DNA of 64,000 nucleotides from Bifidobacterium adolescentis ATCC 15703. Its GTDB lineage: Bacteria; Actinomycetota; Actinomycetes; Actinomycetales; Bifidobacteriaceae. The position numbers and the translations under genes are program-made. Where the stretch lies: positions 365,946 through 429,945 of the forward strand of contig NC_008618.1 in the NCBI RefSeq assembly GCF_000010425.1, read 5' to 3'. Below the pieces are notes generated by a model that was not told the DNA's origin, searched no databases, and was given only the letters and a program-made list of their open reading frames with translations. This document shows positions 1 to 64,000 of the stretch, in pieces; the first letter of the stretch is position 1; every line of letters starts with the position of its first letter.

Positions 1-254
1 ATGGCAACTCCGGCAAGGACGAGCATCGTCAGGCGCAGGTGGTGCGTGACATCGCGGGCCGTATCGCCAAAGGCGAGCAGGGCATCACCGGCATCATGAT
101 GGAAAGCTTCATCGAAGGCGGCAACCAGAAGGCCGCGCCGCTCGGCCAGCTCGTCTACGGCAAGTCCATCACCGACAAATGTCTGAGCTGGAACACCACG
201 GAACAGCTGCTACGCGAGCTTGCCCATGCGGTGGCCGTGCGCCGCTGGAAGTGA
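1..254 (+). CDS. aroG: 3-deoxy-7-phosphoheptulonate synthase (DAHP synthase), C-terminal end
   Basis: This is the C-terminal 83 residues of a class I (AroF/G/H type) DAHP synthase, which condenses phosphoenolpyruvate with erythrose 4-phosphate in the first step of the shikimate pathway. The gene starts upstream of the window; codons are in frame from base 3. The visible part opens with GNSGKDEHRQ, which follows the family's DCSH motif, and continues with GIMMESFIEGGNQ and the typical ending YGKSITDKCLSWNTTE. These strings are highly characteristic of the family. The choice between aroF, aroG and aroH cannot be made from the C-terminus, so the symbol is only a family label. About 100 bases separate it from the next gene. 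Confidence 0.9.
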   Translation, partial: GNSGKDEHRQAQVVRDIAGRIAKGEQGITGIMMESFIEGGNQKAAPLGQLVYGKSITDKCLSWNTTEQLLRELAHAVAVRRWK

Positions 255-357
255 CCGATTCGATTCACTATCCGCGCGATTGCAGAAAATTCGGGAAACG
301 CGAATCGCAATCGCGTAAAACAACACTCAAGACAGCACGTAAGACAGGGAGGGTGCA

Positions 358-1065
358 ATGACCGCAATCGCCATCATTGGCGCCATGGATGAGGAAGTCG
401 CCAATATCGCAACGGCACTGAGCAACGTCACCGTCACCGAGGAAGCCGGCGTCAAGGTGACGCGCGGCACCCTCGAAACCAACAAGGGCACCGCCGTCAA
501 CGTTGCCGCGACCGTCGGCGGCATGGGCACCGTCAACATCGCCGCCACCACGCAGCATCTGATCGACGCTGACCAGCCGGACGCCGTGATCTTCTCCGGC
601 ATCGCGGGCAATCTCAACACGAATCTGCACATCAACGACGTGGTGCTCGGCGGCACCCTGCGCTATCTCGACACCGACATGCGATTGGTGGGACAGTTCA
701 AGCCCGGCACCGCCGACCGGCCCATCGAGGAATACCATAGCGACGACCGTCTGCTCGAACTGGCCGACCAGGCGCTGAACGACTTGAACATTCACCATAT
801 CGTCGGCATCATCGCCACCGGCAACTATTTCGTCGATGATCCGCAGAAGGTCGAGCAGGTGATCCGTGAGACCGGCGCGGACGCGGTGGAAATGGAAGGC
901 GCCGCCGTCGCGCATGTCGCCGCCCGCAACGACGTTCCCGCATTGGTGATTCGCGCGTTGAGCGACAACGCGGACACCGACTACGAGGATTTCAAAACGT
1001 TCGACATTTCCGAATACGCGGACACCGCCGCGAAACTGACGGTGAACATCGCCAAACGCATGTAG
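358..1065 (+). CDS. mtnN: 5'-methylthioadenosine/S-adenosylhomocysteine nucleosidase
   Basis: This 235-residue enzyme hydrolyses the N-glycosidic bond of methylthioadenosine and S-adenosylhomocysteine, releasing adenine. It supports the activated-methyl cycle and, where luxS is present, AI-2 formation. The family motifs are in order: IGAMDEEV at the N-terminus with E12 in the position of the catalytic acid, VGGMGTVNIA, SGIAGN, ATGNYFV, VEMEGAAVAHVA (E180, ribose binding) and RALSDNAD (D203, the proton donor). Length matches the family. The ATG at 358 follows a strong GGGAGGG Shine-Dalgarno (SD) sequence. A short GC hairpin lies just downstream. Confidence 0.95.
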   Translation: MTAIAIIGAMDEEVANIATALSNVTVTEEAGVKVTRGTLETNKGTAVNVAATVGGMGTVNIAATTQHLIDADQPDAVIFSGIAGNLNTNLHINDVVLGGTLRYLDTDMRLVGQFKPGTADRPIEEYHSDDRLLELADQALNDLNIHHIVGIIATGNYFVDDPQKVEQVIRETGADAVEMEGAAVAHVAARNDVPALVIRALSDNADTDYEDFKTFDISEYADTAAKLTVNIAKRM

Positions 1066-1074
1066 CGTTCATGT

Positions 1075-1090
1075 GGCGTTGCGAAACGCC
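1075..1090 (+). terminator. weak hairpin after mtnN
   Basis: GGCGTT and AACGCC form a six-pair stem around a GCGA tetraloop, ten bases after the mtnN stop codon. There is no uridine run, so it may be only a weak terminator or an mRNA-stabilising hairpin. Confidence 0.3.
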
Positions 1091-1308
1091 TAACGTTGCG
1101 AAAAGCCGTTTCCACATCCCGTTTGCCGCATGACCCGTCATCATGCATCGTCATATCGGCAAACGGGACGTCTCATATTCCGATATGCTGCGTTTCGGAA
1201 GATGAACGGCAGGAAAACTTCCGGTGGCGTGAGAGAATCGCATACGCGAAAGCCTCTCCGAAACCGCTAGTCTTAAGGAAGAACTGAGGATTATCGGAAG
1301 GTGAACGC

Positions 1309-2718
1309 ATGACGTTGGAGCAGATGCTGGCAACGCCGTCGGTGGTTGCGGCATTGGTGGTCGTGGCCGTGGTCGTGTTCGTCGTGGCGTTCCTGCTTGG
1401 CCGCAGACGAGGCTTCCAGGATGTGCAGGACAGCGTCGACCCCAATGATCCGAGCCTGTTCGGAGCTGCGAAGAACACGTCCCTGTTCGGCCCCCGCGTT
1501 CCCGTGCAGTCCACGGAACGCCAGCTGGTGGCCGTCATGCCCGAAGCTTTGGTGGTCGTAGACTCGCTGGCCACGGTCCAATACGCATCCCCGGCCGCGC
1601 GGCGCTTCGGCATCATCCACGACCAGGCGATGGCGCTCGCGGAAATCCGCGACATCGTGAAACTGGTCTCCACAGACAGCGTGGTGCGCGAACGCGAACT
1701 GACCATCCCCCTGCACGGCCGCACGCGAACGGGCGTGGTGAACACGAACGGCAAAGGCGTCGAAGCCGGCAAGCCGCTGCCCGAAGACACGCTCTACCTG
1801 CACGTGCGCGTCGGACAGATCGCCGACAACCTATTTGCGATTTTCATTTCCGACATGAGCGAGCAACGCCGTTTCGAAATCATGCGGCGCGATTTCGTCA
1901 CCAACGTCTCGCACGAACTGAAAACCCCGGCAGGCGCGATTTCTCTGCTCGCCGAAACGATCGGCGACGCGGCCGACGATCCGGACGCGGTGAAATACTT
2001 CTCCGGCCGAATCTCCAAGGAATCCGAACGATTGACGGAACTGGTCCACCGTCTGATCGACCTGCAGAAAGCGCAAAGCGCGGCAGCGATGCTCAACGCG
2101 GAACGGCTGTCCGTGCTGCCCGTGGCACGCGAGGCGCTCGCCGAAAACCAGGTCAAGGCCGAATCGAAGCACATCAGCCTGGTCCTGTCCGTGAACGGCC
2201 GGCAGGTGCTGGTGCATGCGAACGCCGAGGAACTGGCCAAGGAAGCCGAACAGAACCTGGACGTGTTCGTGGTCGCTGACCATGAGACCATCAAAACTGC
2301 GGTGAAGAACCTGGTGGAGAACGCCATCAACTATTCGCCGGAACATACCACGGTGGCCGTCGGCATCGGCATCGAATCCGGCAAGGTGGCGATTCGCGTC
2401 GTGGACCAGGGCATCGGCATCCCCGCGGCGTCGCTCAGCAGAATTTTCGAGCGATTCTACCGCGTCGATCCGGCGCGCTCCCGTGAAACCGGCGGCACCG
2501 GCCTGGGATTGGCCATCACCAAGCATTGCGTCGAGGATTGCGGCGGCACCATCTCCGTATGGTCGCGTGAGGGGGAGGGATCCACCTTCACCATCACGAT
2601 GCCGCAGGCTTCGGGCGCTGCGGAACCCGACCATCCGGCGGATTCGGCGAATGATAACACCCGTGAAAAGAAACAGTCCGGCCACTCCACCACAACAGAG
2701 AATGAGGAGAACCACTGA
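1309..2718 (+). CDS. senX3: sensor histidine kinase, SenX3/PhoR type
   Basis: This 469-residue membrane kinase senses phosphate status and phosphorylates the response regulator encoded next. One N-terminal membrane helix (about residues 10-31) leads to a PAS-like region (about 60-185). The HisKA H-box is NVSHELKTP with phospho-acceptor H202, followed by the N-box VKNLVENAINYSP, the G1 box DQGIGIP, the F-box FERFYRVD and the G2 box GGTGLGL. The tail after about residue 440 is polar and charged. Its stop codon overlaps the ATG of the regulator by one base (TGATG), indicating translational coupling. The single membrane helix and the pst genes downstream fit the actinobacterial SenX3-RegX3 system rather than a generic kinase. 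Confidence 0.92.
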   Translation: MTLEQMLATPSVVAALVVVAVVVFVVAFLLGRRRGFQDVQDSVDPNDPSLFGAAKNTSLFGPRVPVQSTERQLVAVMPEALVVVDSLATVQYASPAARRFGIIHDQAMALAEIRDIVKLVSTDSVVRERELTIPLHGRTRTGVVNTNGKGVEAGKPLPEDTLYLHVRVGQIADNLFAIFISDMSEQRRFEIMRRDFVTNVSHELKTPAGAISLLAETIGDAADDPDAVKYFSGRISKESERLTELVHRLIDLQKAQSAAAMLNAERLSVLPVAREALAENQVKAESKHISLVLSVNGRQVLVHANAEELAKEAEQNLDVFVVADHETIKTAVKNLVENAINYSPEHTTVAVGIGIESGKVAIRVVDQGIGIPAASLSRIFERFYRVDPARSRETGGTGLGLAITKHCVEDCGGTISVWSREGEGSTFTITMPQASGAAEPDHPADSANDNTREKKQSGHSTTTENEENH

Positions 2719-3422
2719 TGACGCGAATTCTGATCGTCGAGGACGAAGAGTCGTACCGTGAGCCGCTGGTCTACCAGCTCACCCGTGAAGGGTACGACGT
2801 GTCCGCCGCGGCCACCGGTGAAGAAGGATTGGAACTGTTCACCAAGGGTGGTATCGATCTGGTGCTGCTCGATCTGATGCTGCCCGGTCTTGACGGCACC
2901 GCGCTGTGCCGTCGGATCCGCGAGCAAAGCCGTGTGCCGATCATCATGCTGACCGCGAAAAGCGCGGAAATCGACAAGGTCGTCGGCCTTGAAATCGGTG
3001 CGGACGACTACATCACCAAACCGTATTCCTTCCGTGAGCTGCTGGCACGCATCCGCGCGGTGCTGCGCCGCAACCAGATGGTCGCCGAATCCGGAGAAGC
3101 CGCCGACGACGATATTCCGCTCGTATGCGGTGACATTTCCATGAGAATCGGCCAGCATGAGGTGACGGTCCGCGGCGAGAACGTGTTCTTCCCGCTGAAG
3201 GAATTCGAACTGCTGGAATACCTCATGCAGAACAAGGGCCGCGTGATGACCCGCCACCAGCTGATCGACCGCATCTGGGGCTCCGACTATGTCGGCGACA
3301 CCAAGACGCTGGACGTGCATGTCAAGCGCGTGCGCGCCAAAATCGAGGAGGACCCGGGCCATCCCAAGTATCTGACCACCGTGCGCGGCCTCGGATACAA
3401 GATCGATACGCCAAGCGAATGA
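2718..3422 (+). CDS. regX3: phosphate-response regulator, OmpR/PhoB family
   Basis: This 234-residue regulator has a receiver domain (residues 1-115) and a winged-helix DNA-binding domain (about 130-232). Receiver residues are conserved: acidic E8/D9, phospho-acceptor D52, T79 and K101 before a cis-proline. The C-terminal domain has the usual LKEFELLEYLM and LDVHVKRVRAKI motifs, the second being the recognition helix. It is coupled to senX3 by a one-base overlap. The adjacent downstream pst operon carries Pho-box-like repeats, so pstS is its probable direct target. Confidence 0.93.
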   Translation: MTRILIVEDEESYREPLVYQLTREGYDVSAAATGEEGLELFTKGGIDLVLLDLMLPGLDGTALCRRIREQSRVPIIMLTAKSAEIDKVVGLEIGADDYITKPYSFRELLARIRAVLRRNQMVAESGEAADDDIPLVCGDISMRIGQHEVTVRGENVFFPLKEFELLEYLMQNKGRVMTRHQLIDRIWGSDYVGDTKTLDVHVKRVRAKIEEDPGHPKYLTTVRGLGYKIDTPSE

Positions 3423-3471
3423 TGATGAAAGGCTTGGTATAGCGCGCATTCGCATCGTGCTTGCAAAGAAC

Positions 3472-3534
3472 GGTGAACGGAAGGAACGTCGAACGGCGAA
3501 GGTGTCGTAGACTGTTCATCTTCCGTTCACCGTT
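3472..3534. promoter_or_regulatory. Pho-box-like direct and inverted repeats upstream of pstS
   Basis: GTTCATC (3514-3520) and GTTCACC (3525-3531) form a direct repeat with an 11-bp period, the arrangement known for actinobacterial PhoP boxes. The reverse complement GGTGAAC lies at 3472-3478. Together they make an exact 15-bp inverted repeat (3469-3483 and 3520-3534) with a 36-base spacer, ending in a T-rich stretch. It may act as a pair of opposed RegX3 sites and, in RNA, as a hairpin after regX3. Confidence 0.65.
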
Positions 3535-3657
3535 TTTGGTTTGGGGCGAGTGAAACGCCCAATAGGCTGGAGATTGTCATGAAGAACGATGGCGACAACA
3601 GAAAATCGAAAAATCAGAAACATACGCCATCTGAATGTTGACAGAGGGAAAAGAATA

Positions 3658-4785
3658 ATGCGTAACTCCATTCTCGTACGCTCCATCGCCGCTGTGTCCG
3701 GCATTGTGATGCTGGCTTCCGTCGCGGCTTGCGGTGACAACATCACCGCTTCCACCGATTCTTCGGCCAAGTCCGATACCAAGACCGAAACCGTTTCCGG
3801 CAACTTCTCCGGCGCTGGCGCTTCTTCCCAGCAGGCCGCCGTCGAAGCTTGGATCGCCGGCTTCCAGGGCACCAACCCGGACGCCAAGGTCGCTTACAAC
3901 CCGTCCGGTTCCGGCGCTGGCGTGTCCACCTTCCTGACCGGTGCAACCGCATGGGCCGGCTCCGACGCCTCCCTCGCCGATAACGAGGTCGAGCAGTCCA
4001 AGAGCGTGTGCGCTTCCGGCACCGCCTTCGACATCCCGGTCTACATTTCCCCGATCGCCGTCGTCTTCAACCTGCAGGGCGTGTCCGGCAAGGGCAAGAC
4101 CCTGAACATGGATGCCGAGACCATCGCCAAGATCTTCGACGGCAAGATCACCAAGTGGAACGATGACGCCATCAAGAAGCAGAACCCGAAGGTCGATCTG
4201 CCTGACCTCGACATCACCGTGGTGCACCGTTCCGACAAGTCCGGCACCACCAAGAACTTCCTGAGCTACGTCAAGGACGCCGCTGGCGACGCATGGAGCT
4301 ACGACCTCGGCGAGAACTGGCCGAACGAGGTCGGCCAGGGCGCCAAGGGCACTTCCGGCGTGATCTCCACCGTGCAGCAGGCTGACGGCACCATCGGTTA
4401 CGCCGATGCCTCCCAGGCCGGCGATCTGGGCACCGTGGCCGTGAAGGTCGGCGACGATTACGTCCCGTTCTCCGCTGAAGCCGCCGCCAAGGTCGTGGAC
4501 GCCTCCCCGCTCGACGATTCCGCCAAGGGTGACAACCGCGTGGTCGTCAAGCTCGACCACAACACCACCGAGAAGGGCGCCTACCCGATCGTGCTGGTCT
4601 CCTACGACGTCGCCTGCCCGGCATACAAGGACGCCAACACCGCCAAGTTCGTCAAGTCCTGGCTCACCTACGTGACCAGCGACGAAGGCCAGCAGACCGC
4701 CGCTTCCGCAGCCGGCTCCGCTCCGATGTCCAACACCCTGCGTCAGAAGGTCGTCAAGTCCATCGACGCCATCAAAACCAAGTGA
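3658..4785 (+). CDS. pstS: phosphate ABC transporter substrate-binding lipoprotein
   Basis: PstS captures orthophosphate outside the membrane and delivers it to PstCA. From the ATG at 3658 the protein has 375 residues, with a short signal peptide and a lipobox ending VAAC, the lipidated residue being C25. An in-frame ATG at 3589 would bury the signal peptide 23 residues inside, so 3658 with an upstream AGAGGG SD is preferred. Family signatures include GNFSGAGASSQQAA, NPSGSGAG (phosphate contact), KITKWNDD, VVHRSDKSGTT and ISTVQQADGTIGYAD. It heads the pst operon and lies behind Pho-box repeats. Confidence 0.95.
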   Translation: MRNSILVRSIAAVSGIVMLASVAACGDNITASTDSSAKSDTKTETVSGNFSGAGASSQQAAVEAWIAGFQGTNPDAKVAYNPSGSGAGVSTFLTGATAWAGSDASLADNEVEQSKSVCASGTAFDIPVYISPIAVVFNLQGVSGKGKTLNMDAETIAKIFDGKITKWNDDAIKKQNPKVDLPDLDITVVHRSDKSGTTKNFLSYVKDAAGDAWSYDLGENWPNEVGQGAKGTSGVISTVQQADGTIGYADASQAGDLGTVAVKVGDDYVPFSAEAAAKVVDASPLDDSAKGDNRVVVKLDHNTTEKGAYPIVLVSYDVACPAYKDANTAKFVKSWLTYVTSDEGQQTAASAAGSAPMSNTLRQKVVKSIDAIKTK

Positions 4786-4834
4786 GCCCATCACAGTGGG
4801 GCGATCGCTTTCGGTGATCGGTGACTGACCGTAG

Positions 4835-4878
4835 GTTTCAGGCCGCAGCCGCGTAAAAAAACGGCTGCGGCCTGAAAC
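4835..4878 (+). terminator. pstS-pstC intercistronic hairpin
   Basis: A 17-bp perfect stem (4835-4851 with 4862-4878) closes an A-rich ten-base loop. No uridine run follows. It sits between pstS and pstC and probably acts as a processing or stabilising element, or a partial terminator, that keeps PstS in excess over the membrane subunits. Confidence 0.6.
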
Positions 4879-4947
4879 GATACCTACGGACGATACGCAA
4901 AACCAGAAAAATCGAAAGCAATCGCAAGCAAACCAAAAGGAGAACCC

Positions 4948-5901
4948 GTGAGTTCGCAAAGCAAAACGGCACAGCAGCCGGTGAGCGGCAAGAACGCGGA
5001 TAAGGTGTTCAAGGGCGTGGCCTACGCCTGCGGCATCCTGATCCTCGTCGTGCTCGCCGCGGTCGCGCTGTTCCTGCTGTTCCGCGCGTGGCCGTTGATC
5101 GGCGGTGACCAGAAGGCCAACAGCGCGACCATCAGCAACTTCACCGGCGGCAAGGCTTCCAGCTTCTGGGGCTACGTCGGACCGCTGCTGTTCGGTACCG
5201 TGCTGATTTCCGCCCTGGCACTGCTGATTTCCTTCTTCGTGTCGGTCGGCATCGCACTGTTCATCTCGCATTACGCGCCGAAGAAGCTCGCCACCGCCCT
5301 GAGCTATGTGGTCGATCTGCTCGCCGCCATCCCGTCCGTTATCTACGGTCTGTGGGGCGGTCTGGTGCTGGTGCCCGCCATCTACCCGTTCTGGAATTGG
5401 GTGGCCAAATACCTTGGCTGGATTCCGATTTTCGCCGGTCCCGCCGCCAATCCCTCCCGTACCGTGGCCACCGTGTCCGTGGTGCTGGCCGTCATGATCC
5501 TGCCGATCATCACCTCCATGTCCCGCGACATCTTCCTGCAGACCCCTCGCCTTCAGGAAGAGGCGGCTCTGGCCCTCGGCGCCACGAAGTGGGAAATGGT
5601 CAAGCTCGCGGTCCTGCCGTTCGGCAAGTCCGGCGTCGTGTCCGCCTCCATGCTCGGCCTCGGTCGTGCGCTCGGCGAGACGATGGCCGTGCTCATGATC
5701 CTGTCCCCGGGCCTCAACTACTCCGTCAAGCTGCTGCAGGCCTCGCAGAACCAGACCATCGCCGCGAACATCGCCGCGCAGTATCCGGAAGCCAACGATC
5801 TGGGTGTTTCCGTGCTGATCGGCACCGGCCTGGTCCTGTTCCTGATTACCTTCGTGGTGAACTTCATCGCTCGTAAGCTCACCGAGAAAGCGAGTGCGTG
5901 A
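4948..5901 (+). CDS. pstC: phosphate ABC transporter permease PstC
   Basis: This 317-residue inner-membrane permease forms the phosphate channel with PstA. Hydrophobic segments are visible at about residues 27-50, 75-105, 125-150, 175-195, 230-250 and 280-310. The ABC-permease EAA loop is present as EEAALALGATKWEMV. The start is GTG at 4948, preceded by AAAAGGAG. Its TGA overlaps the pstA ATG by one base (TGATG), showing translational coupling. Confidence 0.94.
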   Translation: MSSQSKTAQQPVSGKNADKVFKGVAYACGILILVVLAAVALFLLFRAWPLIGGDQKANSATISNFTGGKASSFWGYVGPLLFGTVLISALALLISFFVSVGIALFISHYAPKKLATALSYVVDLLAAIPSVIYGLWGGLVLVPAIYPFWNWVAKYLGWIPIFAGPAANPSRTVATVSVVLAVMILPIITSMSRDIFLQTPRLQEEAALALGATKWEMVKLAVLPFGKSGVVSASMLGLGRALGETMAVLMILSPGLNYSVKLLQASQNQTIAANIAAQYPEANDLGVSVLIGTGLVLFLITFVVNFIARKLTEKASA

Positions 5902-6896
5902 TGACCGCCGCAAATAACGACGCTTCGCCGATGGACGGCGCTCCCGTCATCGACTTCGACAAGTTCAAGCCGACCCGTTCCTTCACCTCAGCGCGCAAGC
6001 GCAAGGACTTCGCCATGAAGGCGCTCATCTCGTGCGCGTTCATCGTGGCGTTGATCCCGCTGTTCTCGGTGCTGCTCACCACCATCATCAACGGCGTCAA
6101 GAGGCTGAACCTCAACTTCCTGAGCTACAACATGACCGGCGTGGTCGGCGGCAACTCGACCCCGTCCGGCGGCTACGGCGGCATCCTGCACGCCATCATC
6201 GGCACGCTGGAAATCACCTTCGGCGCCATGCTCATCTCCATCCCGATCGGCCTGATGTGCGCCGTGTACCTGGTGGAATATTCCAACCGTGGCAAGCTGG
6301 CACAGGTCATCACCCTGCTGGTCGACGTGATGAGCGGCATCCCGTCCATCGTCGCAGGCCTGTTCGCCTTCTCGATGTTCACGATTCTGATCGGCCCCGG
6401 CACCATCAACGGTTTCGAAGGCTCCGTCGCACTTTCCCTGCTGATGCTGCCGACCGTGGTCAAGTCGTCCGAGGAAATGCTCAAGATCGTGCCGCACGAT
6501 TTGCGCGAGGCCTCGTACGCCCTGGGCGTCACGAAGCAGCGCACGATCACGAAGATCGTGCTGCGCACCGCCCTGCCGGGCATCGTTTCGGGTGCGATTC
6601 TCGCCGTCGCCCGCGTGATCGGTGAAACCGCTCCGTTGCTGATGACCGCAGGCTACATCGCCTCCACGAACGTCAACCTCTTCTCCGGCCAGATGACCAC
6701 GCTTCCGGTGTACGTCTACCAGGAGTATTCCAAGCTCAACGCGAACTGCCCGGCCAACGCTTCCGCGGCCTGCGTCACCACCATCCCGATGGAACGCGCC
6801 TGGGCCGCAGCCCTTGTGCTGATTCTCATCGTGCTGATCCTCAACCTCATCGGCCGTCTCGTGGCGAAGATCTTCGCCGTCAAGTCGGAACGCTGA
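5901..6896 (+). CDS. pstA: phosphate ABC transporter permease PstA
   Basis: Partner permease of PstC, 331 residues from the ATG at 5901; a GTG at 5898 would add one residue. There is a cytoplasmic N-terminus of about 40 residues, a first helix at about 42-65, and four or five further helices. The EAA loop reads REASYALGVTKQRTI. The fragment DVMSGIPSIVAGLFAF is typical of PstA. The ATG overlaps the pstC stop, and pstB follows after 44 bases. Confidence 0.94.
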   Translation: MTAANNDASPMDGAPVIDFDKFKPTRSFTSARKRKDFAMKALISCAFIVALIPLFSVLLTTIINGVKRLNLNFLSYNMTGVVGGNSTPSGGYGGILHAIIGTLEITFGAMLISIPIGLMCAVYLVEYSNRGKLAQVITLLVDVMSGIPSIVAGLFAFSMFTILIGPGTINGFEGSVALSLLMLPTVVKSSEEMLKIVPHDLREASYALGVTKQRTITKIVLRTALPGIVSGAILAVARVIGETAPLLMTAGYIASTNVNLFSGQMTTLPVYVYQEYSKLNANCPANASAACVTTIPMERAWAAALVLILIVLILNLIGRLVAKIFAVKSER

Positions 6897-6940
6897 GCGC
6901 GGTCGAATAGTCGAAAACATAAGAACAATAAGGAAAACAA

Positions 6941-7720
6941 ATGGGACAACGTATTGATGTCAACCATCTGAACATCTTCTACGGCGACTTCCTGGCCGTG
7001 GAAGACGTGAACATCAACATCGAAGCCAACAAGGTCACCGCGTTCATCGGACCTTCCGGCTGTGGCAAGTCCACCGTGCTGCGCACCCTCGATCGCATGC
7101 ACGAGATCATTCCGGGCGCCCACTGCGAAGGCGAGGTGCTGCTGGAAGGCAAGAACCTGTACGACAAGGATGTGGATCCGGTCGCCGTCCGTCGTGACGT
7201 CGGCATGGTGTTCCAGCGTCCGAACCCGTTCCCGACCATGTCCATTCGCGAGAACGTGCTGGCCGGTGTGAAGCTCAACAACCGCAAGATCTCCAAGTCC
7301 GACGCGGATGATCTGGTCGAGTGGGCCCTGCGTGGCGCCAACCTGTGGAACGAGGTCAAGGATCGTCTGGACAATCCGGGCATCGGCCTGTCCGGCGGCC
7401 AGCAGCAGCGTCTGTGCATCGCACGCGCCGTGGCCGTGCACCCGCAGGTGCTGCTCATGGACGAACCGTGCTCCGCCCTCGACCCGATCTCCACCCTGGC
7501 CGTGGAGGATCTGATCAACGAGCTGAAGAACGAGTACACCATCGTGATCGTGACGCACAACATGCAGCAGGCCGCCCGTATCGCCGACTACACCGCCTTC
7601 TTCAACCTGAAGGCCGTCGGCCAGCCGGGTCACCTCGAGTACTTCACCGACACCACCACGATGTTCAACAACCCGCAGAACGAAGAAGCCGAACGTTACG
7701 TCTCCGGACGTTTTGGCTGA
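6941..7720 (+). CDS. pstB: phosphate ABC transporter ATP-binding protein
   Basis: This 259-residue ATPase drives phosphate import. It has Walker A GPSGCGKS (residues 37-44), the Q-loop in [10 protein letters not shown], the ABC signature LSGGQQQR, Walker [14 protein letters not shown] and the switch histidine in [11 protein letters not shown]. The PstB-specific strand [13 protein letters not shown] is also present. The start follows an AAGGAAAA SD. The last codons lie inside an inverted repeat that continues into the intergenic region. No phoU follows. Confidence 0.95.
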
Positions 7721-7843
7721 TCGATAAGGCCGATTCGCCAAAACGTAGTGCCAACCCGGTGGGTTGGTGCGAGTCAGCTTCAGCTGGCCAGTTAATAGCG
7801 CTTCGCTGTGCGAAACTCTGTAATTGTACGTTTTGGCTGATCG
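7708..7843 (+). repeat. structured intergenic repeat after pstB
   Basis: A 16-bp sequence (7708-7723) that contains the pstB stop codon recurs exactly at 7828-7843, 120 bp further on. The first copy pairs with an inverted copy at about 7731-7746 to form a long hairpin, and the 84 bases between hold further small hairpins, for example 7752-7767. No coding potential is apparent. Confidence 0.6.
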
Positions 7844-7860
7844 GCAGCTCCTTTTCCCCG

Positions 7861-7904
7861 CAAACCGACGTTGAGATTGCTCTCGGCGTCGGTTTGTTGT
7901 TTTT
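7861..7904 (+). terminator. Rho-independent terminator of the pst operon
   Basis: A ten-base stem, CAAACCGACG at 7861-7870 with CGTCGGTTTG at 7887-7896, is followed by a T-rich run. It lies about 140 bp after pstB and before the zinc gene promoter. Confidence 0.8.
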
Positions 7905-7913
7905 CTTGTGGAA

Positions 7914-7922
7914 GCGACACGC
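7914..7922 (+). promoter_or_regulatory. GCGACACGC motif upstream of znuA
   Basis: Exact copy of the recurrent intergenic 9-mer, 37 bp upstream of the -10 hexamer TATGAT at 7951 and on the same strand as the downstream gene. Function unknown. Confidence 0.4.
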
Positions 7923-7926
7923 GCTG

Positions 7927-7956
7927 TTGAGAATCATTCTCAGTTACGGTTATGAT
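7927..7956 (+). promoter_or_regulatory. znuA promoter with Zur-like operator
   Basis: TTGAGA (7927-7932) and TATGAT (7951-7956) are separated by 18 bp. A perfect 7-1-7 palindrome, TGAGAATCATTCTCA (7928-7942), overlaps the -35 box and resembles Fur/Zur-family boxes. Since the gene downstream encodes a zinc-type binding protein, repression by Zur under zinc-replete conditions is the simplest reading. Confidence 0.7.
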
Positions 7957-7999
7957 GGATTCACCGAAGCATGAAGCGTATGAAAATGGAGGAACCATC

Positions 8000-8893
8000 G
8001 TGAACCGTTATGCAAGAATTGCGATTGCCGTACTCGCTTCCGTCGGCCTTCTCACTTCCGCGTCTGCCTGCGGAACGTCGCAGAACGGTGCCGGTTCCGC
8101 GCATGGCGCGATTTCCGTCGTCTCCTCCATCAACCAATGGGGCACCCTCGCCGAGCAGCTCGGCGGAAGCGGCGTGCAGGTGACCAGCATCATCAACTCC
8201 ACCAACGTGGACGCGCACGACTATGAGCCGACCACGTCCGACATCGCCAAACTGCAGAAGGCACGAATCGTCATCGTCAACGGCGCCGGGTACGACTCAT
8301 GGGCCGTCAAAGCCGCGCAATCCGCCAAATCGCAAGTCATCAACGCGGCGGAGATCGGTGGCGTCAAGGATGGCGGCAACCCGCACGTCTGGTTCTCGGC
8401 GGCGGTGCGCAAAGCGGTCGCACAGGCCATCACCAGGGCATACGAGGGCACAAGGCCCGACGGCAAGGCCGATTTCGACAAGCTGAACCAGCAATGGCGT
8501 TCCAAGGAAGACGAGGTCGCCCGAAAAATCACGGAGACCAAACGCAAGGCGGATGGCGAAGCCTATGCCGCCACGGAATCGGTCGCCGAATATTTGGCCG
8601 GGGACCTGGGCCTCAAAGACGCGACGCCGACCGGCTACATGCGTGCCACGGCCAACGAAAGCGAGCCAACGCCGACCGACATCAAACAGTTCACCGACAT
8701 GCTGGAGGCCGGCAAGGTCGGCCTGCTGGTGGTCAACATTCAGGAGGAGACCGAGTTGACCGGCAAGATCGTCACCGCCGCCAAATCGTCCAATATTCCG
8801 ATCGTGGAGCTGACCGAGCAGATGCCGGAGCAGTACGATTCCCTGACGGACTGGATGGCCGCGCTCGTCGACGCGTTCTCCCAAGCCATCTAA
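8000..8893 (+). CDS. znuA: zinc/manganese-type ABC transporter substrate-binding lipoprotein (ZnuA/AdcA family)
   Basis: This 297-residue cluster 9 metal-binding lipoprotein is likely to bind Zn2+ outside the cell. The GTG at 8000 has a GGAGGAA SD; the signal peptide ends with SASAC and C24 is lipidated. Metal-ligand motifs are visible: H in NVDAHDYEPT and H in GNPHVWFSA, with later acidic residues in TELTGK and VELTEQ regions. An in-frame ATG at 7952 would place the lipobox too far in and lies on the -10 box. No permease or ATPase gene is adjacent, so it is an orphan that must work with a transporter encoded elsewhere. The Zur-like operator supports zinc over manganese. Confidence 0.85.
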   Translation: MNRYARIAIAVLASVGLLTSASACGTSQNGAGSAHGAISVVSSINQWGTLAEQLGGSGVQVTSIINSTNVDAHDYEPTTSDIAKLQKARIVIVNGAGYDSWAVKAAQSAKSQVINAAEIGGVKDGGNPHVWFSAAVRKAVAQAITRAYEGTRPDGKADFDKLNQQWRSKEDEVARKITETKRKADGEAYAATESVAEYLAGDLGLKDATPTGYMRATANESEPTPTDIKQFTDMLEAGKVGLLVVNIQEETELTGKIVTAAKSSNIPIVELTEQMPEQYDSLTDWMAALVDAFSQAI

Positions 8894-8925
8894 TGCGGAT
8901 CTGCGTCAAACCGATACGAAAGTCG

Positions 8926-8960
8926 ATAAAAAAAGGGCGATTCCACTGAAGGAACCGCCC
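8926..8960 (-). terminator. terminator of the purine permease gene
   Basis: On the minus strand a ten-base stem (8951-8960 with 8935-8944) around a six-base loop is followed by a run of seven T. It lies 22 bases past the stop of the minus-strand permease and may also slow transcription from znuA. Confidence 0.85.
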
Positions 8961-8982
8961 ATTTTCCGTATGAAAAGGACTG

Positions 8983-10371
8983 TTACAGCACTGCGGTGAT
9001 GATGAAGTCCAGAATGAACAGCACGGCCACGACCCAGATCACCGGATGCACGTCCTTGGCCTGCTTCTTGCAGGTCTTGACGATGCAGTAGGTGATGAAG
9101 CCGCCGGCGATGCCGTAGGAGATGGAGTAGCTGAACGCCATGAACACGGACGCGAAGAACGCCGGAATGGCTTCGGAGATGTCGCCCCACTCGATTTCCT
9201 TCAAGGAGGAAGCCATCATGCAGCCGACCACGACCAGCACGCCTGCGGTCGCGGCGGACGGCACGGCGGAGATGACCGGGGAGAGGAAGGCGGACAGCGC
9301 GAAGCAGATCGCCACGACCACGGAGGTCAGGCCGGTGCGGCCGCCGGCGGCGATACCCGCGGAGGACTCCACGTAGGTGGTGGTGTTCGAGGTGCCGCAG
9401 ATGGCTCCGATGGAGGTGGCGATGGAGTCGGCGAACAGGGCCTTGTCCATCTTGGAGGAGAAGCCGGAACCGTTCTCAAGAGCCTTCTCGTCCTCGGCGG
9501 AGAAGATGCCGGTACGACGGCCGGTGCCGATGAAGGTGCCGATGGTGTCGAAGGTGTCGGACATGGAGAACGCGAAGATGGTCAGCAGGATGATCGGCAG
9601 CTTCGACACGTCGGAGAACAGCGCCGGGAAGCCATCCTTGGTGAAGATCACGCCGAAGGTCTGCGGCAGCTGGGCGAAGGTGTCGGCGATGGACACGGAG
9701 TTGGCCATGGTGGTCTGGCCCATCGGAATGCCGACGACCGCGGTGACGGCGATGGCGATCAGCATGCCGCCGCGTACCTTGAGCACGGTGAGCACGATGG
9801 CCAGCACCAGGCCGATGATGAACAGCCAGATGGTCGGATTGTTCATGACGGCAAGGCCCGGGGTGGCCTGCACGGTGTCGCCGCTCTTGGCCGCGGACTT
9901 GGTGGTGAAGGTGAAGAAACCGACGTTGAGGAAGCCGACGTAGGCCACGAACAGGCCGATGCCGCCGCCGATGGCGTTCTGCAGCACTTCCGGAATGGCC
10001 TGGATGATCATCTTACGAATCTTGGTGACGGTGATGATGATGTTGATCAAACCGCACAGGAACACCATGCACAGGGTTTCCTGCCACTTGAAGCCGAGGC
10101 CGAAGCACACGGTGTAGGTGAAGAACGCGTTGAGGCCCATGCCGGCGGCCTGCGCATACGGAACGTTGGCGAACAGGCCCATCACGAGCGTGCCGATGAT
10201 GGCCGCGATGATGGTGGCGAGGAACACGCCGCCCCACGGCATACCGGTCGAAGACAGGATCTGCGGGTTGACGATGATGATGTAGGACATGGCGAAGAAC
10301 GTGGTCAGGCCGGCCATGATCTCCGTGGAGACGGTGGTGCCGTTCTCCTTGAGATGGAAGAATTTCTCCAT
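8983..10371 (-). CDS. NCS2 family purine permease (AzgA/PbuG-like)
   Basis: This membrane transporter of about 462 residues belongs to the AzgA/PbuG branch of nucleobase permeases, which import adenine, guanine and hypoxanthine with protons. The N-terminus MEKFFHLKENGTTVSTEI followed by AGLTTFFAMSYIIIVNP is diagnostic, as are AAGMGLNAFFTY and GTSNTTTYVESSAGIAAGGR in the middle. Many hydrophobic segments fit the 14-helix fold. The ATG at 10371 is used; an upstream in-frame ATG at 10386 would add five residues. It is transcribed towards znuA and shares a terminator region. I saw no purine riboswitch core in its leader. Confidence 0.88.
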   Translation of the reverse strand: MEKFFHLKENGTTVSTEIMAGLTTFFAMSYIIIVNPQILSSTGMPWGGVFLATIIAAIIGTLVMGLFANVPYAQAAGMGLNAFFTYTVCFGLGFKWQETLCMVFLCGLINIIITVTKIRKMIIQAIPEVLQNAIGGGIGLFVAYVGFLNVGFFTFTTKSAAKSGDTVQATPGLAVMNNPTIWLFIIGLVLAIVLTVLKVRGGMLIAIAVTAVVGIPMGQTTMANSVSIADTFAQLPQTFGVIFTKDGFPALFSDVSKLPIILLTIFAFSMSDTFDTIGTFIGTGRRTGIFSAEDEKALENGSGFSSKMDKALFADSIATSIGAICGTSNTTTYVESSAGIAAGGRTGLTSVVVAICFALSAFLSPVISAVPSAATAGVLVVVGCMMASSLKEIEWGDISEAIPAFFASVFMAFSYSISYGIAGGFITYCIVKTCKKQAKDVHPVIWVVAVLFILDFIITAVL

Positions 10372-10540
10372 TTTCTCTTTTCTCATCTTTCTTGGGTTGG
10401 TAGGCGCGTGCCATATGGTGGCGTGCGCCGGCGAGAATCGCGACTCGCCTGGGACATGCGTCCCTGAACAAAGCAAACGTAGCACCTATGTAAGTCATGG
10501 AAATTTCGTGCGATTGGTAAGGGGTTGCTTTTGCGGCGGC

Positions 10541-10550
10541 GCGACACGCC
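10541..10550 (+). promoter_or_regulatory. GCGACACGCC motif upstream of rplJ
   Basis: Exact copy of the recurrent 9-mer plus one further base, same strand as rplJ, 36 bp upstream of the -10-like TAAATT at 10577. It lies in the 421-bp space between the permease and rplJ, whose other visible content is the L10 leader. Confidence 0.4.
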
Positions 10551-10599
10551 GGTCTGGATTAGTCCAAACGGGTCAGTAAATTACCCACTTGTAAACCAC

Positions 10600-10790
10600 A
10601 GACCGTTGGTTGGAGCGTGCAAGCGCTCACGAAGTTTGGTTCGCCAAGCCAGCGCAGGTTGAAGAACATACGCCCACCAAGGGCTTTCCGCTTAGCGGTC
10701 GAATGTTGCTCTGCCTGCGTGCAGGGCTTTTTTTATTGCCCTGCGAGGTGTTCCGAATCTCACAGTCAACGGTTGACTAAGGAAGGAACG
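10600..10790 (+). ncRNA. ribosomal protein L10 leader with attenuator
   Basis: The roughly 190-base leader of rplJ is rich in inverted repeats. GCCTGC (10713-10718) pairs with GCAGGGC (10721-10727) followed by seven T, an intrinsic terminator. The same GCAGGGC can pair instead with GCCCTGC at 10738-10744, which would disrupt the terminator. This fits L10-L12 autoregulation by premature termination, known for L10 leaders in Gram-positive bacteria. Boundaries are approximate. Confidence 0.65.
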
Positions 10791-10792
10791 CC

Positions 10793-11314
10793 ATGAAGAG
10801 GCCCGAAAAGGAAGCGGTGGTCGCTCAGCTTACGGACAAGTTCCGTAACGCCGACGCTATCTACCTGACCGAGTACCGCGGGCTTACCGTTCCGCAGATC
10901 TCTGAACTGCGCGAAAAGCTAGGCCGCGATACTTCCTACACTGTGGCAAAGAACACGCTCGTTCGCATTGCAGCCAAGGAAGCTGGCATCGAAGGTCTTG
11001 ATGAACTTCTCGCCGGCCCGACCGCTGTGACCTTCGTGAAGGGTGACTTCATCGAAGCTGCGAAGACCCTGCGTGACTTCGCCAAGACCAACAAGGCACT
11101 GATCATCAAGGGCGGCTTCGCTGATGGCACCGTCTACGATGCTGAAGGCGCCAAGAAGCTGGCAGACCTCAAGTCTCGCCCGCAGCTGCTCGCCGAGTTC
11201 GCCGGCGACATCAAGGCTACGATGTCCAAGGCCGCGTACCTGTTCAACGCTCTGCCGACCAAGGCCGTGCGTACGATCGATGCGCTGCGCGAGAAGCAGG
11301 AAAAGGCTGCCTGA
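10793..11314 (+). CDS. rplJ: 50S ribosomal protein L10
   Basis: L10 (173 residues) anchors the L7/L12 dimers to the ribosomal stalk. The N-terminus MKRPEKEAVVAQLTDKF, followed by YLTEYRGLTVPQISELR, is typical, and the C-terminal helix that binds L12 is present. The start follows AAGGAAGG. It is co-transcribed with rplL, 113 bases downstream, and controlled by the attenuator in its leader. Confidence 0.97.
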   Translation: MKRPEKEAVVAQLTDKFRNADAIYLTEYRGLTVPQISELREKLGRDTSYTVAKNTLVRIAAKEAGIEGLDELLAGPTAVTFVKGDFIEAAKTLRDFAKTNKALIIKGGFADGTVYDAEGAKKLADLKSRPQLLAEFAGDIKATMSKAAYLFNALPTKAVRTIDALREKQEKAA

Positions 11315-11427
11315 TTTCGCTGCGGCTCGCCGCATGAATGAAGCAACCACAAAAAAGAAAAACAATTGTTTTAGGTGACGGCCACCTCTTCAATTCAGTC
11401 CGTCGCCAAGAATGAAAGGAAGCCATT

Positions 11428-11808
11428 ATGGCTAAGTACACCAACGATGAGCTGCTCGAAGCTTTCGGTGAGATGACTCTGGTTGAGCTCTCCGAGTTCG
11501 TCAAGGCCTTCGAAGAGAAGTTCGACGTCGAGGCTGCTGCCCCGGTCGCCGCTGTTGCCGCCGCTCCGGCTGCTGGCGCTGCTGCTGAGGAAGAGAAGGA
11601 CGAGTTCGACGTCATCCTCTCCGCCGTTGGCGACAAGAAGATCCAGGTCATCAAGGCCGTCCGCGCTATCACCAACCTGGGCCTGGCTGAGGCCAAGGCT
11701 CTCGTCGACGGCGCTCCGAAGGCTGTCCTGGAGAAGGCCAAGAAGGAAGACGCCGAGAAGGCCAAGTCCCAGCTCGAAGAAGCCGGCGCCACCGTCGAGC
11801 TCAAGTGA
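11428..11808 (+). CDS. rplL: 50S ribosomal protein L7/L12
   Basis: This 126-residue acidic stalk protein recruits translation factors. It has an N-terminal dimerisation domain, an alanine-rich hinge (about residues 35-55) and a C-terminal domain with [17 protein letters not shown] and [13 protein letters not shown]. The strong GAAAGGAAG SD and biased codon use indicate high expression. A terminator follows. Confidence 0.98.
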
Positions 11809-11847
11809 TTCGCGCGGCTTCAAGCCGCAATCACCAAGCTGTAATGG

Positions 11848-11880
11848 AAACCCCGTTTGCCGTAAGGCAGCGGGGTTTTC
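11848..11880 (+). terminator. terminator of rplJL
   Basis: AAACCCCG pairs with CGGGGTTT, extended by TGCC/GGCA around a GTAA loop, and ends in a T run. Confidence 0.9.
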
Positions 11881-12022
11881 CGCATATGGAGCATGACTCA
11901 GGCATGTTCTAAAATGGGGGAATTAGGCGAAAGTTGTCAATTTATCGGTTCGGAATCCTTACTTTCGCGATGAATCATGACACAATGGCAGATAGTGTAG
12001 TGCGAAAGGAAGGCCGACAACG

Positions 12023-13528
12023 GTGAGCGAGGATCGACGAATGACGCGGCAGTGGACCGTCAAAGTTGACGGAAACAACGTGAAAACGCTTCATGACGGC
12101 GAAAGCGTGGAAATCGGGCGCAAACCGTTGCGCCCGCTGTCGGATGACGGGTTCGCTCGTCTCGACATCATGGATCCGGGCAAGTCCATGTCGAAAAGAC
12201 ATGCGGTCCTCTCCGTCGACAAGCAGGGCAATTGCTCCGTACGAGATCTGCATTCCACCAACGGCTCGTTCGTGGTGACGAACAACGGCCAACTGATGCG
12301 CCTGCCCGCAGGCGAGGACATCAAGCTGCCCATCGACTCGATGACCCTGCAGTTCGGCGACGTGCGTCTTACGCTCGAATCCGCATTCGAACACGATGAC
12401 GAGGATGACGACGCCACCTCCGGTGTCTCGGATGATACAAGCCAGCCGGTTTCGAACCTGTTCGAATACGCGGTCTCCGACGAGGCTCCGCAGGAACCGG
12501 ATGCAGCCGACATGTCCGTGGACGACATCCTCAATCTGCGTGCCGGCGAGCCGACGACGTTCTTCCACGCGCGCAATGTCACCGACCGTGCCGATGCTCT
12601 GCACCAGGCGGAACGTCAGACCTTCACGCCGGAGCATGCCGACAAGCCGGAACTCGAAGATGCATTCCCCTCGGTCTCCTTGGTTCAGGAAACCGTCGTG
12701 GCCGCGGACAAGCCCCGCGACCTGTTCGCCGACGCCGCAGCGCAGGCCGAGGCTGAAGCTGAGATCGAGGCCGATGCGGCCGATTCCGCTGATGCGGCTG
12801 CGACCGATGCCGAGGTGGCTGCCGTCTCAACCGAGACAGCCGCTCAGCCCTTGGAAGCATCCCATGACGGTAACAAGAACAACCTGATTCCGGTGGACAA
12901 GCTGTTCAGCGCGCGCCCCAGCACGCCAATCGCCGTCGCTCTGCCCGACAGGAACGACACTGGCGATAACACAGGCAACGTTGACAAGGCTGACAATGCG
13001 GCTGACGCGTCCGCCCAGGAACAGACGCAGTCCGCCGAACAATCGCAGATGGCGGAACAGCCCACATCGGAAACGGCCGAACAGCAGCCCGCCGAACAGC
13101 AGTCGAAGCCGATGCACGCTACGCAGCCGCAGACGGAACAGCCGGGAACGGTGACCGCGGAAGACGACGACGAGCGGTTCCGCCCGCAAAACAGCCAATC
13201 GCAGCCCGCGCCGGACGAAACCGCCGCATTCAAGCCGATCTTCGAACCGGGATCGGTATTCGACCGTGTGTCCAAAGGCGGCCTCGCCAAGCAGGAGCAG
13301 ACCATCGAGGTCGACGGCCTGACCTCCGATGACGCCAAACGCACGGATGATTTCACAGTGCAGTTCCAGATGGCGCGTCATCCGGAACTGTTGCCGTTCC
13401 TCGCCATGAACCCATCCCTATACGATGACCTGTACGCGTGGTTGGGCGCATTGGGCAACCAAGACATCGATGCGGCTTTGGCACACAATCCGGGATATGA
13501 GGAATACCGCAAGGCAGTAGGGAAGTGA
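12023..13528 (+). CDS. FHA domain protein
   Basis: This 501-residue protein opens with a forkhead-associated domain (about residues 8-125) that binds phosphothreonine peptides; the conserved MSKRHAVL and DLHSTNGSFV motifs are present. Residues about 130-420 are acidic and Q/A/E-rich, with little predicted order. The last 55 residues form a compact region (HPELLPFLAMNPSLYDDL, then WLGALGNQDIDAAL) like the LRV-type repeat found in bifidobacterial proteins. The GTG at 12023 has AAGGAAGG ten bases upstream; ATG 12041 is an alternative. The stop overlaps the next start by four bases, tying it to the helicase-like protein. It may be a Ser/Thr-kinase-controlled adaptor for that protein; this is inference. 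Confidence 0.85.
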   Translation: MSEDRRMTRQWTVKVDGNNVKTLHDGESVEIGRKPLRPLSDDGFARLDIMDPGKSMSKRHAVLSVDKQGNCSVRDLHSTNGSFVVTNNGQLMRLPAGEDIKLPIDSMTLQFGDVRLTLESAFEHDDEDDDATSGVSDDTSQPVSNLFEYAVSDEAPQEPDAADMSVDDILNLRAGEPTTFFHARNVTDRADALHQAERQTFTPEHADKPELEDAFPSVSLVQETVVAADKPRDLFADAAAQAEAEAEIEADAADSADAAATDAEVAAVSTETAAQPLEASHDGNKNNLIPVDKLFSARPSTPIAVALPDRNDTGDNTGNVDKADNAADASAQEQTQSAEQSQMAEQPTSETAEQQPAEQQSKPMHATQPQTEQPGTVTAEDDDERFRPQNSQSQPAPDETAAFKPIFEPGSVFDRVSKGGLAKQEQTIEVDGLTSDDAKRTDDFTVQFQMARHPELLPFLAMNPSLYDDLYAWLGALGNQDIDAALAHNPGYEEYRKAVGK

Positions 13529-16500
13529 GTCGGTATATGAGCGAAAACGAAGAGACGGCCACCGCGTTGGACCGTATCCGCGGATGGCGTGAGGAGTATC
13601 GCCTTGGTCTGGCACCATCCCCGCTTGAGGATGTGACGCAACTGAGCGCCCAGCTTGACCTGACGCATGCGCACCCATCGGGCATCGCGCAGCTGTTCGC
13701 CAAAGGACACGTCACCTTGGACTCGTTGTTCCGAGACAACGGCATGCTGCGCGCCGCGGGCAGGCGTGTGGAACGCGTGCTCGACGACCGTGACGCGAAA
13801 AGCCGTGTCAGCGGCGTCGGCGAACTCTCCTTGGTGGTCGGCGTGGCCATTTGGAAAGGCAACCAGATGCCGGTGCTCATGTATCCGGTCGAAGTGCGCA
13901 AGGAAGGCCGCAACATCGAGAACGGCACCGTCATCGCGTTCACCGGACGAGTGCGTCTGAACGCGGCCTTCGCCGCCGTGATGCGTGAAAACAACGTGAC
14001 ATTGGACGAGACCAAGCTCTTCGATGGTTCGAATTACGAAAGCGGCACCCCCGAAACGTCCGCGGTGTTCGCGGCCATCACAGCGCGCGCGTCCAGCGTT
14101 TTCCCCGATTTCGAAATCGAACGTCACATCATCCTCGGCTGCTTCATGGACCCGTCCTCGCAGATGCTGGTGGAAAGTCGCCAGATCATCAACCAGCTGT
14201 CCCAAGGCCCGACAGGCAACACCGTTCTGGACGCGCTCGCCGGGAACAAGGAAGCCGCGGACGCGCTGAAAGACGCGCAGATTCCCGAATACAGTCCGTT
14301 CGACGCCGATCCCCATGGCGAATACGAGATTGGCGACGTTGACAACACCGTCCGATACGCGGCGCAGCTGGCCGCATCCGGGCATTCGATTTTCGTGGAC
14401 AGCGCGATCAGCGGCAACACGGCCGAACAGGCCGCGGCAATCGCCTCCCGTTGCGTGATGGGCGGACACAGCGTGCTGTACGTGCCGTGCGTCACCGACC
14501 AAAAGCGCCGTTTCATGCAGACGATCGCGGCCAACGAGATGAGCGGCCAATTGCTGGACATCGCCGATGACGGCGCCAATGCGGCAATCGACCGTCAGCT
14601 GATAGCCGCAGTCGGTTTCCAATCCGGCGTCGCGACTTCGCGTTTCGACCAGATCTCCGACGAACTGGTGGGCGTACGCTCCCGCCTGGCCCGCTATCTG
14701 GGCGACCTGCATGGCGTCAGCCAGGAATGGGGCGTGTCCGCATACCAGACCATCCAGAACCTCGCACAAATCGCCGTCCTGCCCACGCATCCGACCACGC
14801 ATGTGCGTCTGACCAAGCAGTCCGCCCATTCCATCGCGGACAAGATGGAGGAATGGGCCCAGAAGCTGTATCGCGCGGGAGAACTCGGCGAATACACCAT
14901 CGGCGCGCAGGACACCGCCTGGTACAAAGCCTCCCTGTATTCCGAAGAGGAAGCGATCAGCGCATACCAGCGTGTGGTCGAGCTGCTGCGCAAGGTGCTG
15001 CCCGCCACCCGCAAACAGGTGTCCAGCACCGTGCAGACCTGCGGCTTCCCGATTCCCACCACCGCGCAGGAGTGGGGACGCCAGGTCATGGTGCTCAAGA
15101 ACCTGCGCCGCGTGCTCGACGTCTTCCAGCCGGAAATCTTCGAACGCGACATCGATTCCATGATCGAGGCCACCAAGCCCAAGGCCCAGCGCAAGGCCGA
15201 AGGCAGCTCCATGGGATTCTGGGAACGTCGCCGCCATATCAAGGAGGCCAAGTCGATGCTGCGCGTCGGCGCGCAGGTGGAGAACCTGCATGAGGCGCTG
15301 CTCGTGGTGGCCAAGCAGGCCGAACAGTGGCACATGTTCGTTCCTCACGGCGGATGGCCGGTGCTGCCCGCCAAACTCGACGACATCATCAACACGCAGG
15401 ACCAGCTGACGAACGATATGACCGCGTTGAACGTGGCGCTCGCCACCACACCGCAGGGCGGCAATCTGGACACCGTCGACCTCAACCAGGTGGAAGAGCG
15501 TCTGAAGGCCCTGTATGACGACAAGCAGGCGTTGGATACGCTGCCGGAACGCGCCCGTCTGGAACGTGAGTTCCATTCGGCCGGTCTGGATGAGCTTGTG
15601 GCGGACCTGAGCAACCGCGGCGTGCCGAACGACGCCGTGGCCGGAGAACTGCAGCTGGCGTGGTGGACCACGGCTTTCGAAGACATCGTGAAGTCCTCCG
15701 CCATCATTTCCAACCAGGATGGCTCCGCCATGCAAAGCGCCGCCGACCGATTCACCCAGGTGGATGTCGAACACGTGCGTTCCATCGGACCGATGGTCGC
15801 CCAAGAGTCCGTACGCCGTCTGTGCGACATGCTTTTCTCCCGCACGCAGGAAGCCAATCTGCTGCATACCACGCTTGCCGGTTCCCGAAACGTGCCGTTG
15901 AACAGGCTGCGCAGGGAGCATCCGCAGATTTTGGCCGCGGCAAAGCCTATTCTGGTGGCAACGCCAGCCACGCTCGCTGCCATCACCGACCCGGCGCCGC
16001 TTGCCGATACCGTCATCATCGATACGGCCGCGCATATTCCGTCCATCGAGCTGCTCAGCATCATCGCCCGCGCGAAGCAGGTCGTGGTGATCGCGCACCG
16101 CAAGACCGTCACATCCGATGGCCTGCAGCGACTGATCGCACTGCTGCCAAGCGTGAAGATAACCGACAGGCCGGTTCGCCGTGCGCCGAAGCTCAACGCC
16201 TTCCTCGAATCGGAAGGATACGGCTCCGTGCCGTGCGATGTGGCGCGTGAAGGATACCAAGGCGAAGTCGCGTACCATTTCGTGCCGGACGCCAACGGTG
16301 TGCCGGTCATCAATTCCGGCCTGGTCGAATCAAGCCAGCAGGAGATCGACGAAGTGGTGAGCATCATCCGCAAGCGCGCGGCCGGTTTCACCATCGTTCC
16401 CGCATCGTATGTGCTTACCGTGGTAGCGCTCACGCACACGTTCCGCATCCGTCTGGGTGCCGAGCTCAAGTCGCTTGCCAACAAAGACAAGGCCATGGGC

Positions 16501-17157
16501 ATGTTCCTGCGCCACGTGCGCATCGTGGACATCGTCGATGTGGCCGGCGCCCACGCCACCGACGCGATTCTTGCGATGTGCTACGCCAAGACCTCGCACG
16601 GCAGGCTGCTGCAGCAGTTCGGCGCGCTGGAATCCGACGGCGGCCGAGGCATGCTGCTGGACGCTTTGGCGGTACCGGACCGTCATCTCGACATCGTCTC
16701 GTCCTTCGCATCCGACGATATGGACGACGAGCGACTGCATCAGGATGGTCCGAAGGCGCTCAAAACCGTGCTGCGTTGGGCCGAACAGCTTGATGACAGC
16801 ATGGTCCGCCCGGCGATCAAGGAGTCCGGAGAGAACGTGCTCTTCAACGATCTCGCCGAGAGGATCCGCGAACGCGGCTTGGACGTGGCCGTCGATTACG
16901 GTTTCGATGACGGACTCAAACTGCCGTTGGTGGTTGGTCTGAAAGGCGAGCCGTTCGCTTTGGCCGTGCTCACCGATGACGCGCAGTTCATGGGACTGCA
17001 ATCCACCAGGGAACGCCATCGCGTGCTGCTGCAGGACATCGAATCGCTTGGCTGGTCGGTGATGACGGTATGGAGCGTCGGCGCGTTCGTGAACCCCGAT
17101 AAGGAAGTCGACCGCATCGTGGCACGACTGGGAAGCCTGTACCGGGAGGAACGGTGA
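13525..17157 (+). CDS. degenerate DNA2/UPF1-like SF1 helicase with C-terminal endonuclease-like domain
   Basis: This 1210-residue protein keeps the architecture of large actinobacterial SF1 helicases: an N-terminal DUF4011-like region (GVGELSLVVGVAIW and PVLMYPVEVR, about 95-125), a split ATPase core, and a C-terminal Vsr/MTES_1575-like domain (about 1110-1205). The Walker A strand GHSIFVDSAISGNTAEQAAA occupies the place of a GPPGTGKT loop but lacks the lysine. The Walker B strand ADTVIIDTAAHIPS has DTAA for DEAS, and the endonuclease strand lacks an obvious acidic pair. The helicase is thus probably inactive as an ATPase. The GTG at 13525 overlaps the FHA gene (GTGA); ATG 13537 is an alternative. 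Its GTGA overlap with the next gene makes a three-gene unit. Confidence 0.75.
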   Translation: MSRYMSENEETATALDRIRGWREEYRLGLAPSPLEDVTQLSAQLDLTHAHPSGIAQLFAKGHVTLDSLFRDNGMLRAAGRRVERVLDDRDAKSRVSGVGELSLVVGVAIWKGNQMPVLMYPVEVRKEGRNIENGTVIAFTGRVRLNAAFAAVMRENNVTLDETKLFDGSNYESGTPETSAVFAAITARASSVFPDFEIERHIILGCFMDPSSQMLVESRQIINQLSQGPTGNTVLDALAGNKEAADALKDAQIPEYSPFDADPHGEYEIGDVDNTVRYAAQLAASGHSIFVDSAISGNTAEQAAAIASRCVMGGHSVLYVPCVTDQKRRFMQTIAANEMSGQLLDIADDGANAAIDRQLIAAVGFQSGVATSRFDQISDELVGVRSRLARYLGDLHGVSQEWGVSAYQTIQNLAQIAVLPTHPTTHVRLTKQSAHSIADKMEEWAQKLYRAGELGEYTIGAQDTAWYKASLYSEEEAISAYQRVVELLRKVLPATRKQVSSTVQTCGFPIPTTAQEWGRQVMVLKNLRRVLDVFQPEIFERDIDSMIEATKPKAQRKAEGSSMGFWERRRHIKEAKSMLRVGAQVENLHEALLVVAKQAEQWHMFVPHGGWPVLPAKLDDIINTQDQLTNDMTALNVALATTPQGGNLDTVDLNQVEERLKALYDDKQALDTLPERARLEREFHSAGLDELVADLSNRGVPNDAVAGELQLAWWTTAFEDIVKSSAIISNQDGSAMQSAADRFTQVDVEHVRSIGPMVAQESVRRLCDMLFSRTQEANLLHTTLAGSRNVPLNRLRREHPQILAAAKPILVATPATLAAITDPAPLADTVIIDTAAHIPSIELLSIIARAKQVVVIAHRKTVTSDGLQRLIALLPSVKITDRPVRRAPKLNAFLESEGYGSVPCDVAREGYQGEVAYHFVPDANGVPVINSGLVESSQQEIDEVVSIIRKRAAGFTIVPASYVLTVVALTHTFRIRLGAELKSLANKDKAMGMFLRHVRIVDIVDVAGAHATDAILAMCYAKTSHGRLLQQFGALESDGGRGMLLDALAVPDRHLDIVSSFASDDMDDERLHQDGPKALKTVLRWAEQLDDSMVRPAIKESGENVLFNDLAERIRERGLDVAVDYGFDDGLKLPLVVGLKGEPFALAVLTDDAQFMGLQSTRERHRVLLQDIESLGWSVMTVWSVGAFVNPDKEVDRIVARLGSLYREER

Positions 17158-17426
17158 GCGCCGAGCATATCGAAAACGTCATGGAGCATGACGATTCGCA
17201 GACCCAGTCCGAGACGCACTCCACACCCAGTTATTCCGCCACGCGGCGGACCGCACGCAAGCATAAGCGCGTGGTCCGCCAAGGTACGGAACTGTTCGAT
17301 GCCGATGGCGTCAAACTCGAACCTTCGGACGTGCTCACCAAGCGCCAACGCGAGGCGGATGACGACAAGCGCATCCTAAACGAGCTTCCGCCACATTGGG
17401 CGGTCTTCTCCGAACGCGGCCGCTGA
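17154..17426 (+). CDS. small conserved protein, third gene of the FHA-helicase operon
   Basis: This 90-residue hydrophilic protein starts at a GTG that overlaps the helicase-like stop by four bases. The N-terminus is polar and S/T-rich; a basic patch TARKHKRVVRQGTELF leads to a C-terminal part, LEPSDVLTKRQREADDDKRI and NELPPHWAVF, which looks conserved in style. I do not recognise the family. The tight overlaps suggest it works with the two upstream proteins. Confidence 0.65.
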   Translation: MSAEHIENVMEHDDSQTQSETHSTPSYSATRRTARKHKRVVRQGTELFDADGVKLEPSDVLTKRQREADDDKRILNELPPHWAVFSERGR

Positions 17427-17469
17427 TACGTCCAGCCGGGTGCCAGCTATCGATTAGGATTATCAGCCA

Positions 17470-18270
17470 TTAATTGATGGTGGCGATGACCGCACTGTAT
17501 TCCTGAACCCGCAACACGACGGCCGCCTCATTGGGCGGCATGGCGAACACCGCGATGGTATTGCCTTGCGCATCCTTAGCCGGTTTGCCGGTCAGCAGCG
17601 CTTCGGCGCAGATCGTGTGTAACTGCGCATCCACACCACCGTCCGGCATATCATTAGCCATGCCGGACGGCGTTTCCGTACCGTTCGGCATATCCGCGAC
17701 ATTCGGTGTGCCGGACTGCATCTCAGCATCTGTCATGGTGGCGCTGGAAAGTGTCACCTTGTCTCCGGGAATCAAACCGCCGGCCACACTTGCCAAACGC
17801 ACTTCGATACTCGTATGGCCCTGCGGCACAACGGGGGACGCACGGGCCATGCCCGACATAAGCACATCGTGCGCGCCGATGCCCACCTGTGCGATCAAGC
17901 CGACGGCGTCGTCAAGCGTATGGAAGGCGTTGCTCAGCGAGCCATCGCTCGGCGCCTCACGTAACTCCACGTCTTCGCGTGTGATGGCCGTGCCTTTGGC
18001 GACATTCCGCACCGCGACCACAATAGGCTGCGTGGCGATGGCTGCGCGTACGCATTGCAGCGTGGCGAATACCGTCAGGCCAGCGCACAATGCGGCGAGG
18101 AACCGATGCAGGCGTGCGTTGCTTCGTCTGGCTTCCAACGATGCGGCAGTCGAACCATGACGGTCTCGTTGCAGACGCGTCGTGCGCGCGGTCCGTCCTT
18201 CCGAAGCCGTCGATGTGCGCAAACTCGAATGTGGCCGGCGGTCCATCAAGGAATGAAAAAAGGTCATCAT
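17470..18270 (-). CDS. SAF domain protein (CpaB/RcpC-like)
   Basis: This 266-residue protein has a basic cytoplasmic N-terminus (about 1-50), one membrane helix (about 55-75) and an extracytoplasmic SAF domain beginning VVAVRNVAKGTAITREDVEL, as in CpaB/RcpC pilus-assembly proteins. A second repeat, VRLASVAGGLIPGDKVTL, is the typical RcpC continuation, interrupted by a methionine/asparagine/proline-rich insertion at about 185-215. No Flp pilus genes adjoin it, so its partner is unknown. The ATG at 18270 lies inside a perfect 26-bp palindrome; ATG 18246 would give 258 residues and avoid it. Neither has a good SD. Confidence 0.7.
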   Translation of the reverse strand: MMTFFHSLMDRRPHSSLRTSTASEGRTARTTRLQRDRHGSTAASLEARRSNARLHRFLAALCAGLTVFATLQCVRAAIATQPIVVAVRNVAKGTAITREDVELREAPSDGSLSNAFHTLDDAVGLIAQVGIGAHDVLMSGMARASPVVPQGHTSIEVRLASVAGGLIPGDKVTLSSATMTDAEMQSGTPNVADMPNGTETPSGMANDMPDGGVDAQLHTICAEALLTGKPAKDAQGNTIAVFAMPPNEAAVVLRVQEYSAVIATIN

Positions 18271-18286
18271 GCATGCATGATGACCT
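18261..18286. repeat. perfect 26-bp palindrome at the SAF gene start
   Basis: The two 13-base halves (18261-18273, 18274-18286) are exact reverse complements. On the minus strand it is followed directly by six T, giving the form of an intrinsic terminator for the upstream fmdB-like gene, yet it contains the first ATG of the SAF gene. It may be an attenuator, a terminator or an operator. Confidence 0.7.
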
Positions 18287-18354
18287 GATTGTTATGACCA
18301 CGGCAAGCGGAATCCGGGGTTGTGGTCGGAGAATGGGAGTTATCCACAATCTCC

Positions 18355-18364
18355 GGCGTGTCGC
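18355..18364 (-). promoter_or_regulatory. GCGACACGCC motif upstream of the SAF gene
   Basis: Exact copy of the recurrent motif, on the minus strand like the downstream SAF gene, and followed on that strand by an extended -10-like sequence TGTGGATAACT. Confidence 0.35.
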
Positions 18365-18385
18365 GTTGGATTCCGCGCCTGTGGG

Positions 18386-18568
18386 TCACTTGGATTTGTC
18401 GGTGCGGTAGAAGCCGGACCCCTTGAACTCGATCGGCACCGCGGAATAAACCTTGCGGACCTGCTCCTCGCCGCATTCCGGGCATACGGTAATCGGATCG
18501 TCGGTGAATGACTGCTGCTCGGTGAAGTCGTAGTTGCAGTTCTTGCAACGGTAATGGTAAGTAGGCAC
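18386..18568 (-). CDS. FmdB family zinc ribbon protein
   Basis: This 60-residue protein has two CxxC knuckles, CKNC (residues 8-11) and CPEC, expected to bind one zinc. MPTYHYRCKNCNYDF and FKGSGFYRTD are signatures of the FmdB putative regulatory family. Its function is not established. It lies near the 5-formyl-THF cyclo-ligase gene, a common actinobacterial arrangement. Confidence 0.9.
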   Translation of the reverse strand: MPTYHYRCKNCNYDFTEQQSFTDDPITVCPECGEEQVRKVYSAVPIEFKGSGFYRTDKSK

Positions 18569-18650
18569 GATATCCTCGCTTTACGCACAATCCCAAATTT
18601 CTTAACGGGACATATCCTAGTACGTTCCCTGAGACGGCCCCGCAACCGTC

Positions 18651-19271
18651 CTATCCTCGGACATCGGCATAACCATCCGGCGTGAGCACGCCGTCGACGG
18701 GAATATCATGCGGCTCATGCGGCACGGTCTCGTCGGTCGGCTCCCAAGGCCAGCAAACGGCGACCACGCGCGCGGTGCTGCTACGATGCTCCAAAGCGCG
18801 GTCGTACCAACCGCCGCCGCGCCCCAATCGGAAACCATGTTCGTCCACAGCGAACGCTGGCACAATGATCAGCTCGGCCGAAGTGAGAACTTCCGGTCCT
18901 TCCGCTGCGTTTTCCGGCTCCTGCGGGCGATGTGTGTTGATGGAACCATCAGCATTGCGCTGGTCGCGCAGATCGTCAAGACCGTTCAGCTCACTCCAGC
19001 CGACTTCCATGCCAGCACCCAGACGCGGCACCAAAACACGGCAATCCGTGTCGAACATCGCTTCGAGCAACGGCATCATCGATATTTCACTGCCCATCGA
19101 GGCGAAGGCCGCGACGGTCGATCGCGGTCGAATCAACGACGCTTCCAATGCGTGTTCGGCAAGCAGCCGTCCCGCTTCGCGACGCTGGTCGGCGGACGTC
19201 CGCTTTCGTCGTTCGATCGCAGCCGCGCGCCAATGCCGTTTCAGCTCGCGTTGTTGCTTACACATGTCCAT
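18651..19271 (-). CDS. 5-formyltetrahydrofolate cyclo-ligase
   Basis: This 206-residue enzyme (YgfA/MTHFS family) converts 5-formyl-THF to 5,10-methenyl-THF with ATP, recycling a folate storage form. The N-terminal basic helix with KQQRELKRHWRAA, the MGSEISMMPLLEAM strand and the substrate loop GFRLGRGGGWYDRAL are characteristic. The start at 19271 could be ATG 19265 instead. It is divergent from the acetyltransferase gene, with about 70 bases between. Confidence 0.92.
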   Translation of the reverse strand: MDMCKQQRELKRHWRAAAIERRKRTSADQRREAGRLLAEHALEASLIRPRSTVAAFASMGSEISMMPLLEAMFDTDCRVLVPRLGAGMEVGWSELNGLDDLRDQRNADGSINTHRPQEPENAAEGPEVLTSAELIIVPAFAVDEHGFRLGRGGGWYDRALEHRSSTARVVAVCWPWEPTDETVPHEPHDIPVDGVLTPDGYADVRG

Positions 19272-19342
19272 ATCGTTCGTTGTACCACGGTTCGATTGCG
19301 TGGAAAACGGAACATGGGGTATGGGTGGGGCACAATGGAAGG

Positions 19343-20008
19343 GTGACGATTTTGCAATCCTTGAGCGACATGATGCGTCGTCCGGGGAATAATTCCTTTG
19401 AAATGCCGGAATTCATCCAATCGCACAGCATGCGCGTCCCGGTGAGTCTGCGCCCGTTGACGGGCGCCGACTATGACGAGTGGAACGAGGTTCGCTGGCG
19501 CAACGATGCCTGGCTCAAGCCGTGGGAATCCGGCGATCCGCTGCACGGCGCGCCCATCACCTACAAGGAATGGATGAAACAACTGCGGCGCAACGAACGG
19601 GCCGGTACCGGTGCCGTGTTCGCCATCGAACAGCATGGCCGTATCGTCGGGCAGATCTCGTTGGGCGCAATCTGCTACGGCGCGATGCGTTCCGGCGTGG
19701 TCGGCTATTGGGTGGACGAGCGTTGCGCCGGGCGTGGCTACGCGCCGATGGCGGTGGCGCTGTTGGCGGATTGGGCCATGTTCGACCCGGCCGGACCTCG
19801 ACTGCATCGCATGGAAATCGACATTTTGCCGGAAAACAAGCGGTCCCGTGCCGTCGCACGCAAGGTCGGAGCAACGTTGGAGGGGGTGCGGCGCGCGTAT
19901 ATGTACGTCAACGGCCAATGGCGCGATCATGAAAGCTACGTATTGATGGCCGAGGACGTGCCAAACGGTTTCACCGCGCGTCTGATGACAGGGAATTCAC
20001 CCTCCTGA
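19343..20008 (+). CDS. rimJ: RimJ/RimL-type GNAT N-acetyltransferase
   Basis: This acetyl-CoA-dependent acetyltransferase of about 221 residues resembles enzymes that modify ribosomal-protein N-termini. SLRPLTGADYDEWNEVR opens the GNAT fold; the acetyl-CoA loop is VDERCAGRGYAPMAVALL; RMEIDILPENKRSRAVARKV and ATLEGVRRAYMYVNGQWRDH are typical RimJ C-terminal motifs. The start is uncertain: GTG 19343 may be leaderless, as a CACAAT -10-like hexamer lies just upstream; ATG 19370 is the alternative. Its place beside the cyclo-ligase and a membrane protein is like the mycobacterial rimJ locus. Confidence 0.85.
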   Translation: MTILQSLSDMMRRPGNNSFEMPEFIQSHSMRVPVSLRPLTGADYDEWNEVRWRNDAWLKPWESGDPLHGAPITYKEWMKQLRRNERAGTGAVFAIEQHGRIVGQISLGAICYGAMRSGVVGYWVDERCAGRGYAPMAVALLADWAMFDPAGPRLHRMEIDILPENKRSRAVARKVGATLEGVRRAYMYVNGQWRDHESYVLMAEDVPNGFTARLMTGNSPS

Positions 20009-20067
20009 TTCGACACGCCGGGGAGGACTCGCCTCGAATGTCGGAATGTCACCTATTCTTATGACAT

Positions 20068-21264
20068 ATGGGTTATGAATCGTTAAGCACGGTGGTCGTG
20101 CTTGCGATCGTTGTCATCCTGATGCTCATTTGGTTGCCCAGACGGACGATTAAAGGCATGAAGAGGGTGATCGAACATCGCGAGGACCGCTTTTCACCGT
20201 CGTTGCATCTGGTGGATGCCGACAGCGGAACGCGATTTTCCGATGAGACCGTCGCGGCAGCGAAAGGGGTACTGATGCAGTCCACAGAGGCGCACAAAGG
20301 CGCAACATCCGAAGAACGGATCGCGGAAATTCGCGCCCTTCGTCACGCCGCGGTCCGCAGGAGGCGCGCCATCGCCGTCTCATTGCTGACAATCACGGTC
20401 GTTGTGCTGGTCTGTGCGTTCGCACTGCACTTCAGCCCGCTGTTCGCGCTCATTCCGGCCGCGTTGCTGGCCGCGGTGCTCGCGTTGGGTGTGCGTGCGT
20501 CCAAGCAGGCCGTGGCGTGGGAGCGGAAGGTCGCCAGATACCATGCCAAGGTGAAGAAGCGTGTCGCCGCCGAACGCAAACGTGCGCAGGCGGAGCAGGC
20601 GGAACGTGCCAGACTGCGCGCGCAGGAGCTGGCCGAAGCCCGCAAGGTCGTCGACGAGCAGTTGAAGACCGATGTCGTTCCCGAGGGGGAGATTCGCCAG
20701 GCGATCGCCCGCGGCAAGGCCGATCGGGACGCCGCGGTGAAACGGCGCAAGGAAGAGATGTCTTCCAAGGAAGAGACGCAGACTGCCGAGAAGGCCGTCG
20801 ACCAGACAACCGAACGTGCGGATGCCGCGCCCGCTGACGTCAAGGAAGTGGGACTGTCCATCCACGATGAGCGAGACAATATGGCCGAAGAAGCCAAAAC
20901 CGTTGCCGTCAAGTCCACGCAGGACTTGATTTCCTTCTCGTTGGGTGCGCCTCGCGACGGTGCCGACGTTGAGGTGGATGCTCCGGAAAGCATGGAGATC
21001 AAGTCCACCAAACAAGTGGCCAAGGCCGTGCCCGTCGAAACGCCTTCCGACGAGGCTGAGCCGTTGATTCCGCCAAACGACGCAATGGGCAGCATGGATG
21101 CCGATGAGGCCGCCGCCCGCGTGGATGAGGGCGTGCACCTCAGAGAGGTCGACGTTCCGGGATTCCACGATGCCGAAGTACGTGCCGATGTGGAGGCTCC
21201 GGATGTGACTTCGGACTCCCTAGGCACCGGCCTGGAGGCCATTCTGGCCCGTCGTAGCGCCTGA
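20068..21264 (+). CDS. membrane protein with long acidic cytoplasmic tail
   Basis: This 398-residue protein has a membrane helix at residues 7-24, a loop of about 85 residues, two closely spaced hydrophobic stretches (about 106-145), then a charged coiled-coil segment (about 150-235, rich in K/E/A) and an acidic low-complexity tail. The order cyclo-ligase, RimJ acetyltransferase, this protein matches an actinobacterial locus that includes a membrane receptor for a gephyrin-like division protein (GlpR/SepX type). That relationship is inferred from synteny and topology only. A terminator follows. Confidence 0.65.
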   Translation: MGYESLSTVVVLAIVVILMLIWLPRRTIKGMKRVIEHREDRFSPSLHLVDADSGTRFSDETVAAAKGVLMQSTEAHKGATSEERIAEIRALRHAAVRRRRAIAVSLLTITVVVLVCAFALHFSPLFALIPAALLAAVLALGVRASKQAVAWERKVARYHAKVKKRVAAERKRAQAEQAERARLRAQELAEARKVVDEQLKTDVVPEGEIRQAIARGKADRDAAVKRRKEEMSSKEETQTAEKAVDQTTERADAAPADVKEVGLSIHDERDNMAEEAKTVAVKSTQDLISFSLGAPRDGADVEVDAPESMEIKSTKQVAKAVPVETPSDEAEPLIPPNDAMGSMDADEAAARVDEGVHLREVDVPGFHDAEVRADVEAPDVTSDSLGTGLEAILARRSA

Positions 21265-21289
21265 CGAAACGCTTGAACCGTTTTTTACA

Positions 21290-21321
21290 AAGCCTGGAAC
21301 CGCATGGTTTCAGGCTTTTTT
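21290..21321 (+). terminator. terminator after the membrane protein gene
   Basis: A 12-bp stem (21290-21301 with 21306-21317) closes a GCAT loop and runs into T residues. Confidence 0.9.
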
Positions 21322-21340
21322 GATAATTTCTCTCAGAGCG

Positions 21341-21367
21341 TTAGCACTCGAGTTGGCAGAGTGCTAA
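21341..21367 (+). promoter_or_regulatory. CIRCE element (HrcA operator) upstream of groES
   Basis: TTAGCACTC and GAGTGCTAA flank nine bases, matching the CIRCE consensus exactly. HrcA binding here would repress groES and relieve it on heat shock. Confidence 0.95.
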
Positions 21368-21486
21368 TAATCGCGCTAGGATAAGTCACAGCGCGAAAGG
21401 ACGACGCCGTAAGTGATCGTCAGCCTCTTGCTAGCGGGTCCCGGCGCGGTAAGTATCGATTTCTCTTTAGAAAGAGGAGGTCCACA

Positions 21487-21780
21487 GTGTCGATCTCACT
21501 CACACCGTTGGAAGACAAGATCATCGTCAAGCAGGCGGAAGCCGAGACCCAGACCGCTTCCGGTCTGTTCATTCCGGACAATGCCAAGGAGAAGCCGCAG
21601 CAGGGTGAAGTCCTGGCTGTCGGCCCGGGCCGTCGTAACGACGCCGGCGAGCGTATCCCGGTCGACGTCAAGGTCGGCGACAAGGTGCTGTACTCCAAGT
21701 ACGGCGGCACCGAGGTGCACTACCAGGGCGAGGATTACCTTATCGTCTCCGCTCGTGACATCCTGGCCATCCTCGGCTGA
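21487..21780 (+). CDS. groS: co-chaperonin GroES
   Basis: GroES (97 residues) caps the GroEL chamber. It has the opening [19 protein letters not shown], the mobile loop [19 protein letters not shown], and [15 protein letters not shown]. The GTG start has an AGAGGAGG SD. groEL does not follow; tRNA genes do, so this is a monocistronic groES under CIRCE control. Confidence 0.98.
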
Positions 21781-21798
21781 GACTAGCGCGTAGCTGTC

Positions 21799-21852
21799 GA
21801 AACCCCGTTTCCCGTATATTGCGATTTGCAAGGCTCGGGAGGCGGGGTTTCT
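21799..21852 (+). terminator. groES terminator
   Basis: AAACCCCG and CGGGGTTT form the stem base, with an internal CCCG/CGGG extension, about 20 bases after the groES stop. Confidence 0.75.
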
Positions 21853-21918
21853 GCGTTGTTCGGCGCCGATTTGCGCAAAACGTTGGAATTTCAACGATTT
21901 GCGCCGTTTTTGGCTGTC

Positions 21919-21928
21919 GCGACACGCC
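21919..21928 (+). promoter_or_regulatory. GCGACACGCC motif upstream of the tRNA operon
   Basis: Exact copy of the recurrent motif, four bases upstream of the -35 hexamer of the tRNA promoter and 38 bp upstream of its -10. Confidence 0.45.
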
Positions 21929-21932
21929 GTAT

Positions 21933-21962
21933 TTGCATAAGTCGGCCGGTCTGTGGCATACT
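21933..21962 (+). promoter_or_regulatory. promoter of the tRNA-rpmG operon
   Basis: TTGCAT (21933-21938) and CATACT (21957-21962) are spaced by 18 bp, about 40 bases upstream of tRNA-Tyr. Confidence 0.55.
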
Positions 21963-22002
21963 AAACGGGTTGCCGGTTGGGGTTCAACCAAACAGGCAGC
22001 AC

Positions 22003-22084
22003 GGCGGATTTCCCAAGCGGTCAAAGGGAACTGACTGTAAATCAGTCGCCTCGTGCTTCAGTGGTTCGAATCCACTATCCGCCA
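22003..22084 (+). tRNA. tRNA-Tyr (GTA)
   Basis: An 82-base class II tRNA with a long variable arm. GGCGGAT pairs with ATCCGCC; the anticodon loop CTGTAAA carries GTA; the T-loop is GGTTCGAATCC. CCA is not encoded. Confidence 0.95.
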
Positions 22085-22085
22085 C

Positions 22086-22158
22086 GCCTCGATAGCTCAG
22101 TGGTAGAGCACTTCCTTGGTAAAGGAAGAGGTCGTGAGTCCGATTCTCACTCGAGGCT
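22086..22158 (+). tRNA. tRNA-Thr (GGT)
   Basis: A 73-base tRNA whose acceptor GCCTCGA pairs with TCGAGGC; the anticodon loop TTGGTAA contains GGT. It starts one base after tRNA-Tyr. Confidence 0.95.
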
Positions 22159-22163
22159 CTCAT

Positions 22164-22237
22164 GGCGGGATAGCTCAGCTGGCTAGAGCGTACGACTCAT
22201 AATCGTAAGGTCAAGAGTTCGAGTCTCTTTCTCGCTA
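22164..22237 (+). tRNA. tRNA-Met (CAT)
   Basis: A 74-base tRNA with anticodon CAT in ACTCATAATCG. The acceptor pairs with two G-T wobbles. The first acceptor pair and the D-arm fit an elongator rather than an initiator tRNA; a lysidine-modified tRNA-Ile cannot be fully excluded. Confidence 0.88.
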
Positions 22238-22288
22238 CAAAGGCCGACGGAATGTCGGTATAGCAACGAACCACAAGAGGTGAACTAA

Positions 22289-22459
22289 ATGGCAAGCAAG
22301 AGCGCCGACATTCGTCCGGGCATCACGCTGGCATGCACCGAGTGCAAGGAGCGTAACTACATCACGACGAAGAACCGCCGTAACACGCCGGATCGTCTTG
22401 AGCTCAAGAAGTTCTGCTCCCGCTGCGGCAAGCAGACCGTGCATCGCGAGACCCGCTGA
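22289..22459 (+). CDS. rpmG: 50S ribosomal protein L33
   Basis: This 56-residue protein reads [19 protein letters not shown] at its start. Two CxxC pairs (C16/C19 and C43/C46) form a zinc ribbon, so this is the zinc-dependent (C+) form, sometimes exchanged for a C- paralogue under zinc limitation. AAGAGGTG serves as SD. It is the last gene of the tRNA-Tyr-Thr-Met transcript; a terminator follows 17 bases later. Confidence 0.95.
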
Positions 22460-22476
22460 GCGGAATCAAGCTTTCG

Positions 22477-22504
22477 AAACCCGACCAATTTGGTCGGGTT
22501 TTTT
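22477..22504 (+). terminator. rpmG terminator
   Basis: AAACCCGACC and GGTCGGGTTT form a ten-base stem over a five-base loop and are followed by T residues. Confidence 0.92.
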
Positions 22505-22520
22505 GTTACTCTGGAGCGTT

Positions 22521-23720
22521 ATGACTAGTTTTGCAGATCTCACCACCATCGGTGTGGGCGGTCCTATCGCCACTTTCCTGGAACCGACCACGCGCGTCGG
22601 CGTCATCGAAGCTGTTGAGGAAGCCGATTCCCAAGGACTGCCATTGTGCGTGATCGGCGGCGGATCCAACATGCTCGTATCCGACACGCCGTTCGAAGGC
22701 GTGGTGGTCCGCGATGCGAGACGCTCCATCGGCGTGTTGGATGAGGCGGCTCCGGTCGAGGATGATGGGCGTGTCGTCCACGTGAACGCCGAAGCCGGCT
22801 GCAACTGGGATGATTTCGTCGATTACTGCGTCCGACTTGGACTGGAAGGCGTCGAAGGCTTGTCCGGCATTCCTGGCACCGTCGGCGCGTCGGTCGTGCA
22901 GAACATCGGCGCGTACGGTCAGGAGGTCGCCACCAGCGTCGACAGCGTCGAGGTTTGGGATCGTAAGGAACGTGCGGTAAAGGCGTTGCGCAACGATCAG
23001 CTCGCCTTCGGCTACCGCATGAGCGCGCTGAAAGCCAGCATGTACAGCGCTCCGGCGACTCCGGCCGCGGAATTTTTCCCGACGCCGCGATACGTGGTGC
23101 TGTCCGTCACGTTCGCGTTGCGGCACAGCGATACGGGCGTGGTCGGTTACGGTCAGCTCGCCAAGGCGTTGGACGTCGCCGTGGGCGATCGCATGAACAC
23201 CGCGGACATCCGCAACGCGGTGCTGAAGGTGCGTGCGGCTAAAGGCATGCTGGAAGACGCGCATCGCTATGCGTCGCCGGCCATGCAGGGCACCAAGAAG
23301 ACGAATCTGGTCGATGTCGCTCTTGAATCGCAATCCAAGCAGAACGGCGATGACGGTCCGGACTTCAACCGCCATAGCTGCGGCAGCTTCTTCATGAACC
23401 CGATTCTCACGCCACAGCAGGCCGAGACGCTTCCCGAAGACGCGCCGCGCTTCGACGCGGCATTGCCGGGCGGCGGGCAGGGCGTCAAGACCTCCGCGGC
23501 CTGGCTCATCGACCATGCCGGCTTCCATAAGGGGTTCAAAATCAACGAAAACGCTCCGGCTGGCCTGTCCACGCTGCATACGTTGGCGTTGACCAATCGT
23601 GGGGGAGCATCAGCCGAAGATATCGCCCGCCTCGCCAAAACCGTGCAGGACGGCGTCGAGGCCGCGTTCGGCATCCGACTGGTGCCCGAGCCGGTCGTCA
23701 TCGGTATGAATCTTAAATAG
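22521..23720 (+). CDS. murB: UDP-N-acetylenolpyruvoylglucosamine reductase
   Basis: MurB (399 residues) reduces the enolpyruvyl group of UDP-GlcNAc-enolpyruvate with NADPH to form UDP-MurNAc for peptidoglycan. FAD-binding motifs VIGGGSNMLVSD and GLEGVEGLSGIPGTVGAS are clear, with GAYGQEV, FGYRMS, the catalytic serine in SCGSFFMNP, and the C-terminal AAWLIDHAGFHKG. The ATG at 22521 lies only 17 bases after the rpmG terminator, so a leaderless or very short-leader transcript is likely. It is longer than the E. coli enzyme, as usual for actinobacteria. Confidence 0.95.
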   Translation: MTSFADLTTIGVGGPIATFLEPTTRVGVIEAVEEADSQGLPLCVIGGGSNMLVSDTPFEGVVVRDARRSIGVLDEAAPVEDDGRVVHVNAEAGCNWDDFVDYCVRLGLEGVEGLSGIPGTVGASVVQNIGAYGQEVATSVDSVEVWDRKERAVKALRNDQLAFGYRMSALKASMYSAPATPAAEFFPTPRYVVLSVTFALRHSDTGVVGYGQLAKALDVAVGDRMNTADIRNAVLKVRAAKGMLEDAHRYASPAMQGTKKTNLVDVALESQSKQNGDDGPDFNRHSCGSFFMNPILTPQQAETLPEDAPRFDAALPGGGQGVKTSAAWLIDHAGFHKGFKINENAPAGLSTLHTLALTNRGGASAEDIARLAKTVQDGVEAAFGIRLVPEPVVIGMNLK

Positions 23721-23825
23721 CGTCACGCACGCCGTCAATGTGACGAAAACGACTTATACTTGCGCCTTGTGCTCTAGAAGGTGGAGCGTGAAACCGCGCG
23801 GGCGGAAAGAAGAGAAGGACGAGAC

Positions 23826-25325
23826 ATGAACGTATTTCGCAAGAAATCCGTCGAACAGACGCTGGCTGAAACAGGTGAGTCCGGCCATGCGCTCAAACGC
23901 GATCTGACCTGGTGGGATCTTGCCATCATGGGTGTGGCCGTTGCCGTGGGCGCAGGCATCTTCTCCATCGGCGCGCAGGCGGCTGCCTTCCATGCCGGTC
24001 CGGCGGTGGTGCTGAGCTTCCTGATCGCAGGCGTCGTGTGCGGCGCCGCCGTGATGTGCTACGCCGAATTCGCCTCCATGATTCCAGTGGCGGGTTCCGC
24101 CTACACCTTCACCTACACCACCGTCGGCGAGATCGTGGCATGGGTGATTGGCTGGGATCTGATCCTTGAAATGCTCATGGCCGGTTCGGTCGTCTCCAAA
24201 TACTGGGGCGTGTACCTCAACCAGTTCTTCGAGCTGATCGGCTGGAACATCAACACCAACATCGCCATCGGCTCGTTCAACTTCGACCTGGCTCCGGTCA
24301 TCATCGTCGCCTTCTTCACCGCGCTGCTGGTGATGGGCACCAAGATCGGCGCCCGCGTGGACGGCGCGCTCACCATTTTGAAGATCGCCATCGTCGTGTT
24401 CATCGTGGTCGTCGGCTTCTTCTACATCAAGGCCGAAAACTTCACCCCGTTCATTCCGCCGAGCGAACCCGCAGCATCCACCGACGGCTCCGGCGTCTCC
24501 GCGGTCATGGAACAGCCGCTGTGGCAGTGGGCCACAGGCATGGCCCCCAGCATTTATGGCGTGACCGGCATCATCTCCGGCGCGGCACTCGTGTTCTTCG
24601 CTTTCCTCGGCTTCGACGTCGTGGCCACCGCTTCCGAAGAGACCATCAACCCCAAGAAGAACGTGCCGCTGGGCATCGGCGTGGGCCTCGGCCTGATCAT
24701 CGTGCTGTACACCCTCGTGGCCATCGTCACCACGGGCATGGTCTCCTATAAGGACCTTGCCAAACAGTCCGATCCGTCACTGGCCGTCGCGTTCAAGATG
24801 GTCGGCGCCGACTGGGCTGCGAAGATCATCAGCCTCGGCATCGTCATCGGCATGGCCACCGTGGTCATGGTGCTGCTGCTCGGCCTGACACGCGTGGTGT
24901 TCGCCATGAGCCGAGACGGACTGCTGCCGCGTGGCCTGAGCCATACCGGCAAGCATGGCACTCCGGTGCGTCTGCAAATCATCGTCGGCGTGGTCATGGC
25001 GCTGATCGCGGCCTGCTGCAATGTCGGCATCCTGTCCGACATGGTGAACATCGGCACGCTGTCGGCGTTCACGCTGGTGGCGATTTCCATTCCGATCATG
25101 CGCAAGAAGCGCCCCGACCTGGAACGTTCCTTCAAGATTCCTGGCAATCCGTGGGTGCCGATTCTGATTGCGCTCGCCAACCTGTGGCTGATGGTCAACC
25201 TGAGCGTGCTCACTTGGATCCGTTTCGTGGTCTGGCTCATCGTCGGCTTCGCCATCTACTTCGGCTATGGCTACCGTCATGCCCGTCTCGGTGCCGGCGA
25301 ACTCGAAGTTGCCGCGCAAGAGTAA
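23826..25325 (+). CDS. APC family amino-acid permease (cationic amino-acid transporter-like)
   Basis: This 499-residue permease has about 12-14 hydrophobic segments. The first helix WWDLAIMGVAVAVGAGIF holds the unwound G-G-I substrate motif; YAEFASMIPVAGSAYTF and FFAFLGFDVVATASEETINP are characteristic of CAT/YfnA-type transporters. A loop of about 25 polar residues lies between helices at about residue 215-240. The ATG at 23826 is chosen because residues of the longer reading frame (from 23781) are very charged and lie near the -10-like TATACT at 23755. Substrate is not determinable. Confidence 0.85.
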   Translation: MNVFRKKSVEQTLAETGESGHALKRDLTWWDLAIMGVAVAVGAGIFSIGAQAAAFHAGPAVVLSFLIAGVVCGAAVMCYAEFASMIPVAGSAYTFTYTTVGEIVAWVIGWDLILEMLMAGSVVSKYWGVYLNQFFELIGWNINTNIAIGSFNFDLAPVIIVAFFTALLVMGTKIGARVDGALTILKIAIVVFIVVVGFFYIKAENFTPFIPPSEPAASTDGSGVSAVMEQPLWQWATGMAPSIYGVTGIISGAALVFFAFLGFDVVATASEETINPKKNVPLGIGVGLGLIIVLYTLVAIVTTGMVSYKDLAKQSDPSLAVAFKMVGADWAAKIISLGIVIGMATVVMVLLLGLTRVVFAMSRDGLLPRGLSHTGKHGTPVRLQIIVGVVMALIAACCNVGILSDMVNIGTLSAFTLVAISIPIMRKKRPDLERSFKIPGNPWVPILIALANLWLMVNLSVLTWIRFVVWLIVGFAIYFGYGYRHARLGAGELEVAAQE

Positions 25326-25361
25326 TCTGGAACAGTACACGTTGTTGTTGAGGAGGTAAGC

Positions 25362-25682
25362 ATGCCGTATGTTGTTGCCCAGCCGTGTGTGGACGTCAAA
25401 GACAAGGCCTGTGTGGACGAGTGCCCGGTCGATTGCATCTACGAAGGCTCCCGTTCCCTGTACATCAATCCGAACGAATGCGTGGATTGCGGCGCATGCG
25501 AGCCGGTGTGCCCGACCGAAGCCATCTTCTATGAAGACGATCTGCCAGACGAGTGGGCTTGGTACAAGGACGCCGCAGTCAGCTTCTTCGCCGAAGTTGG
25601 TGATATGGGCGGCGCTTCCGCAGCCGGCCCGATCGGCAAGGATCCGGAGCAGGTAGCTGCTCTGCCGCCGCAGAACCAGTGA
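25362..25682 (+). CDS. fdxA: 7Fe ferredoxin
   Basis: This 106-residue ferredoxin has CVDVKDKACVDECPVDC for a 3Fe-4S/4Fe-4S site and CVDCGACEPVCPTEA for the 4Fe-4S site, followed by the C-terminal extension typical of FdxA (DLPDEWAWYKDAAVSFF). It carries electrons at low potential. A GAGGAGG SD precedes the ATG. Its position before dapC is conserved in actinobacteria. Confidence 0.95.
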   Translation: MPYVVAQPCVDVKDKACVDECPVDCIYEGSRSLYINPNECVDCGACEPVCPTEAIFYEDDLPDEWAWYKDAAVSFFAEVGDMGGASAAGPIGKDPEQVAALPPQNQ

Positions 25683-25748
25683 GCATGTCTTGGCTGATGC
25701 GTCCGCCGTCCGTATTGCGCGTAAAGCGGAATATTCGCGGTCGATTTT

Positions 25749-25797
25749 AACCGGTTTGCCGCTGACGTTTGCACACGTCAGCGGCAAACCGGTTTTT
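25749..25797 (+). terminator. fdxA terminator
   Basis: A perfect 19-bp stem (25749-25767 with 25776-25794) over an eight-base loop, followed by TTT. Confidence 0.95.
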
Positions 25798-25882
25798 GTA
25801 TGGAACGGTTGCATGTGCCGGCACGTCGATTGCCGTATGCTGGAACATGGTTGTGATTTCCGCTTGAAAAGGAGCCTTACGG

Positions 25883-27031
25883 ATGGGTTTTCATGAATTT
25901 TCATCGCCGTACGACTGGTCCCGCATCGCGTCGTACAAACGTACGGCGAAAGCCGCGTTCGGTGGCATGGTCGACCTGTCCGTCGGTTCTCCCGTCGACC
26001 CCGTTCCCGATTCGGTGCGTAAGGCGCTCGCGGTCTCGTCGAACGACCCGAACGCGTACGGATATCCCGTTACGGCAGGTACCGCCGATTTGCGTGACGC
26101 CATTCACGAGTGGTTCGCGGCCGCCCGCAATGTCGATTTGCGTGCGATCGGCGCCGATGCGGTGCCGACGGTCGGTTCCAAGGAAGGCGTCGCGTTGATG
26201 GCGTCGCTGCTGCATTTCGGCGAGGGCGATGTCGTCGTGCAGCCGAAGGTGTCGTATCCGACGTACGAGATCGGCACGCAGTTGGCCGGCGCGCAAACGC
26301 TGAAGGTCGACGACGTGGCGGATGCGGATTCCTGGAAGGATGTGCCGGGCGTCAAGGCCGTTTGGGTCAATTCGCCGTGCAATCCGACCGGTGAGGTGCT
26401 GTCCGCGGAACAGATGGCCGGTATTGTGCGTGCCGCGCGCGCGATTGGTGCCGTGGTGCTGTCCGATGAATGCTATGCGTTGATGCAATGGGAAGACGAC
26501 GTTGCGGAAGCGGATGCGGATACGCTTGCCTCCACGCCGTGCGCCTTGCGCGCCGATGTGTGTGGCGGGTCCGCCGAAGGCGTATTGGTGCTGTATTCGC
26601 TGAGTAAGCAAAGCAACATGGCCGGGTATCGTACGGCGCTTATCGCTGGCGATCAATCGCTGATCGGGCCGATGGCGGCATACCGCAAACAGATCGGGCA
26701 GATCATTCCCGGACCGGTGCAGGCTGCGATGGCCGCCGGGCTGCGTGACTTCGACGCGGTCAAGACCCAGCATTCCCGTTACCAGGAGCGTCTGGGCATG
26801 CTGGTGAGTGCTCTGCGCGCATACGGATACTGCACCGACATGCCGCAAGGCGCGTTGTACGTGTGGGTGAAAGCCAAGTCCGGCGACTGCTGGGAGGATC
26901 TGCGCCAGCTTGCCGAAATCGGCATCGTCGCCAGCCCCGGCGAGTTCTACGGAGCGCCGGAATACTTGCGATTCTCGGCTACGGCCAGTGATGCGGCGAT
27001 CGCCTCCGCCGCGGAACGATTGGCACGTTGA
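25883..27031 (+). CDS. dapC: succinyldiaminopimelate transaminase
   Basis: This 382-residue PLP-dependent class I/II aminotransferase makes N-succinyl-L,L-diaminopimelate for lysine and cell-wall synthesis. Motifs: VDLSVGSPVDPVPDSVR, GYPVTAGTADLRDA, PKVSYPTYEIG, VNSPCNPTGEVL, LSDECYALMQW, and the PLP lysine in YSLSKQSNMAGYRT. AAAAGGAG serves as SD. The neighbouring ferredoxin supports the actinobacterial DapC assignment. Confidence 0.93.
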   Translation: MGFHEFSSPYDWSRIASYKRTAKAAFGGMVDLSVGSPVDPVPDSVRKALAVSSNDPNAYGYPVTAGTADLRDAIHEWFAAARNVDLRAIGADAVPTVGSKEGVALMASLLHFGEGDVVVQPKVSYPTYEIGTQLAGAQTLKVDDVADADSWKDVPGVKAVWVNSPCNPTGEVLSAEQMAGIVRAARAIGAVVLSDECYALMQWEDDVAEADADTLASTPCALRADVCGGSAEGVLVLYSLSKQSNMAGYRTALIAGDQSLIGPMAAYRKQIGQIIPGPVQAAMAAGLRDFDAVKTQHSRYQERLGMLVSALRAYGYCTDMPQGALYVWVKAKSGDCWEDLRQLAEIGIVASPGEFYGAPEYLRFSATASDAAIASAAERLAR

Positions 27032-27079
27032 CGGTTTGCTGACGATGGCCTTTTGACGAACGAAAGCGTTGAAAACAAA

Positions 27080-27108
27080 AAGGACCTCCGATTCACTCGG
27101 AGGTCCTT
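27080..27108. terminator. bidirectional hairpin at the left edge of the island
   Basis: AAGGACCTCCG (27080-27090) and CGGAGGTCCTT (27098-27108) form an 11-bp stem. The T run is best on the minus strand, suggesting it was the original terminator of the minus-strand tRNA-Ser before the island separated them; it can also end dapC transcripts. Confidence 0.75.
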
Positions 27109-27114
27109 CATTAT

Positions 27115-27130
27115 GGCGGAGTCAGAGGGA
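27115..27130. other. left attachment-site remnant (tRNA-Ser 3' end copy)
   Basis: Sixteen bases, GGCGGAGTCAGAGGGA, are identical to 34794-34809, which are the 3' end of tRNA-Ser(GCT) plus two flanking bases. This is the footprint expected of site-specific integration into the tRNA. After base 27130 the similarity decays. Confidence 0.75.
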
Positions 27131-27721
27131 GTCCAACGCCCATGCGTCTTATGGCTATGTGCAGCTGTTGATGTCGCTGATCCAGGAGTGGCGTGCGCTA
27201 CTCAAGCGTCCGGAACTACCATTCATATTCGCCCAATTGCCGAACTATACTTTGGAACCCGATTGCGATTGGCCAAGGCTGCGTGATGAACAACGGCGCG
27301 CTTTGACGTTGTGGAACACGGCGATGGTGGTGACGATCGGATATGGAGAGGATAATGACCTGCATCCTTTGGATAAGCGCCATGTCGCGCAGCGCTTGGC
27401 AACGGCTGCCGAGTCGTTGGTTTATGGACGTGATCGCGAGCCGATGGGGCCGCTTCCTGTCATGGCGATTCACAAGGATGACGGCATTGAGATCTCCTTC
27501 ATCCATACGGGAGGGGGATTGGTCTGCACAGGCGACGTGCCTTTTGACATCTTGGAGCCGGGAGGCTCGATATATCGGGTGAAGGCTCGTCGGTACGATT
27601 GCTATGGCGGTAACGGAACCGGGCGTTCGAGTGGCGCAGTGAGAGAGCTCTCCCCAGTACAGTGTCAGTTTGTCGGCCAATGAAGCATCGATGATAACGC
27701 TATTGCCGGGGACAGCGTAAA
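27131..27721 (+). pseudogene. decayed carbohydrate esterase gene, SGNH/sialate O-acetylesterase-like C-terminus
   Basis: An open frame contains LLMSLIQEWRALLKRPELPF, then FAQLPNYTLE, and later GYGEDNDLHPLDKRHVAQRL, the C-terminal block (with the D-x-H-P catalytic motif) of SGNH-type acetylxylan or sialate 9-O-acetylesterases. The N-terminal catalytic serine half is absent: the gene is cut at the attachment-site remnant. Downstream of about 27600 the frame turns to non-family sequence, and a short stretch resembling a glycosidase C-terminal beta-domain appears in another frame, ending at 27721. It is therefore a fragment, perhaps a fusion of two remnants. Confidence 0.65.
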
Positions 27722-27791
27722 TAGTTTTTGCAGTTAATCGTGTTTGGGCGGAAGCCTGTAATTTCCTGCGTTTGGAATACTTAAATCTATT

Positions 27792-27929
27792 CGAAAGTTT
27801 CGTAAATAGTTGCATATAGAACTTTCGTAACAAAAAATTTAAGCATTTAGTTAAGCGATTTGACTTTCTTGAAAGTCAAATCATATAATCAAACAGTGCT
27901 TTGGCTGAAATGCTAAAGCATTTACGAAA
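27792..27929 (+). promoter_or_regulatory. promoter and operator cluster of the xylo-oligosaccharide operon
   Basis: TTGACT (27860-27865) and TATAAT (27884-27889), spaced 18 bp, form a near-consensus promoter. A 12-2-12 perfect palindrome (27857-27882) covers the -35 box and spacer. A second palindrome, AAATGCTAAAGCATTT (27908-27923), lies just past the expected start site. TTTCGTAA occurs at 27798 and 27823, with the inverted TTTACGAAA at 27921; CGAAAGTTTCG at 27792 is also palindromic. The remainder of this 290-base space is AT-rich with no gene. No regulator is encoded in the island. Confidence 0.7.
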
Positions 27930-28012
27930 CATGAAGATGTGTGTTCGTGCATGTCGCTAAGGGAGAAAGACTTTGTATTCCCACATCCGATATTGGATAA
28001 GGAGATGCAGCA

Positions 28013-30055
28013 ATGAAGTTTGAATACCATGTCAAACCAACCGGCAACGATGCTGCGTGCGGCGACACGGAGCATCCGTTCGCCACGATTTCCAAGGCCG
28101 CGCAGATGGCCTCTCCGGGTGATACGGTAATCGTGCATGAAGGCGTATACCGCGAACAAGTCAATCCGAGACGCGGCGGTCTGAGTGAACATGAGCGCAT
28201 CACCTACTGCGGAGCCGAAGGCGAAGCACGGCCGGTTATCAAAGGCTCGGAATGCGTGCAGGGCTGGACGGAATTGGCCGATCATCCGCATGTGTGGACG
28301 GTGGTGCTTGATAATACGATGTTCGGGGATTTCAATCCATTCGCGACCCCGATTTTCGGTGACTGGCTGGAAATGCCCAAGTTCGGCAAGGATCCGGACA
28401 AACATCTTGGCGATGTGTATCTCAACGGTGTTTCCTTCTTCGAATCGACGACGTTGGAAGGCGTATACGATCCGCAGCCGCGTGATACGGATGAGGATTT
28501 CGCGTTGAAGATTCCCTGCCCCGTGCCGGATGTGGACCGTACACGTTATGTATGGCATGCCGAAGTGGACGAAAATGCCGGCACCACAACGATCTGGGCG
28601 AATTTCCAAGGTGCCGATCCGAATGAGGAACTGGTGGAGGTCAGTGTTCGTCGCACATGCTTCTTCCCTTCCCGCAACCATGTCAACTACATCACCGTGC
28701 GTGGCTTTGAAATGGCGCAGGCCACTGGAGATTGGGCGCCGCCTACCTCGCAGCAGTGGGGCATGATCGGCCCGAACTGGTCGTATGGCTGGATCATCGA
28801 AGACAACGTGCTGCATGACGCCAAATTCTCCGCGGTGTCATTGGGCAAGGAAATCTCATCCGGCGACAACGAGTGGGCGAAAACCGAGCGCAAGACCGGT
28901 TACCAGTACCAGTTGGAGGCCGTGTTCAAGGCCCGTCGCATCGGCTGGGAAAAGGGGCTGATCGGCGGTCATATCGTACGCAACAACGACATCTACGAGT
29001 GCGGACAGAATGCCATCGTCGGACATATGGGCAGCGCATTCTGCCGTATCGAGCATAACCATGTCCATCACATTGCGTTGAAGCGTGAATTCTTCGGATG
29101 GGAGGTCGCTGGCATCAAATTCCATGCCGCATTGGATACGGTCATTGCCAACAACAACATCCACGACTGCTCGCTGGGCATGTGGATGGATTGGCAGACG
29201 CAGGGCACGCGCATCACGCGCAATGTGTTCCACGATAACGTCCGTGACCTCATGATTGAAGTGAGTCATGGGCCGTATCTGGTGGACAATAACGTTTTTG
29301 CCTCGCCGGTGATGTTCCAGAACTGGTCGCAAGGTGGTGCCTTCGTCAACAATCTGATTTGCGGCGGCATTGAACCGCATACCGTCCCCGACCGTTCCAC
29401 GCCGTATCACTATCCGCACACCACCGAGGTGGCCGGGTGCGCTGTGGTATCCGGCGGCGATGAGCGTTGGCTGAACAACATGTTCGCGCCGCAACCGGTG
29501 AAACCGACCGTCGGTGAATATGGTTTGTCCGCCTACAGCGATTGCCCGATGTCGATGCATGAATACTTGGAACGCCAGCGGGCCATGTGGGCAGATCCTT
29601 CGCAGGGTGGTGGCGAGCGCAATCCTCTGCAGTCTCTATACGCGGGCGGCAACATCTATCTGTCCGGCGCACAGGGGCTGAACAAGCAGGAAGGTGCGGC
29701 CGACGATTCGGAGCGCATGCAGGAGGACGCCCCGTTCTTCGGCGGCACCGCCTCCACGAGCGTTGCATGTGATGAGCCCATGCCGGTGACATTGGTCGAA
29801 GAACCCGATGGACTGTACCTGCAGTGCACTGTGCCACAGGCCGTCACCGATACCAGAATGCAGGTCGTCACCAGCGATATGCTCGGCGTGCCTCGCATCG
29901 TGGAGGAACGCTATGAACAGCCCGATGGCAGTGACTATGTGCTGGACACCGACTTGCTGGGACAAGCCTTGACGGCAACGGAACGCAAGGCCGGGGCGTT
30001 GAATGGTCTTGTCTCCGGAGAGAATCACATCCGAATTTGGGAATGGAACAACTGA
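28013..30055 (+). CDS. GH120 beta-xylosidase
   Basis: This 680-residue intracellular enzyme (no signal peptide) is a right-handed beta-helix glycosidase of family GH120, which removes xylose from short xylo-oligosaccharides. It opens KPTGNDAACGDTEHPFATIS as in beta-helix carbohydrate enzymes. Family catalytic residues can be placed: nucleophile D393 in MWMDWQTQG and acid/base E416 in LMIEVSHGP; their 23-residue spacing equals that of the characterised Thermoanaerobacterium GH120 enzyme as I recall it. AAGGAGATG is the SD. It is the first gene of a four-gene operon, one base before the GH8 gene. Confidence 0.88.
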   Translation: MKFEYHVKPTGNDAACGDTEHPFATISKAAQMASPGDTVIVHEGVYREQVNPRRGGLSEHERITYCGAEGEARPVIKGSECVQGWTELADHPHVWTVVLDNTMFGDFNPFATPIFGDWLEMPKFGKDPDKHLGDVYLNGVSFFESTTLEGVYDPQPRDTDEDFALKIPCPVPDVDRTRYVWHAEVDENAGTTTIWANFQGADPNEELVEVSVRRTCFFPSRNHVNYITVRGFEMAQATGDWAPPTSQQWGMIGPNWSYGWIIEDNVLHDAKFSAVSLGKEISSGDNEWAKTERKTGYQYQLEAVFKARRIGWEKGLIGGHIVRNNDIYECGQNAIVGHMGSAFCRIEHNHVHHIALKREFFGWEVAGIKFHAALDTVIANNNIHDCSLGMWMDWQTQGTRITRNVFHDNVRDLMIEVSHGPYLVDNNVFASPVMFQNWSQGGAFVNNLICGGIEPHTVPDRSTPYHYPHTTEVAGCAVVSGGDERWLNNMFAPQPVKPTVGEYGLSAYSDCPMSMHEYLERQRAMWADPSQGGGERNPLQSLYAGGNIYLSGAQGLNKQEGAADDSERMQEDAPFFGGTASTSVACDEPMPVTLVEEPDGLYLQCTVPQAVTDTRMQVVTSDMLGVPRIVEERYEQPDGSDYVLDTDLLGQALTATERKAGALNGLVSGENHIRIWEWNN

Positions 30056-30056
30056 T

Positions 30057-31196
30057 ATGACAAATGCAACCGATACCAACAAGACATTGGGCGAGTCCAT
30101 GTTCGCACAGTGCGGATATGCCCAGGACGCCATCGATAAGCGCGTGTCACAGGTCTGGCATGAAATTTTCGAAGGTCCGAACAAATTCTATTGGGAGAAC
30201 GACGAAGGTCTTGCCTATGTGATGGACACCGGCAACAACGATGTACGTACCGAGGGTATGAGCTATGCGATGATGATCGCCTTGCAATACGACCGTAAGG
30301 ACGTATTCGACAAGCTGTGGGGCTGGGTAATGCGTCACATGTACATGAAGGACGGTCATCATGCGCATTATTTCGCATGGTCGGTCGCGCCGGACGGTAC
30401 GCCGAACTCGAATGGTCCTGCACCTGACGGCGAGGAATATTTCGCGATGGACCTGTTCCTCGCCTCCCGTCGCTGGGGTGATGGCGAGGATATCTACGAA
30501 TATTCCGCATGGGGACGCGAGATCTTGAGATATTGCGTTCATAAGGGCGAACGCTACGACGGCGAGCCCATGTGGAATCCCGACAACAAGCTCATCAAGT
30601 TCATTCCGGAAACCGAGTGGAGCGATCCGTCCTACCATCTGCCGCACTTCTATGAAGTATTCGCCGAAGAGGCCGACGAAGAAGACCGTCCATTTTGGCA
30701 TGAGGCAGCCGCCGCAAGCCGTCGCTATCTGCAGGCGGCCTGCGACGAGCGGACCGGCATGAACGCTGAATACGCGGATTATGACGGAAAGCCGCATGTC
30801 GACGAGTCCAATCATTGGCATTTCTATTCCGACGCCTACCGTACTGCGGCGAATATCGGACTGGATGCAGCCTGGAACGGTCCGCAGGAAGTGCTGTGCG
30901 ACCGCGTCGCCGCGCTGCAGCGATTCTTCCTGACCCACGACCGTACTAGCGTCTACGCCATCGACGGCACCGCCGTGGACGAGGTCGTGCTTCATCCGGT
31001 CGGATTCCTGGCCGCGACCGCGCAAGGCGCACTTGCGGCGGTGCATTCGGCCCAGCCCGACGCGGAGCATAATGCCCGTGAATGGGTGCGCATGCTGTGG
31101 AATACGCCGATGCGAACCGGCACGCGTCGTTACTATGACAACTTCCTCTATGCTTTCGCCATGCTGGCGTTGAGCGGAAAGTATCGGTATGAATGA
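30057..31196 (+). CDS. rexA: GH8 reducing-end xylose-releasing exo-oligoxylanase (Rex)
   Basis: This 379-residue GH8 enzyme cleaves xylose from the reducing end of xylo-oligosaccharides. Acid E66 lies in EGMSYAMM and the proposed base D259 in FYSDAYR; the interval of 193 residues is the same as between E70 and D263 of the Bacillus halodurans Rex enzyme. KFYWENDEGLAYVMDTGNND and EEYFAMDLFLASRRWG are also typical. There is no signal peptide, so the substrate is imported first. The ATG at 30057 starts one base after the GH120 stop, and its TGA overlaps the GH43 start. Confidence 0.92.
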   Translation: MTNATDTNKTLGESMFAQCGYAQDAIDKRVSQVWHEIFEGPNKFYWENDEGLAYVMDTGNNDVRTEGMSYAMMIALQYDRKDVFDKLWGWVMRHMYMKDGHHAHYFAWSVAPDGTPNSNGPAPDGEEYFAMDLFLASRRWGDGEDIYEYSAWGREILRYCVHKGERYDGEPMWNPDNKLIKFIPETEWSDPSYHLPHFYEVFAEEADEEDRPFWHEAAAASRRYLQAACDERTGMNAEYADYDGKPHVDESNHWHFYSDAYRTAANIGLDAAWNGPQEVLCDRVAALQRFFLTHDRTSVYAIDGTAVDEVVLHPVGFLAATAQGALAAVHSAQPDAEHNAREWVRMLWNTPMRTGTRRYYDNFLYAFAMLALSGKYRYE

Positions 31197-32782
31197 TGAT
31201 TACCTCAACTAATCCTATGGTCTACACGGATTTTCCTGATCCAGACATCATCCGGGTCGGGGACGTGTATTACATGGCCACTACGACTATGCATTTCACA
31301 CCCGGGTGCGATATTCTGCGCAGCTATGACCTAGTGCATTGGGAATTCATTGCGCACGCATTGAATATCGTGGCGGATACCCCTGAAGAACGTTTGGAAT
31401 GTGAAGGTGCCAACGCCTACGGTCGAGGCATGTGGGCGCCGTCACTGCGTTACCATCGGGGCACCTGGTATGTGTTGTTCGCCGCCAACGATACGCATAC
31501 CAGCTATCTGCTGACGGCGGACGATCCATGCGGCCCATGGCGAAAGCGTGAGCTTGACGGCTTCTATTACGACAGCGGACTGTTCTTTGACGACGATGAT
31601 CGAGCCTATGTCGTACATGGGCAGTCGACATTGCGCATCACGGAGTTGAATCCTGAATTAAGCGGGCCGATGCCGGGTGGGCTCGACCGGGTCATCGTGC
31701 AGGACGATCCGCAGGCTGACCTTGGTTATGAGGGCAGTCACCTGTACAAGCATGATGGACGCTATTACGTCTTCACCTGTCACTTCCCGCAAGGCAAGGG
31801 CAAAACAGAAGCCTGCTTGATGGCCGAATCCTTGGATGGAGCTTTCGAAGTGCGTGAAATTATCGAAGACGACCTGTCCTTCCACGGTTACGGAGTCGCG
31901 CAAGGCGGTATGGTGGACACTCCGGACGGCGACTGGTATGCATTCATGATGCAGGACCGCGGCGGTGTGGGACGCGTGCCGATACTGATGCCGATGCGGT
32001 TCGGCGAGGACGGATTCCCCGTCGTCGGCGAGAACGGCAAAGTGCCGCAGTCGGTCAGCGTGCCGGCTGCAAGCTGTGCCGAACCTGTCACGCCCATCAA
32101 CGGCAGCGAATTCATAGCCCGGTATAACGCCGAAGGCGGAGTCGATGCCAACTGTCTGCAGCCATACTGGCAGTTCAATCACATCTCACATAACGAATAC
32201 TGGTCACTGACGGAACGTCCGGGAGCATTCCGCCTGCATTCCGGACGCATCAGCTCGAATCTCAATCATGCATGGAACACGCTGACGCAGCGCACGATGG
32301 GGCCGGTGACGGTGGCCGAAGTCACCGTCGACGCGTCGACATTGCATGATGGCGACTTCGCCGGATTGGCGGCGTTCCAAGGATGCTATTCCTACATCGC
32401 GCTTACGCGAAGGAACGGCCGCACGATGCTGACCGTCCAATACAAGCCGGCGAATGACGATTCCATCTTCTCCGATAATGATTGGGACAGTCCAGCCGTA
32501 ACGGATGCGGAAATCATGGCGGATGCGGATTGCATGCGTCTGCGCGCGGTATATGATTTCACCGATTGCAAGGATGAAGTGACGTTCTTCTACCGCGATG
32601 CGGATACGCCGGAATCCGAATGGTGTCCATTGGGGACAGCGCACCGGATGATCTTCAAAATGGATCATTTCACAGGTTGCCGTATCGGATTGTTCCTGTA
32701 TTCGACAAAAGAGACCGGTGGAATCGCCGATTTTTACGACTTTGCGTATTCGACGCCGAATACGAAGGAAAGAGAGCAATGA
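31193..32782 (+). CDS. GH43 glycoside hydrolase (beta-xylosidase/alpha-L-arabinofuranosidase)
   Basis: This 529-residue cytoplasmic enzyme has a five-bladed GH43 propeller (about 8-315) and a C-terminal beta-sandwich (about 335-525) typical of GH43 xylosidases. Catalytic-type residues: D16 in FPDPDI (base), D in YDSGLFFDDD, and E180 in YEGSHLYK (acid). It would remove xylose or arabinofuranose side residues from imported oligosaccharides; which one cannot be told from sequence alone. The ATG at 31193 overlaps the GH8 stop by four bases; a second ATG follows directly at 31196. Confidence 0.88.
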   Translation: MMITSTNPMVYTDFPDPDIIRVGDVYYMATTTMHFTPGCDILRSYDLVHWEFIAHALNIVADTPEERLECEGANAYGRGMWAPSLRYHRGTWYVLFAANDTHTSYLLTADDPCGPWRKRELDGFYYDSGLFFDDDDRAYVVHGQSTLRITELNPELSGPMPGGLDRVIVQDDPQADLGYEGSHLYKHDGRYYVFTCHFPQGKGKTEACLMAESLDGAFEVREIIEDDLSFHGYGVAQGGMVDTPDGDWYAFMMQDRGGVGRVPILMPMRFGEDGFPVVGENGKVPQSVSVPAASCAEPVTPINGSEFIARYNAEGGVDANCLQPYWQFNHISHNEYWSLTERPGAFRLHSGRISSNLNHAWNTLTQRTMGPVTVAEVTVDASTLHDGDFAGLAAFQGCYSYIALTRRNGRTMLTVQYKPANDDSIFSDNDWDSPAVTDAEIMADADCMRLRAVYDFTDCKDEVTFFYRDADTPESEWCPLGTAHRMIFKMDHFTGCRIGLFLYSTKETGGIADFYDFAYSTPNTKEREQ

Positions 32783-34230
32783 AGCGACAGGTCATAGTGG
32801 CGCAAGGAACTGTCGAAGGCTTGGCGGCTGAGGATCAGGGCATCACCGTGTTCCGAGGAGTCCCGTTCGCCCAGCCTCCCGTCGGCGGTCTGCGCTGGCG
32901 TGCGCCGCAGCCGGCCTTGCCATGGGATGGTGTGCTGCAAGCCTTCGATTTCGGGCCTACCGCGATGCAGCCGACGCCGGGCGCCTCCGATGATTTCTAT
33001 GATCGTGAATGGGGCACCGATCCGGCCGTGCCGATGAGCGAGGATTGCCTCTACCTGAATATTTGGACTCCGGCATTACGCGGATATGGCGCGGATAGCA
33101 TGGTAACTTCCGAAAAGCTGCCGGTCATGGTCTGGATCTACGGCGGAGCCTATCAATGTGGCGGCACATTTGAAAAGGAATTCGACGGCACGCATCTCGC
33201 CGCGAACGGCGTCGTTGTGGTCAGTGTGGCCTATCGCCTGAATGCATTTGGGTTTATGACGCACCCTTTGCTTCATGAGGAGGCCGTAGAACGCGGCGAC
33301 GGCGAACCATATGCGAATTTCGGATTCCTGGATCAGCGTGCCGGAATCCAATGGGTGAAGGAAAACATCGCGAAGTTCGGCGGAGATCCGGAAAACATCA
33401 CGGTTTTCGGCCAATCGGCCGGTGCCGCCAGCGTCTTGGCCCAGATCTGCTCGCCGATGAATCATGGCCTGTTTCAGAAAGCCATCATGCAATCCGGCGC
33501 AGGCTTAGGGTATTTCAATGCGCGGCAGGACACGCTGGAGCATGCGCAGGCCAACGGAATCCGTCTGTTCGAAGCATTGGGTGTCTCCACGCTGGAGCAG
33601 GCCCGTGCAATCCCGGCCCGAACGGTATTGGAAGCCGCCGAGTCCCTGCCTGTTCCACCGGACAGCGGACGTGAAGATGACTGGTCGATGATCGTCAATT
33701 GGGTGCCATGCGTGGACGGCCTGTTCCTTCCCGATCAGGAGGAGCGTATCGTCGAGGGCTGCAAGGCCAACAACGTCGACATGCTGGTCGGCAACACGAC
33801 CAATGAGTTCATCGCTTCGACTGAAGATGGGAAGCCTGTGCATGTCGGCCAGCTCGGCAATCTCACGCTGATTCGCAAATGGACCGCAAGCGGTGGGACC
33901 GCGCCATACTACTATCATTTCGATGTCGCCATGCTGGGGGATGATGCCGGAGCCTTCCACTCGTCCGATCTGTGGTTCTCCTTTGGAAGCCTTGCGAAAT
34001 GCTGGCGTCCGTTCGTTGGATGGCATTACGATCTGGCAAGGCGAATGGGGCTGTACTGGACCAATTTCGCCGCCAATGGCGATCCCAACGGAACGGACCG
34101 TGACGGAACGCCGCTTCCTGTATGGGATCCTTGCATCGGTGAGGAATGCCCCGCCATGCATTTGTGCCAAGAACCGGGCATGCGGACGGATTGGCTTACC
34201 GAAACGGATCGAAAAGCATTCGGCCTGTGA
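32779..34230 (+). CDS. type-B carboxylesterase
   Basis: This 483-residue alpha/beta-hydrolase of the carboxylesterase/para-nitrobenzyl esterase family has SEDCLYLNIWTP, the oxyanion segment IYGGAYQCGG, nucleophile S213 in FGQSAGAAS (GQSAG instead of the usual GESAG) and a probable catalytic histidine in GAFHSSDLW. No signal peptide. Overlapping the GH43 stop (ATGA), it is last in the xylo-oligosaccharide operon and may remove acetyl or other ester groups from imported oligosaccharides; the substrate is inference from context. Confidence 0.86.
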   Translation: MKRQVIVAQGTVEGLAAEDQGITVFRGVPFAQPPVGGLRWRAPQPALPWDGVLQAFDFGPTAMQPTPGASDDFYDREWGTDPAVPMSEDCLYLNIWTPALRGYGADSMVTSEKLPVMVWIYGGAYQCGGTFEKEFDGTHLAANGVVVVSVAYRLNAFGFMTHPLLHEEAVERGDGEPYANFGFLDQRAGIQWVKENIAKFGGDPENITVFGQSAGAASVLAQICSPMNHGLFQKAIMQSGAGLGYFNARQDTLEHAQANGIRLFEALGVSTLEQARAIPARTVLEAAESLPVPPDSGREDDWSMIVNWVPCVDGLFLPDQEERIVEGCKANNVDMLVGNTTNEFIASTEDGKPVHVGQLGNLTLIRKWTASGGTAPYYYHFDVAMLGDDAGAFHSSDLWFSFGSLAKCWRPFVGWHYDLARRMGLYWTNFAANGDPNGTDRDGTPLPVWDPCIGEECPAMHLCQEPGMRTDWLTETDRKAFGL

Positions 34231-34266
34231 CGGCATGCCGTTGATGTATAAATGCTGATATGTAAA

Positions 34267-34294
34267 CAGGGACGGTCTTTGTGGATCGTCCCTG
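34267..34294 (+). terminator. hairpin after the xylo-oligosaccharide operon
   Basis: CAGGGACG and CGTCCCTG form an eight-base stem over a 12-base loop, 37 bases after the esterase stop. No T run follows, so efficiency is uncertain. Confidence 0.45.
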
Positions 34295-34379
34295 TCGCAT
34301 AATGGTTTGCCGTTGCACGTGCAGGAGGATTTCGAGACTGATTATCCGACTTTTCACCGTTTCCGTCGTCTGGTTCGTC

Positions 34380-34640
34380 GGTGGCATCTCGCGGAGGCTC
34401 GGGCCATTAAAGACCCTGTTCGGCGTTGTGCAGGCTAGGAGCTGTTTGAAGTGTTCTAGGCCGGACGTTTCGCCGTATAGGGGCGTGTCTGCGTGGATTC
34501 CGTCGGATGTGGCGTCTCAATTGTTGGACGTTGCGGTGAGCGTGAACGGGGGTGATTATGAGGAAGACTGAACCCCCGCTCATGACCATTGCCGACACGA
34601 TGGCCTATTTGCAGTGCAGTCGTCGGCTGTCTTGTTGGGT
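34380..34640 (+). pseudogene. remnant of an excision module (Xis-like helix-turn-helix)
   Basis: An open frame ending at 34571 (segment CLKCSRPDVSPYRGVSAWIP) overlaps a second one starting at ATG 34558, MRKTEPPLMTIADTMAYLQC followed by SRR. The second resembles the start of excisionase/AlpA-type DNA-binding proteins (TIADTMAYLQCSRR, compare TVAEVAEYLGVSRR), but similarity stops at about residue 25, where repeats begin. No integrase is present in the island. These are best read as leftovers of the element that brought the cassette. The rest of the 565-base space (34231-34795) holds only the hairpin, short repeats and the tRNA terminator. Confidence 0.4.
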
Positions 34641-34703
34641 ACCCAACTCGGGTACCTTGCTGGGTACCGGAAATGTTGGCATTGGCGTACATTTCCGTAC
34701 ATT
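34637..34703. repeat. short iterated repeats next to the right attachment site
   Basis: GGGTACC occurs at 34637, 34650 and 34662 (13- and 12-bp steps). GTACATT occurs at 34687 and 34697 (10-bp step). The helical-phase spacing and the closeness to the attachment site suggest arm-type integrase or excisionase sites. Confidence 0.5.
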
Positions 34704-34756
34704 CTCTGTTTGCGCCGTATGTCTTGAAATCGTTGGTATTCCGCCGTTTTGGCATG

Positions 34757-34790
34757 AAAAAAAGGGCTTCCGGATTTCTCCGAAAACCCT
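34757..34790 (-). terminator. tRNA-Ser terminator
   Basis: On the minus strand GGGTTTTCGG pairs (with U-G wobbles) to CCGGAAGCCC and is followed by seven or more T, a few bases after the tRNA. It lies on the island side of the attachment site. Confidence 0.75.
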
Positions 34791-34795
34791 CAAGG

Positions 34796-34883
34796 CGGAG
34801 TCAGAGGGATTCGAACCCTCGAGCCGCTAAACACGACTAACACCTTAGCAGGGTGCCCCTATCGGCCACTCAGGCATGACTCC
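34796..34883 (-). tRNA. tRNA-Ser (GCT)
   Basis: An 88-base class II tRNA on the minus strand. GGAGTCA pairs with TGACTCC, discriminator G; the anticodon loop CTGCTAA carries GCT; long variable arm; T-loop GGTTCGAATCC. CC but not CCA follows. Its last bases (34794-34809 on the plus strand) are duplicated at 27115-27130, marking it as the integration site of the island. Confidence 0.95.
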
Positions 34884-34975
34884 ACTGTTGCGTTACGACG
34901 CAACAGCATGTAACTATAGCATCTATCCGCGTGCGAAACACCATATTGTGAAAAAATGAGAGAAAAACGTGTGGT

Positions 34976-34994
34976 GATGTCAGTGGGACTCGAA
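34976..34994 (-). pseudogene. degenerate tRNA-Ser 3'-end fragment
   Basis: On the minus strand TTCGAGTCCCACTGACATC matches 16 of 19 bases of the tRNA-Ser(GCT) 3' end (TTCGAATCCCTCTGACTCC). The rest of a tRNA is not present. It may be a relic of an older integration or of a duplicated tRNA. Confidence 0.45.
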
Positions 34995-35027
34995 CTCGTG
35001 AGCCGTGTCGAGCGGTCTCATTGATAT

Positions 35028-35037
35028 GCGACACGCC
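35028..35037 (+). promoter_or_regulatory. GCGACACGCC motif upstream of dinB
   Basis: Exact copy of the recurrent motif, same strand as dinB, 37 bp upstream of the LexA-like site. Confidence 0.35.
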
Positions 35038-35064
35038 GGTATGCCCGCAGGTTTCGCCATATTC

Positions 35065-35076
35065 GAACATTTGTTC
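35065..35076 (+). promoter_or_regulatory. LexA (SOS) box upstream of dinB
   Basis: GAACATTTGTTC fits the Gram-positive SOS consensus GAACNNNNGTTC exactly, 33 bases before the dinB ATG, as expected for a DNA-damage-inducible polymerase. Confidence 0.8.
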
Positions 35077-35109
35077 CAAAACTGCCGAATCGTTGTCTAT
35101 CATGGAATC

Positions 35110-36441
35110 ATGAGCACGGCACCAAGAATCGCAGCGGCCAAACGTGACTGGGGTCACGATGAGGTCGGATGCACGGTGCTGCATATCGACATGGACGCTT
35201 TTTTCGCATCCCTCGAAGTGGCGCGGCATCCGGAATACGCCGACAAACCGGTAATCATCGGCATCGGCAACCGTTCCGTGGTGTCCGCGGCGAACTATGA
35301 GGCACGCAAATACGGCATCAATTCGGCGATGGCAAGCTCCCGGGCAAGAAAACTATGCCCGAACGGCGTCTTTCTGCCGGTGGACATCCACTACTACCGT
35401 GAGATGTCCCGACGTATCTTCACAGAGGTGTTCTCCCGCGTCACCGATCGCATCGAACAGGTTTCCGTGGATGAATGCTATATGGACGTCTCCGGCGCGC
35501 TGCTGCGGTGGAAAAGTCCCCGCGCCATCGGAGCTTGGATACGCGATCAGGTCGCCAGACGGTACCACATCACCTGTTCCGTCGGCATCGCGGCGAACAA
35601 GCTTGTCGCCAAAATGGCTTCGACCAATGCCAAACCGGATGGCATGCTCATGATCCCCGTGGCCAGACATGCCGAATTCGTGCAGATGATGCCGTTGCGT
35701 GGCATACCTGGCATCGGTCCGTCCTTGGAGAAACGACTGAACGCATGGGGCGTTGATTCCGTGGCTGACTTGGCGAAGATGAGCATGGAATCGCTTGAGC
35801 AGGCGACGGGGTCAGCCATCAGCGCGCGCGGGTTGTACATGGCGGCACGCGGATTGGATGACCGCCCTGTCGCACCGCGTGCGCAGGGGAAATCCGTCGG
35901 CGCGGAACGCACGTTCGACAAGGACACCCAAGACATGCGGCAGGTGACATCCATGCTCCGCTGGTGTTGCGATGATGTGGCCGGCACGCTGCGCAGACGA
36001 GGGTTGATGGCGCGTAAGGTCATGGTGAAGCTGCGATTCCCGGATTTGAGCTATGCGACGAAAGGACATACGCTGGACTGTCCGACGGATGCGGCAAGCA
36101 TGCTGTATCCGCAATGTGTCGCATTATTGCTGGCCATGATGGGCATGCCGGAAAGCTCTATCGACGCCATTTCCTTGACCAGACCGGTGCGACTTGCCGG
36201 CATGAGCGCGGGCGGTTTGGTCGAAGCGGCGGATGCGGCGGTTCAGCTTTCGCTTGATGACATGCTTGAAGAGCAGAACGAGGCGCAGCGGGGTCGTGGA
36301 ACGGATACCGAACCGTCGACCCAATCGGAACGGCTACGCGGTGCGGAAGCGGCATTAGACGCGGTACGGCTCAAATACGGTAAAGGAAGCGTGCGTCTTG
36401 GCATATGGCGTACGGGGCCATCAGGTAATCTTGAACATTGA
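35110..36441 (+). CDS. dinB: DNA polymerase IV (Y family)
   Basis: This 443-residue translesion polymerase has catalytic VLHIDMDAFFAS (D27), the steric-gate region, SVDECYMDVS, and the helix-hairpin-helix GIPGIGPSLEKRL. A QLSLDDM motif near residue 379 looks like the beta-clamp binding pentapeptide. Residues after about 400 are a polar tail. The ATG at 35110 is chosen over earlier in-frame starts because those overlap the LexA-like box. The SOS box supports damage-inducible expression. Confidence 0.93.
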   Translation: MSTAPRIAAAKRDWGHDEVGCTVLHIDMDAFFASLEVARHPEYADKPVIIGIGNRSVVSAANYEARKYGINSAMASSRARKLCPNGVFLPVDIHYYREMSRRIFTEVFSRVTDRIEQVSVDECYMDVSGALLRWKSPRAIGAWIRDQVARRYHITCSVGIAANKLVAKMASTNAKPDGMLMIPVARHAEFVQMMPLRGIPGIGPSLEKRLNAWGVDSVADLAKMSMESLEQATGSAISARGLYMAARGLDDRPVAPRAQGKSVGAERTFDKDTQDMRQVTSMLRWCCDDVAGTLRRRGLMARKVMVKLRFPDLSYATKGHTLDCPTDAASMLYPQCVALLLAMMGMPESSIDAISLTRPVRLAGMSAGGLVEAADAAVQLSLDDMLEEQNEAQRGRGTDTEPSTQSERLRGAEAALDAVRLKYGKGSVRLGIWRTGPSGNLEH

Positions 36442-36479
36442 GAGTGATGTGGAGCATGAGAAGAAACAGGGGGAGTGCC

Positions 36480-37847
36480 ATGAGATACAGGGACAAGGCG
36501 GTGCATGCCCGCAACCCGGAAGTGCTGGTTGCAGGGCGTCGCAGGCTGGCCATCGTCGCAGCCGTCGTGCTTGTTGTATTGCTGGCGGTAGGTGGGTGGT
36601 TCCTGACGCGGTGCTTGCATTCATCACAGTCCCAAGCCGGGCAGGGGGCCGCAACGCAGATGGACGTGGCCAAGCAGAAAAAGCATGTGGTGAAAAAGGC
36701 CGAGCCGAAGGAACATCACGGCAATTCGCCGGACTGTCCGGATACCGATTGCATCGCCATGATGGTCAATGGCGATCTGCTGTTCCACCCTGGTCTGTGG
36801 GACAACTTCGCCGGTCCCAATACCGCGGCGACGGACGGTACGGCCTATGACTTCACCAGTCTGTTCGAACCGATGCGCAAGTACATCGATGCCTCCGATA
36901 TCGCGGTGTGCGAATTCGAAACGCCGATTGCGCCTCGCGGTGGCCCCTACACCGGGTATCCGGTGTTCAACATTCCCTCGGAGGTCGCCGACGCGGCCGC
37001 CAAGGTGGGGTATCGCGCATGCACGCATGCGTCGAACCATTCGTGGGATCAAGGCGCGGATGGCATCACACGCCTGTGGGATACCCTCGACCAGGACGGC
37101 ATCGCACAGACGGGCTCCTACAAGACCGAGGAAGACTCTACCAAACCGCTGGTCATCGATTCCCCGACCGGTGGCGGCAAACTGGGCCTGATCGCCGGTA
37201 CCGTGTCCCTGAACGCGCAAACCCCCGATTATGATTGGCGCGTCGACCGTCTGCGCGAGAGCGGCGATCCGAACCATCAGGCCGACATCGACAAAGCCGT
37301 GGCCAAAGCCAAAGAGGCCCGTAAACAAGGCGCCGACGTGGTGGCCATCGCCATGCATTCCGTGCAGGAATATCTTGACTACGCCGACTCGTGGCAGCAG
37401 TCCGAAGCGCATGAGCTGGCCGACACCGGTGCATTCGACGTCATCTACGGTGCCGGATGCCACTGCGCGCAGCCCGTTGAGAACTACAACGGCACATGGA
37501 TCATCTACGGTCTGGGCAACGCGGTGACGGTCACGTCCTACATTCCAGGCAACGAGGTCAACAACCAAGGCGTGACGGCCCGCGTCCAATTCGCCGGCAA
37601 GAAAGGCGTGGCCGGCTCATGGCGGGTCAATCGCATCGATTGGGTGCCGACGGCCAATGTGCGTCAAGGCCAATACCAGTGGTGTCCGATTTCGGACGAC
37701 CATCCGGATGGAGCCTGTTGGAACGAAACAGAAGATGCCAATCAGAGACAACGTATCTGGAACGTGATCTATTCCATGGGCGCGGACCAGAACGTGGTTC
37801 GAGAGTGGAACATCACCGCAGAACAAGCTGGTTCATCTGGAAAGTAG
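36480..37847 (+). CDS. CapA family protein (metallophosphatase-like)
   Basis: This 455-residue membrane-anchored protein has a cytoplasmic N-terminus, one helix (about residues 20-42), a basic linker and a CapA-type domain: MMVNGDLLFHPGLW, CEFETPIAP, ACTHASNHSWDQGADGI, VVAIAMHSVQEY and IIYGLGNAV. These match the metal-binding motifs of the PGA synthesis protein CapA, related to calcineurin-like phosphatases. Its substrate here is unknown; no capB or capC adjoins it. The ATG at 36480 follows a GGGGGAG SD; two earlier in-frame ATG codons lack one. Confidence 0.82.
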   Translation: MRYRDKAVHARNPEVLVAGRRRLAIVAAVVLVVLLAVGGWFLTRCLHSSQSQAGQGAATQMDVAKQKKHVVKKAEPKEHHGNSPDCPDTDCIAMMVNGDLLFHPGLWDNFAGPNTAATDGTAYDFTSLFEPMRKYIDASDIAVCEFETPIAPRGGPYTGYPVFNIPSEVADAAAKVGYRACTHASNHSWDQGADGITRLWDTLDQDGIAQTGSYKTEEDSTKPLVIDSPTGGGKLGLIAGTVSLNAQTPDYDWRVDRLRESGDPNHQADIDKAVAKAKEARKQGADVVAIAMHSVQEYLDYADSWQQSEAHELADTGAFDVIYGAGCHCAQPVENYNGTWIIYGLGNAVTVTSYIPGNEVNNQGVTARVQFAGKKGVAGSWRVNRIDWVPTANVRQGQYQWCPISDDHPDGACWNETEDANQRQRIWNVIYSMGADQNVVREWNITAEQAGSSGK

Positions 37848-37925
37848 TTTCCCGTGGCAGAATATGCCTCGTATTCGTTAATCGACCTGTATGGAGCGTT
37901 TCCGCTCGTGATGTGAGGTAAAGAT

Positions 37926-38915
37926 ATGGATGGAGTTTTCGAGACCCAGCCGGACCGTACCGACTTGCCGCTGGTGGTCATGCCGGTGGTCATCGAATCG
38001 ATGATCGGACCGTTCAAACAGAACTTCACGATGCTCGAAAACGTGGCCCGCGTGCGCATGTACGAGGATTTCACACTGGACGAGGACACCATCGTGGAAC
38101 GCTGCAAGGATGCCGACGCCGTCATGGTCATCGGATTCCACTGCGCCGATGCCATCCTCGACAGGCTCGACGCCAAGTGCTATGCGTTCGGAGGCACCGG
38201 CGTCGCCAGCTACATCAATCTTGAGAAAACCAAGGAACGCGGCATCCGCGTCTGCAACGTGCTGCATTACGGCGATCACGCCGTCGCCGAGCACGCCATG
38301 GCGTTGCTCATGGAACTGACCAGGCACGCCGGAGCGCTTGATATGCAGGTCAAGCAAGGCGATTGGGACGGTGCCGACGGTTTCGAACTGTTCGGCAAGA
38401 AGCTCGGCATCATCGGACTCGGCGGCATCGGGCAGACCGTGGCCGGCATCGCCAACGCTTTCGGCATGAAAGTATCCGCGTGGAACTCCCACGTGCCGGC
38501 ACAGGTGTTCGAGAACCTGAATGTCACTCCGGTGGAAGACATGAACGAGTTGATCTCGAATTCAGACGTGGTCAGCGTGCATATGCCGTTGCTTGACTCC
38601 ACCCGTGGCATCATCACGGCGAAGAACCTCGACGCGTTGCGTCCGGGAACCCTGTTCGTCAACACCGCCCGCGCCGAAGTCATCGAACCCGGCGCACTGC
38701 TCGCAAGACTTCAACGCGGAGACATTCCGGCGGCCTTGGACGTGTTCGATCATGAGCCGCTTGCCGCCGACGATCCTTTGTGCAAGATTCCCGGCATCGT
38801 GCTCACCCCGCACATCGCATGGCGCACCGACGGCGCGTATATCGGCATGACCAAGCAGGTGGTCCAATCCATCGCCGCCTTCTTCAAGGGGGAGGAATTC
38901 AACGTCGTCGTCTGA
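37926..38915 (+). CDS. D-isomer-specific 2-hydroxyacid dehydrogenase
   Basis: This 329-residue NAD-dependent enzyme has a Rossmann motif GLGGIGQTVAGIA and the catalytic arginine in FVNTARAEVI, the glutamate in DVFDHEPL and the histidine in LTPHIAW. It could be a lactate, glycerate or hydroxyisocaproate dehydrogenase; the sequence does not say which. Bifidobacterial lactate is normally made by an L-lactate dehydrogenase encoded elsewhere, so this is probably an accessory enzyme. Confidence 0.88.
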   Translation: MDGVFETQPDRTDLPLVVMPVVIESMIGPFKQNFTMLENVARVRMYEDFTLDEDTIVERCKDADAVMVIGFHCADAILDRLDAKCYAFGGTGVASYINLEKTKERGIRVCNVLHYGDHAVAEHAMALLMELTRHAGALDMQVKQGDWDGADGFELFGKKLGIIGLGGIGQTVAGIANAFGMKVSAWNSHVPAQVFENLNVTPVEDMNELISNSDVVSVHMPLLDSTRGIITAKNLDALRPGTLFVNTARAEVIEPGALLARLQRGDIPAALDVFDHEPLAADDPLCKIPGIVLTPHIAWRTDGAYIGMTKQVVQSIAAFFKGEEFNVVV

Positions 38916-38974
38916 AAAAATAACCGGGAAGCAGCATATGCGCGCGGTCGGTGAGGTTAGGTAGGTTGAACAGC

Positions 38975-39613
38975 ATGCAGACCATACTCGATTCCGCCGA
39001 TCGGCCGGCGCACGACGCCTTCGTCGAAAAGAAATCGGAATTCATCGGAGACGCCTGTCATATCAGCTCGTTGGATGAGGCGCTCGCTTTCGTTCAGACG
39101 ATCCGTGACCAGCATCCGAAAGCCCGGCATGTCGCCTATGCCGCGGTGTGTGGTGGATCCGATGGACGTCTTGCGGAACGCATGAGCGATGATGGCGAGC
39201 CGTCCGGAACCGCCGGCAAGCCCATTCTCGACGTGCTGCGGGCAAACGAAATGACTGATTGCGTGGTCGCGGTCACACGGTATTTCGGCGGTATCCTGCT
39301 TGGTTCCGGCGGCCTGATTCGTGCGTATTCCACAGGTGCGTCAATTGCGGTCAAGGCTGCTTCCAAGGCGAAAATCGTACCGTGCGGCGAATATCAGGTA
39401 ACTCTTGATTATCCGCAGTTGGGCAGCTTCCAGAATCTGTTGTCAACGGTGGAAGGCGAGCAGACCGACGCGCAGTACACTGACCGCATCGCCTTGACTG
39501 TGGTGGTTCCGCAGGAACAGGCGAATGTCTTCGAATCCCGAGTTGTGGAAACTTTCAACGCCACGGTCGTTCCGCAACTGGTGGGCACGTCCAACCGTCC
39601 GGTCAAAGTATGA
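38975..39613 (+). CDS. yigZ: YigZ/IMPACT family protein
   Basis: This 212-residue protein has the UPF0029 N-terminal domain with KKSEFIGDACHISSLDEAL, DGEPSGTAGKPIL, VVAVTRYFGGILLGSGGLIRA, and a C-terminal ferredoxin-like domain (about 135-205). The E. coli homologue binds nucleic acid; IMPACT in eukaryotes regulates translation. Function in bacteria is unproven. The ATG at 38975 is preferred to GTG 38951 because GGTAGG lies upstream of it. Confidence 0.9.
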   Translation: MQTILDSADRPAHDAFVEKKSEFIGDACHISSLDEALAFVQTIRDQHPKARHVAYAAVCGGSDGRLAERMSDDGEPSGTAGKPILDVLRANEMTDCVVAVTRYFGGILLGSGGLIRAYSTGASIAVKAASKAKIVPCGEYQVTLDYPQLGSFQNLLSTVEGEQTDAQYTDRIALTVVVPQEQANVFESRVVETFNATVVPQLVGTSNRPVKV

Positions 39614-39658
39614 GTTCACGTTGTGAGCCGCATGCATATAGTGTCGTAAGGTGAAAAT

Positions 39659-40321
39659 ATGAGTGATGAGAACGAGCAGCATGAGAATGATTCGCAGGCC
39701 GACGCCTCGAACGCCGATGAGACCGTGGATTTCGAGCCGTTGACCGCCACATACGAGCGGCTCCGGCATTCCACTGATTCCGCCGCATTAAGCGAGTTCG
39801 CCAGACGTCCGCTGCCGGACCGGAGCGACCAGGCGGCGTTCTCCCGTGCCACCGCATTGCTTGAGGCTGTGGCCGGCAACGCGCATACGCCGGTGGAGGA
39901 CCGCGTCTTCCTTGCCGAAACCATGCCGTTCCCGAACATTCTGGTCAAGCTTTCCACCGACGAGTCTCCTGAAGTACGCAAAGCCGTTGCGGGAAACGCC
40001 GATGACAAGAACTGGCTGGTGGGCCGACTGACCAAGGATGAGTCGCCCGAAGTGCGTGCCACCGCGCTGCGCAACAAACGTACGTCTTGGAAAATGCGTC
40101 TTGAAGGCGCCGAAGATTCCACCATGGATTCCGACACGCTTGATTTCCTGGGCTCGTTGGGAACGCAGGTCGAACCGGACGCTCCGGTGGTGCTTGCGAC
40201 CATGGTGCGCAGGGCCGTCGCCTTGAATCCGAATGTTTCCGATCGGATGCTCCAGCAGTTGGCGCAGGACGCTTCAAGCGACGTGCAGAAGGCCGCTCAA
40301 CGGCAGCTTGCGGAAAAATAA
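39659..40321 (+). CDS. LRV/HEAT-like repeat protein
   Basis: This 220-residue acidic protein has a polar N-terminal tail and helical repeats containing ESPEVRKAVAGNADDKNWLV, ESPEVRATALRNKRT and SSDVQKAAQRQL, typical of leucine-rich repeat variant or HEAT-like units (about 75-220). Such repeats bind proteins. The end of the FHA protein at 12-13.5 kb is of a similar type. No enzymatic motif is seen. Confidence 0.7.
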   Translation: MSDENEQHENDSQADASNADETVDFEPLTATYERLRHSTDSAALSEFARRPLPDRSDQAAFSRATALLEAVAGNAHTPVEDRVFLAETMPFPNILVKLSTDESPEVRKAVAGNADDKNWLVGRLTKDESPEVRATALRNKRTSWKMRLEGAEDSTMDSDTLDFLGSLGTQVEPDAPVVLATMVRRAVALNPNVSDRMLQQLAQDASSDVQKAAQRQLAEK

Positions 40322-40390
40322 TTGCATACGTTGTCATTTTTATGAGATTCCTGCGCGTGGTGCGCATGTTTTGGTCCTAGACTGGGAACC

Positions 40391-42553
40391 ATGACAGAAC
40401 AGACCGAAAACGCAACGCGTCTCGCCCGTCCGCTCATTCGTCTGGCAAAGCTGGTGGGTGTCGCCACCAGCTACGTCGGTATGAGCCATGATTACCACGA
40501 AATCGAAGACGATGTTCTGGTGGCGGTGCTCAAGGCGCTTGGTATTGACGCTTCCAACGATGAGGCGATCAACCAGTCCATCACATCCATCAAGTCCGAA
40601 CGCGAAACGCGCGTGGTGGCTCCCACCGTGCTGCATATCGTGGGCAAGGAAAGCAAGGTGGAGGTGCACGGCGGCATGTTCGATGTGCCGGAAGCCTCCA
40701 TCACGCTGGAAAACGGCAAGCAATTCACGGGCAAAATCTCCCATGAGGGCGGTGAGAAAATCGCCCATGAGATTGATAGCAGCTTCTTCTTCACGTCGTA
40801 TCTCGTCCTGCCCGCCGATCTGCCCGAAGGCTATCACACCCTCGAGGTCACTGTCGGCAACGAGGCGGAGACTGCAACCGTTATCAGCGCTCCTGAGAAA
40901 ATCGAACTGCTCGATGATATGAAGAACGGCTCCCTGTGGGGGTGGATGAGCCAGCTGTACTCCATCCGTTCCAAGGGATCCTGGGGCGTGGGAGACTTCG
41001 AAGATCTGAAGACCATGCTGGTCGAGGCCAAAAAGAAGACCGGCTCCGACTTCATGCTTATCAACCCGATGCACGCCGCGGAGCCGGTGCCTCCGCTGAC
41101 GCCATCGCCGTATCTGCCGATTTCCCGCCGTTTCATCAATTTCAGCTACATCCGTCCGGAGTCCATGCCGGAATATCTCACGCTGTCCCACGAGGACAGG
41201 GCTGAAGTCGATGCGCTGCACGAGCAGGTCGAATCGCTGAATGACGACGCGCGGCTGATCGATCGCGACGCCATGTGGCGCGTCAAGAAGCATGCGCTGT
41301 GGGTCATCTACAAGGCCGGCCGAACCAAGGCTCGCCAGGCCGAATTCGACCGTTACCTCGCCGAATGCGGAGACGAGATCGAATCCTACGCCACCTGGTG
41401 CCTGTGCTACGACAAGTGGGGAGCTCCCTCCGACGACGCCGATAATTGGGTGCGCAAATACAACCGTGATTCCGAAGAAGTCGCGCAGTTGCGTGAGAAG
41501 TTCCCGGACACCCTTGAGTTCTACCGCTGGCTTGAGTGGGTCGCCACCGATCAGTTGCACGCGGCGCAGCAGGCCGCCCGCAAGGCCGGTATGAAGATCG
41601 GCATCGTCGCGGATATGGCCGTCGGCGTGCATCCGGCAGGATCCGATGTGTGGTGGAATCCGGAACGCTTCGCCAAGGGCGCCACGGTCGGTGCCCCGCC
41701 GGACATGTTCAACCAGCAGGGCCAGGATTGGAGCCAGCCGCCGCTTAACCCGATCGCCCTCGAACAGACCGGATTCAAGGTGTACCGGGATATGGTGCAT
41801 GACATGTTCGCCAATGCCGGTGCGGTGCGTATCGATCATATCCTTGGTCTGTTCCGCCTATGGTGGATTCCGGAAGGCAAGCCCGCCACTGATGGCACAT
41901 ATGTGCATTACGATTCCGATGTCATGCTCGGCATTCTCGCGCTTGAGGCTTCCCGCGCTGGTGGCGTGGTTGTCGGCGAGGATCTGGGTGTCGTGCCGGC
42001 CTATGTGTCCAAGTCGCTGTCCGAACATGGCATTCTCGGTTGTGCCGTGGAATGGTTCGAACAGATGGACGGTGTGTTCCGCACTCCGAAGGATTGGCGT
42101 CCGTACGCACTGGCGTCCGTCAATACGCATGACATGCCTCCGGCGGCCGGTTACCTCGAATATGGCCACGTCAAGTTGCGTGAGCAGCTCGGCCTGCTGT
42201 CCGGTCCGGTGGAGGAATTCCAGAAGTCCGCAACCGCCGAGCACAATGCCATGCTGAACATGCTGGTCGAGGAGGGCTATCTCGACAAGGCTGCTCTGGA
42301 TGACGAAGCCGCCAACGAAAACGAGATTGTCGACGCGCTGTACCGTGGTCTGAAAGGTTCGCCCTGCAAGCTCATGGCCGCCTCCATCGTCGACGCGGTC
42401 GGTGAGAAGCGCACGCAGAACCAGCCGGGCACCAATAACGAGTATCCGAATTGGCGTATTCCGCTGGCCGATGGCGAAGGCAACGTGGTGCCGCTCGAAA
42501 AGCTCTTCGACGAACCGCGTCTGCAAGAGATCACCGCCATCATGCGTGGCTGA
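40391..42553 (+). CDS. malQ: 4-alpha-glucanotransferase
   Basis: MalQ (720 residues, GH77) transfers maltosyl units between alpha-1,4-glucans, disproportionating maltodextrins. An N-terminal extension of about 170 residues is usual for actinobacterial MalQ. The catalytic domain has GSWGVGDFEDLK, INPMHA, the nucleophile aspartate in AGAVRIDHILGLFRLWWIP, the acid/base glutamate in VVGEDLGVVP, and NTHDMPPAAGYL. It fits bifidobacterial glycogen/maltodextrin metabolism together with glgX nearby. Confidence 0.95.
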   Translation: MTEQTENATRLARPLIRLAKLVGVATSYVGMSHDYHEIEDDVLVAVLKALGIDASNDEAINQSITSIKSERETRVVAPTVLHIVGKESKVEVHGGMFDVPEASITLENGKQFTGKISHEGGEKIAHEIDSSFFFTSYLVLPADLPEGYHTLEVTVGNEAETATVISAPEKIELLDDMKNGSLWGWMSQLYSIRSKGSWGVGDFEDLKTMLVEAKKKTGSDFMLINPMHAAEPVPPLTPSPYLPISRRFINFSYIRPESMPEYLTLSHEDRAEVDALHEQVESLNDDARLIDRDAMWRVKKHALWVIYKAGRTKARQAEFDRYLAECGDEIESYATWCLCYDKWGAPSDDADNWVRKYNRDSEEVAQLREKFPDTLEFYRWLEWVATDQLHAAQQAARKAGMKIGIVADMAVGVHPAGSDVWWNPERFAKGATVGAPPDMFNQQGQDWSQPPLNPIALEQTGFKVYRDMVHDMFANAGAVRIDHILGLFRLWWIPEGKPATDGTYVHYDSDVMLGILALEASRAGGVVVGEDLGVVPAYVSKSLSEHGILGCAVEWFEQMDGVFRTPKDWRPYALASVNTHDMPPAAGYLEYGHVKLREQLGLLSGPVEEFQKSATAEHNAMLNMLVEEGYLDKAALDDEAANENEIVDALYRGLKGSPCKLMAASIVDAVGEKRTQNQPGTNNEYPNWRIPLADGEGNVVPLEKLFDEPRLQEITAIMRG

Positions 42554-42574
42554 TCTTCTATAGGCGATTCCATG

Positions 42575-42616
42575 GGGTGTCCACAGGTCCGACGGTCTGC
42601 GGACACCCTTGTTTTT
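42575..42616 (+). terminator. malQ terminator
   Basis: GGGTGTCC (42575-42582) and GGACACCC (42601-42608) form the stem, followed by a T-rich run. It lies just before the rplM promoter. Confidence 0.8.
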
Positions 42617-42620
42617 CGTG

Positions 42621-42649
42621 TTGCCGAATGTCAAGGCAGGCGATATACT
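42621..42649 (+). promoter_or_regulatory. rplM promoter
   Basis: TTGCCG (42621-42626) and TATACT (42644-42649) with a 17-bp spacer form a good sigma-70 promoter directly after the malQ terminator. Confidence 0.75.
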
Positions 42650-42655
42650 AGTAGA

Positions 42656-42824
42656 CTGTTGTGTTTCCCTACGGGGTCCTTCAAAGCGCTTTTCCCACTC
42701 GCCATCGAGGACTTTCAGGGAGCCCACGGATAATGAGACCTGAAAAACGGCATTATTCCGCGCCCAACCAACGCGTGTAATGCTGATGGATGGTCCGGAA
42801 CACAATATATAGAAAAGGTACATC
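42656..42824 (+). ncRNA. rplM mRNA leader
   Basis: About 165 bases lie between the expected start site and rplM, unusually long for this organism. They contain short complementary segments but no clear single fold by eye. It may hold an autoregulatory L13 site; this is inference. Confidence 0.35.
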
Positions 42825-43274
42825 GTGAAAACTTTCACTCCGAAGCCAGCTGATCTGACTCACGACTGGTACGTCATCGACGCCACCGACGTGGTGCTCG
42901 GTCGTCTCGCCACTCAGGCGGCAACCCTGCTGCGTGGCAAGAACAAGCCGACCTACGCTCCGCACGCCGATTCCGGCAACCACGTGATCATCCTCAACGC
43001 CGACAAGATCGCTCTGACCGGCAACAAGTTGGGCAAGGAACTGTACATGCACTCCGGTCGTCCGGGTGGCCTGCGTCGCGATAGCTACGCCCAGCTGCTC
43101 AAGACCAACCCCGAGCGCATCATCAAGTCTGCCATCAAGGGCATGCTGCCGAAGAACCGTCTGGCCAAGGTTCAGCTGGATCGTCTCCACATCGTTCGCG
43201 GTGCCGAGCATCCGTACGCTGGCATGAAGCCGCAGGTTTTCGAGATCGCTCAGGTCTCGCAGCAGGCTAAGTGA
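42825..43274 (+). CDS. rplM: 50S ribosomal protein L13
   Basis: L13 (149 residues) is an early-assembly protein. [36 protein letters not shown] and [13 protein letters not shown] are family signatures. The start is GTG at 42825 with an AAAGG SD. rpsI follows after 20 bases, the usual rplM-rpsI pair. Confidence 0.98.
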
Positions 43275-43294
43275 ACCGAAGGGAGATAAGAAAC

Positions 43295-43786
43295 ATGGCT
43301 GAAAACACCAACGACTCCGCGGTTCTCGAGACCGAAGAGGAGCTCACCTCGTACACCACCGAGACCAACGCTGGCGCTGGCACCGGTACTTCCACCATCG
43401 CTCCGGGCTACGGCACCGGTCGTCGTAAGGAAGCCGTCGCCCGTGTTCGCCTGGTTCCGGGCACCGGCAAGTGGACCATCAATGGTCGCACCCTGGAAGA
43501 GTACTTCCCGGCCAAGCTGCTGCAGCGTGAGGTCAACTCCCCGATCGTTCTGCTCAAGCTCGAAGGCAAGTTCGACGCTATCGTCCTCGTTGACGGTGGC
43601 GGCACCACCGGCCAGGCTGGCGCAATCCGCCTGGGCGTTGCCCGCGCTCTGAACGCTATCGATCGTGATGCGAACCGCGCCGCCCTGAAGAAGGCTGGCT
43701 TCCTGACCCGCGACGCCCGCGTCGTGGAACGCAAGAAGGCTGGTCTGCACAAGGCACGTCGCGCTCCGCAGTTCTCGAAGCGCTAA
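43295..43786 (+). CDS. rpsI: 30S ribosomal protein S9
   Basis: S9 (163 residues) has the actinobacterial acidic N-terminal extension of about 35 residues, then [19 protein letters not shown] and the invariant C-terminal tail FSKR, which reaches the P-site tRNA. The ATG at 43295 has a GGGAG SD and lies 20 bases after rplM. Confidence 0.98.
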
Positions 43787-43807
43787 AGCTTACAGCAAGC
43801 TTTATTC

Positions 43808-43842
43808 GAAACCCCTCGGAAATTCGTTTTCCGAGGGGTTTC
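43808..43842 (+). terminator. rplM-rpsI terminator
   Basis: GAAACCCCTCGGAAA pairs with TTTTCCGAGGGGTTTC over a TTCG-type loop. Confidence 0.92.
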
Positions 43843-43878
43843 TTGGTATTCGAACGATTCAGGCAGAGCTTGATGGAA

Positions 43879-46326
43879 TCAGGCGGTCGGCATCTGCCTC
43901 ATCGCACTGATGCTCAACGCCGGGAGCGTCCACAATGTCGGATCGTCTTCCGACAATCCATCGTCGGCAGATTGCAGATTTGCTTCATTGTCTTGCATCT
44001 GCCAGTACATCATATTGATGCGGTGCAGATGATTGCGCAGTCTACCTGCCGGCTTGTTTTCCGACTCTGCGTCGAATTCTGATACCCGTTCGATGGACGT
44101 TCCCAAACCGGGATATTCGCCGACGATCTCTGATGAAGACCAGACCATCTCCCATTCAATGCCTTTCGGAAGATGGAAACGTGTGACTTCGTCGGAACCG
44201 TTGATCAGAATTAGCAGGCTAGGCTCGTCGGGGGAGAGCAGCTGCATGGCGAACGAGCGTACGGCAGGATTCGTCCAATCCGAATCGTCCGGCATCTGCC
44301 CGTTCGGAAGATACCAATGCACGCGATCGGATTTCTTCAGCAAACCGATTTTGCTCAGGCGCGTGAAGAAATCCTCATGACTGTACAAATCGTGGGATTT
44401 CCGCAACGTGATTAAACGTGACGTTAGATTGAATTGCTTCAATTCCGGCGTTTGCTCGGTGCTGTATAGCCAATCCCAATCAAGCCATGTAATGTCATTG
44501 TCTTGCGTGTAGGCGTTGTTGTTGCCGTTTTGCGAATTGCCGAATTCGTCGCCGGCGAGCAGCATTGGCGTACCCAACGACAGTAAGAGCGTGCCCAGCA
44601 GGTTCATGGTGGCACGCTGGCGCTGCTGCACGATGATTTGGTCGCTGCTGGGGCCCTCATGCCCGAAATTGATGGAATGGTTGTCGTTTGTTCCGTCGTG
44701 GTTGTTTTCGCCGTTAGCTTCGTTGTGTTTGCTCTTGTACATGGTCAGGTCGGCGGTGGTGAAGCCGTCGTGGCAGGCCACATAGTTCACGGAGGCGGTC
44801 GAACCGCGGCCGGGGTCGGTGGCGAACAGGTCGGAAGATCCGCATAGGCGTGTGGCCATGTCTTGCATGGTCATTTCGCCGTATTCGCCGCTGCGTGTGC
44901 GATCCACGTCGGTCAGCCAGAATTTGCGCGTGCAATCGCGGAAACGGTCGTTCCATTCCGCGAAAGGAATGCCGAATTCGCCGGTGCGCCAGCCGTTCGG
45001 GCCGCAATCCCATGGTTCCATGATCATTTTGAGATTGCCGAGCAGTATGTCGGAGCGCAAAGCGTACAGGAATGGATGGTAGCGGGTGAATTCACCGTCG
45101 AGACGTGCCAGCGTCGCCGCAAGATCGAATCGGAATCCGTCGATACCAATGCGTTTGGCCCAATAGCGCAACGAATCCACGGCGAACGTGGTGACGTGCG
45201 TGTTGGTGAAATCAAGCGTGTTGCCGCAACCGGTGGTGTCGTACAGGCGGCTGATCTTGTCTTTGGTGCGTCGGTAGTACGAGAGATTGTCAAGGCCTCG
45301 CCAGCAAATGGTCGGGCCTTCGGGACCTGATTCGCAGGTGTGGTTGTAAACCACATCCATAATCACTTCAAAGCCGGCCTCGTGCAATGCGCGCACCATG
45401 TTGATGACTTCTTGCCGTACTGCGGCCGCTCCTGCCTCTTGCGAGCGTTTGGTGGCATATGAGGATTCGGGGGCGAAATATCCGAGCGTGGAGTATCCCC
45501 AGTAGTTGGTGCGTCCTCGTTCCTGCAGGAAGAGTTCCGATTGTTTGGCTTGGATCGGCAGCAGTTCGATGGAGGTGACGCCCAGATCCTGCAGGTATGA
45601 GAGCGTGGCCGGGTGTGCGAGGCCCGCGTAGGTGCCGCGAAGTTCTTTGGGCAGCCATGGCGCGTTGGCGGTGAAGCCTTTGACATGCAGCTCGTAGATA
45701 ACCGTTTTGCTCCACGGAACGTGTGGATGCGAGGGTTCTCCTGCGTGTTTGTCGATGGCGCGGTCGTCTATGGCTACGGAAACGGGCATGCGCCCTACCG
45801 AGTCGATGGTGCTCATCGGTCCGAAGGGGGAGCCCTTGACCTTGCCGTTGACGATTTCGCATTCGTAGGCGAATGCGCCTGGATCGAGTTTCATCGATCC
45901 TTCGATGCCTTTGGCGTATGGGTCAAGCAGCAGCTTGTAGGGGTTGAAACTCACGCCATGATCGGGATCCTATGGGCCGTTGACGCGGTATCCGTATTGC
46001 ATGCCGTCCCATGCTTGCGGCACGTGCACGTACCACAGTCCGTAGTTGGGACCGTCCATGCGGAACAGTGTTTCGCGAAGATTGAGCGAGGGAATGCGTC
46101 TGGTGCAGATGCGCTGTTTTTTGGCCTGATCGATGAACGTGAGTCCGGGTTCGTTGAACAGCCGTGCGGCGTCGGCATAGAAGGCGCTCGGTTGGTCAAG
46201 TGGTTCAAGTACGCAAAACCACACTTGGTCTGCTGTTTCTGAGCGGACAACGGCGTCCGCGCCACCATCGTCGGTGAAATAGAGACCTGGGCGGGTTGCG
46301 TAGCGGTGCAAAGGTGGGTTCTTCAT
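43879..46326 (-). pseudogene. glgX: glycogen debranching enzyme GlgX, interrupted by an in-frame amber codon
   Basis: Read through, this would be an 816-codon glycogen debranching enzyme (GH13) that removes limit-dextrin branches. It carries a CBM48-type N-terminal domain and the catalytic motifs GFRFDLAATL (nucleophile D), IMEPWDCGPNGW (acid E) and VNYVACHDGFTTADL. On the minus strand a TAG at 45970-45972 stands where homologues have tryptophan (context YRVNGP, stop, DPDHGVSFNP); a single TGG to TAG change explains it. Both parts, 45970-46326 (118 residues) and 43879-45954 (691 residues from GTG), lie in the same frame. The downstream part could restart at GTG 45954, but would lack the N-terminal domain. 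Confidence 0.85.
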
Positions 46327-46625
46327 AACCTCATTCTAAACACTTTGAAATTATCTGTTGACTTGCTATGTCGGGACCATCTCTGCCAATGTCAGATCGA
46401 TGGTTGCTGCGCTGCCGGTGAGATGCCGTTCTGGCTGTTTTCGATGATGATGTGCATGTTGTGATGATGATTTTTTAAAAAACAAAACGTTGATTTTCTG
46501 CGGCACACGCTTTGCAAACAACTTTATGAAAAGAGATTTGCAAAAGAATTTAAGAAAGTGTATAGTTTTCAATCATCAGGCAGAACGATCTGCCGGAACT
46601 TCTTTTATAGTGGAAAGGACATATC

Positions 46626-47630
46626 ATGAAAGCTCTTGTACTGACCGGTGTCAAGGAATTTGAAATCCAGAACATGCCAACACCGCAGATCGAACCCAAT
46701 GAAGTGCTGATCAACACCGCATATGCAGGCGTGTGCGGCACGGATCATGACCTGTATGACGGTCGCCCCGGATCGGCCGCTGCGGTGCCGCCGATCGTGC
46801 TTGGCCACGAGAATTCTGGCATCGTTGCTGCAGTCGGCGCTGACGTCACCAATGTCAATCCGGGAGACCGTGTCGCCGTCGACCCGAACATCTACTGCGG
46901 CCAGTGCGAATTCTGCCTGACGCAACGTCCTGAACTCTGCGACCATCTTAGTGCGGTCGGAGTGACCCGCAACGGCGGTCTGGCGGAACAATTCACCGCC
47001 CCCGCAAGTGTGGTCTATAAGCTACCAGATAACGTTTCCCTGCGTGACGCCGCTGCCGTCGAGCCGGTCTCATGCGCGGTGCATGGTCTCGATCTGCTGG
47101 AACTTCGCCCGTATCAGAAGGCGTTGGTTATCGGCGACGGTTTCATGGGGCAGGTCTTCGCCCAGCTTCTGCAGGCGTATGGCGTGCATCAGGTGGATCT
47201 TGCCGGCATTTTCGATGAAAAGTTGCAGCGCAACAAGGAGCAGTTCGGCGTCACCGAAACGTACAACACCACCCGCGAACAGATTCCGGAAGATTCCTAC
47301 GATGTAATCATCGAAGCCGTCGGTCTTCCTGCGACCCAAGCTCAGGCCGTAGCCGCCGCCAAGAAGGGCGCGCAGGTGCTGATGTTCGGCGTCGGCCCGC
47401 AGGAGGCGCATTTCGAAATGAATACGTACGACATTTACAAGAAGCAGCTGACCATCCAAGGCTCCTTCATCAACCCGCTCACCTTCCGCGATGCCATCTC
47501 GCTGGTCTCCTCCGGCAAAATGAACATCGGAGGCCTGATCAGCCACGAGCTTGAACTCGAGCAGGTGCAAGACTTCCTCGACGGCAAGATCACTGGCGTT
47601 TCCAAGGCTGTCGTCAAGATTGGTGCCTGA
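46626..47630 (+). CDS. zinc-dependent alcohol dehydrogenase (polyol dehydrogenase-like)
   Basis: This 334-residue medium-chain dehydrogenase has the catalytic zinc ligands in AGVCGTDHD and GHENSG, and a structural zinc lobe CGQCEFCLTQRPELC. The cofactor loop IGDGFMGQ departs from the usual GxGxxG. It resembles sorbitol/L-threonine-type dehydrogenases; substrate unknown. The 299 bases upstream are AT-rich with an ATAGTT-type -10 region and no gene. GGAAAGGA serves as SD. It is followed by a decayed transporter gene, suggesting an oxidise-after-uptake pair that has lost its transporter. Confidence 0.82.
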   Translation: MKALVLTGVKEFEIQNMPTPQIEPNEVLINTAYAGVCGTDHDLYDGRPGSAAAVPPIVLGHENSGIVAAVGADVTNVNPGDRVAVDPNIYCGQCEFCLTQRPELCDHLSAVGVTRNGGLAEQFTAPASVVYKLPDNVSLRDAAAVEPVSCAVHGLDLLELRPYQKALVIGDGFMGQVFAQLLQAYGVHQVDLAGIFDEKLQRNKEQFGVTETYNTTREQIPEDSYDVIIEAVGLPATQAQAVAAAKKGAQVLMFGVGPQEAHFEMNTYDIYKKQLTIQGSFINPLTFRDAISLVSSGKMNIGGLISHELELEQVQDFLDGKITGVSKAVVKIGA

Positions 47631-47631
47631 C

Positions 47632-47940
47632 ATGATCCGCGTGCTTGAGCGTTTGGGTGTTCCGCGAACGCTGATGCTGGGGTTCCTTGCCGTCGTCATT
47701 TTCATGACCGGCGATGGCTTCGAGCTTACCTTCCTCTCCAAATTCATGGTGGATTAAGGATTCAGCTCCTCCCAAGCGTCGCTGCTAATCACGGTGTATG
47801 GCTTGTTCGCGGCGTTTGGCGGCTGGTCCGCAGGCGTGCTTGCTTTTGTGCTGACGTTGTTTATTCGTCCCGAACAGCTTGGAATTAGCGAAAAAGTATC
47901 ACGACATGACGGCAAATGCACAGCCGACATCGCCGCATAG
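47632..47940 (+). pseudogene. decayed MFS transporter, RbtT/DalT type
   Basis: The first residues ([20 protein letters not shown], then LTFLSKFMVD) are close to the intact transporter at 49915. An in-frame TAA (47755-47757) replaces the CAG that the paralogue has before GFSSSQ. The frame continues through helix 2, then jumps to a C-terminal-like end, LTLFIRPEQLGISE, so about 300 residues have been deleted. Both a stop and a large deletion show that it is non-functional. It starts two bases after the dehydrogenase stop. Confidence 0.85.
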
Positions 47941-48002
47941 CGCATATCCTAATCACAAAAGGGGAAAATCAATCGTATTCATCGTTATCAGGAGGTAATT
48001 TT

Positions 48003-48404
48003 ATGGCGAAAGCAATGTCTGAATTCACTACCGATCTGCAGCATTCCGGCATGCCGGCGAAGGATCTCGACGAAACCATCGAATTCTATACGAAGAAGCT
48101 TGGTTTCGAACTGGCCGGACTGTTTCATAACGGCGAAAATCGTTGTGCATTCCTGCGTTACGGCCATCTGACCATCGAAACGTGGGAGGGCGATCCGGCT
48201 CCGCTGACCACTGGTGCCATCAACCATTGGGCATTCGACACTCCCGACATCGAAGCTGCATTCGAAAACGCGAAGGAACTCGGGCTGAATTTCAAAGATA
48301 ACGAAATCCAGCATATCGACAGCTTCTGGGAGCATGGCATCCGCTACTTCAACGTATACGGACCGAACGGCGAAACCATTGAATTCTGTCAGATTGTCAA
48401 ATAA
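48003..48404 (+). CDS. VOC family (glyoxalase/bleomycin-resistance-like) protein
   Basis: This 133-residue single-domain vicinal-oxygen-chelate protein has TTDLQHSGMPAKDLDETIEF, FHNGENRCAFLRYGHLTIE, INHWAFDTPDIEAA, and ends FNVYGPNGETIEFCQIV. H and E metal ligands are plausible at H14, H76 and E129. Substrate unknown. An AGGAGG SD sits eight bases before the ATG. Its position between the decayed transporter and the ROK regulator suggests a role in sugar or polyol metabolism. Confidence 0.82.
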   Translation: MAKAMSEFTTDLQHSGMPAKDLDETIEFYTKKLGFELAGLFHNGENRCAFLRYGHLTIETWEGDPAPLTTGAINHWAFDTPDIEAAFENAKELGLNFKDNEIQHIDSFWEHGIRYFNVYGPNGETIEFCQIVK

Positions 48405-48565
48405 CTATCGTTAGATGATTGCCGTCAAATAATCGTTGAAAACAAATACAACAGGCGAAACAGACGGAAGCAAACAAAGAAGCGTGCGCTGAACCTTATA
48501 TACGGGTTCGGAACACGCTTCTTTTTGTTATGCAATCGATGCGATTAATATGTGCGCAAAAGCGG

Positions 48566-49693
48566 TCACATATCGCATAGTTCGCGTACGTACGGCTCCA
48601 CAAAACGCAGGGCCGCGCCGATAATGTCTTGATGGTCGAGCGCCATTCCCTTGCGCAGGGTGAAATCCGTGGTGCCGAATGGCGTATGTTCCACCACGCG
48701 TTCGCGTAGTCCGGCCATATCGTCATCATCGAGATATTGTGCTGCCTCACCGCTGATGATCACGTCACCGGCCAGTACCGAGCGAATATTCGTTACCGCC
48801 AGCGCCACATAATCCAGCCATTGCGAGAATCGTTTGCGATGCTCCTGCTCGCCTTGTTCCAACACCGAGAAGAAGCCGGGCAGGCTTTCGCCGTCTTCCA
48901 TCAGCGTTTCCGGCGAGCAATACGTATCCATGCAGCCCTGTTGTCCGCAGTAGCAGGTGTTGCCTCCTGGAATCAGCGTCATATGTTCGATTGAGCCATT
49001 GCATTGGTTTGGCCCTTGGTAAAGCGATCCGTCTACGATGACCGCGCCTCCGGGGCGTCGCTCGAGGTAGATGCAGACGGCATCCTTCAGATTGTGGTCG
49101 AACCAGAGTTCCGCCATGGCAGAAGCGTCGGAATCGTGAATCATCAGCGACGGATAGTTGAGGCCGTGGCTGAGTTCGCTGAGTTTCAGGCCGGTGTTGT
49201 TCATGATTTTGCCGAAGGTGATCGACTGCCCGTCTGCCGATACGATGCCTTGCATGCAGAAGGCCACGCCTAGCACCGTGCTGCCTTGTTTCGCCAGTTC
49301 CTGCGCGAAACCGTTGATGATGTCGTTCATGCGCTGGTAGTAGGCGTCGTTGTTGCGATAGGGGAGTGTGCGCTGTCTGGTGGCCACGGATTTGCCGTTC
49401 AGATCAATGGCGATGGCCGTGATTCGTGTGGTTTGGATTCGCACGCCGATAGCCACGCTGGAGTGTGCCGCGAATTCGTAGATTTGCGCTTTGCGTCCAC
49501 CGGTGGATTTCTGCATCTCGCCTTTGACGATGAGCCCGTCGGCCTCCATGGCGCGCAGATTCTGCGTGATGGTTGGCAGGCTGAGCCCTAATTCGTGTTC
49601 GAACATCTGCTTGGTGGCTGAACCTTGGGTGTAGATGAACGTGGTCATGGCCTTGAAATTGGCTTCTTTGACTGATAGGGCGGATTGGGCTTT
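48566..49693 (-). CDS. ROK family transcriptional regulator
   Basis: This 375-residue regulator has an N-terminal winged helix (TKQMFEHELGLSLPTITQNL, about 15-75) and a ROK sugar-kinase-like domain with a zinc-binding motif CYCGQQGCMDTYC and AVTNIRSVLAGDVIISG. Such proteins (NagC/XylR type) release DNA upon binding a sugar or its phosphate. GTG 49693 is chosen for its AGGAAGGA SD at seven bases; TTG 49729 would be longer. It is divergent from the MFS transporter at 49915, its likely target. Confidence 0.88.
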   Translation of the reverse strand, partial: KAQSALSVKEANFKAMTTFIYTQGSATKQMFEHELGLSLPTITQNLRAMEADGLIVKGEMQKSTGGRKAQIYEFAAHSSVAIGVRIQTTRITAIAIDLNGKSVATRQRTLPYRNNDAYYQRMNDIINGFAQELAKQGSTVLGVAFCMQGIVSADGQSITFGKIMNNTGLKLSELSHGLNYPSLMIHDSDASAMAELWFDHNLKDAVCIYLERRPGGAVIVDGSLYQGPNQCNGSIEHMTLIPGGNTCYCGQQGCMDTYCSPETLMEDGESLPGFFSVLEQGEQEHRKRFSQWLDYVALAVTNIRSVLAGDVIISGEAAQYLDDDDMAGLRERVVEHTPFGTTDFTLRKGMALDHQDIIGAALRFVEPYVRELCDM

Positions 49694-49914
49694 CACTGGT
49701 TGATCCTTCCTGCGCAACTTCTTTTCCAAGACTACTTCATAAAAGTCCTTTCCTTATGTCTCGTGTTGGTCTGAGATATCAGGTATTGCAAAAAAGTATC
49801 AAAAACAGCTGTGCATAAAGGATTTTCTGCCACTTTTCTGCGTCGAAAATATATTTATCAACAAAAAAAGTTGAGACGGTGACAACGACGTTCTACCAAG
49901 AAAAGAGACATGTT

Positions 49915-51183
49915 ATGAAGATAGGTCTGCCGCGCACGCTATTGGCCGGCTTGGTCGCCATAGCGGTGTTCATGACCGGCGATGGCTTTGAATTGACTTT
50001 TTTGTCCAAATACATCGTGGACCAGGGATTCAGCTCTTCGCAATCGTCGCTGATGTTCACCATGTACGGGCTGGTGGCTGCGCTTGCCGGCTGGGCGTCC
50101 GGTGTGCTAGCTGAAATGTTCGGTGCCAAACGCATCATGCTTATCGGCGCGAGCGCCTGGGTCGTTTTGCACCTGCTGTTCGTTGGTGTGGCGTTGCCGA
50201 GCGGCGTCTATCCGCTGATGTTAGGCGTGTATGCGTTGCGGGGTGTTGGCTACCCGCTGTTCATCTACTCGTTCGTGGTGTTGATGGCGCAAACCATCGA
50301 TCCTGCCAAGCTCGCGTCGGCCATGGGGTGGTTTTGGGCCGCCTACTCGTTCGGCATCGGCGTGTTTGGCGCATATTTGCCGAGTTTCACCATTCCGATG
50401 GTGGGCGAGTACTATTCGCTGTGGCTTTCGTTGCCGTTTTCTATAGCTGGACTGCTGATTTGCCTGCTGATGGTGCCGAAAAGCAAGGGTTCTGGCAACT
50501 CTTCCATGAGCAATGCAGACAAGCTGCGCGAGCTTAGTCGAGGAGTCACCATTCTGGTGCATAATCGCCAAATCGCTTTGGCTGCGGTGGTGCGTGTGAT
50601 CTGCAATCTGACGTTGTATGGCTTTCCCGTCATCATGCCACTCTACTTGGCCACTACCAACAATGGCGGCGGTGCTTGGTTTAAGGTTTCGCAATGGAGC
50701 CAGATTTGGGGATTCCAGTTTGTGGTCACCATTTTCGGCAATGTGTTCTGGGGTCGTATGGGCGATTCGCATGGTTGGATGCGGCAAATGCGCTGGTTTG
50801 GCTGCTGGTTCTGTGTGATCGGCACGCTGGGCATGTATTACATTCCGCAGTTTTTCGGGGCGAATATGGTGCTTATGTGTGCTGATGCGGTTGTTCTTGG
50901 ATTGGGAATTTCCGCTTTCGTTCCTATGGGAGCCGTGTTTCCCGCGTTGGCGTTGGAACATAAGGGTGCTGCGATTTCCGCGCATAATTTCGCTTCCGGC
51001 CTGGCTACGTTTTTCGGTCCGCTGATTGCGACGGTGCTGGTTTCCACTATCGGATTCGGCGGCGTGTGCTGGACGTATGCGATCTGCTATGCGATCGGAT
51101 CGTTGGTCACGTTCGGCATTCATCCTCATCAACCCGGATTTGACGATCGCGGCCATCGCATTGCCGCGATCGAGCGTAACTAA
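49915..51183 (+). CDS. MFS transporter, RbtT/DalT/CsbX type
   Basis: This 422-residue transporter has about 12 helices. [20 protein letters not shown] is characteristic of the ribitol/D-arabitol transporter branch. The MFS helix 2-3 loop reads [12 protein letters not shown]. It probably imports a pentitol or other polyol with protons. AAAAGAGA serves as SD. It is followed after 72 bases by a xylitol/sorbitol-type dehydrogenase, a natural uptake-and-oxidation pair. A decayed copy lies at 47632. Confidence 0.85.
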
Positions 51184-51255
51184 TCGCAATTGAATATCAA
51201 TTGCTCGATCATCATTTTTCTCAAAAAACATCATTATCCACAAAGGAGAATAATC

Positions 51256-52296
51256 ATGAAGGCAGTCGTTCTCGAAGAGCAGGGCGTCATCAATGTGCGT
51301 GAGGTGCCTGACGTCCCCGCACCTGGTCTAGGCGAGCTGAAGATCGCGCCGCATACCGTTGGTGTGTGCGGTTCCGACCTGCACTATTACACTCATGGTC
51401 GCGTGGGCAAATATGTGGTGGAGCAGCCGATGATTCTCGGTCATGAGGCTTCCGGCACGGTGGTTGAGGTCGGTCCTGGCGTCGAAGGCTTCAAAGTGGG
51501 CGATCGTGTGGCCATGGAGCCCGGCATTCCGGATATGAGTTCGCGTGCCAGCAAACTGGGCATGTATAACGTCGATCCTGCGGTGCGTTTCTTTGCCACT
51601 CCGCCGATTGATGGCTGCCTGTGCGAAACGGTGAACCATCCTGCGGCGTTCACCTACAAGCTGCCCGACAATGTGAGCTTCGGTGAGGGTGCGCTGCTTG
51701 AACCGTTGGCTGTGGGCATGTGGTCCGCCACCAAGGCTCGTATCAAGCCGGGCGATGTCTGCGTGGTCACCGGATCGGGTACGGTCGGCATGCTGACCGC
51801 GTCGTGCGCGTTGGCAGGTGGCGCTTCCAAGGTGCTGATTTCTGATGTGTCGGCAATCAAATTGGCGATTGCGGCTCAGATTCCAGGTATTATTCCGGTG
51901 GATCTCACCAAAGAGGATCTGGTGGAGCGCGTCCGTGAGGAAACGGGGGGTTGGGGTGCTGATGTGGCTTTCGAGTGCTCGGGCTCGCCGAAGTCATACG
52001 AGACATTCTGGAAGCTGATTGCTCCCGGTGGCGCTGCCGTTATCGTTGGCATTCCGGTCAGTCCGGTGGCTATCGACATTACGGAACTGCAGGCTACCGA
52101 GGTGCGCATCGAAAATATCTTCCGTTATGCCAATGTGTATCAGAAGGCCATCGACCTCGTGGCTAACGGTAAACTGAATCTGAAGCCATTCATCACCGAC
52201 ACCTATGCGATGGAGGATGCCAAGGCGGCGTTTGATCGCATGGCCGAGGGGCGTCCTGGAGATATTAAGCTGCAGATTACCGTGAATAACGACTGA
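51256..52296 (+). CDS. zinc-dependent polyol dehydrogenase (xylitol/sorbitol dehydrogenase-like)
   Basis: This 346-residue medium-chain dehydrogenase oxidises a polyol with NAD+. Catalytic zinc residues lie in [11 protein letters not shown] and [26 protein letters not shown] and FFATPPIDG are strings seen in sorbitol/xylitol dehydrogenases, and the structural-zinc cysteines are absent as in many of these. Nucleotide motif GSGTVG. AAAGGAGA serves as SD. It pairs with the MFS transporter just upstream. Sorbitol, xylitol and arabitol cannot be separated by sequence. Confidence 0.88.
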
Positions 52297-52335
52297 CGTT
52301 ACGCACGTTACGGAACGACGAAAGGGGTCTAGGCC

Positions 52336-53307
52336 ATGGGTGCTGTTGTACAAGTCAACGATAATCGGCATGGGAAGACGGCTTTGGCTCAGACCTCTTT
52401 TGGTGGATTCGTGCCGAAAGGTGGAAGTTCGAACGATTCCGGCGTATTGGAGATCATTGTGCCGGACGCGCAGGCTTCGGTGCGTTGGGTGAAGCATGGC
52501 TACCCAAGCTCGTTGGCGAAATGGCATCATCATCCTCATATTGAAATTCATCTGATTCGGGAAGGTACCGGATTGATGATGGCGGGCAATGCCGTTGTTC
52601 CGTATGAGGCCGGGCAGGTTGCGCTGATTGGTTCGAATCTTCCGCATAATTGGGTGTCCGACATCGCTCCGGGGGAGCGGCTTCGTCAGCGTGATGTGGT
52701 GTGCCATGTGCGTCCGGAAACCATACGTCTGCTGATGTCTGGATTTCCGGAAACGTCTGGTTTTGCAATGGTGTTGAGGCGTGCGGGGCAGGCGTTGGTG
52801 CTGAGCGGTGAATCCGCTCGTCAGGCCGGTTCGATTCTGGAAAGCATGGAGGAACATAGTCTTGCTTGCCGTGTTAGTGATCTGATTCGTGTGTTGGATG
52901 TGTTCGCGCATGCCTCAGCAGATGAATCCTATACAGTGGTTGCGTCCGGATACGATCCGGCTGTATGCAGTGGTGCGGAAAGTGTGGTCAACGATGCCAT
53001 TGAGTACATTTCCTCGCATCTGAGCGGTGAAATTAGCCTGGATTTGGCCGCTCGTCAGGCTGGAATGAGTGTGTCGGCTTTCTCTCGTCTGTTCAAAAGG
53101 GCCGCAGGAATAAGGTTTTCGGATTTTGTTCGACGATTGCGTATCGGGCATGCGTGCAGATTGCTGACGACCACGAATCAAAGCGTCGCGTCGATTCGTC
53201 GTGCTTGCGGATATGGAAACGCTTCGAATTTCAATCGTCGTTTCTTTGAAGAAACAGGCGAAACTCCTACTGGCTGGCGGAAAAAATACATTGGACGGAC
53301 AAGATAA
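52336..53307 (+). CDS. AraC family transcriptional regulator
   Basis: This 323-residue regulator has an N-terminal cupin domain (WHHHPHIEIHLIREGTG, about 55-130) for ligand binding and a C-terminal AraC DNA-binding domain with two helix-turn-helix motifs (about 218-320): SLDLAARQAGMSVSAFSRLF and [20 protein letters not shown]. It lies 39 bases after the dehydrogenase and probably activates the transporter-dehydrogenase operon in the presence of a polyol. Confidence 0.9.
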   Translation: MGAVVQVNDNRHGKTALAQTSFGGFVPKGGSSNDSGVLEIIVPDAQASVRWVKHGYPSSLAKWHHHPHIEIHLIREGTGLMMAGNAVVPYEAGQVALIGSNLPHNWVSDIAPGERLRQRDVVCHVRPETIRLLMSGFPETSGFAMVLRRAGQALVLSGESARQAGSILESMEEHSLACRVSDLIRVLDVFAHASADESYTVVASGYDPAVCSGAESVVNDAIEYISSHLSGEISLDLAARQAGMSVSAFSRLFKRAAGIRFSDFVRRLRIGHACRLLTTTNQSVASIRRACGYGNASNFNRRFFEETGETPTGWRKKYIGRTR

Positions 53308-53331
53308 GTAAATAAACTTTGTAAAAGTTTG

Positions 53332-53349
53332 ATATGATTGATATCATAT
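53332..53349. repeat. AT-rich inverted repeat after the AraC gene
   Basis: ATATGAT and ATCATAT flank TGAT. A weak terminator or operator. The 353-base space that follows holds an unusually good SD sequence (53372-53380) without a substantial gene, a possible 14-codon reading frame (53393-53437) and the adhE control region. Confidence 0.4.
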
Positions 53350-53496
53350 AGAAAATACTTTTATAAAAGATGAGGAGGTGAGACTTGAGAAAGTGTGTGT
53401 GATTTATGATAAAAAGCAACAAAAACGCTCAAAATGATGTTTTTAAAGCTTTTTCTCTTCACAAAAGAACGCAATCTAAACATTAAATGAACAGAA

Positions 53497-53570
53497 TATA
53501 ATATTTCTCTTGCGACACGACGCAGTGGAAAATCATATTGCATACTCACTAAAGTGTGTCCTAGGTCACA
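53497..53570 (+). promoter_or_regulatory. adhE control region with Rex-like operator
   Basis: TGTGTCCTAGGTCACA (53555-53570) differs at one base from the TGTGA-N6-TCACA operator of the redox sensor Rex. It lies nine bases after a CATACT hexamer (53541-53546); TATAAT is at 53497. A variant of the recurrent motif, GCGACACGA, is at 53512. Rex control of adhE is known in several Gram-positive bacteria; here it is inference. Confidence 0.55.
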
Positions 53571-53660
53571 AAAGACCAGCAACGCGTCCATCCGCTTCGA
53601 GGCGGGTGGAATAACGGGAAACTACTTTGCAAACCCCCAAAGAATCGAGGAGGACTTCAA

Positions 53661-56393
53661 GTGGCAGACGCAAAGAAGAAGGAAGAGCCGACCAAGCCGA
53701 CTCCGGAAGAGAAGCTCGCCGCAGCCGAGGCTGAGGTCGACGCTCTGGTCAAGAAGGGCCTGAAGGCTCTTGATGAATTCGAGAAGCTCGATCAGAAGCA
53801 GGTTGACCACATCGTGGCCAAGGCTTCCGTCGCAGCCCTGAACAAGCACTTGGTGCTCGCCAAGATGGCCGTCGAGGAGACCCACCGTGGTCTGGTCGAA
53901 GACAAGGCCACCAAGAACATCTTCGCCTGCGAGCATGTCACCAACTACCTGGCTGGTCAGAAGACCGTCGGCATCATCCGCGAGGACGACGTGCTGGGCA
54001 TCGACGAAATCGCCGAGCCGGTTGGCGTCGTCGCTGGCGTGACCCCGGTCACCAACCCGACCTCCACCGCCATCTTCAAGTCGCTGATCGCACTGAAGAC
54101 CCGCTGCCCGATCATCTTCGGCTTCCACCCGGGCGCACAGAACTGCTCCGTCGCGGCCGCCAAGATCGTTCGCGATGCCGCTATCGCAGCAGGCGCTCCT
54201 GAGAACTGTATTCAGTGGATCGAGCATCCGTCCATCGAGGCCACTGGCGCCCTGATGAAGCATGATGGTGTCGCCACCATCCTCGCCACCGGTGGTCCGG
54301 GCATGGTCAAGGCCGCATACTCCTCCGGCAAGCCGGCCCTGGGCGTCGGCGCGGGCAATGCTCCGGCATACGTTGACAAGAACGTCGACGTCGTGCGTGC
54401 AGCCAACGATCTGATTCTTTCCAAGCACTTCGATTACGGCATGATCTGCGCTACCGAGCAGGCCATCATCGCCGACAAGGACATCTACGCTCCGCTCGTT
54501 AAGGAACTCAAGCGTCGCAAGGCCTATTTCGTGAACGCTGACGAGAAGGCCAAGCTCGAGCAGTACATGTTCGGCTGCACCGCTTACTCCGGACAGACCC
54601 CGAAGCTCAACTCCGTGGTGCCGGGCAAGTCCCCGCAGTACATCGCCAAGGCCGCCGGCTTCGAGATTCCGGAAGACGCCACCATCCTTGCCGCTGAGTG
54701 CAAGGAAGTCGGCGAGAACGAGCCGCTGACCATGGAGAAGCTTGCTCCGGTCCAGGCCGTGCTGAAGTCCGACAACAAGGAACAGGCCTTCGAGATGTGC
54801 GAAGCCATGCTGAAGCATGGCGCCGGCCACACCGCCGCCATCCACACCAACGACCGTGACCTGGTCCGCGAGTACGGCCAGCGCATGCACGCCTGCCGTA
54901 TCATCTGGAACTCCCCGAGCTCCCTCGGCGGCGTGGGCGACATCTACAACGCCATCGCTCCGTCCCTGACCCTGGGCTGCGGCTCCTACGGCGGCAACTC
55001 CGTGTCCGGCAACGTCCAGGCAGTCAACCTCATCAACATCAAGCGCATCGCTCGGAGGAACAACAACATGCAGTGGTTCAAGATTCCGGCCAAGACCTAC
55101 TTCGAGCCGAACGCCATCAAGTACCTGCGCGACATGTACGGCATCGAAAAGGCCGTCATCGTGTGCGATAAGGTCATGGAGCAGCTCGGCATCGTTGACA
55201 AGATCATCGATCAGCTGCGTGCACGTTCCAACCGCGTGACCTTCCGTATCATCGATTATGTCGAGCCGGAGCCGAGCGTGGAGACCGTCGAACGTGGCGC
55301 CGCCATGATGCGCGAGGAGTTCGAGCCGGATACCATCATCGCCGTCGGCGGTGGTTCCCCGATGGATGCGTCCAAGATTATGTGGCTGCTGTACGAGCAC
55401 CCGGAAATCTCCTTCTCCGATGTGCGTGAGAAGTTCTTCGATATCCGTAAGCGCGCGTTCAAGATTCCGCCGCTGGGCAAGAAGGCCAAGCTGGTCTGCA
55501 TTCCGACTTCTTCCGGCACCGGTTCCGAAGTCACGCCGTTCGCTGTGATTACCGACCACAAGACCGGCTATAAGTACCCGATCACCGATTACGCGCTGAC
55601 CCCGTCCGTCGCTATCGTCGATCCGGTGCTGGCACGTACTCAGCCGCGCAAGCTGGCTTCCGATGCTGGTTTCGATGCTCTGACCCACGCTTTTGAGGCT
55701 TATGTGTCCGTGTATGCCAACGACTTCACCGATGGTATGGCATTGCACGCTGCCAAGCTGGTTTGGGACAACCTCGCTGAGTCCGTCAATGGCGAGCCGG
55801 GTGAGGAGAAGACCCGTGCCCAGGAGAAGATGCATAATGCCGCCACCATGGCCGGCATGGCTTTCGGCTCCGCCTTCCTCGGCATGTGCCACGGCATGGC
55901 CCACACCATTGGTGCACTGTGCCACGTTGCCCACGGTCGTACCAACTCCATCCTCCTGCCGTACGTGATCCGTTACAACGGTTCCGTCCCGGAGGAGCCG
56001 ACCAGCTGGCCGAAGTACAACAAGTACATCGCTCCGGAACGCTACCAGGAGATCGCCAAGAACCTTGGCGTGAACCCGGGCAAGACTCCGGAAGAGGGCG
56101 TCGAGAACCTGGCCAAGGCTGTTGAGGATTACCGTGACAACAAGCTCGGTATGAACAAGAGCTTCCAGGAGTGCGGTGTGGATGAGGACTACTATTGGTC
56201 CATCATCGACCAGATCGGCATGCGCGCCTACGAAGACCAGTGCGCACCGGCGAACCCGCGTATCCCGCAGATCGAGGATATGAAGGATATCGCCATTGCC
56301 GCCTACTACGGCGTCAGCCAGGCGGAAGGCCACAAGCTGCGCGTCCAGCGTCAGGGCGAAGCCGCTACGGAGGAAGCTTCCGAGCGCGCCTGA
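53661..56393 (+). CDS. adhE: bifunctional acetaldehyde-CoA/alcohol dehydrogenase
   Basis: AdhE (910 residues) reduces acetyl-CoA to acetaldehyde and then ethanol, regenerating NAD+ in the bifid shunt. The N-terminal aldehyde dehydrogenase domain (about 45-470) has its cysteine near residue 263 in [11 protein letters not shown]. The C-terminal iron alcohol dehydrogenase (about 480-890) has [11 protein letters not shown] and iron-ligand histidines in [10 protein letters not shown] and [19 protein letters not shown]. The GTG start has a GAGGAGG SD. The long upstream region contains a Rex-like site; a strong terminator follows. Confidence 0.97.
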
Positions 56394-56460
56394 TCGCAAT
56401 ATCGCAACGTAACTCCTTATATAAAAGATGTGAAGTGAAGCGTATATAAGAAGTCGTGCA

Positions 56461-56497
56461 AAAGGAGCCTGATGGGAAACCATCAGGCTCCTTTTTT
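56461..56497 (+). terminator. adhE terminator
   Basis: A 15-bp stem (56461-56475 with 56480-56494) over a GAAA tetraloop, followed by T residues. Confidence 0.95.
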
Positions 56498-56852
56498 ATA
56501 GTGAGGGGGAAGTGGACCGTCGCCGTTACCTTCCGCGTTCTTCATCGAAAGAAGACGCGTGATTGTGTTGGCGCGACACCGCGAAAAACGTTGGAAAAAC
56601 CGCGACACGCGCGAATTCCATATGTTCACCCCTGATGCTTAGATAAAGAAGTTGCCTGATTTTAGGGCTCGCAAATTGTAATTCAAAAAGCGAGCGTGGC
56701 ACAGCGGCTCACTCCGGTGAGAAGCTGCATGGCTGCGCACTGATGTGGTATGGCCACGGAACTTCCACGGTTCCGGGGGTCTTCTGCGCCGGTGCCCTTG
56801 GAAGCAGGCTGGTAAACAGTAAATAACGAATCGCTAGAAAGGGCGGAAGGCA
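56498..56852 (+). promoter_or_regulatory. S10 operon promoter region and leader
   Basis: This 355-base stretch has no gene. It carries GCGACACC (56573) and GCGACACGC (56602) on the coding strand; a -10-like TTAGAT lies at 56639, 37 bases after the second. TTGCCT (56652) with TTGTAA (56676) is another possible promoter. The following 170 bases are GC-rich with several small stems, a plausible S10-operon leader. No terminator with a T run was seen. Confidence 0.45.
56602..56610 (+). promoter_or_regulatory. GCGACACGC motif upstream of rpsJ
   Basis: Exact copy of the recurrent 9-mer, same strand as the S10 operon, with a related GCGACACC 29 bases upstream. Confidence 0.4.
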
Positions 56853-57161
56853 ATGGCGGGACAGAAAATCCGCATCAGGCTTAAGTCCTATGACCATGAG
56901 GTCATCGACCAATCGGCGAAGAAGATCGTCGAAACGGTGACGAACGCGGGCGCAACTGTGGTTGGCCCGGTTCCGCTCCCGACCGAGAAGAACGTGTTGG
57001 TCGTTATCCGTTCTCCTCACAAGTACAAGGATTCTCGCGAGCATTTCGAGATGCGCACTCATAAGCGTCTCATCGACATTGTGGACCCGACCCCGAAGGC
57101 CGTGGACTCCCTCATGCATATTGATCTGCCCGCAGACGTGAACATCGAGATCAAGCTGTAA
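56853..57161 (+). CDS. rpsJ: 30S ribosomal protein S10
   Basis: S10 (102 residues; also NusE in antitermination) with the opening [19 protein letters not shown] and [32 protein letters not shown] gives the SD. It heads the S10 operon. Confidence 0.99.
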
Positions 57162-57178
57162 GGGAGGAGGGAACCATT

Positions 57179-57820
57179 ATGTCTAATCGCACTGCACTGC
57201 TGGGCAAGAAGCTCGGTATGTCTCAGGTCTGGGACGAGAACGGTTTCTTCGTTCCTGTGACCCTCGTTGACGTGTCCACCAACGTGGTGACCGCTGTCAA
57301 GTCCGAAGAGTCCGACGGCTACAAGGCTGTTCAGCTTGGCTACGGCCAGGTTGACCCGACCAAGGTGACCAAGCCGCTCGCCGGCCACTTCGCCAAGGCT
57401 GGCGTCACCCCGCGTCGTCACCTCGCTGAGGTCCGCACCGATAACGCCGAAGAGTTCGAGCCGGGTCAGGAGCTGACCGCTGAGCTGTTCCCGGAAGGCA
57501 CCCTGGTCGACGTGACCGGTACCACCAAGGGCAAGGGCTTCGCAGGCACCATCAAGCGTTGGGGCTTCAAGTCCTATCGTCGTACCCACGGCTCTCACAA
57601 GAACGAGCGTCGTCCTGGCTCTGTTGGCGCATGCGCCACCCCGAGCCGCATCCTCAAGGGCAAGCGCATGGCTGGCCGCATGGGTCATGTGACCAACACC
57701 GCGCTGAACCTCACCATCGTTTCGTCGGATGTTGAGAACGGCGTGCTGGCTATCAAGGGCGCCATTCCGGGCCCGAAGGGCAGCATCGTTCTCGTCCGTT
57801 CGGCAGTGAAGGGAGCCTGA
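57179..57820 (+). CDS. rplC: 50S ribosomal protein L3
   Basis: L3 (213 residues) reaches the peptidyl-transferase centre. LLGKKLGMSQVWDENG, the central KGKGFAGTIKRWGFK and GSVGACATPSRILKGKRMAG are characteristic. A GGGAGGAGGG SD lies before the ATG. Confidence 0.99.
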   Translation: MSNRTALLGKKLGMSQVWDENGFFVPVTLVDVSTNVVTAVKSEESDGYKAVQLGYGQVDPTKVTKPLAGHFAKAGVTPRRHLAEVRTDNAEEFEPGQELTAELFPEGTLVDVTGTTKGKGFAGTIKRWGFKSYRRTHGSHKNERRPGSVGACATPSRILKGKRMAGRMGHVTNTALNLTIVSSDVENGVLAIKGAIPGPKGSIVLVRSAVKGA

Positions 57821-57826
57821 TAAATC

Positions 57827-58492
57827 ATGGCAAACGTTACTCTGAACGTCACCGATAACCAGGGCAAGGCCACCGGCACCGTCGATGCCCCGGCTGAGAT
57901 CTTCGGCTTCTCCGCTGAAGAAGTTCAGTCCCGCATCCCGCTGATCCACCAGGTCGTCATCGCCCAGCTCGCCGCTGCTCGCCAGGGCACCCACGCCACC
58001 AAGACTCGTGGCATGGTTTCCGGCGGTGGCCGCAAGCCGTGGAAGCAGAAGGGCACCGGTCGTGCTCGTCAGGGCTCCATCCGTGCACCGCAGTGGTACC
58101 ACGGCGGCACCGTGTTCGGTCCGCAGCCGCGTGACTACTCCCAGCGCACCCCGAAGAAGATGAAGGCCGCTGCTCTGAAGTACGTGCTTTCCGATCGTGC
58201 CAATGCCGGTCATGTGGCCGTTGTCGACTTCGGTGTTTCCGAAGCCCCGTCCACCAAGGCCGCCGTTGCCGCTCTTACCCCGGTGACCGAGAACAAGTTC
58301 ACCACCGTGGTGCTCTCTCGCGAGAATGTGAACGAATGGCTTTCCGTTCGTAACATCCCGACCGTTCACCCGATCTTCGCCGATCAGCTCAACACGTACG
58401 ATGTGGTCACCGCTCAGTACGTGGTCTTCTCCAAGGAAGGCTTTGATGCTTTCCTCGCTGCGAAGGCTGAGCCGGCTGCAAAGGAGGCCTGA
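57827..58492 (+). CDS. rplD: 50S ribosomal protein L4
   Basis: L4 (221 residues) lines the exit tunnel. [20 protein letters not shown] and [19 protein letters not shown] form the tunnel loop. It begins six bases after rplC; in some bacteria L4 also represses this operon. Confidence 0.99.
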
Positions 58493-58497
58493 TTTTC

Positions 58498-58794
58498 ATG
58501 GTCGCTATTCACAAGCCCGCACACGACATCATCCTCAAGCCTGTCGTTTCTGAGAAGAGCTACGCTCTGTCCGATCGCGGTCAGTACACCTTCGTGGTGG
58601 CCCCGAACGCGAACAAGGTTCAGATCAAGCAGGCAATCGAAGAGATCTTCAATGTCAAGGTGACGAACGTCAACACCCTCAACCGCGCCGGCAAGCGCCA
58701 GCGCACCCGCAACGGTTTCGGCCAGCGCGTCAATCAGAAGCGCGCCATCGTGACCGTCGCCGAGGGCCAGACGATCGACATCTTCGGTAACTGA
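58498..58794 (+). CDS. rplW: 50S ribosomal protein L23
   Basis: L23 (98 residues) sits at the tunnel exit and docks trigger factor and SRP. It has [11 protein letters not shown], and [20 protein letters not shown]. The SD AAGGAGG overlaps the end of rplD. Confidence 0.99.
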
Positions 58795-58830
58795 AGGCTA
58801 GCCGAGAAAAGTTAAAGGAAGAACTAGATT

Positions 58831-59661
58831 ATGGCTATCCGCGTTTATAAGCCGACGACTGCAGGCCGCCGTAACGCGTCCGTCTCGGACTTCTCCGAGC
58901 TTACGCGCTCCACGCCTGAGAAGTCGCTGGTTCGCAAGCTCAGCAAGACTGGCGGTCGTAACTCCTACGGCCGTATGACCTCCCGTCATCGCGGCGGCGG
59001 TCACAAGCGCCAGTACCGTCTCATCGACTTCAAGCGTTGGGACAAGGACGGCGTGCCGGCCAAGGTCGCTCACATCGAGTACGACCCGAACCGTTCCGCC
59101 CGCATCGCACTGCTGCACTACGCAGACGGTGAGAAGCGTTACATCATCGCTCCGGAAGGCATCAAGCAGGGCGACGTCATCGAGACCGGCGCTCAGGCTG
59201 ATATCAAGCCGGGCAACAACCTGCCGCTGCGCAACATCCCGACCGGTACCGTGGTGCACGCGATTGAGCTCCGCCCGCTGGGTGGCGCCAAGATCGCCCG
59301 CTCCGCCGGTGCTGCCGTGCAGCTCGTCGCCAAGGATGGCGCCTACGCTCAGCTGCGTATGCCGTCCGGCGAAATCCGCAACGTGGACGCTCGCTGCCGC
59401 GCGACCGTTGGTGAGGTCGGTAATTCCGATCACGCCAACATCCAGCTTGGCAAGGCAGGCCGCGCTCGTTGGATGGGCAAGCGCCCGATCACCCGTGGTG
59501 AGTCCATGAACCCTGTCGATCACCCGCACGGCGGTCGTACCCGCGGTGGCAAGCCGCCGGTTTCTCCGTGGGGCAAGGGCGAGGTTCGTACCCGCCGTCC
59601 GAAGAAGGCTTCGAACAAGATGATTGTTCGTCGTCGCCCGAATGGTAAGAACCGTAAGTAA
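58831..59661 (+). CDS. rplB: 50S ribosomal protein L2
   Basis: L2 (276 residues) is needed for peptidyl transfer and subunit association. [19 protein letters not shown] and the C-terminal [19 protein letters not shown]-type motif (here [20 protein letters not shown]) identify it. AAAGGAAG serves as SD. Confidence 0.99.
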
Positions 59662-59676
59662 GGGAGTGTCGAGTAG

Positions 59677-59955
59677 ATGACTCGTAGCATCAAGAAGGGC
59701 CCCTTCGTCGACGCCCACCTGCAGAAGAAAGTCGACGAGCAGAACGAGAAGGGTACGCACAACGTCATCAAGACGTGGTCCCGTCGTTCGATGATTACCC
59801 CTGATTTCATCGGACACACCTTCGCCGTTCATGATGGCCGCAAGCATGTTCCGGTGTTCGTCACCGAATCCATGGTTGGCCACAAGCTCGGTGAGTTCGC
59901 CCCGACCAAGACCTTCAAGGGTCATGTGAAGGACGACAAGAAGGCACGCCGCTAA
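59677..59955 (+). CDS. rpsS: 30S ribosomal protein S19
   Basis: S19 (92 residues) contacts tRNA in the 30S head. [20 protein letters not shown] and [20 protein letters not shown] are family strings. GGGAGTG provides the SD. Confidence 0.99.
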
Positions 59956-59971
59956 AGGAGAGTAAGGACAC

Positions 59972-60331
59972 ATGGAAGCTAAAGCAATCGCTCGTCACGT
60001 CCGCGTGACGCCGCGCAAGGCTCGCCGTATGGTCGACCTCATCCGAGGCAAGAAGGCGACCGAAGCCATCACCATTCTGAAGTTCGCTCCGCAGGACGCA
60101 TCCCTCCCGGTGCGTAAGGTCCTGGAGAGCGCCATCGCGAACGCTCGTGTGAAGGCCGACAAGGCCGGCGAGCCGTTCCGCGAGAACGACCTGGTCGTGA
60201 AGGAGACCTATGTGGACGAAGGCGTGACGCTCAAGCGTTTCCGCGCCCGTGCACAGGGCCGTGCCGCTCGTATCAACAAGCGCACCAGCCACATCACGGT
60301 CGTCGTCGCTAACAAGGAAGGAAACCGCTAA
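59972..60331 (+). CDS. rplV: 50S ribosomal protein L22
   Basis: L22 (119 residues) lines the exit tunnel next to L4. [20 protein letters not shown] and the tip loop [20 protein letters not shown] are typical. An AAAGGAGAG SD precedes the ATG. Confidence 0.99.
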
Positions 60332-60333
60332 AG

Positions 60334-61137
60334 ATGGGTCAGAAGATCAATCCGTTTGGCTACCGCCTGGGAATCACTGAGAACCATCGTTCCAAGTGGT
60401 TCTCCGATTCCAACAAGGTTGGCGAACGCTACCGCGACTTCGTTCTCGAAGATGACGCCATCCGCAAGGCCATGAGCAAGGACCTCGAGCGTGCGGGCGT
60501 GTCCCGTATCGTCATCGAGCGTACCCGCGACCGCGTGCGTGTGGACATCCACACCGCTCGTCCGGGTATCGTCATCGGCCGTCGTGGCGCTGAGGCTGAG
60601 CGCGTTCGCGCCAAGCTCGAGAAGCTCACCGGCAAGCAGGTCCAGCTCAACATCTTCGAAGTGAAGAACGCCGCACTGGACGCCCAGCTCGTCGCACAGG
60701 GCATCGCTGAGCAGCTCACCAACCGCGTGACCTTCCGTCGCGCGATGCGTAAGGCCCAGCAGGATGCCATGCGTGCAGGCGCCAAGGGTATCCGTATCAA
60801 GCTCTCCGGCCGCCTTGGTGGCGCCGAAATGAGCCGTTCCGAGTTCTATCGCGAGGGTTGCGTTCCGCTGCAGACCCTGCGTGCCCTCATTGATTACGGC
60901 TTCTTCGAGGCCAAGACCACTTACGGCCGTATCGGCGTGAAGGTCTGGATCTACAAGGGTGATATGACCGAGCGTGAGTTCGAAGAGCAGCAGGCACAGC
61001 AGAGCAACAACCGCCAGGGTCGTCGCGGCGATCGTCGTCCGCGTCGCGGCCAGCGCAACGCTGCTCCGCAGCAGAACGCAGCAGCAGAGGCTCCGGCCGC
61101 TGCTGAGGCACCTGCCGCAACGGAAACGAAGGAGTGA
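60334..61137 (+). CDS. rpsC: 30S ribosomal protein S3
   Basis: S3 (267 residues) guards mRNA entry. [20 protein letters not shown], the KH domain with [16 protein letters not shown], and [12 protein letters not shown]-like segment ([18 protein letters not shown]) are present. The C-terminus after about 215 is an actinobacterial extension, basic and then A/E/P-rich. It starts two bases after rplV. Confidence 0.99.
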
Positions 61138-61144
61138 GCTGAGA

Positions 61145-61564
61145 ATGCTTATCCCAAAGAGAACCAAGTATCGTAAGCAGCACCGTCCGGTCCGCCGTGG
61201 CATGTCCAAGGGCGGCAACGAGATCGCTTTCGGCGATTTCGGTATCCAGGCTCTGGCTCCGGCTTATGTGACCAACCGCCAGATCGAGGCCGCTCGTATC
61301 GCCATGACCCGCTACATCAAGCGTGGTGGCCGCGTGTGGATCACGATCTTCCCGGATCGTCCGCTGACCAAGAAGCCGCTCGGCACCCGAATGGGTTCCG
61401 GTAAGGGTACTCCGGAATTCTGGATCGCCAACGTCCACCCGGGTCGCGTTATGTTCGAGATCGGTGGCGTGTCCGAGGATGTCGCTCGTGAGGCTCTGCG
61501 CCGCGCAATCGACAAACTCCCCATGAAGTGCCGTGTTATTGCTCGTGAAGGCGGTGACATCTGA
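61145..61564 (+). CDS. rplP: 50S ribosomal protein L16
   Basis: L16 (139 residues) positions A-site t[23 protein letters not shown] and [19 protein letters not shown] are diagnostic. The longer frame that begins inside rpsC is rejected because these residues are the invariant N-terminus. The stop overlaps the rpmC ATG by one base. Confidence 0.99.
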
Positions 61565-61821
61565 TGGCAGTCGGAACTGCAGACTACACCATGAAGAATC
61601 TCAACGAGAAGACCAACGAGGAGATCGAGGGCTTCCTCAAGAAGTCCAAGGAAGAGCTGTTCAACCTGCGCTTCCAGTCCGCGACCGGTCAGCTCGAAAA
61701 CACCGCCCGCCTCAAGGCGGTCAAGCACGACATCGCCAGGATGTACACCATCCTGCGCGAGCGTGAGCTCGGCATCAGCCAGGCCCCCGAGGCGACCGAA
61801 ACGAAAGCTGAGGAGAAGTAA
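61564..61821 (+). CDS. rpmC: 50S ribosomal protein L29
   Basis: L29 (85 residues) sits beside L23 at the tunnel exit. It has an L29 core of two helices with [20 protein letters not shown] and [17 protein letters not shown], and short polar extensions at each end. It overlaps rplP and rpsQ by one base on each side. Confidence 0.97.
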
Positions 61822-62081
61822 TGGCTGAAGAGCGTAACTTCCGCAAGGTTCGTCGCGGTTACGTCGTGTCCGATAAGATGGACAAGACGATTTCCGTCGA
61901 GCTCGAGCAGCGTTCGACCCACCCGCTTTACGGCAAGGTTGTGCGCTCCACTCGTACGGTCAAGGTCCATGATGAACACAACGAGGCTCACATTGGCGAC
62001 CTCGTGAGTATTATGGAGACTCGGCCCCTGAGCAAGACCAAGCGTTGGCGTCTCGATAGCATTATCGAGCGCGCTAAGTAA
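61821..62081 (+). CDS. rpsQ: 30S ribosomal protein S17
   Basis: S17 (86 residues), an OB-fold early-assembly protein, with [38 protein letters not shown] and [13 protein letters not shown]. Its ATG overlaps the rpmC TAA. Confidence 0.99.
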
Positions 62082-62106
62082 ATAAGTTCGGCAAGGCTCC
62101 GTGAGT

Positions 62107-62139
62107 CACCCCGCCTGCTTCTAGCAGGCAGGCGGGGTG
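62107..62139 (+). terminator. GC-rich hairpin between rpsQ and rplN
   Basis: CACCCCGCC (62107-62115) pairs with GGCGGGGTG (62131-62139), extended by TGC/GCA. No T run. It marks the junction of the S10 and spc gene blocks and may modulate read-through or stabilise mRNA. Confidence 0.6.
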
Positions 62140-62172
62140 CTTGGGGAGAACCAGCTCGGCTAAGGAGAATCA

Positions 62173-62541
62173 ATGATTCAGCAGGAAACGCGGCTTCATG
62201 TCGCCGACAACACGGGTGCGAAGGAACTCCTCGCCATCCGAGTGCTCGGCGGATCGAAGCGACGCTATGCCGGCATCGGTGACGTGATCGTCGCCTCCGT
62301 CAAGGACGCCATCCCTGGCGGGTCGGTCAAGAAGGGCGACGTCGTCAAGGCTGTCGTCGTCCGCACTGTCAAGGAACACCGTCGTGTCGACGGCTCCTAC
62401 ATCAAGTTCGACGAGAACGCCGCCGTCATTCTCGGCTCTGGCCGTGAACCGAAGGGCACTCGTATCTTCGGACCGGTCGGTCGTGAACTGCGCGACAAGC
62501 GCTTCATGAAGATCGTGTCCCTCGCCCCGGAGGTGATCTGA
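62173..62541 (+). CDS. rplN: 50S ribosomal protein L14
   Basis: L14 (122 residues) contributes to the subunit interface. [20 protein letters not shown] and GSRKRYA-like ([20 protein letters not shown]), then [19 protein letters not shown], identify it. AAGGAGAA serves as SD. Confidence 0.99.
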
Positions 62542-62542
62542 C

Positions 62543-62878
62543 ATGGCAGCCAAGATTAAGAGCGGCGACCTGGTCAAGGTCATCCGCGGCAAGGATCGCG
62601 GCAAGGAAGGCACCGTCAAGCAGGTGCTCAAGGACGATCGTCTGATCGTCGAGGGCGTGCAGATCGTCAAGAAGCACGTCCGCGCCACGCAGCAGGGCCA
62701 GCAGGCTGGCATCGTGGCTGTCGAGGCTCCGATTCATCGCTCCAACGTGATGGTCATCGATCCGGAGACCAAGCAGCCCACCCGCGTGCGCATCGTCGAA
62801 AAGGAAGAGGCTCGTGACGGCAAGGTGAAGACCGTGCGCGTACGTGTCGCCAAGAAGTCCGGAAAGGAGCTGGCATGA
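62543..62878 (+). CDS. rplX: 50S ribosomal protein L24
   Basis: L24 (111 residues) initiates 50S assembly. The KOW motif [20 protein letters not shown] is at the N-terminus, and [18 protein letters not shown] follows. It starts one base after rplN and overlaps rplE by four bases (ATGA). Confidence 0.99.
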
Positions 62879-63447
62879 CCGATACCACTGTCGAAGCGCC
62901 GGCAACTCCGCGCTTGAAGCAGAAGTACAACGAGCAGATCGTGCCGGAGCTGGAGAAGGAATTCCACTACTCCAACCCGATGCAGGTCGCTCGCGTCCAG
63001 AAGGTCGTCGTCTCCATGGGCGTTGGTGCCGCGGCTCGCGACTCCAAGCTCATCGAAGGCGCTGTCAAGGACCTCACTCTGATCACCGGCCAGAAGCCGA
63101 AGATCACCAAGGCTAAGAAGTCTGTCGCGCAGTTCCACCTGCGTGAGGGCCAGGCCATCGGCGCCTACGTCACCCTGCGTGGCGAGCGCATGTGGGAGTT
63201 CCTGGATCGCCTTCTGACCATGGCTCTGCCGCGTATCCGCGATTTCCGCGGCATCAACGGCGACCAGTTCGATGGTCAGGGCAACTACAACTTTGGCCTC
63301 ACCGAGCAGTCCATGTTCCACGAGATCGATCCGGATTCGATCGATCACCAGCGTGGTATGGACATCACCGTGGTGACCAGCACCAAGGACGACAAGGAAG
63401 CTCGCGTGCTCCTGAAGCACCTCGGCTTCCCCTTCAAGGAGAACTGA
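62875..63447 (+). CDS. rplE: 50S ribosomal protein L5
   Basis: L5 (190 residues) binds 5S rRNA. It has [59 protein letters not shown] and [20 protein letters not shown]. The ATG overlaps the rplX stop. Confidence 0.99.
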
Positions 63448-63448
63448 T

Positions 63449-63634
63449 ATGGCAAAAACCGCTCTTAAGAACAAGGCGGCCGCTAAGCCGAAGTTCAAGG
63501 TGCGCGCCTATACGCGTTGCCAGGTCTGCGGTCGTCCTCACTCCGTCTACCGCAAGTTCGGCCTCTGCCGCATCTGCCTTCGTGAGAAGGCCCACCGCGG
63601 CGAGCTGCCCGGCGTTACGAAGTCCAGTTGGTAA
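63449..63634 (+). CDS. rpsN: 30S ribosomal protein S14, zinc-binding type
   Basis: This 61-residue S14 is the short zinc form: [20 protein letters not shown] gives two CxxC pairs. It begins one base after the rplE stop, using an AAGGAG SD inside rplE. Confidence 0.99.
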
Positions 63635-63718
63635 ATATCGACGCTGAAGGTCCGCGGCCCGATCGCCTCTAAGGCGTGAGGGCGGCGGAAACCATGGCGA
63701 GAAAGGGCGTTAGCCCAA

Positions 63719-64000
63719 ATGACAATGACAGATCCGATCGCAGACATGCTTACGCGTCTGCGTAATGCGAGCGCGGCAAAGCACGAGACCGTGGATATGC
63801 CGTACTCCAAGTTCAAGGCGAACATCGCTGAGATTCTGAAGCGTGAAGGCTACATCAAGGACTTCACCGCCAAGGAAGCCAAGGTTGGCCAGACTCTTGA
63901 GGTCACCCTCAAGTACGGTCCGAACGGCGAGCGTTCCATCCAGGGCATCAAGCGCATCTCCAAGCCGGGCCTGCGTCGTTACGCAAAGTCCGATGCTCTG
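63719..64000 (+). CDS. rpsH: 30S ribosomal protein S8, N-terminal part
   Basis: Ninety-four codons of S8 are in the window; the gene continues past 64000. [20 protein letters not shown] and [19 protein letters not shown] are typical, and [19 protein letters not shown] leads toward the RNA-binding C-terminus. GAAAGGGCG is the SD. Confidence 0.98.

Follow-up and report, generated by a model that had tools for sequence, protein, structure and literature searches.

The window, a stretch of 64,000 nucleotides from Bifidobacterium adolescentis ATCC 15703, holds three genes behind rplJ-rplL. All three are real, with coordinates, lengths and frames as first read. The features considered here are as follows.

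11846..11881, forward strand: hairpin then Ts, likely terminator 3' of rplL (-26.5 kcal/mol, z -4.7 against shuffles)
12023..13528, forward strand: FHA-LRV_2 protein, 501 aa (open reading frame, Pfam matches)
12110..12304, forward strand: FHA domain, residues 30-94 (Pfam 36.9 bits, cut-off 20.7)
12515..12556, forward strand: conserved motif 3' of the FHA domain, residues 165-178 (V166, I169, R173, E176, P177 and T178 invariant)
13361..13489, forward strand: LRV_2 domain (PF25591), residues 447-489 (Pfam 46.2 bits, cut-off 27)
13525..17157, forward strand: pseudo-helicase/pseudo-nuclease, 1210 aa (open reading frame, alignment, predicted fold)
14401..14427, forward strand: former Walker A loop, residues 293-301, SAISGNTAE (alignment)
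16000..16023, forward strand: former Walker B, residues 826-833, LADTVIID (Asp retained, next Glu lost)
16648..16674, forward strand: former motif VI, residues 1042-1050 (alignment)
16849..17130, forward strand: Vsr-like nuclease-fold domain, residues 1109-1202 (fold match; catalytic Asp to Pro)
17154..17426, forward strand: small protein, 90 aa (basic stretch and C-terminal ILNELPPHW)

Both gene junctions carry GTGA (13525-13528 and 17154-17157), and GGGAGG lies just 5' of the start at the second. At the first, an ATG at 13537, four codons in, is a plausible alternative start, so that overlap may not mark the true start of the large gene. The earlier note's description of three overlapping genes thus holds for the frames and both GTGA sequences but is uncertain for the first overlap. 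The hairpin at 11846..11881 likely separates rplJ-rplL from the FHA/helicase operon; it was not among the sites listed by a consensus terminator scan. A promoter scan was uninformative (2 sites against 1.4 expected).

The first gene product combines its FHA domain with a long acidic middle, as had been read from the letters alone: residues 121-400 contain 63 D+E against 15 K+R. Within the FHA domain, G32, R33, S57, H60, N80 and G81, which we take to form the phosphothreonine-binding site, were invariant (19/19 aligned). No PDB entry matched the protein by sequence at E 0.01. Five Pkinase domain matches occur in the genome. The third product had been called basic, which it is not overall (15 K+R, 17 D+E, pI 6.2), only around residues 30-43. 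This small protein adjoins the helicase gene in at least three families; it was not detected beside the helicase for 5 of 11 proteins of family f8 and in most other families, and BLAST gave no match to it in L063 or L069, both reduced genomes. An apparent helicase-small protein fusion (L211, B. reuteri) was rejected as evidence of binding, since the single frame depends on a frameshift close to the end of the helicase, possibly a sequencing error.

The 1210-residue protein, acidic overall (net -34), is predicted to fold as an SF1 helicase of the UPF1 type that ends in a Vsr-like nuclease domain. In the AlphaFold2 model (pLDDT 87, pTM 0.72) the two RecA-like domains are arranged as in UPF1. Comparison with the UPF1/DNA2 and Vsr-like folds, proposed when the gene was first read, agreed with both assignments, matching UPF1 2xzo_A (Z 17.0, rmsd 5.0, 440 aligned), DNA2 5ean_A (Z 15.9, rmsd 4.4, 416 aligned) and, for the C-terminal domain, Vsr 1cw0_A (Z 9.6, rmsd 2.4, 98 aligned). 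Fold comparison alone gave a helicase match; PDB sequence searches with either the protein or a profile as query returned none. For the nuclease domain, matches were weak with plain Foldseek (best E 0.25) and with Upx (9wuf; Z 5.8), and Pfam MTES_1575 scored 37.4 bits, just under the gathering cut-off of 38.2.

Motif residues were surveyed in one alignment of 108 distinct Bifidobacteriaceae proteins, in which the intact controls L118, L109 and L070 were read correctly. The Walker A Lys and Walker B Glu, noted earlier as missing from the B. adolescentis protein, were absent from all 108, replaced by T/S/A/G and A/S/T, respectively. The same was true of the motif III Gln (now T/F) and the motif VI Arg (now L/V/I/T/M). 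In the nuclease domain the catalytic Asp was Pro in 108/108 and the catalytic Glu was retained in 4, having gone from the other 104. These motif III, motif VI and nuclease losses had been missed at first reading. A search for the pattern G....GK[ST] in the 108 proteins gave one match (L241, GMSSDGKS), which we took as chance. Judged by residues, both the helicase and the nuclease activities look dead. Conservation was not uniform across the former motifs: the Walker B, motif VI and nuclease segments ranked in the 84th-94th percentiles, motif III in the 45th and the Walker A loop in the 5th, a pattern that fits re-use, not decay. An enzyme still active through non-canonical residues, or through a partner's active site, might retain the Walker B Asp, as all 108 proteins do, and keep the replacement residues at former nuclease positions well conserved. 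However, none of the 108 has the Walker A Lys, the motif III Gln, the motif VI Arg or the nuclease Asp, and the Walker A loop drifts; we regard continued catalysis as quite improbable.

The helicase was matched in all 112 genomes of the genus, with no stop within any matched piece, and dN/dS was 0.035-0.13 in 6/6 pairs, in keeping with the earlier view of a full-length gene that is not decaying. In genus g13, whose genomes measure 0.8-0.9 Mb, a nearly full-length match was found in 5/7, four of the five being 99-100% complete. A decaying relic of a helicase-nuclease gene would also have degenerate motifs, as is the case for every motif here, and might leave broken copies; G380 is one possible case and G077 another, its last ~55 residues matching only as displaced pieces. 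The presence in 112/112 genomes and the retention at 0.8-0.9 Mb speak against this and the dN/dS values contradict it; a relic is very hard to credit. Taken from alignment and the predicted model, these data show active-site residues lost and a putative fold retained under purifying selection.

The three-gene order recurs across relatives, all three profiles matching in 136/136 Bifidobacteriaceae loci, of which 126 passed an automatic order test, and rplJ or rplL lies upstream in 14/15 Bifidobacteriaceae loci. The linkage of FHA protein and helicase rests on this gene order and its conservation. Neither an FHA nor a small-protein gene lies beside the divergent forms L064-L066 (22-24% identity). 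The FHA gene could be a mere neighbour that does not work with the pseudo-helicase: in other families no FHA gene was found beside it, and the ambiguous first start codon leaves the overlap equally ambiguous. Against this stand the 136/136 loci matching all three profiles and the FHA-helicase adjacency retained in the reduced genomes L063 and L069. We consider an unconnected FHA gene a minority prospect, albeit a real one.

Joint loss of the two genes was examined as proof of linkage and rejected. The helicase match was missing in 8/61 family genomes, none of which had an FHA-protein match above 50 bits. Four of the eight (G115, G118, G140 and G162) also lacked rplJ, so the region is probably absent from those assemblies; the remainder (G124, G130, G141 and G152) have rplJ and are only 57-85% complete. 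Because of these gaps and incomplete genomes, co-absence tests the FHA linkage poorly.

We also considered the gene across the order, which we take to be Actinomycetales (GTDB). The helicase profile matched 246/248 genomes and 85/85 genera. Outside the Bifidobacteriaceae, 20 loci were compared, and in 17 of them the gene adjoins mscL, SAF, fmdB or cyclo-ligase genes, as it does in bifidobacteria; rplJ-rplL were not detected beside it in these 20 loci. In bifidobacteria the large gene represents their version of a gene that the order has inherited vertically, and the first reading, confined to one genome, had seen only part of this range. The P-loop Lys was lost in 105/112 aligned relatives, with thirteen different replacement residues, and in 63/69 of those outside Bifidobacteriaceae. 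Three orthologues at the shared locus, in other families, retain every tested motif, and one of the intact proteins, L118, aligns over 1173 columns at 28% identity. The existence of these three suggests that catalysis was lost at least twice in the order, some nodes of the tree being weak. No match to the bifidobacterial FHA-protein profile was found beside the helicase in the 20 other-family loci (L108-L127, ~5 kb flanks), and the FHA gene therefore appears to be a bifidobacterial addition, later than the pseudo-helicase. The proposed link to phospho-signalling thus stands for bifidobacteria, where the FHA gene is a neighbour, but not for the origin of the pseudo-helicase, since the gene is order-wide and no FHA partner was found beside it in the 20 loci of other families.

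The catalytic residues are lost, yet all bifidobacteria surveyed have the protein, as do relatives throughout the order, which suggests a structural protein. Its most likely role would be that of a non-catalytic scaffold whose helicase and nuclease-fold domains still bind nucleic acid and which may hold partner proteins there. The small protein, by its position, probably binds the pseudo-helicase. In Bifidobacteriaceae the gene that follows rplL and precedes the pseudo-helicase encodes the FHA-LRV_2 protein, which probably connects the scaffold with the Thr-phosphorylated proteins that the cell's Ser/Thr kinases would produce. That a core pseudo-helicase/pseudo-nuclease acts as a nucleic-acid-binding scaffold, coupled by the FHA protein to Ser/Thr kinases in bifidobacteria, seems to us evenly poised between right and wrong; we infer the binding, the partners and the essentiality.

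As a sub-case of the scaffold, the pseudo-enzyme may bind RNA, perhaps on the ribosome, under regulation by the FHA protein. The best structural matches include the RNA-linked proteins UPF1, Sen1 and Aquarius, a mitoribosome chain of T. gondii resembles the nuclease domain (Z 10.4), the homologous C-terminal fold of FASTK reportedly has RNA-binding activity (PMC12687428), and rplJ or rplL precede the operon in the bifidobacterial loci counted above. However, DNA2 and IGHMBP2 are equally good structural matches, rplJ-rplL went undetected beside the gene in the 20 other-family loci and a hairpin intervenes between rplL and the operon; an RNA role is possible, though we doubt it. The fullest account, in which an order-wide core helicase-nuclease was disarmed at least twice, kept as a scaffold and wired through FHA to Ser/Thr kinases in bifidobacteria, forming an undescribed core machine whose target might be RNA or the ribosome, is put forward tentatively and is, as a whole, rather unlikely.

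On the scaffold reading, nearly every sampled genome of the order, gut bifidobacteria included, would retain the shape of a ~1200-residue helicase-nuclease whose chemistry has been lost. Active and disarmed forms at the same locus offer a natural experiment on what the family does besides catalysis, and the operon is a testable candidate target of bifidobacterial Ser/Thr kinases and FHA proteins.

Among known anti-phage systems, the protein is homologous to ProA (NF058533; 3.7e-49), Hhe (NF042953; 1.2e-20) and PADLOC PDC-S37 (4.3e-52), the similarity covering portions of the helicase and of the C-terminal domain. This homology would suit a sensor for phage defence, derived from the ProA/Hhe helicase-nuclease group, that would recognise phage DNA, leave it uncut and pass the signal on via FHA and kinases. 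However, the protein scores far under the curated cut-offs (167.2 bits against 1500 for ProA, 72.6 against 2000 for Hhe) and, unlike all three systems, has lost its catalytic residues and sits at a fixed chromosomal locus, one locus in 112/112 genus genomes, whereas defence genes are patchy. Intact ProA-like proteins also exist separately, e.g. L070, and a defence sensor is improbable.

To our knowledge, few bacterial pseudo-helicases have been described, and our literature search for them returned PriA of Deinococcus radiodurans as the sole one. In the part of the literature covered (subscription papers lay outside the search), no paper was recognised as describing the helicase gene; the main text of a B. 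breve transposon study (PMC5514069), searched by terms, gave no mention of FHA, forkhead or helicase, and another report notes that P. aeruginosa has a large and conserved DUF4011 gene (PMC10250203). D. radiodurans PriA is likewise a bacterial helicase with degenerate motifs; its report describes no ATPase or unwinding activity, while DNA and protein-partner binding are retained (PMC4504706). Unlike PriA, which belongs to replication restart, the present protein appears to be of the UPF1-like family and to have lost helicase and nuclease residues alike. Mitochondrial FASTK proteins carry a C-terminal fold related to PD-(D/E)XK nucleases, reportedly with an RNA-binding role and uncertain catalysis (PMC12687428); these are eukaryotic and the analogy is at the level of fold only. 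The helicase part shares its predicted fold with UPF1, Sen1, IGHMBP2, DNA2 and Aquarius (Z about 14.6-17) but has lost the motif I Lys, II Glu, III Gln and VI Arg. Similarly, the last ~110 residues resemble Vsr 1cw0, NGO0050 3hrl and MTES_1575 (Z 9.6-10.5), differing from Vsr-like nucleases in the Pro that stands for the catalytic Asp in 108/108 and in a Glu kept by 4 proteins.

Downstream of rplJ-rplL and a stable hairpin, the window carries an operon of three overlapping genes, faced by a SAF-domain gene on the opposite strand:

12023-13528, + strand: FHA-LRV_2 protein (FHA domain, acidic low-complexity middle, LRV_2 domain)
13525-17157, + strand: pseudo-helicase/pseudo-nuclease, 1210 residues
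17154-17426, + strand: small protein, 90 residues

The FHA domain and acidic middle described in the earlier note were both found, together with LRV_2; the small protein, said there to be basic, is near neutral in charge. The only Pfam match of the 1210-residue protein was MTES_1575 (nuclease fold), slightly below cut-off. Among neighbours, rplJ, rplL, rimJ and the cyclo-ligase gene are presumed identities from reading the sequence, and mscL and SAF were identified by a Pfam check in relatives. After the rimJ-like gene lies a 398-aa protein (20068-21264) with a hydrophobic N-terminal stretch, which may resemble actinobacterial GlpR.

The residue survey aligned 108 distinct Bifidobacteriaceae proteins with three intact relatives. 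The Walker A Lys, Walker B Glu, motif III Gln, motif VI Arg and nuclease Asp were absent from all 108; the Walker B Asp was present in all, and the nuclease Glu was retained in four. In the window protein, the Lys column holds Thr, or Asn if the gap is placed one residue differently. A P-loop elsewhere in the protein was sought by pattern and appeared in 1/108 proteins only, within sequence unlike a P-loop. The missing Walker A Lys and Walker B Glu had thus been read correctly in the earlier note, and the loss is universal among these 108 proteins and larger in extent than described. As it affects both helicase and nuclease sites, both activities, beyond ATPase alone, are expected to be gone.

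As the earlier note proposed, the gene is not in decay. It was matched in 112/112 genus genomes with zero stops inside matched pieces, and dN/dS was 0.035–0.13 (six pairs). Several genomes carry insertions that maintain a single open frame; the match is divided between two contigs in G096, and at G077:C2:316964-322213 the final ~55 residues match only as displaced pieces. A match was obtained in 53/61 genomes of the family sample; of the other eight, four also lacked an rplJ match. Genus g13, with genomes of 0.8–0.9 Mb, matched over nearly the whole length in 5/7 (36% identity). In one f12 genome (G380:C2:1185105-1188801; L165, L190), the gene is split across two frames, a possible frameshift or error. 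The Walker A loop lies at the 5th conservation percentile, against the 45th for motif III. The segments that once formed Walker B, motif VI and the nuclease site reach the 84th–94th; they now hold new residues and therefore look re-used as structure.

Across the order, the family profile matched 246/248 genomes (including 21 Bifidobacteriaceae) and 85/85 genera at E 0.001, where some weak matches may be paralogues. At E 1e-30 in a class sample, 29/158 genomes matched; 15 of these lie outside the order, and the rest are our own genome and 13 further members of the order. Relatives from 20 families were aligned, and 112 of them entered a tree. Seven of these 112 keep the P-loop Lys; in the other 105 its place is taken by T, A, S, V, G, R, Q, L, N, I, P, D or H, and outside Bifidobacteriaceae it was lost in 63/69. 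The keepers were L109 (f4), L148 (f40), four of seven f16 proteins (L118, L119, L132, L137) and L070, an extra bifidobacterial copy (G035:C9:82500-91500, frame 2309-7135) with all tested helicase and nuclease motifs present. Such an additional related frame, of about 1606–1609 aa, occurs in two bifidobacterial genomes, G035 (L070) and G076 (G076:C10:102750-104399). In many families GTGxT or GSGxT is still recognisable with the Lys alone changed, plus Walker B changes. The Lys is replaced by Ala in f2, f6, f13, f17 and most of f7; by Gly in f18; by Gln in most f5; by Arg in f35; and by Leu, Ala or His in f14. PGTGxT P-loops with Lys changed to Ala or Gly were seen in different families (L143, L111, L112, L135, L136, L138, L140-L142, L172, L173, L175, L176). 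In f1, f3, f8, f9, f12 and f19 nearly all motif residues are gone. Very divergent dead relatives (L064, L065, L066; genera g9, g4) share 22–24% identity. In a tree of the 112, most families formed clades (exceptions f3, f7, f12, f16); at least two losses would be needed if the Lys cannot be regained, several deep nodes being weak.

The protein can be aligned to ProA and Hhe, two anti-phage families, at scores far under their cut-offs, and also to PADLOC PDC-S37. At least one of mscL, SAF, fmdB and the cyclo-ligase gene lay nearby in 17/20 loci of other families, including intact L109, L118 and L119; none of the four was found near L115, L120 or L124. Typical Bifidobacteriaceae loci had rplJ or rplL on one side (14/15) and fmdB on the other (15/15), and none of these markers was found around divergent L064-L066. 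Over 1173 columns, intact L118 and the family profile align at 28% identity. Given these same-place neighbours and this alignment, the locus looks vertically inherited rather than part of a defence island.

An AlphaFold2 model of residues 12–1210, built with 35 relatives, reached pLDDT 87 and pTM 0.72. Its top solved structures were UPF1, Sen1, IGHMBP2, DNA2 and Aquarius (Z about 14.6–17), aligning roughly 400–550 of 1199 residues. The C-terminal domain, modelled alone (pLDDT 77.7), resembled as a predicted model NGO0050 (Z 10.5), a T. gondii mitoribosome chain (Z 10.4), I-Bth0305I (Z 10.2) and Vsr (Z 9.6); a plain Foldseek search gave weak matches (best E 0.25). Both suggested folds, UPF1/DNA2 and Vsr-like, were thereby recovered.

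The three-gene order is conserved: all three profiles matched at each of 136 loci from Bifidobacteriaceae, which encode 108 distinct proteins, and 126 of these loci passed an automatic order test; in the remaining ten, the mechanical open frame bearing the match begins far upstream or runs on. The small protein adjoins the helicase in 6/11 f8 proteins and 1/2 f12 loci, and was looked for but not detected in L063 and L069. In the second f12 locus, the helicase frame of L125 (5397-10295) has the small protein's C-terminal motif at its very end (weak match, E 7e-4), perhaps a fusion. In Bifidobacterium reuteri (L211, frame 7893-11798), both form one 1301-aa frame through a shift near the helicase end, either a natural fusion or a sequencing error. 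Neither the FHA nor the small gene was found beside the helicase relative in L064, L065 or L066. FHA-site residues were invariant in 19/19 aligned proteins, as were R173 and E176-P177-T178 in a conserved motif after the domain, and our genome has five Pkinase matches. It also carries a second FHA gene (L004, C1:1660386-1663622), which converges on a gene matched twice by LRV_2, so FHA and LRV_2 are found together twice; its neighbours, read by eye, are presumably PP2C and rpoC gene ends. Similar side-by-side FHA and LRV_2 matches are seen repeatedly in other genomes of the family, and a third LRV_2 place in our genome has no FHA match. The proposed tie to phospho-signalling may hold for the Bifidobacteriaceae operon but does not appear to extend to other families: in 20 of their loci, taken with flanks of about 5 kb, the FHA profile found nothing adjoining the helicase, and other FHA genes lie elsewhere in those genomes. 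The phospho-signalling part thus seems to have been added in bifidobacteria to a pseudo-enzyme that is older and spread across the order.

The results demonstrate a sequence deficient in catalytic residues, a predicted fold, selection on the gene, a locus shared across the order and a conserved operon. Beyond this, the pseudo-helicase/pseudo-nuclease may bind DNA or RNA without turning it over and, so bound, would hold partners, with the FHA protein connecting it to Thr-phosphorylated proteins. We recognised no description of the order-wide pseudo-enzyme in the openly available literature searched. The nearest precedent for binding without turnover is Deinococcus PriA, reported to have ATPase and unwinding lost and DNA and DnaB binding kept (PMC4504706). 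Similarly, FASTK proteins, RNA-binding proteins with a related nuclease fold (PMC12687428), offer a precedent for a nuclease-fold domain in an RNA-binding role.
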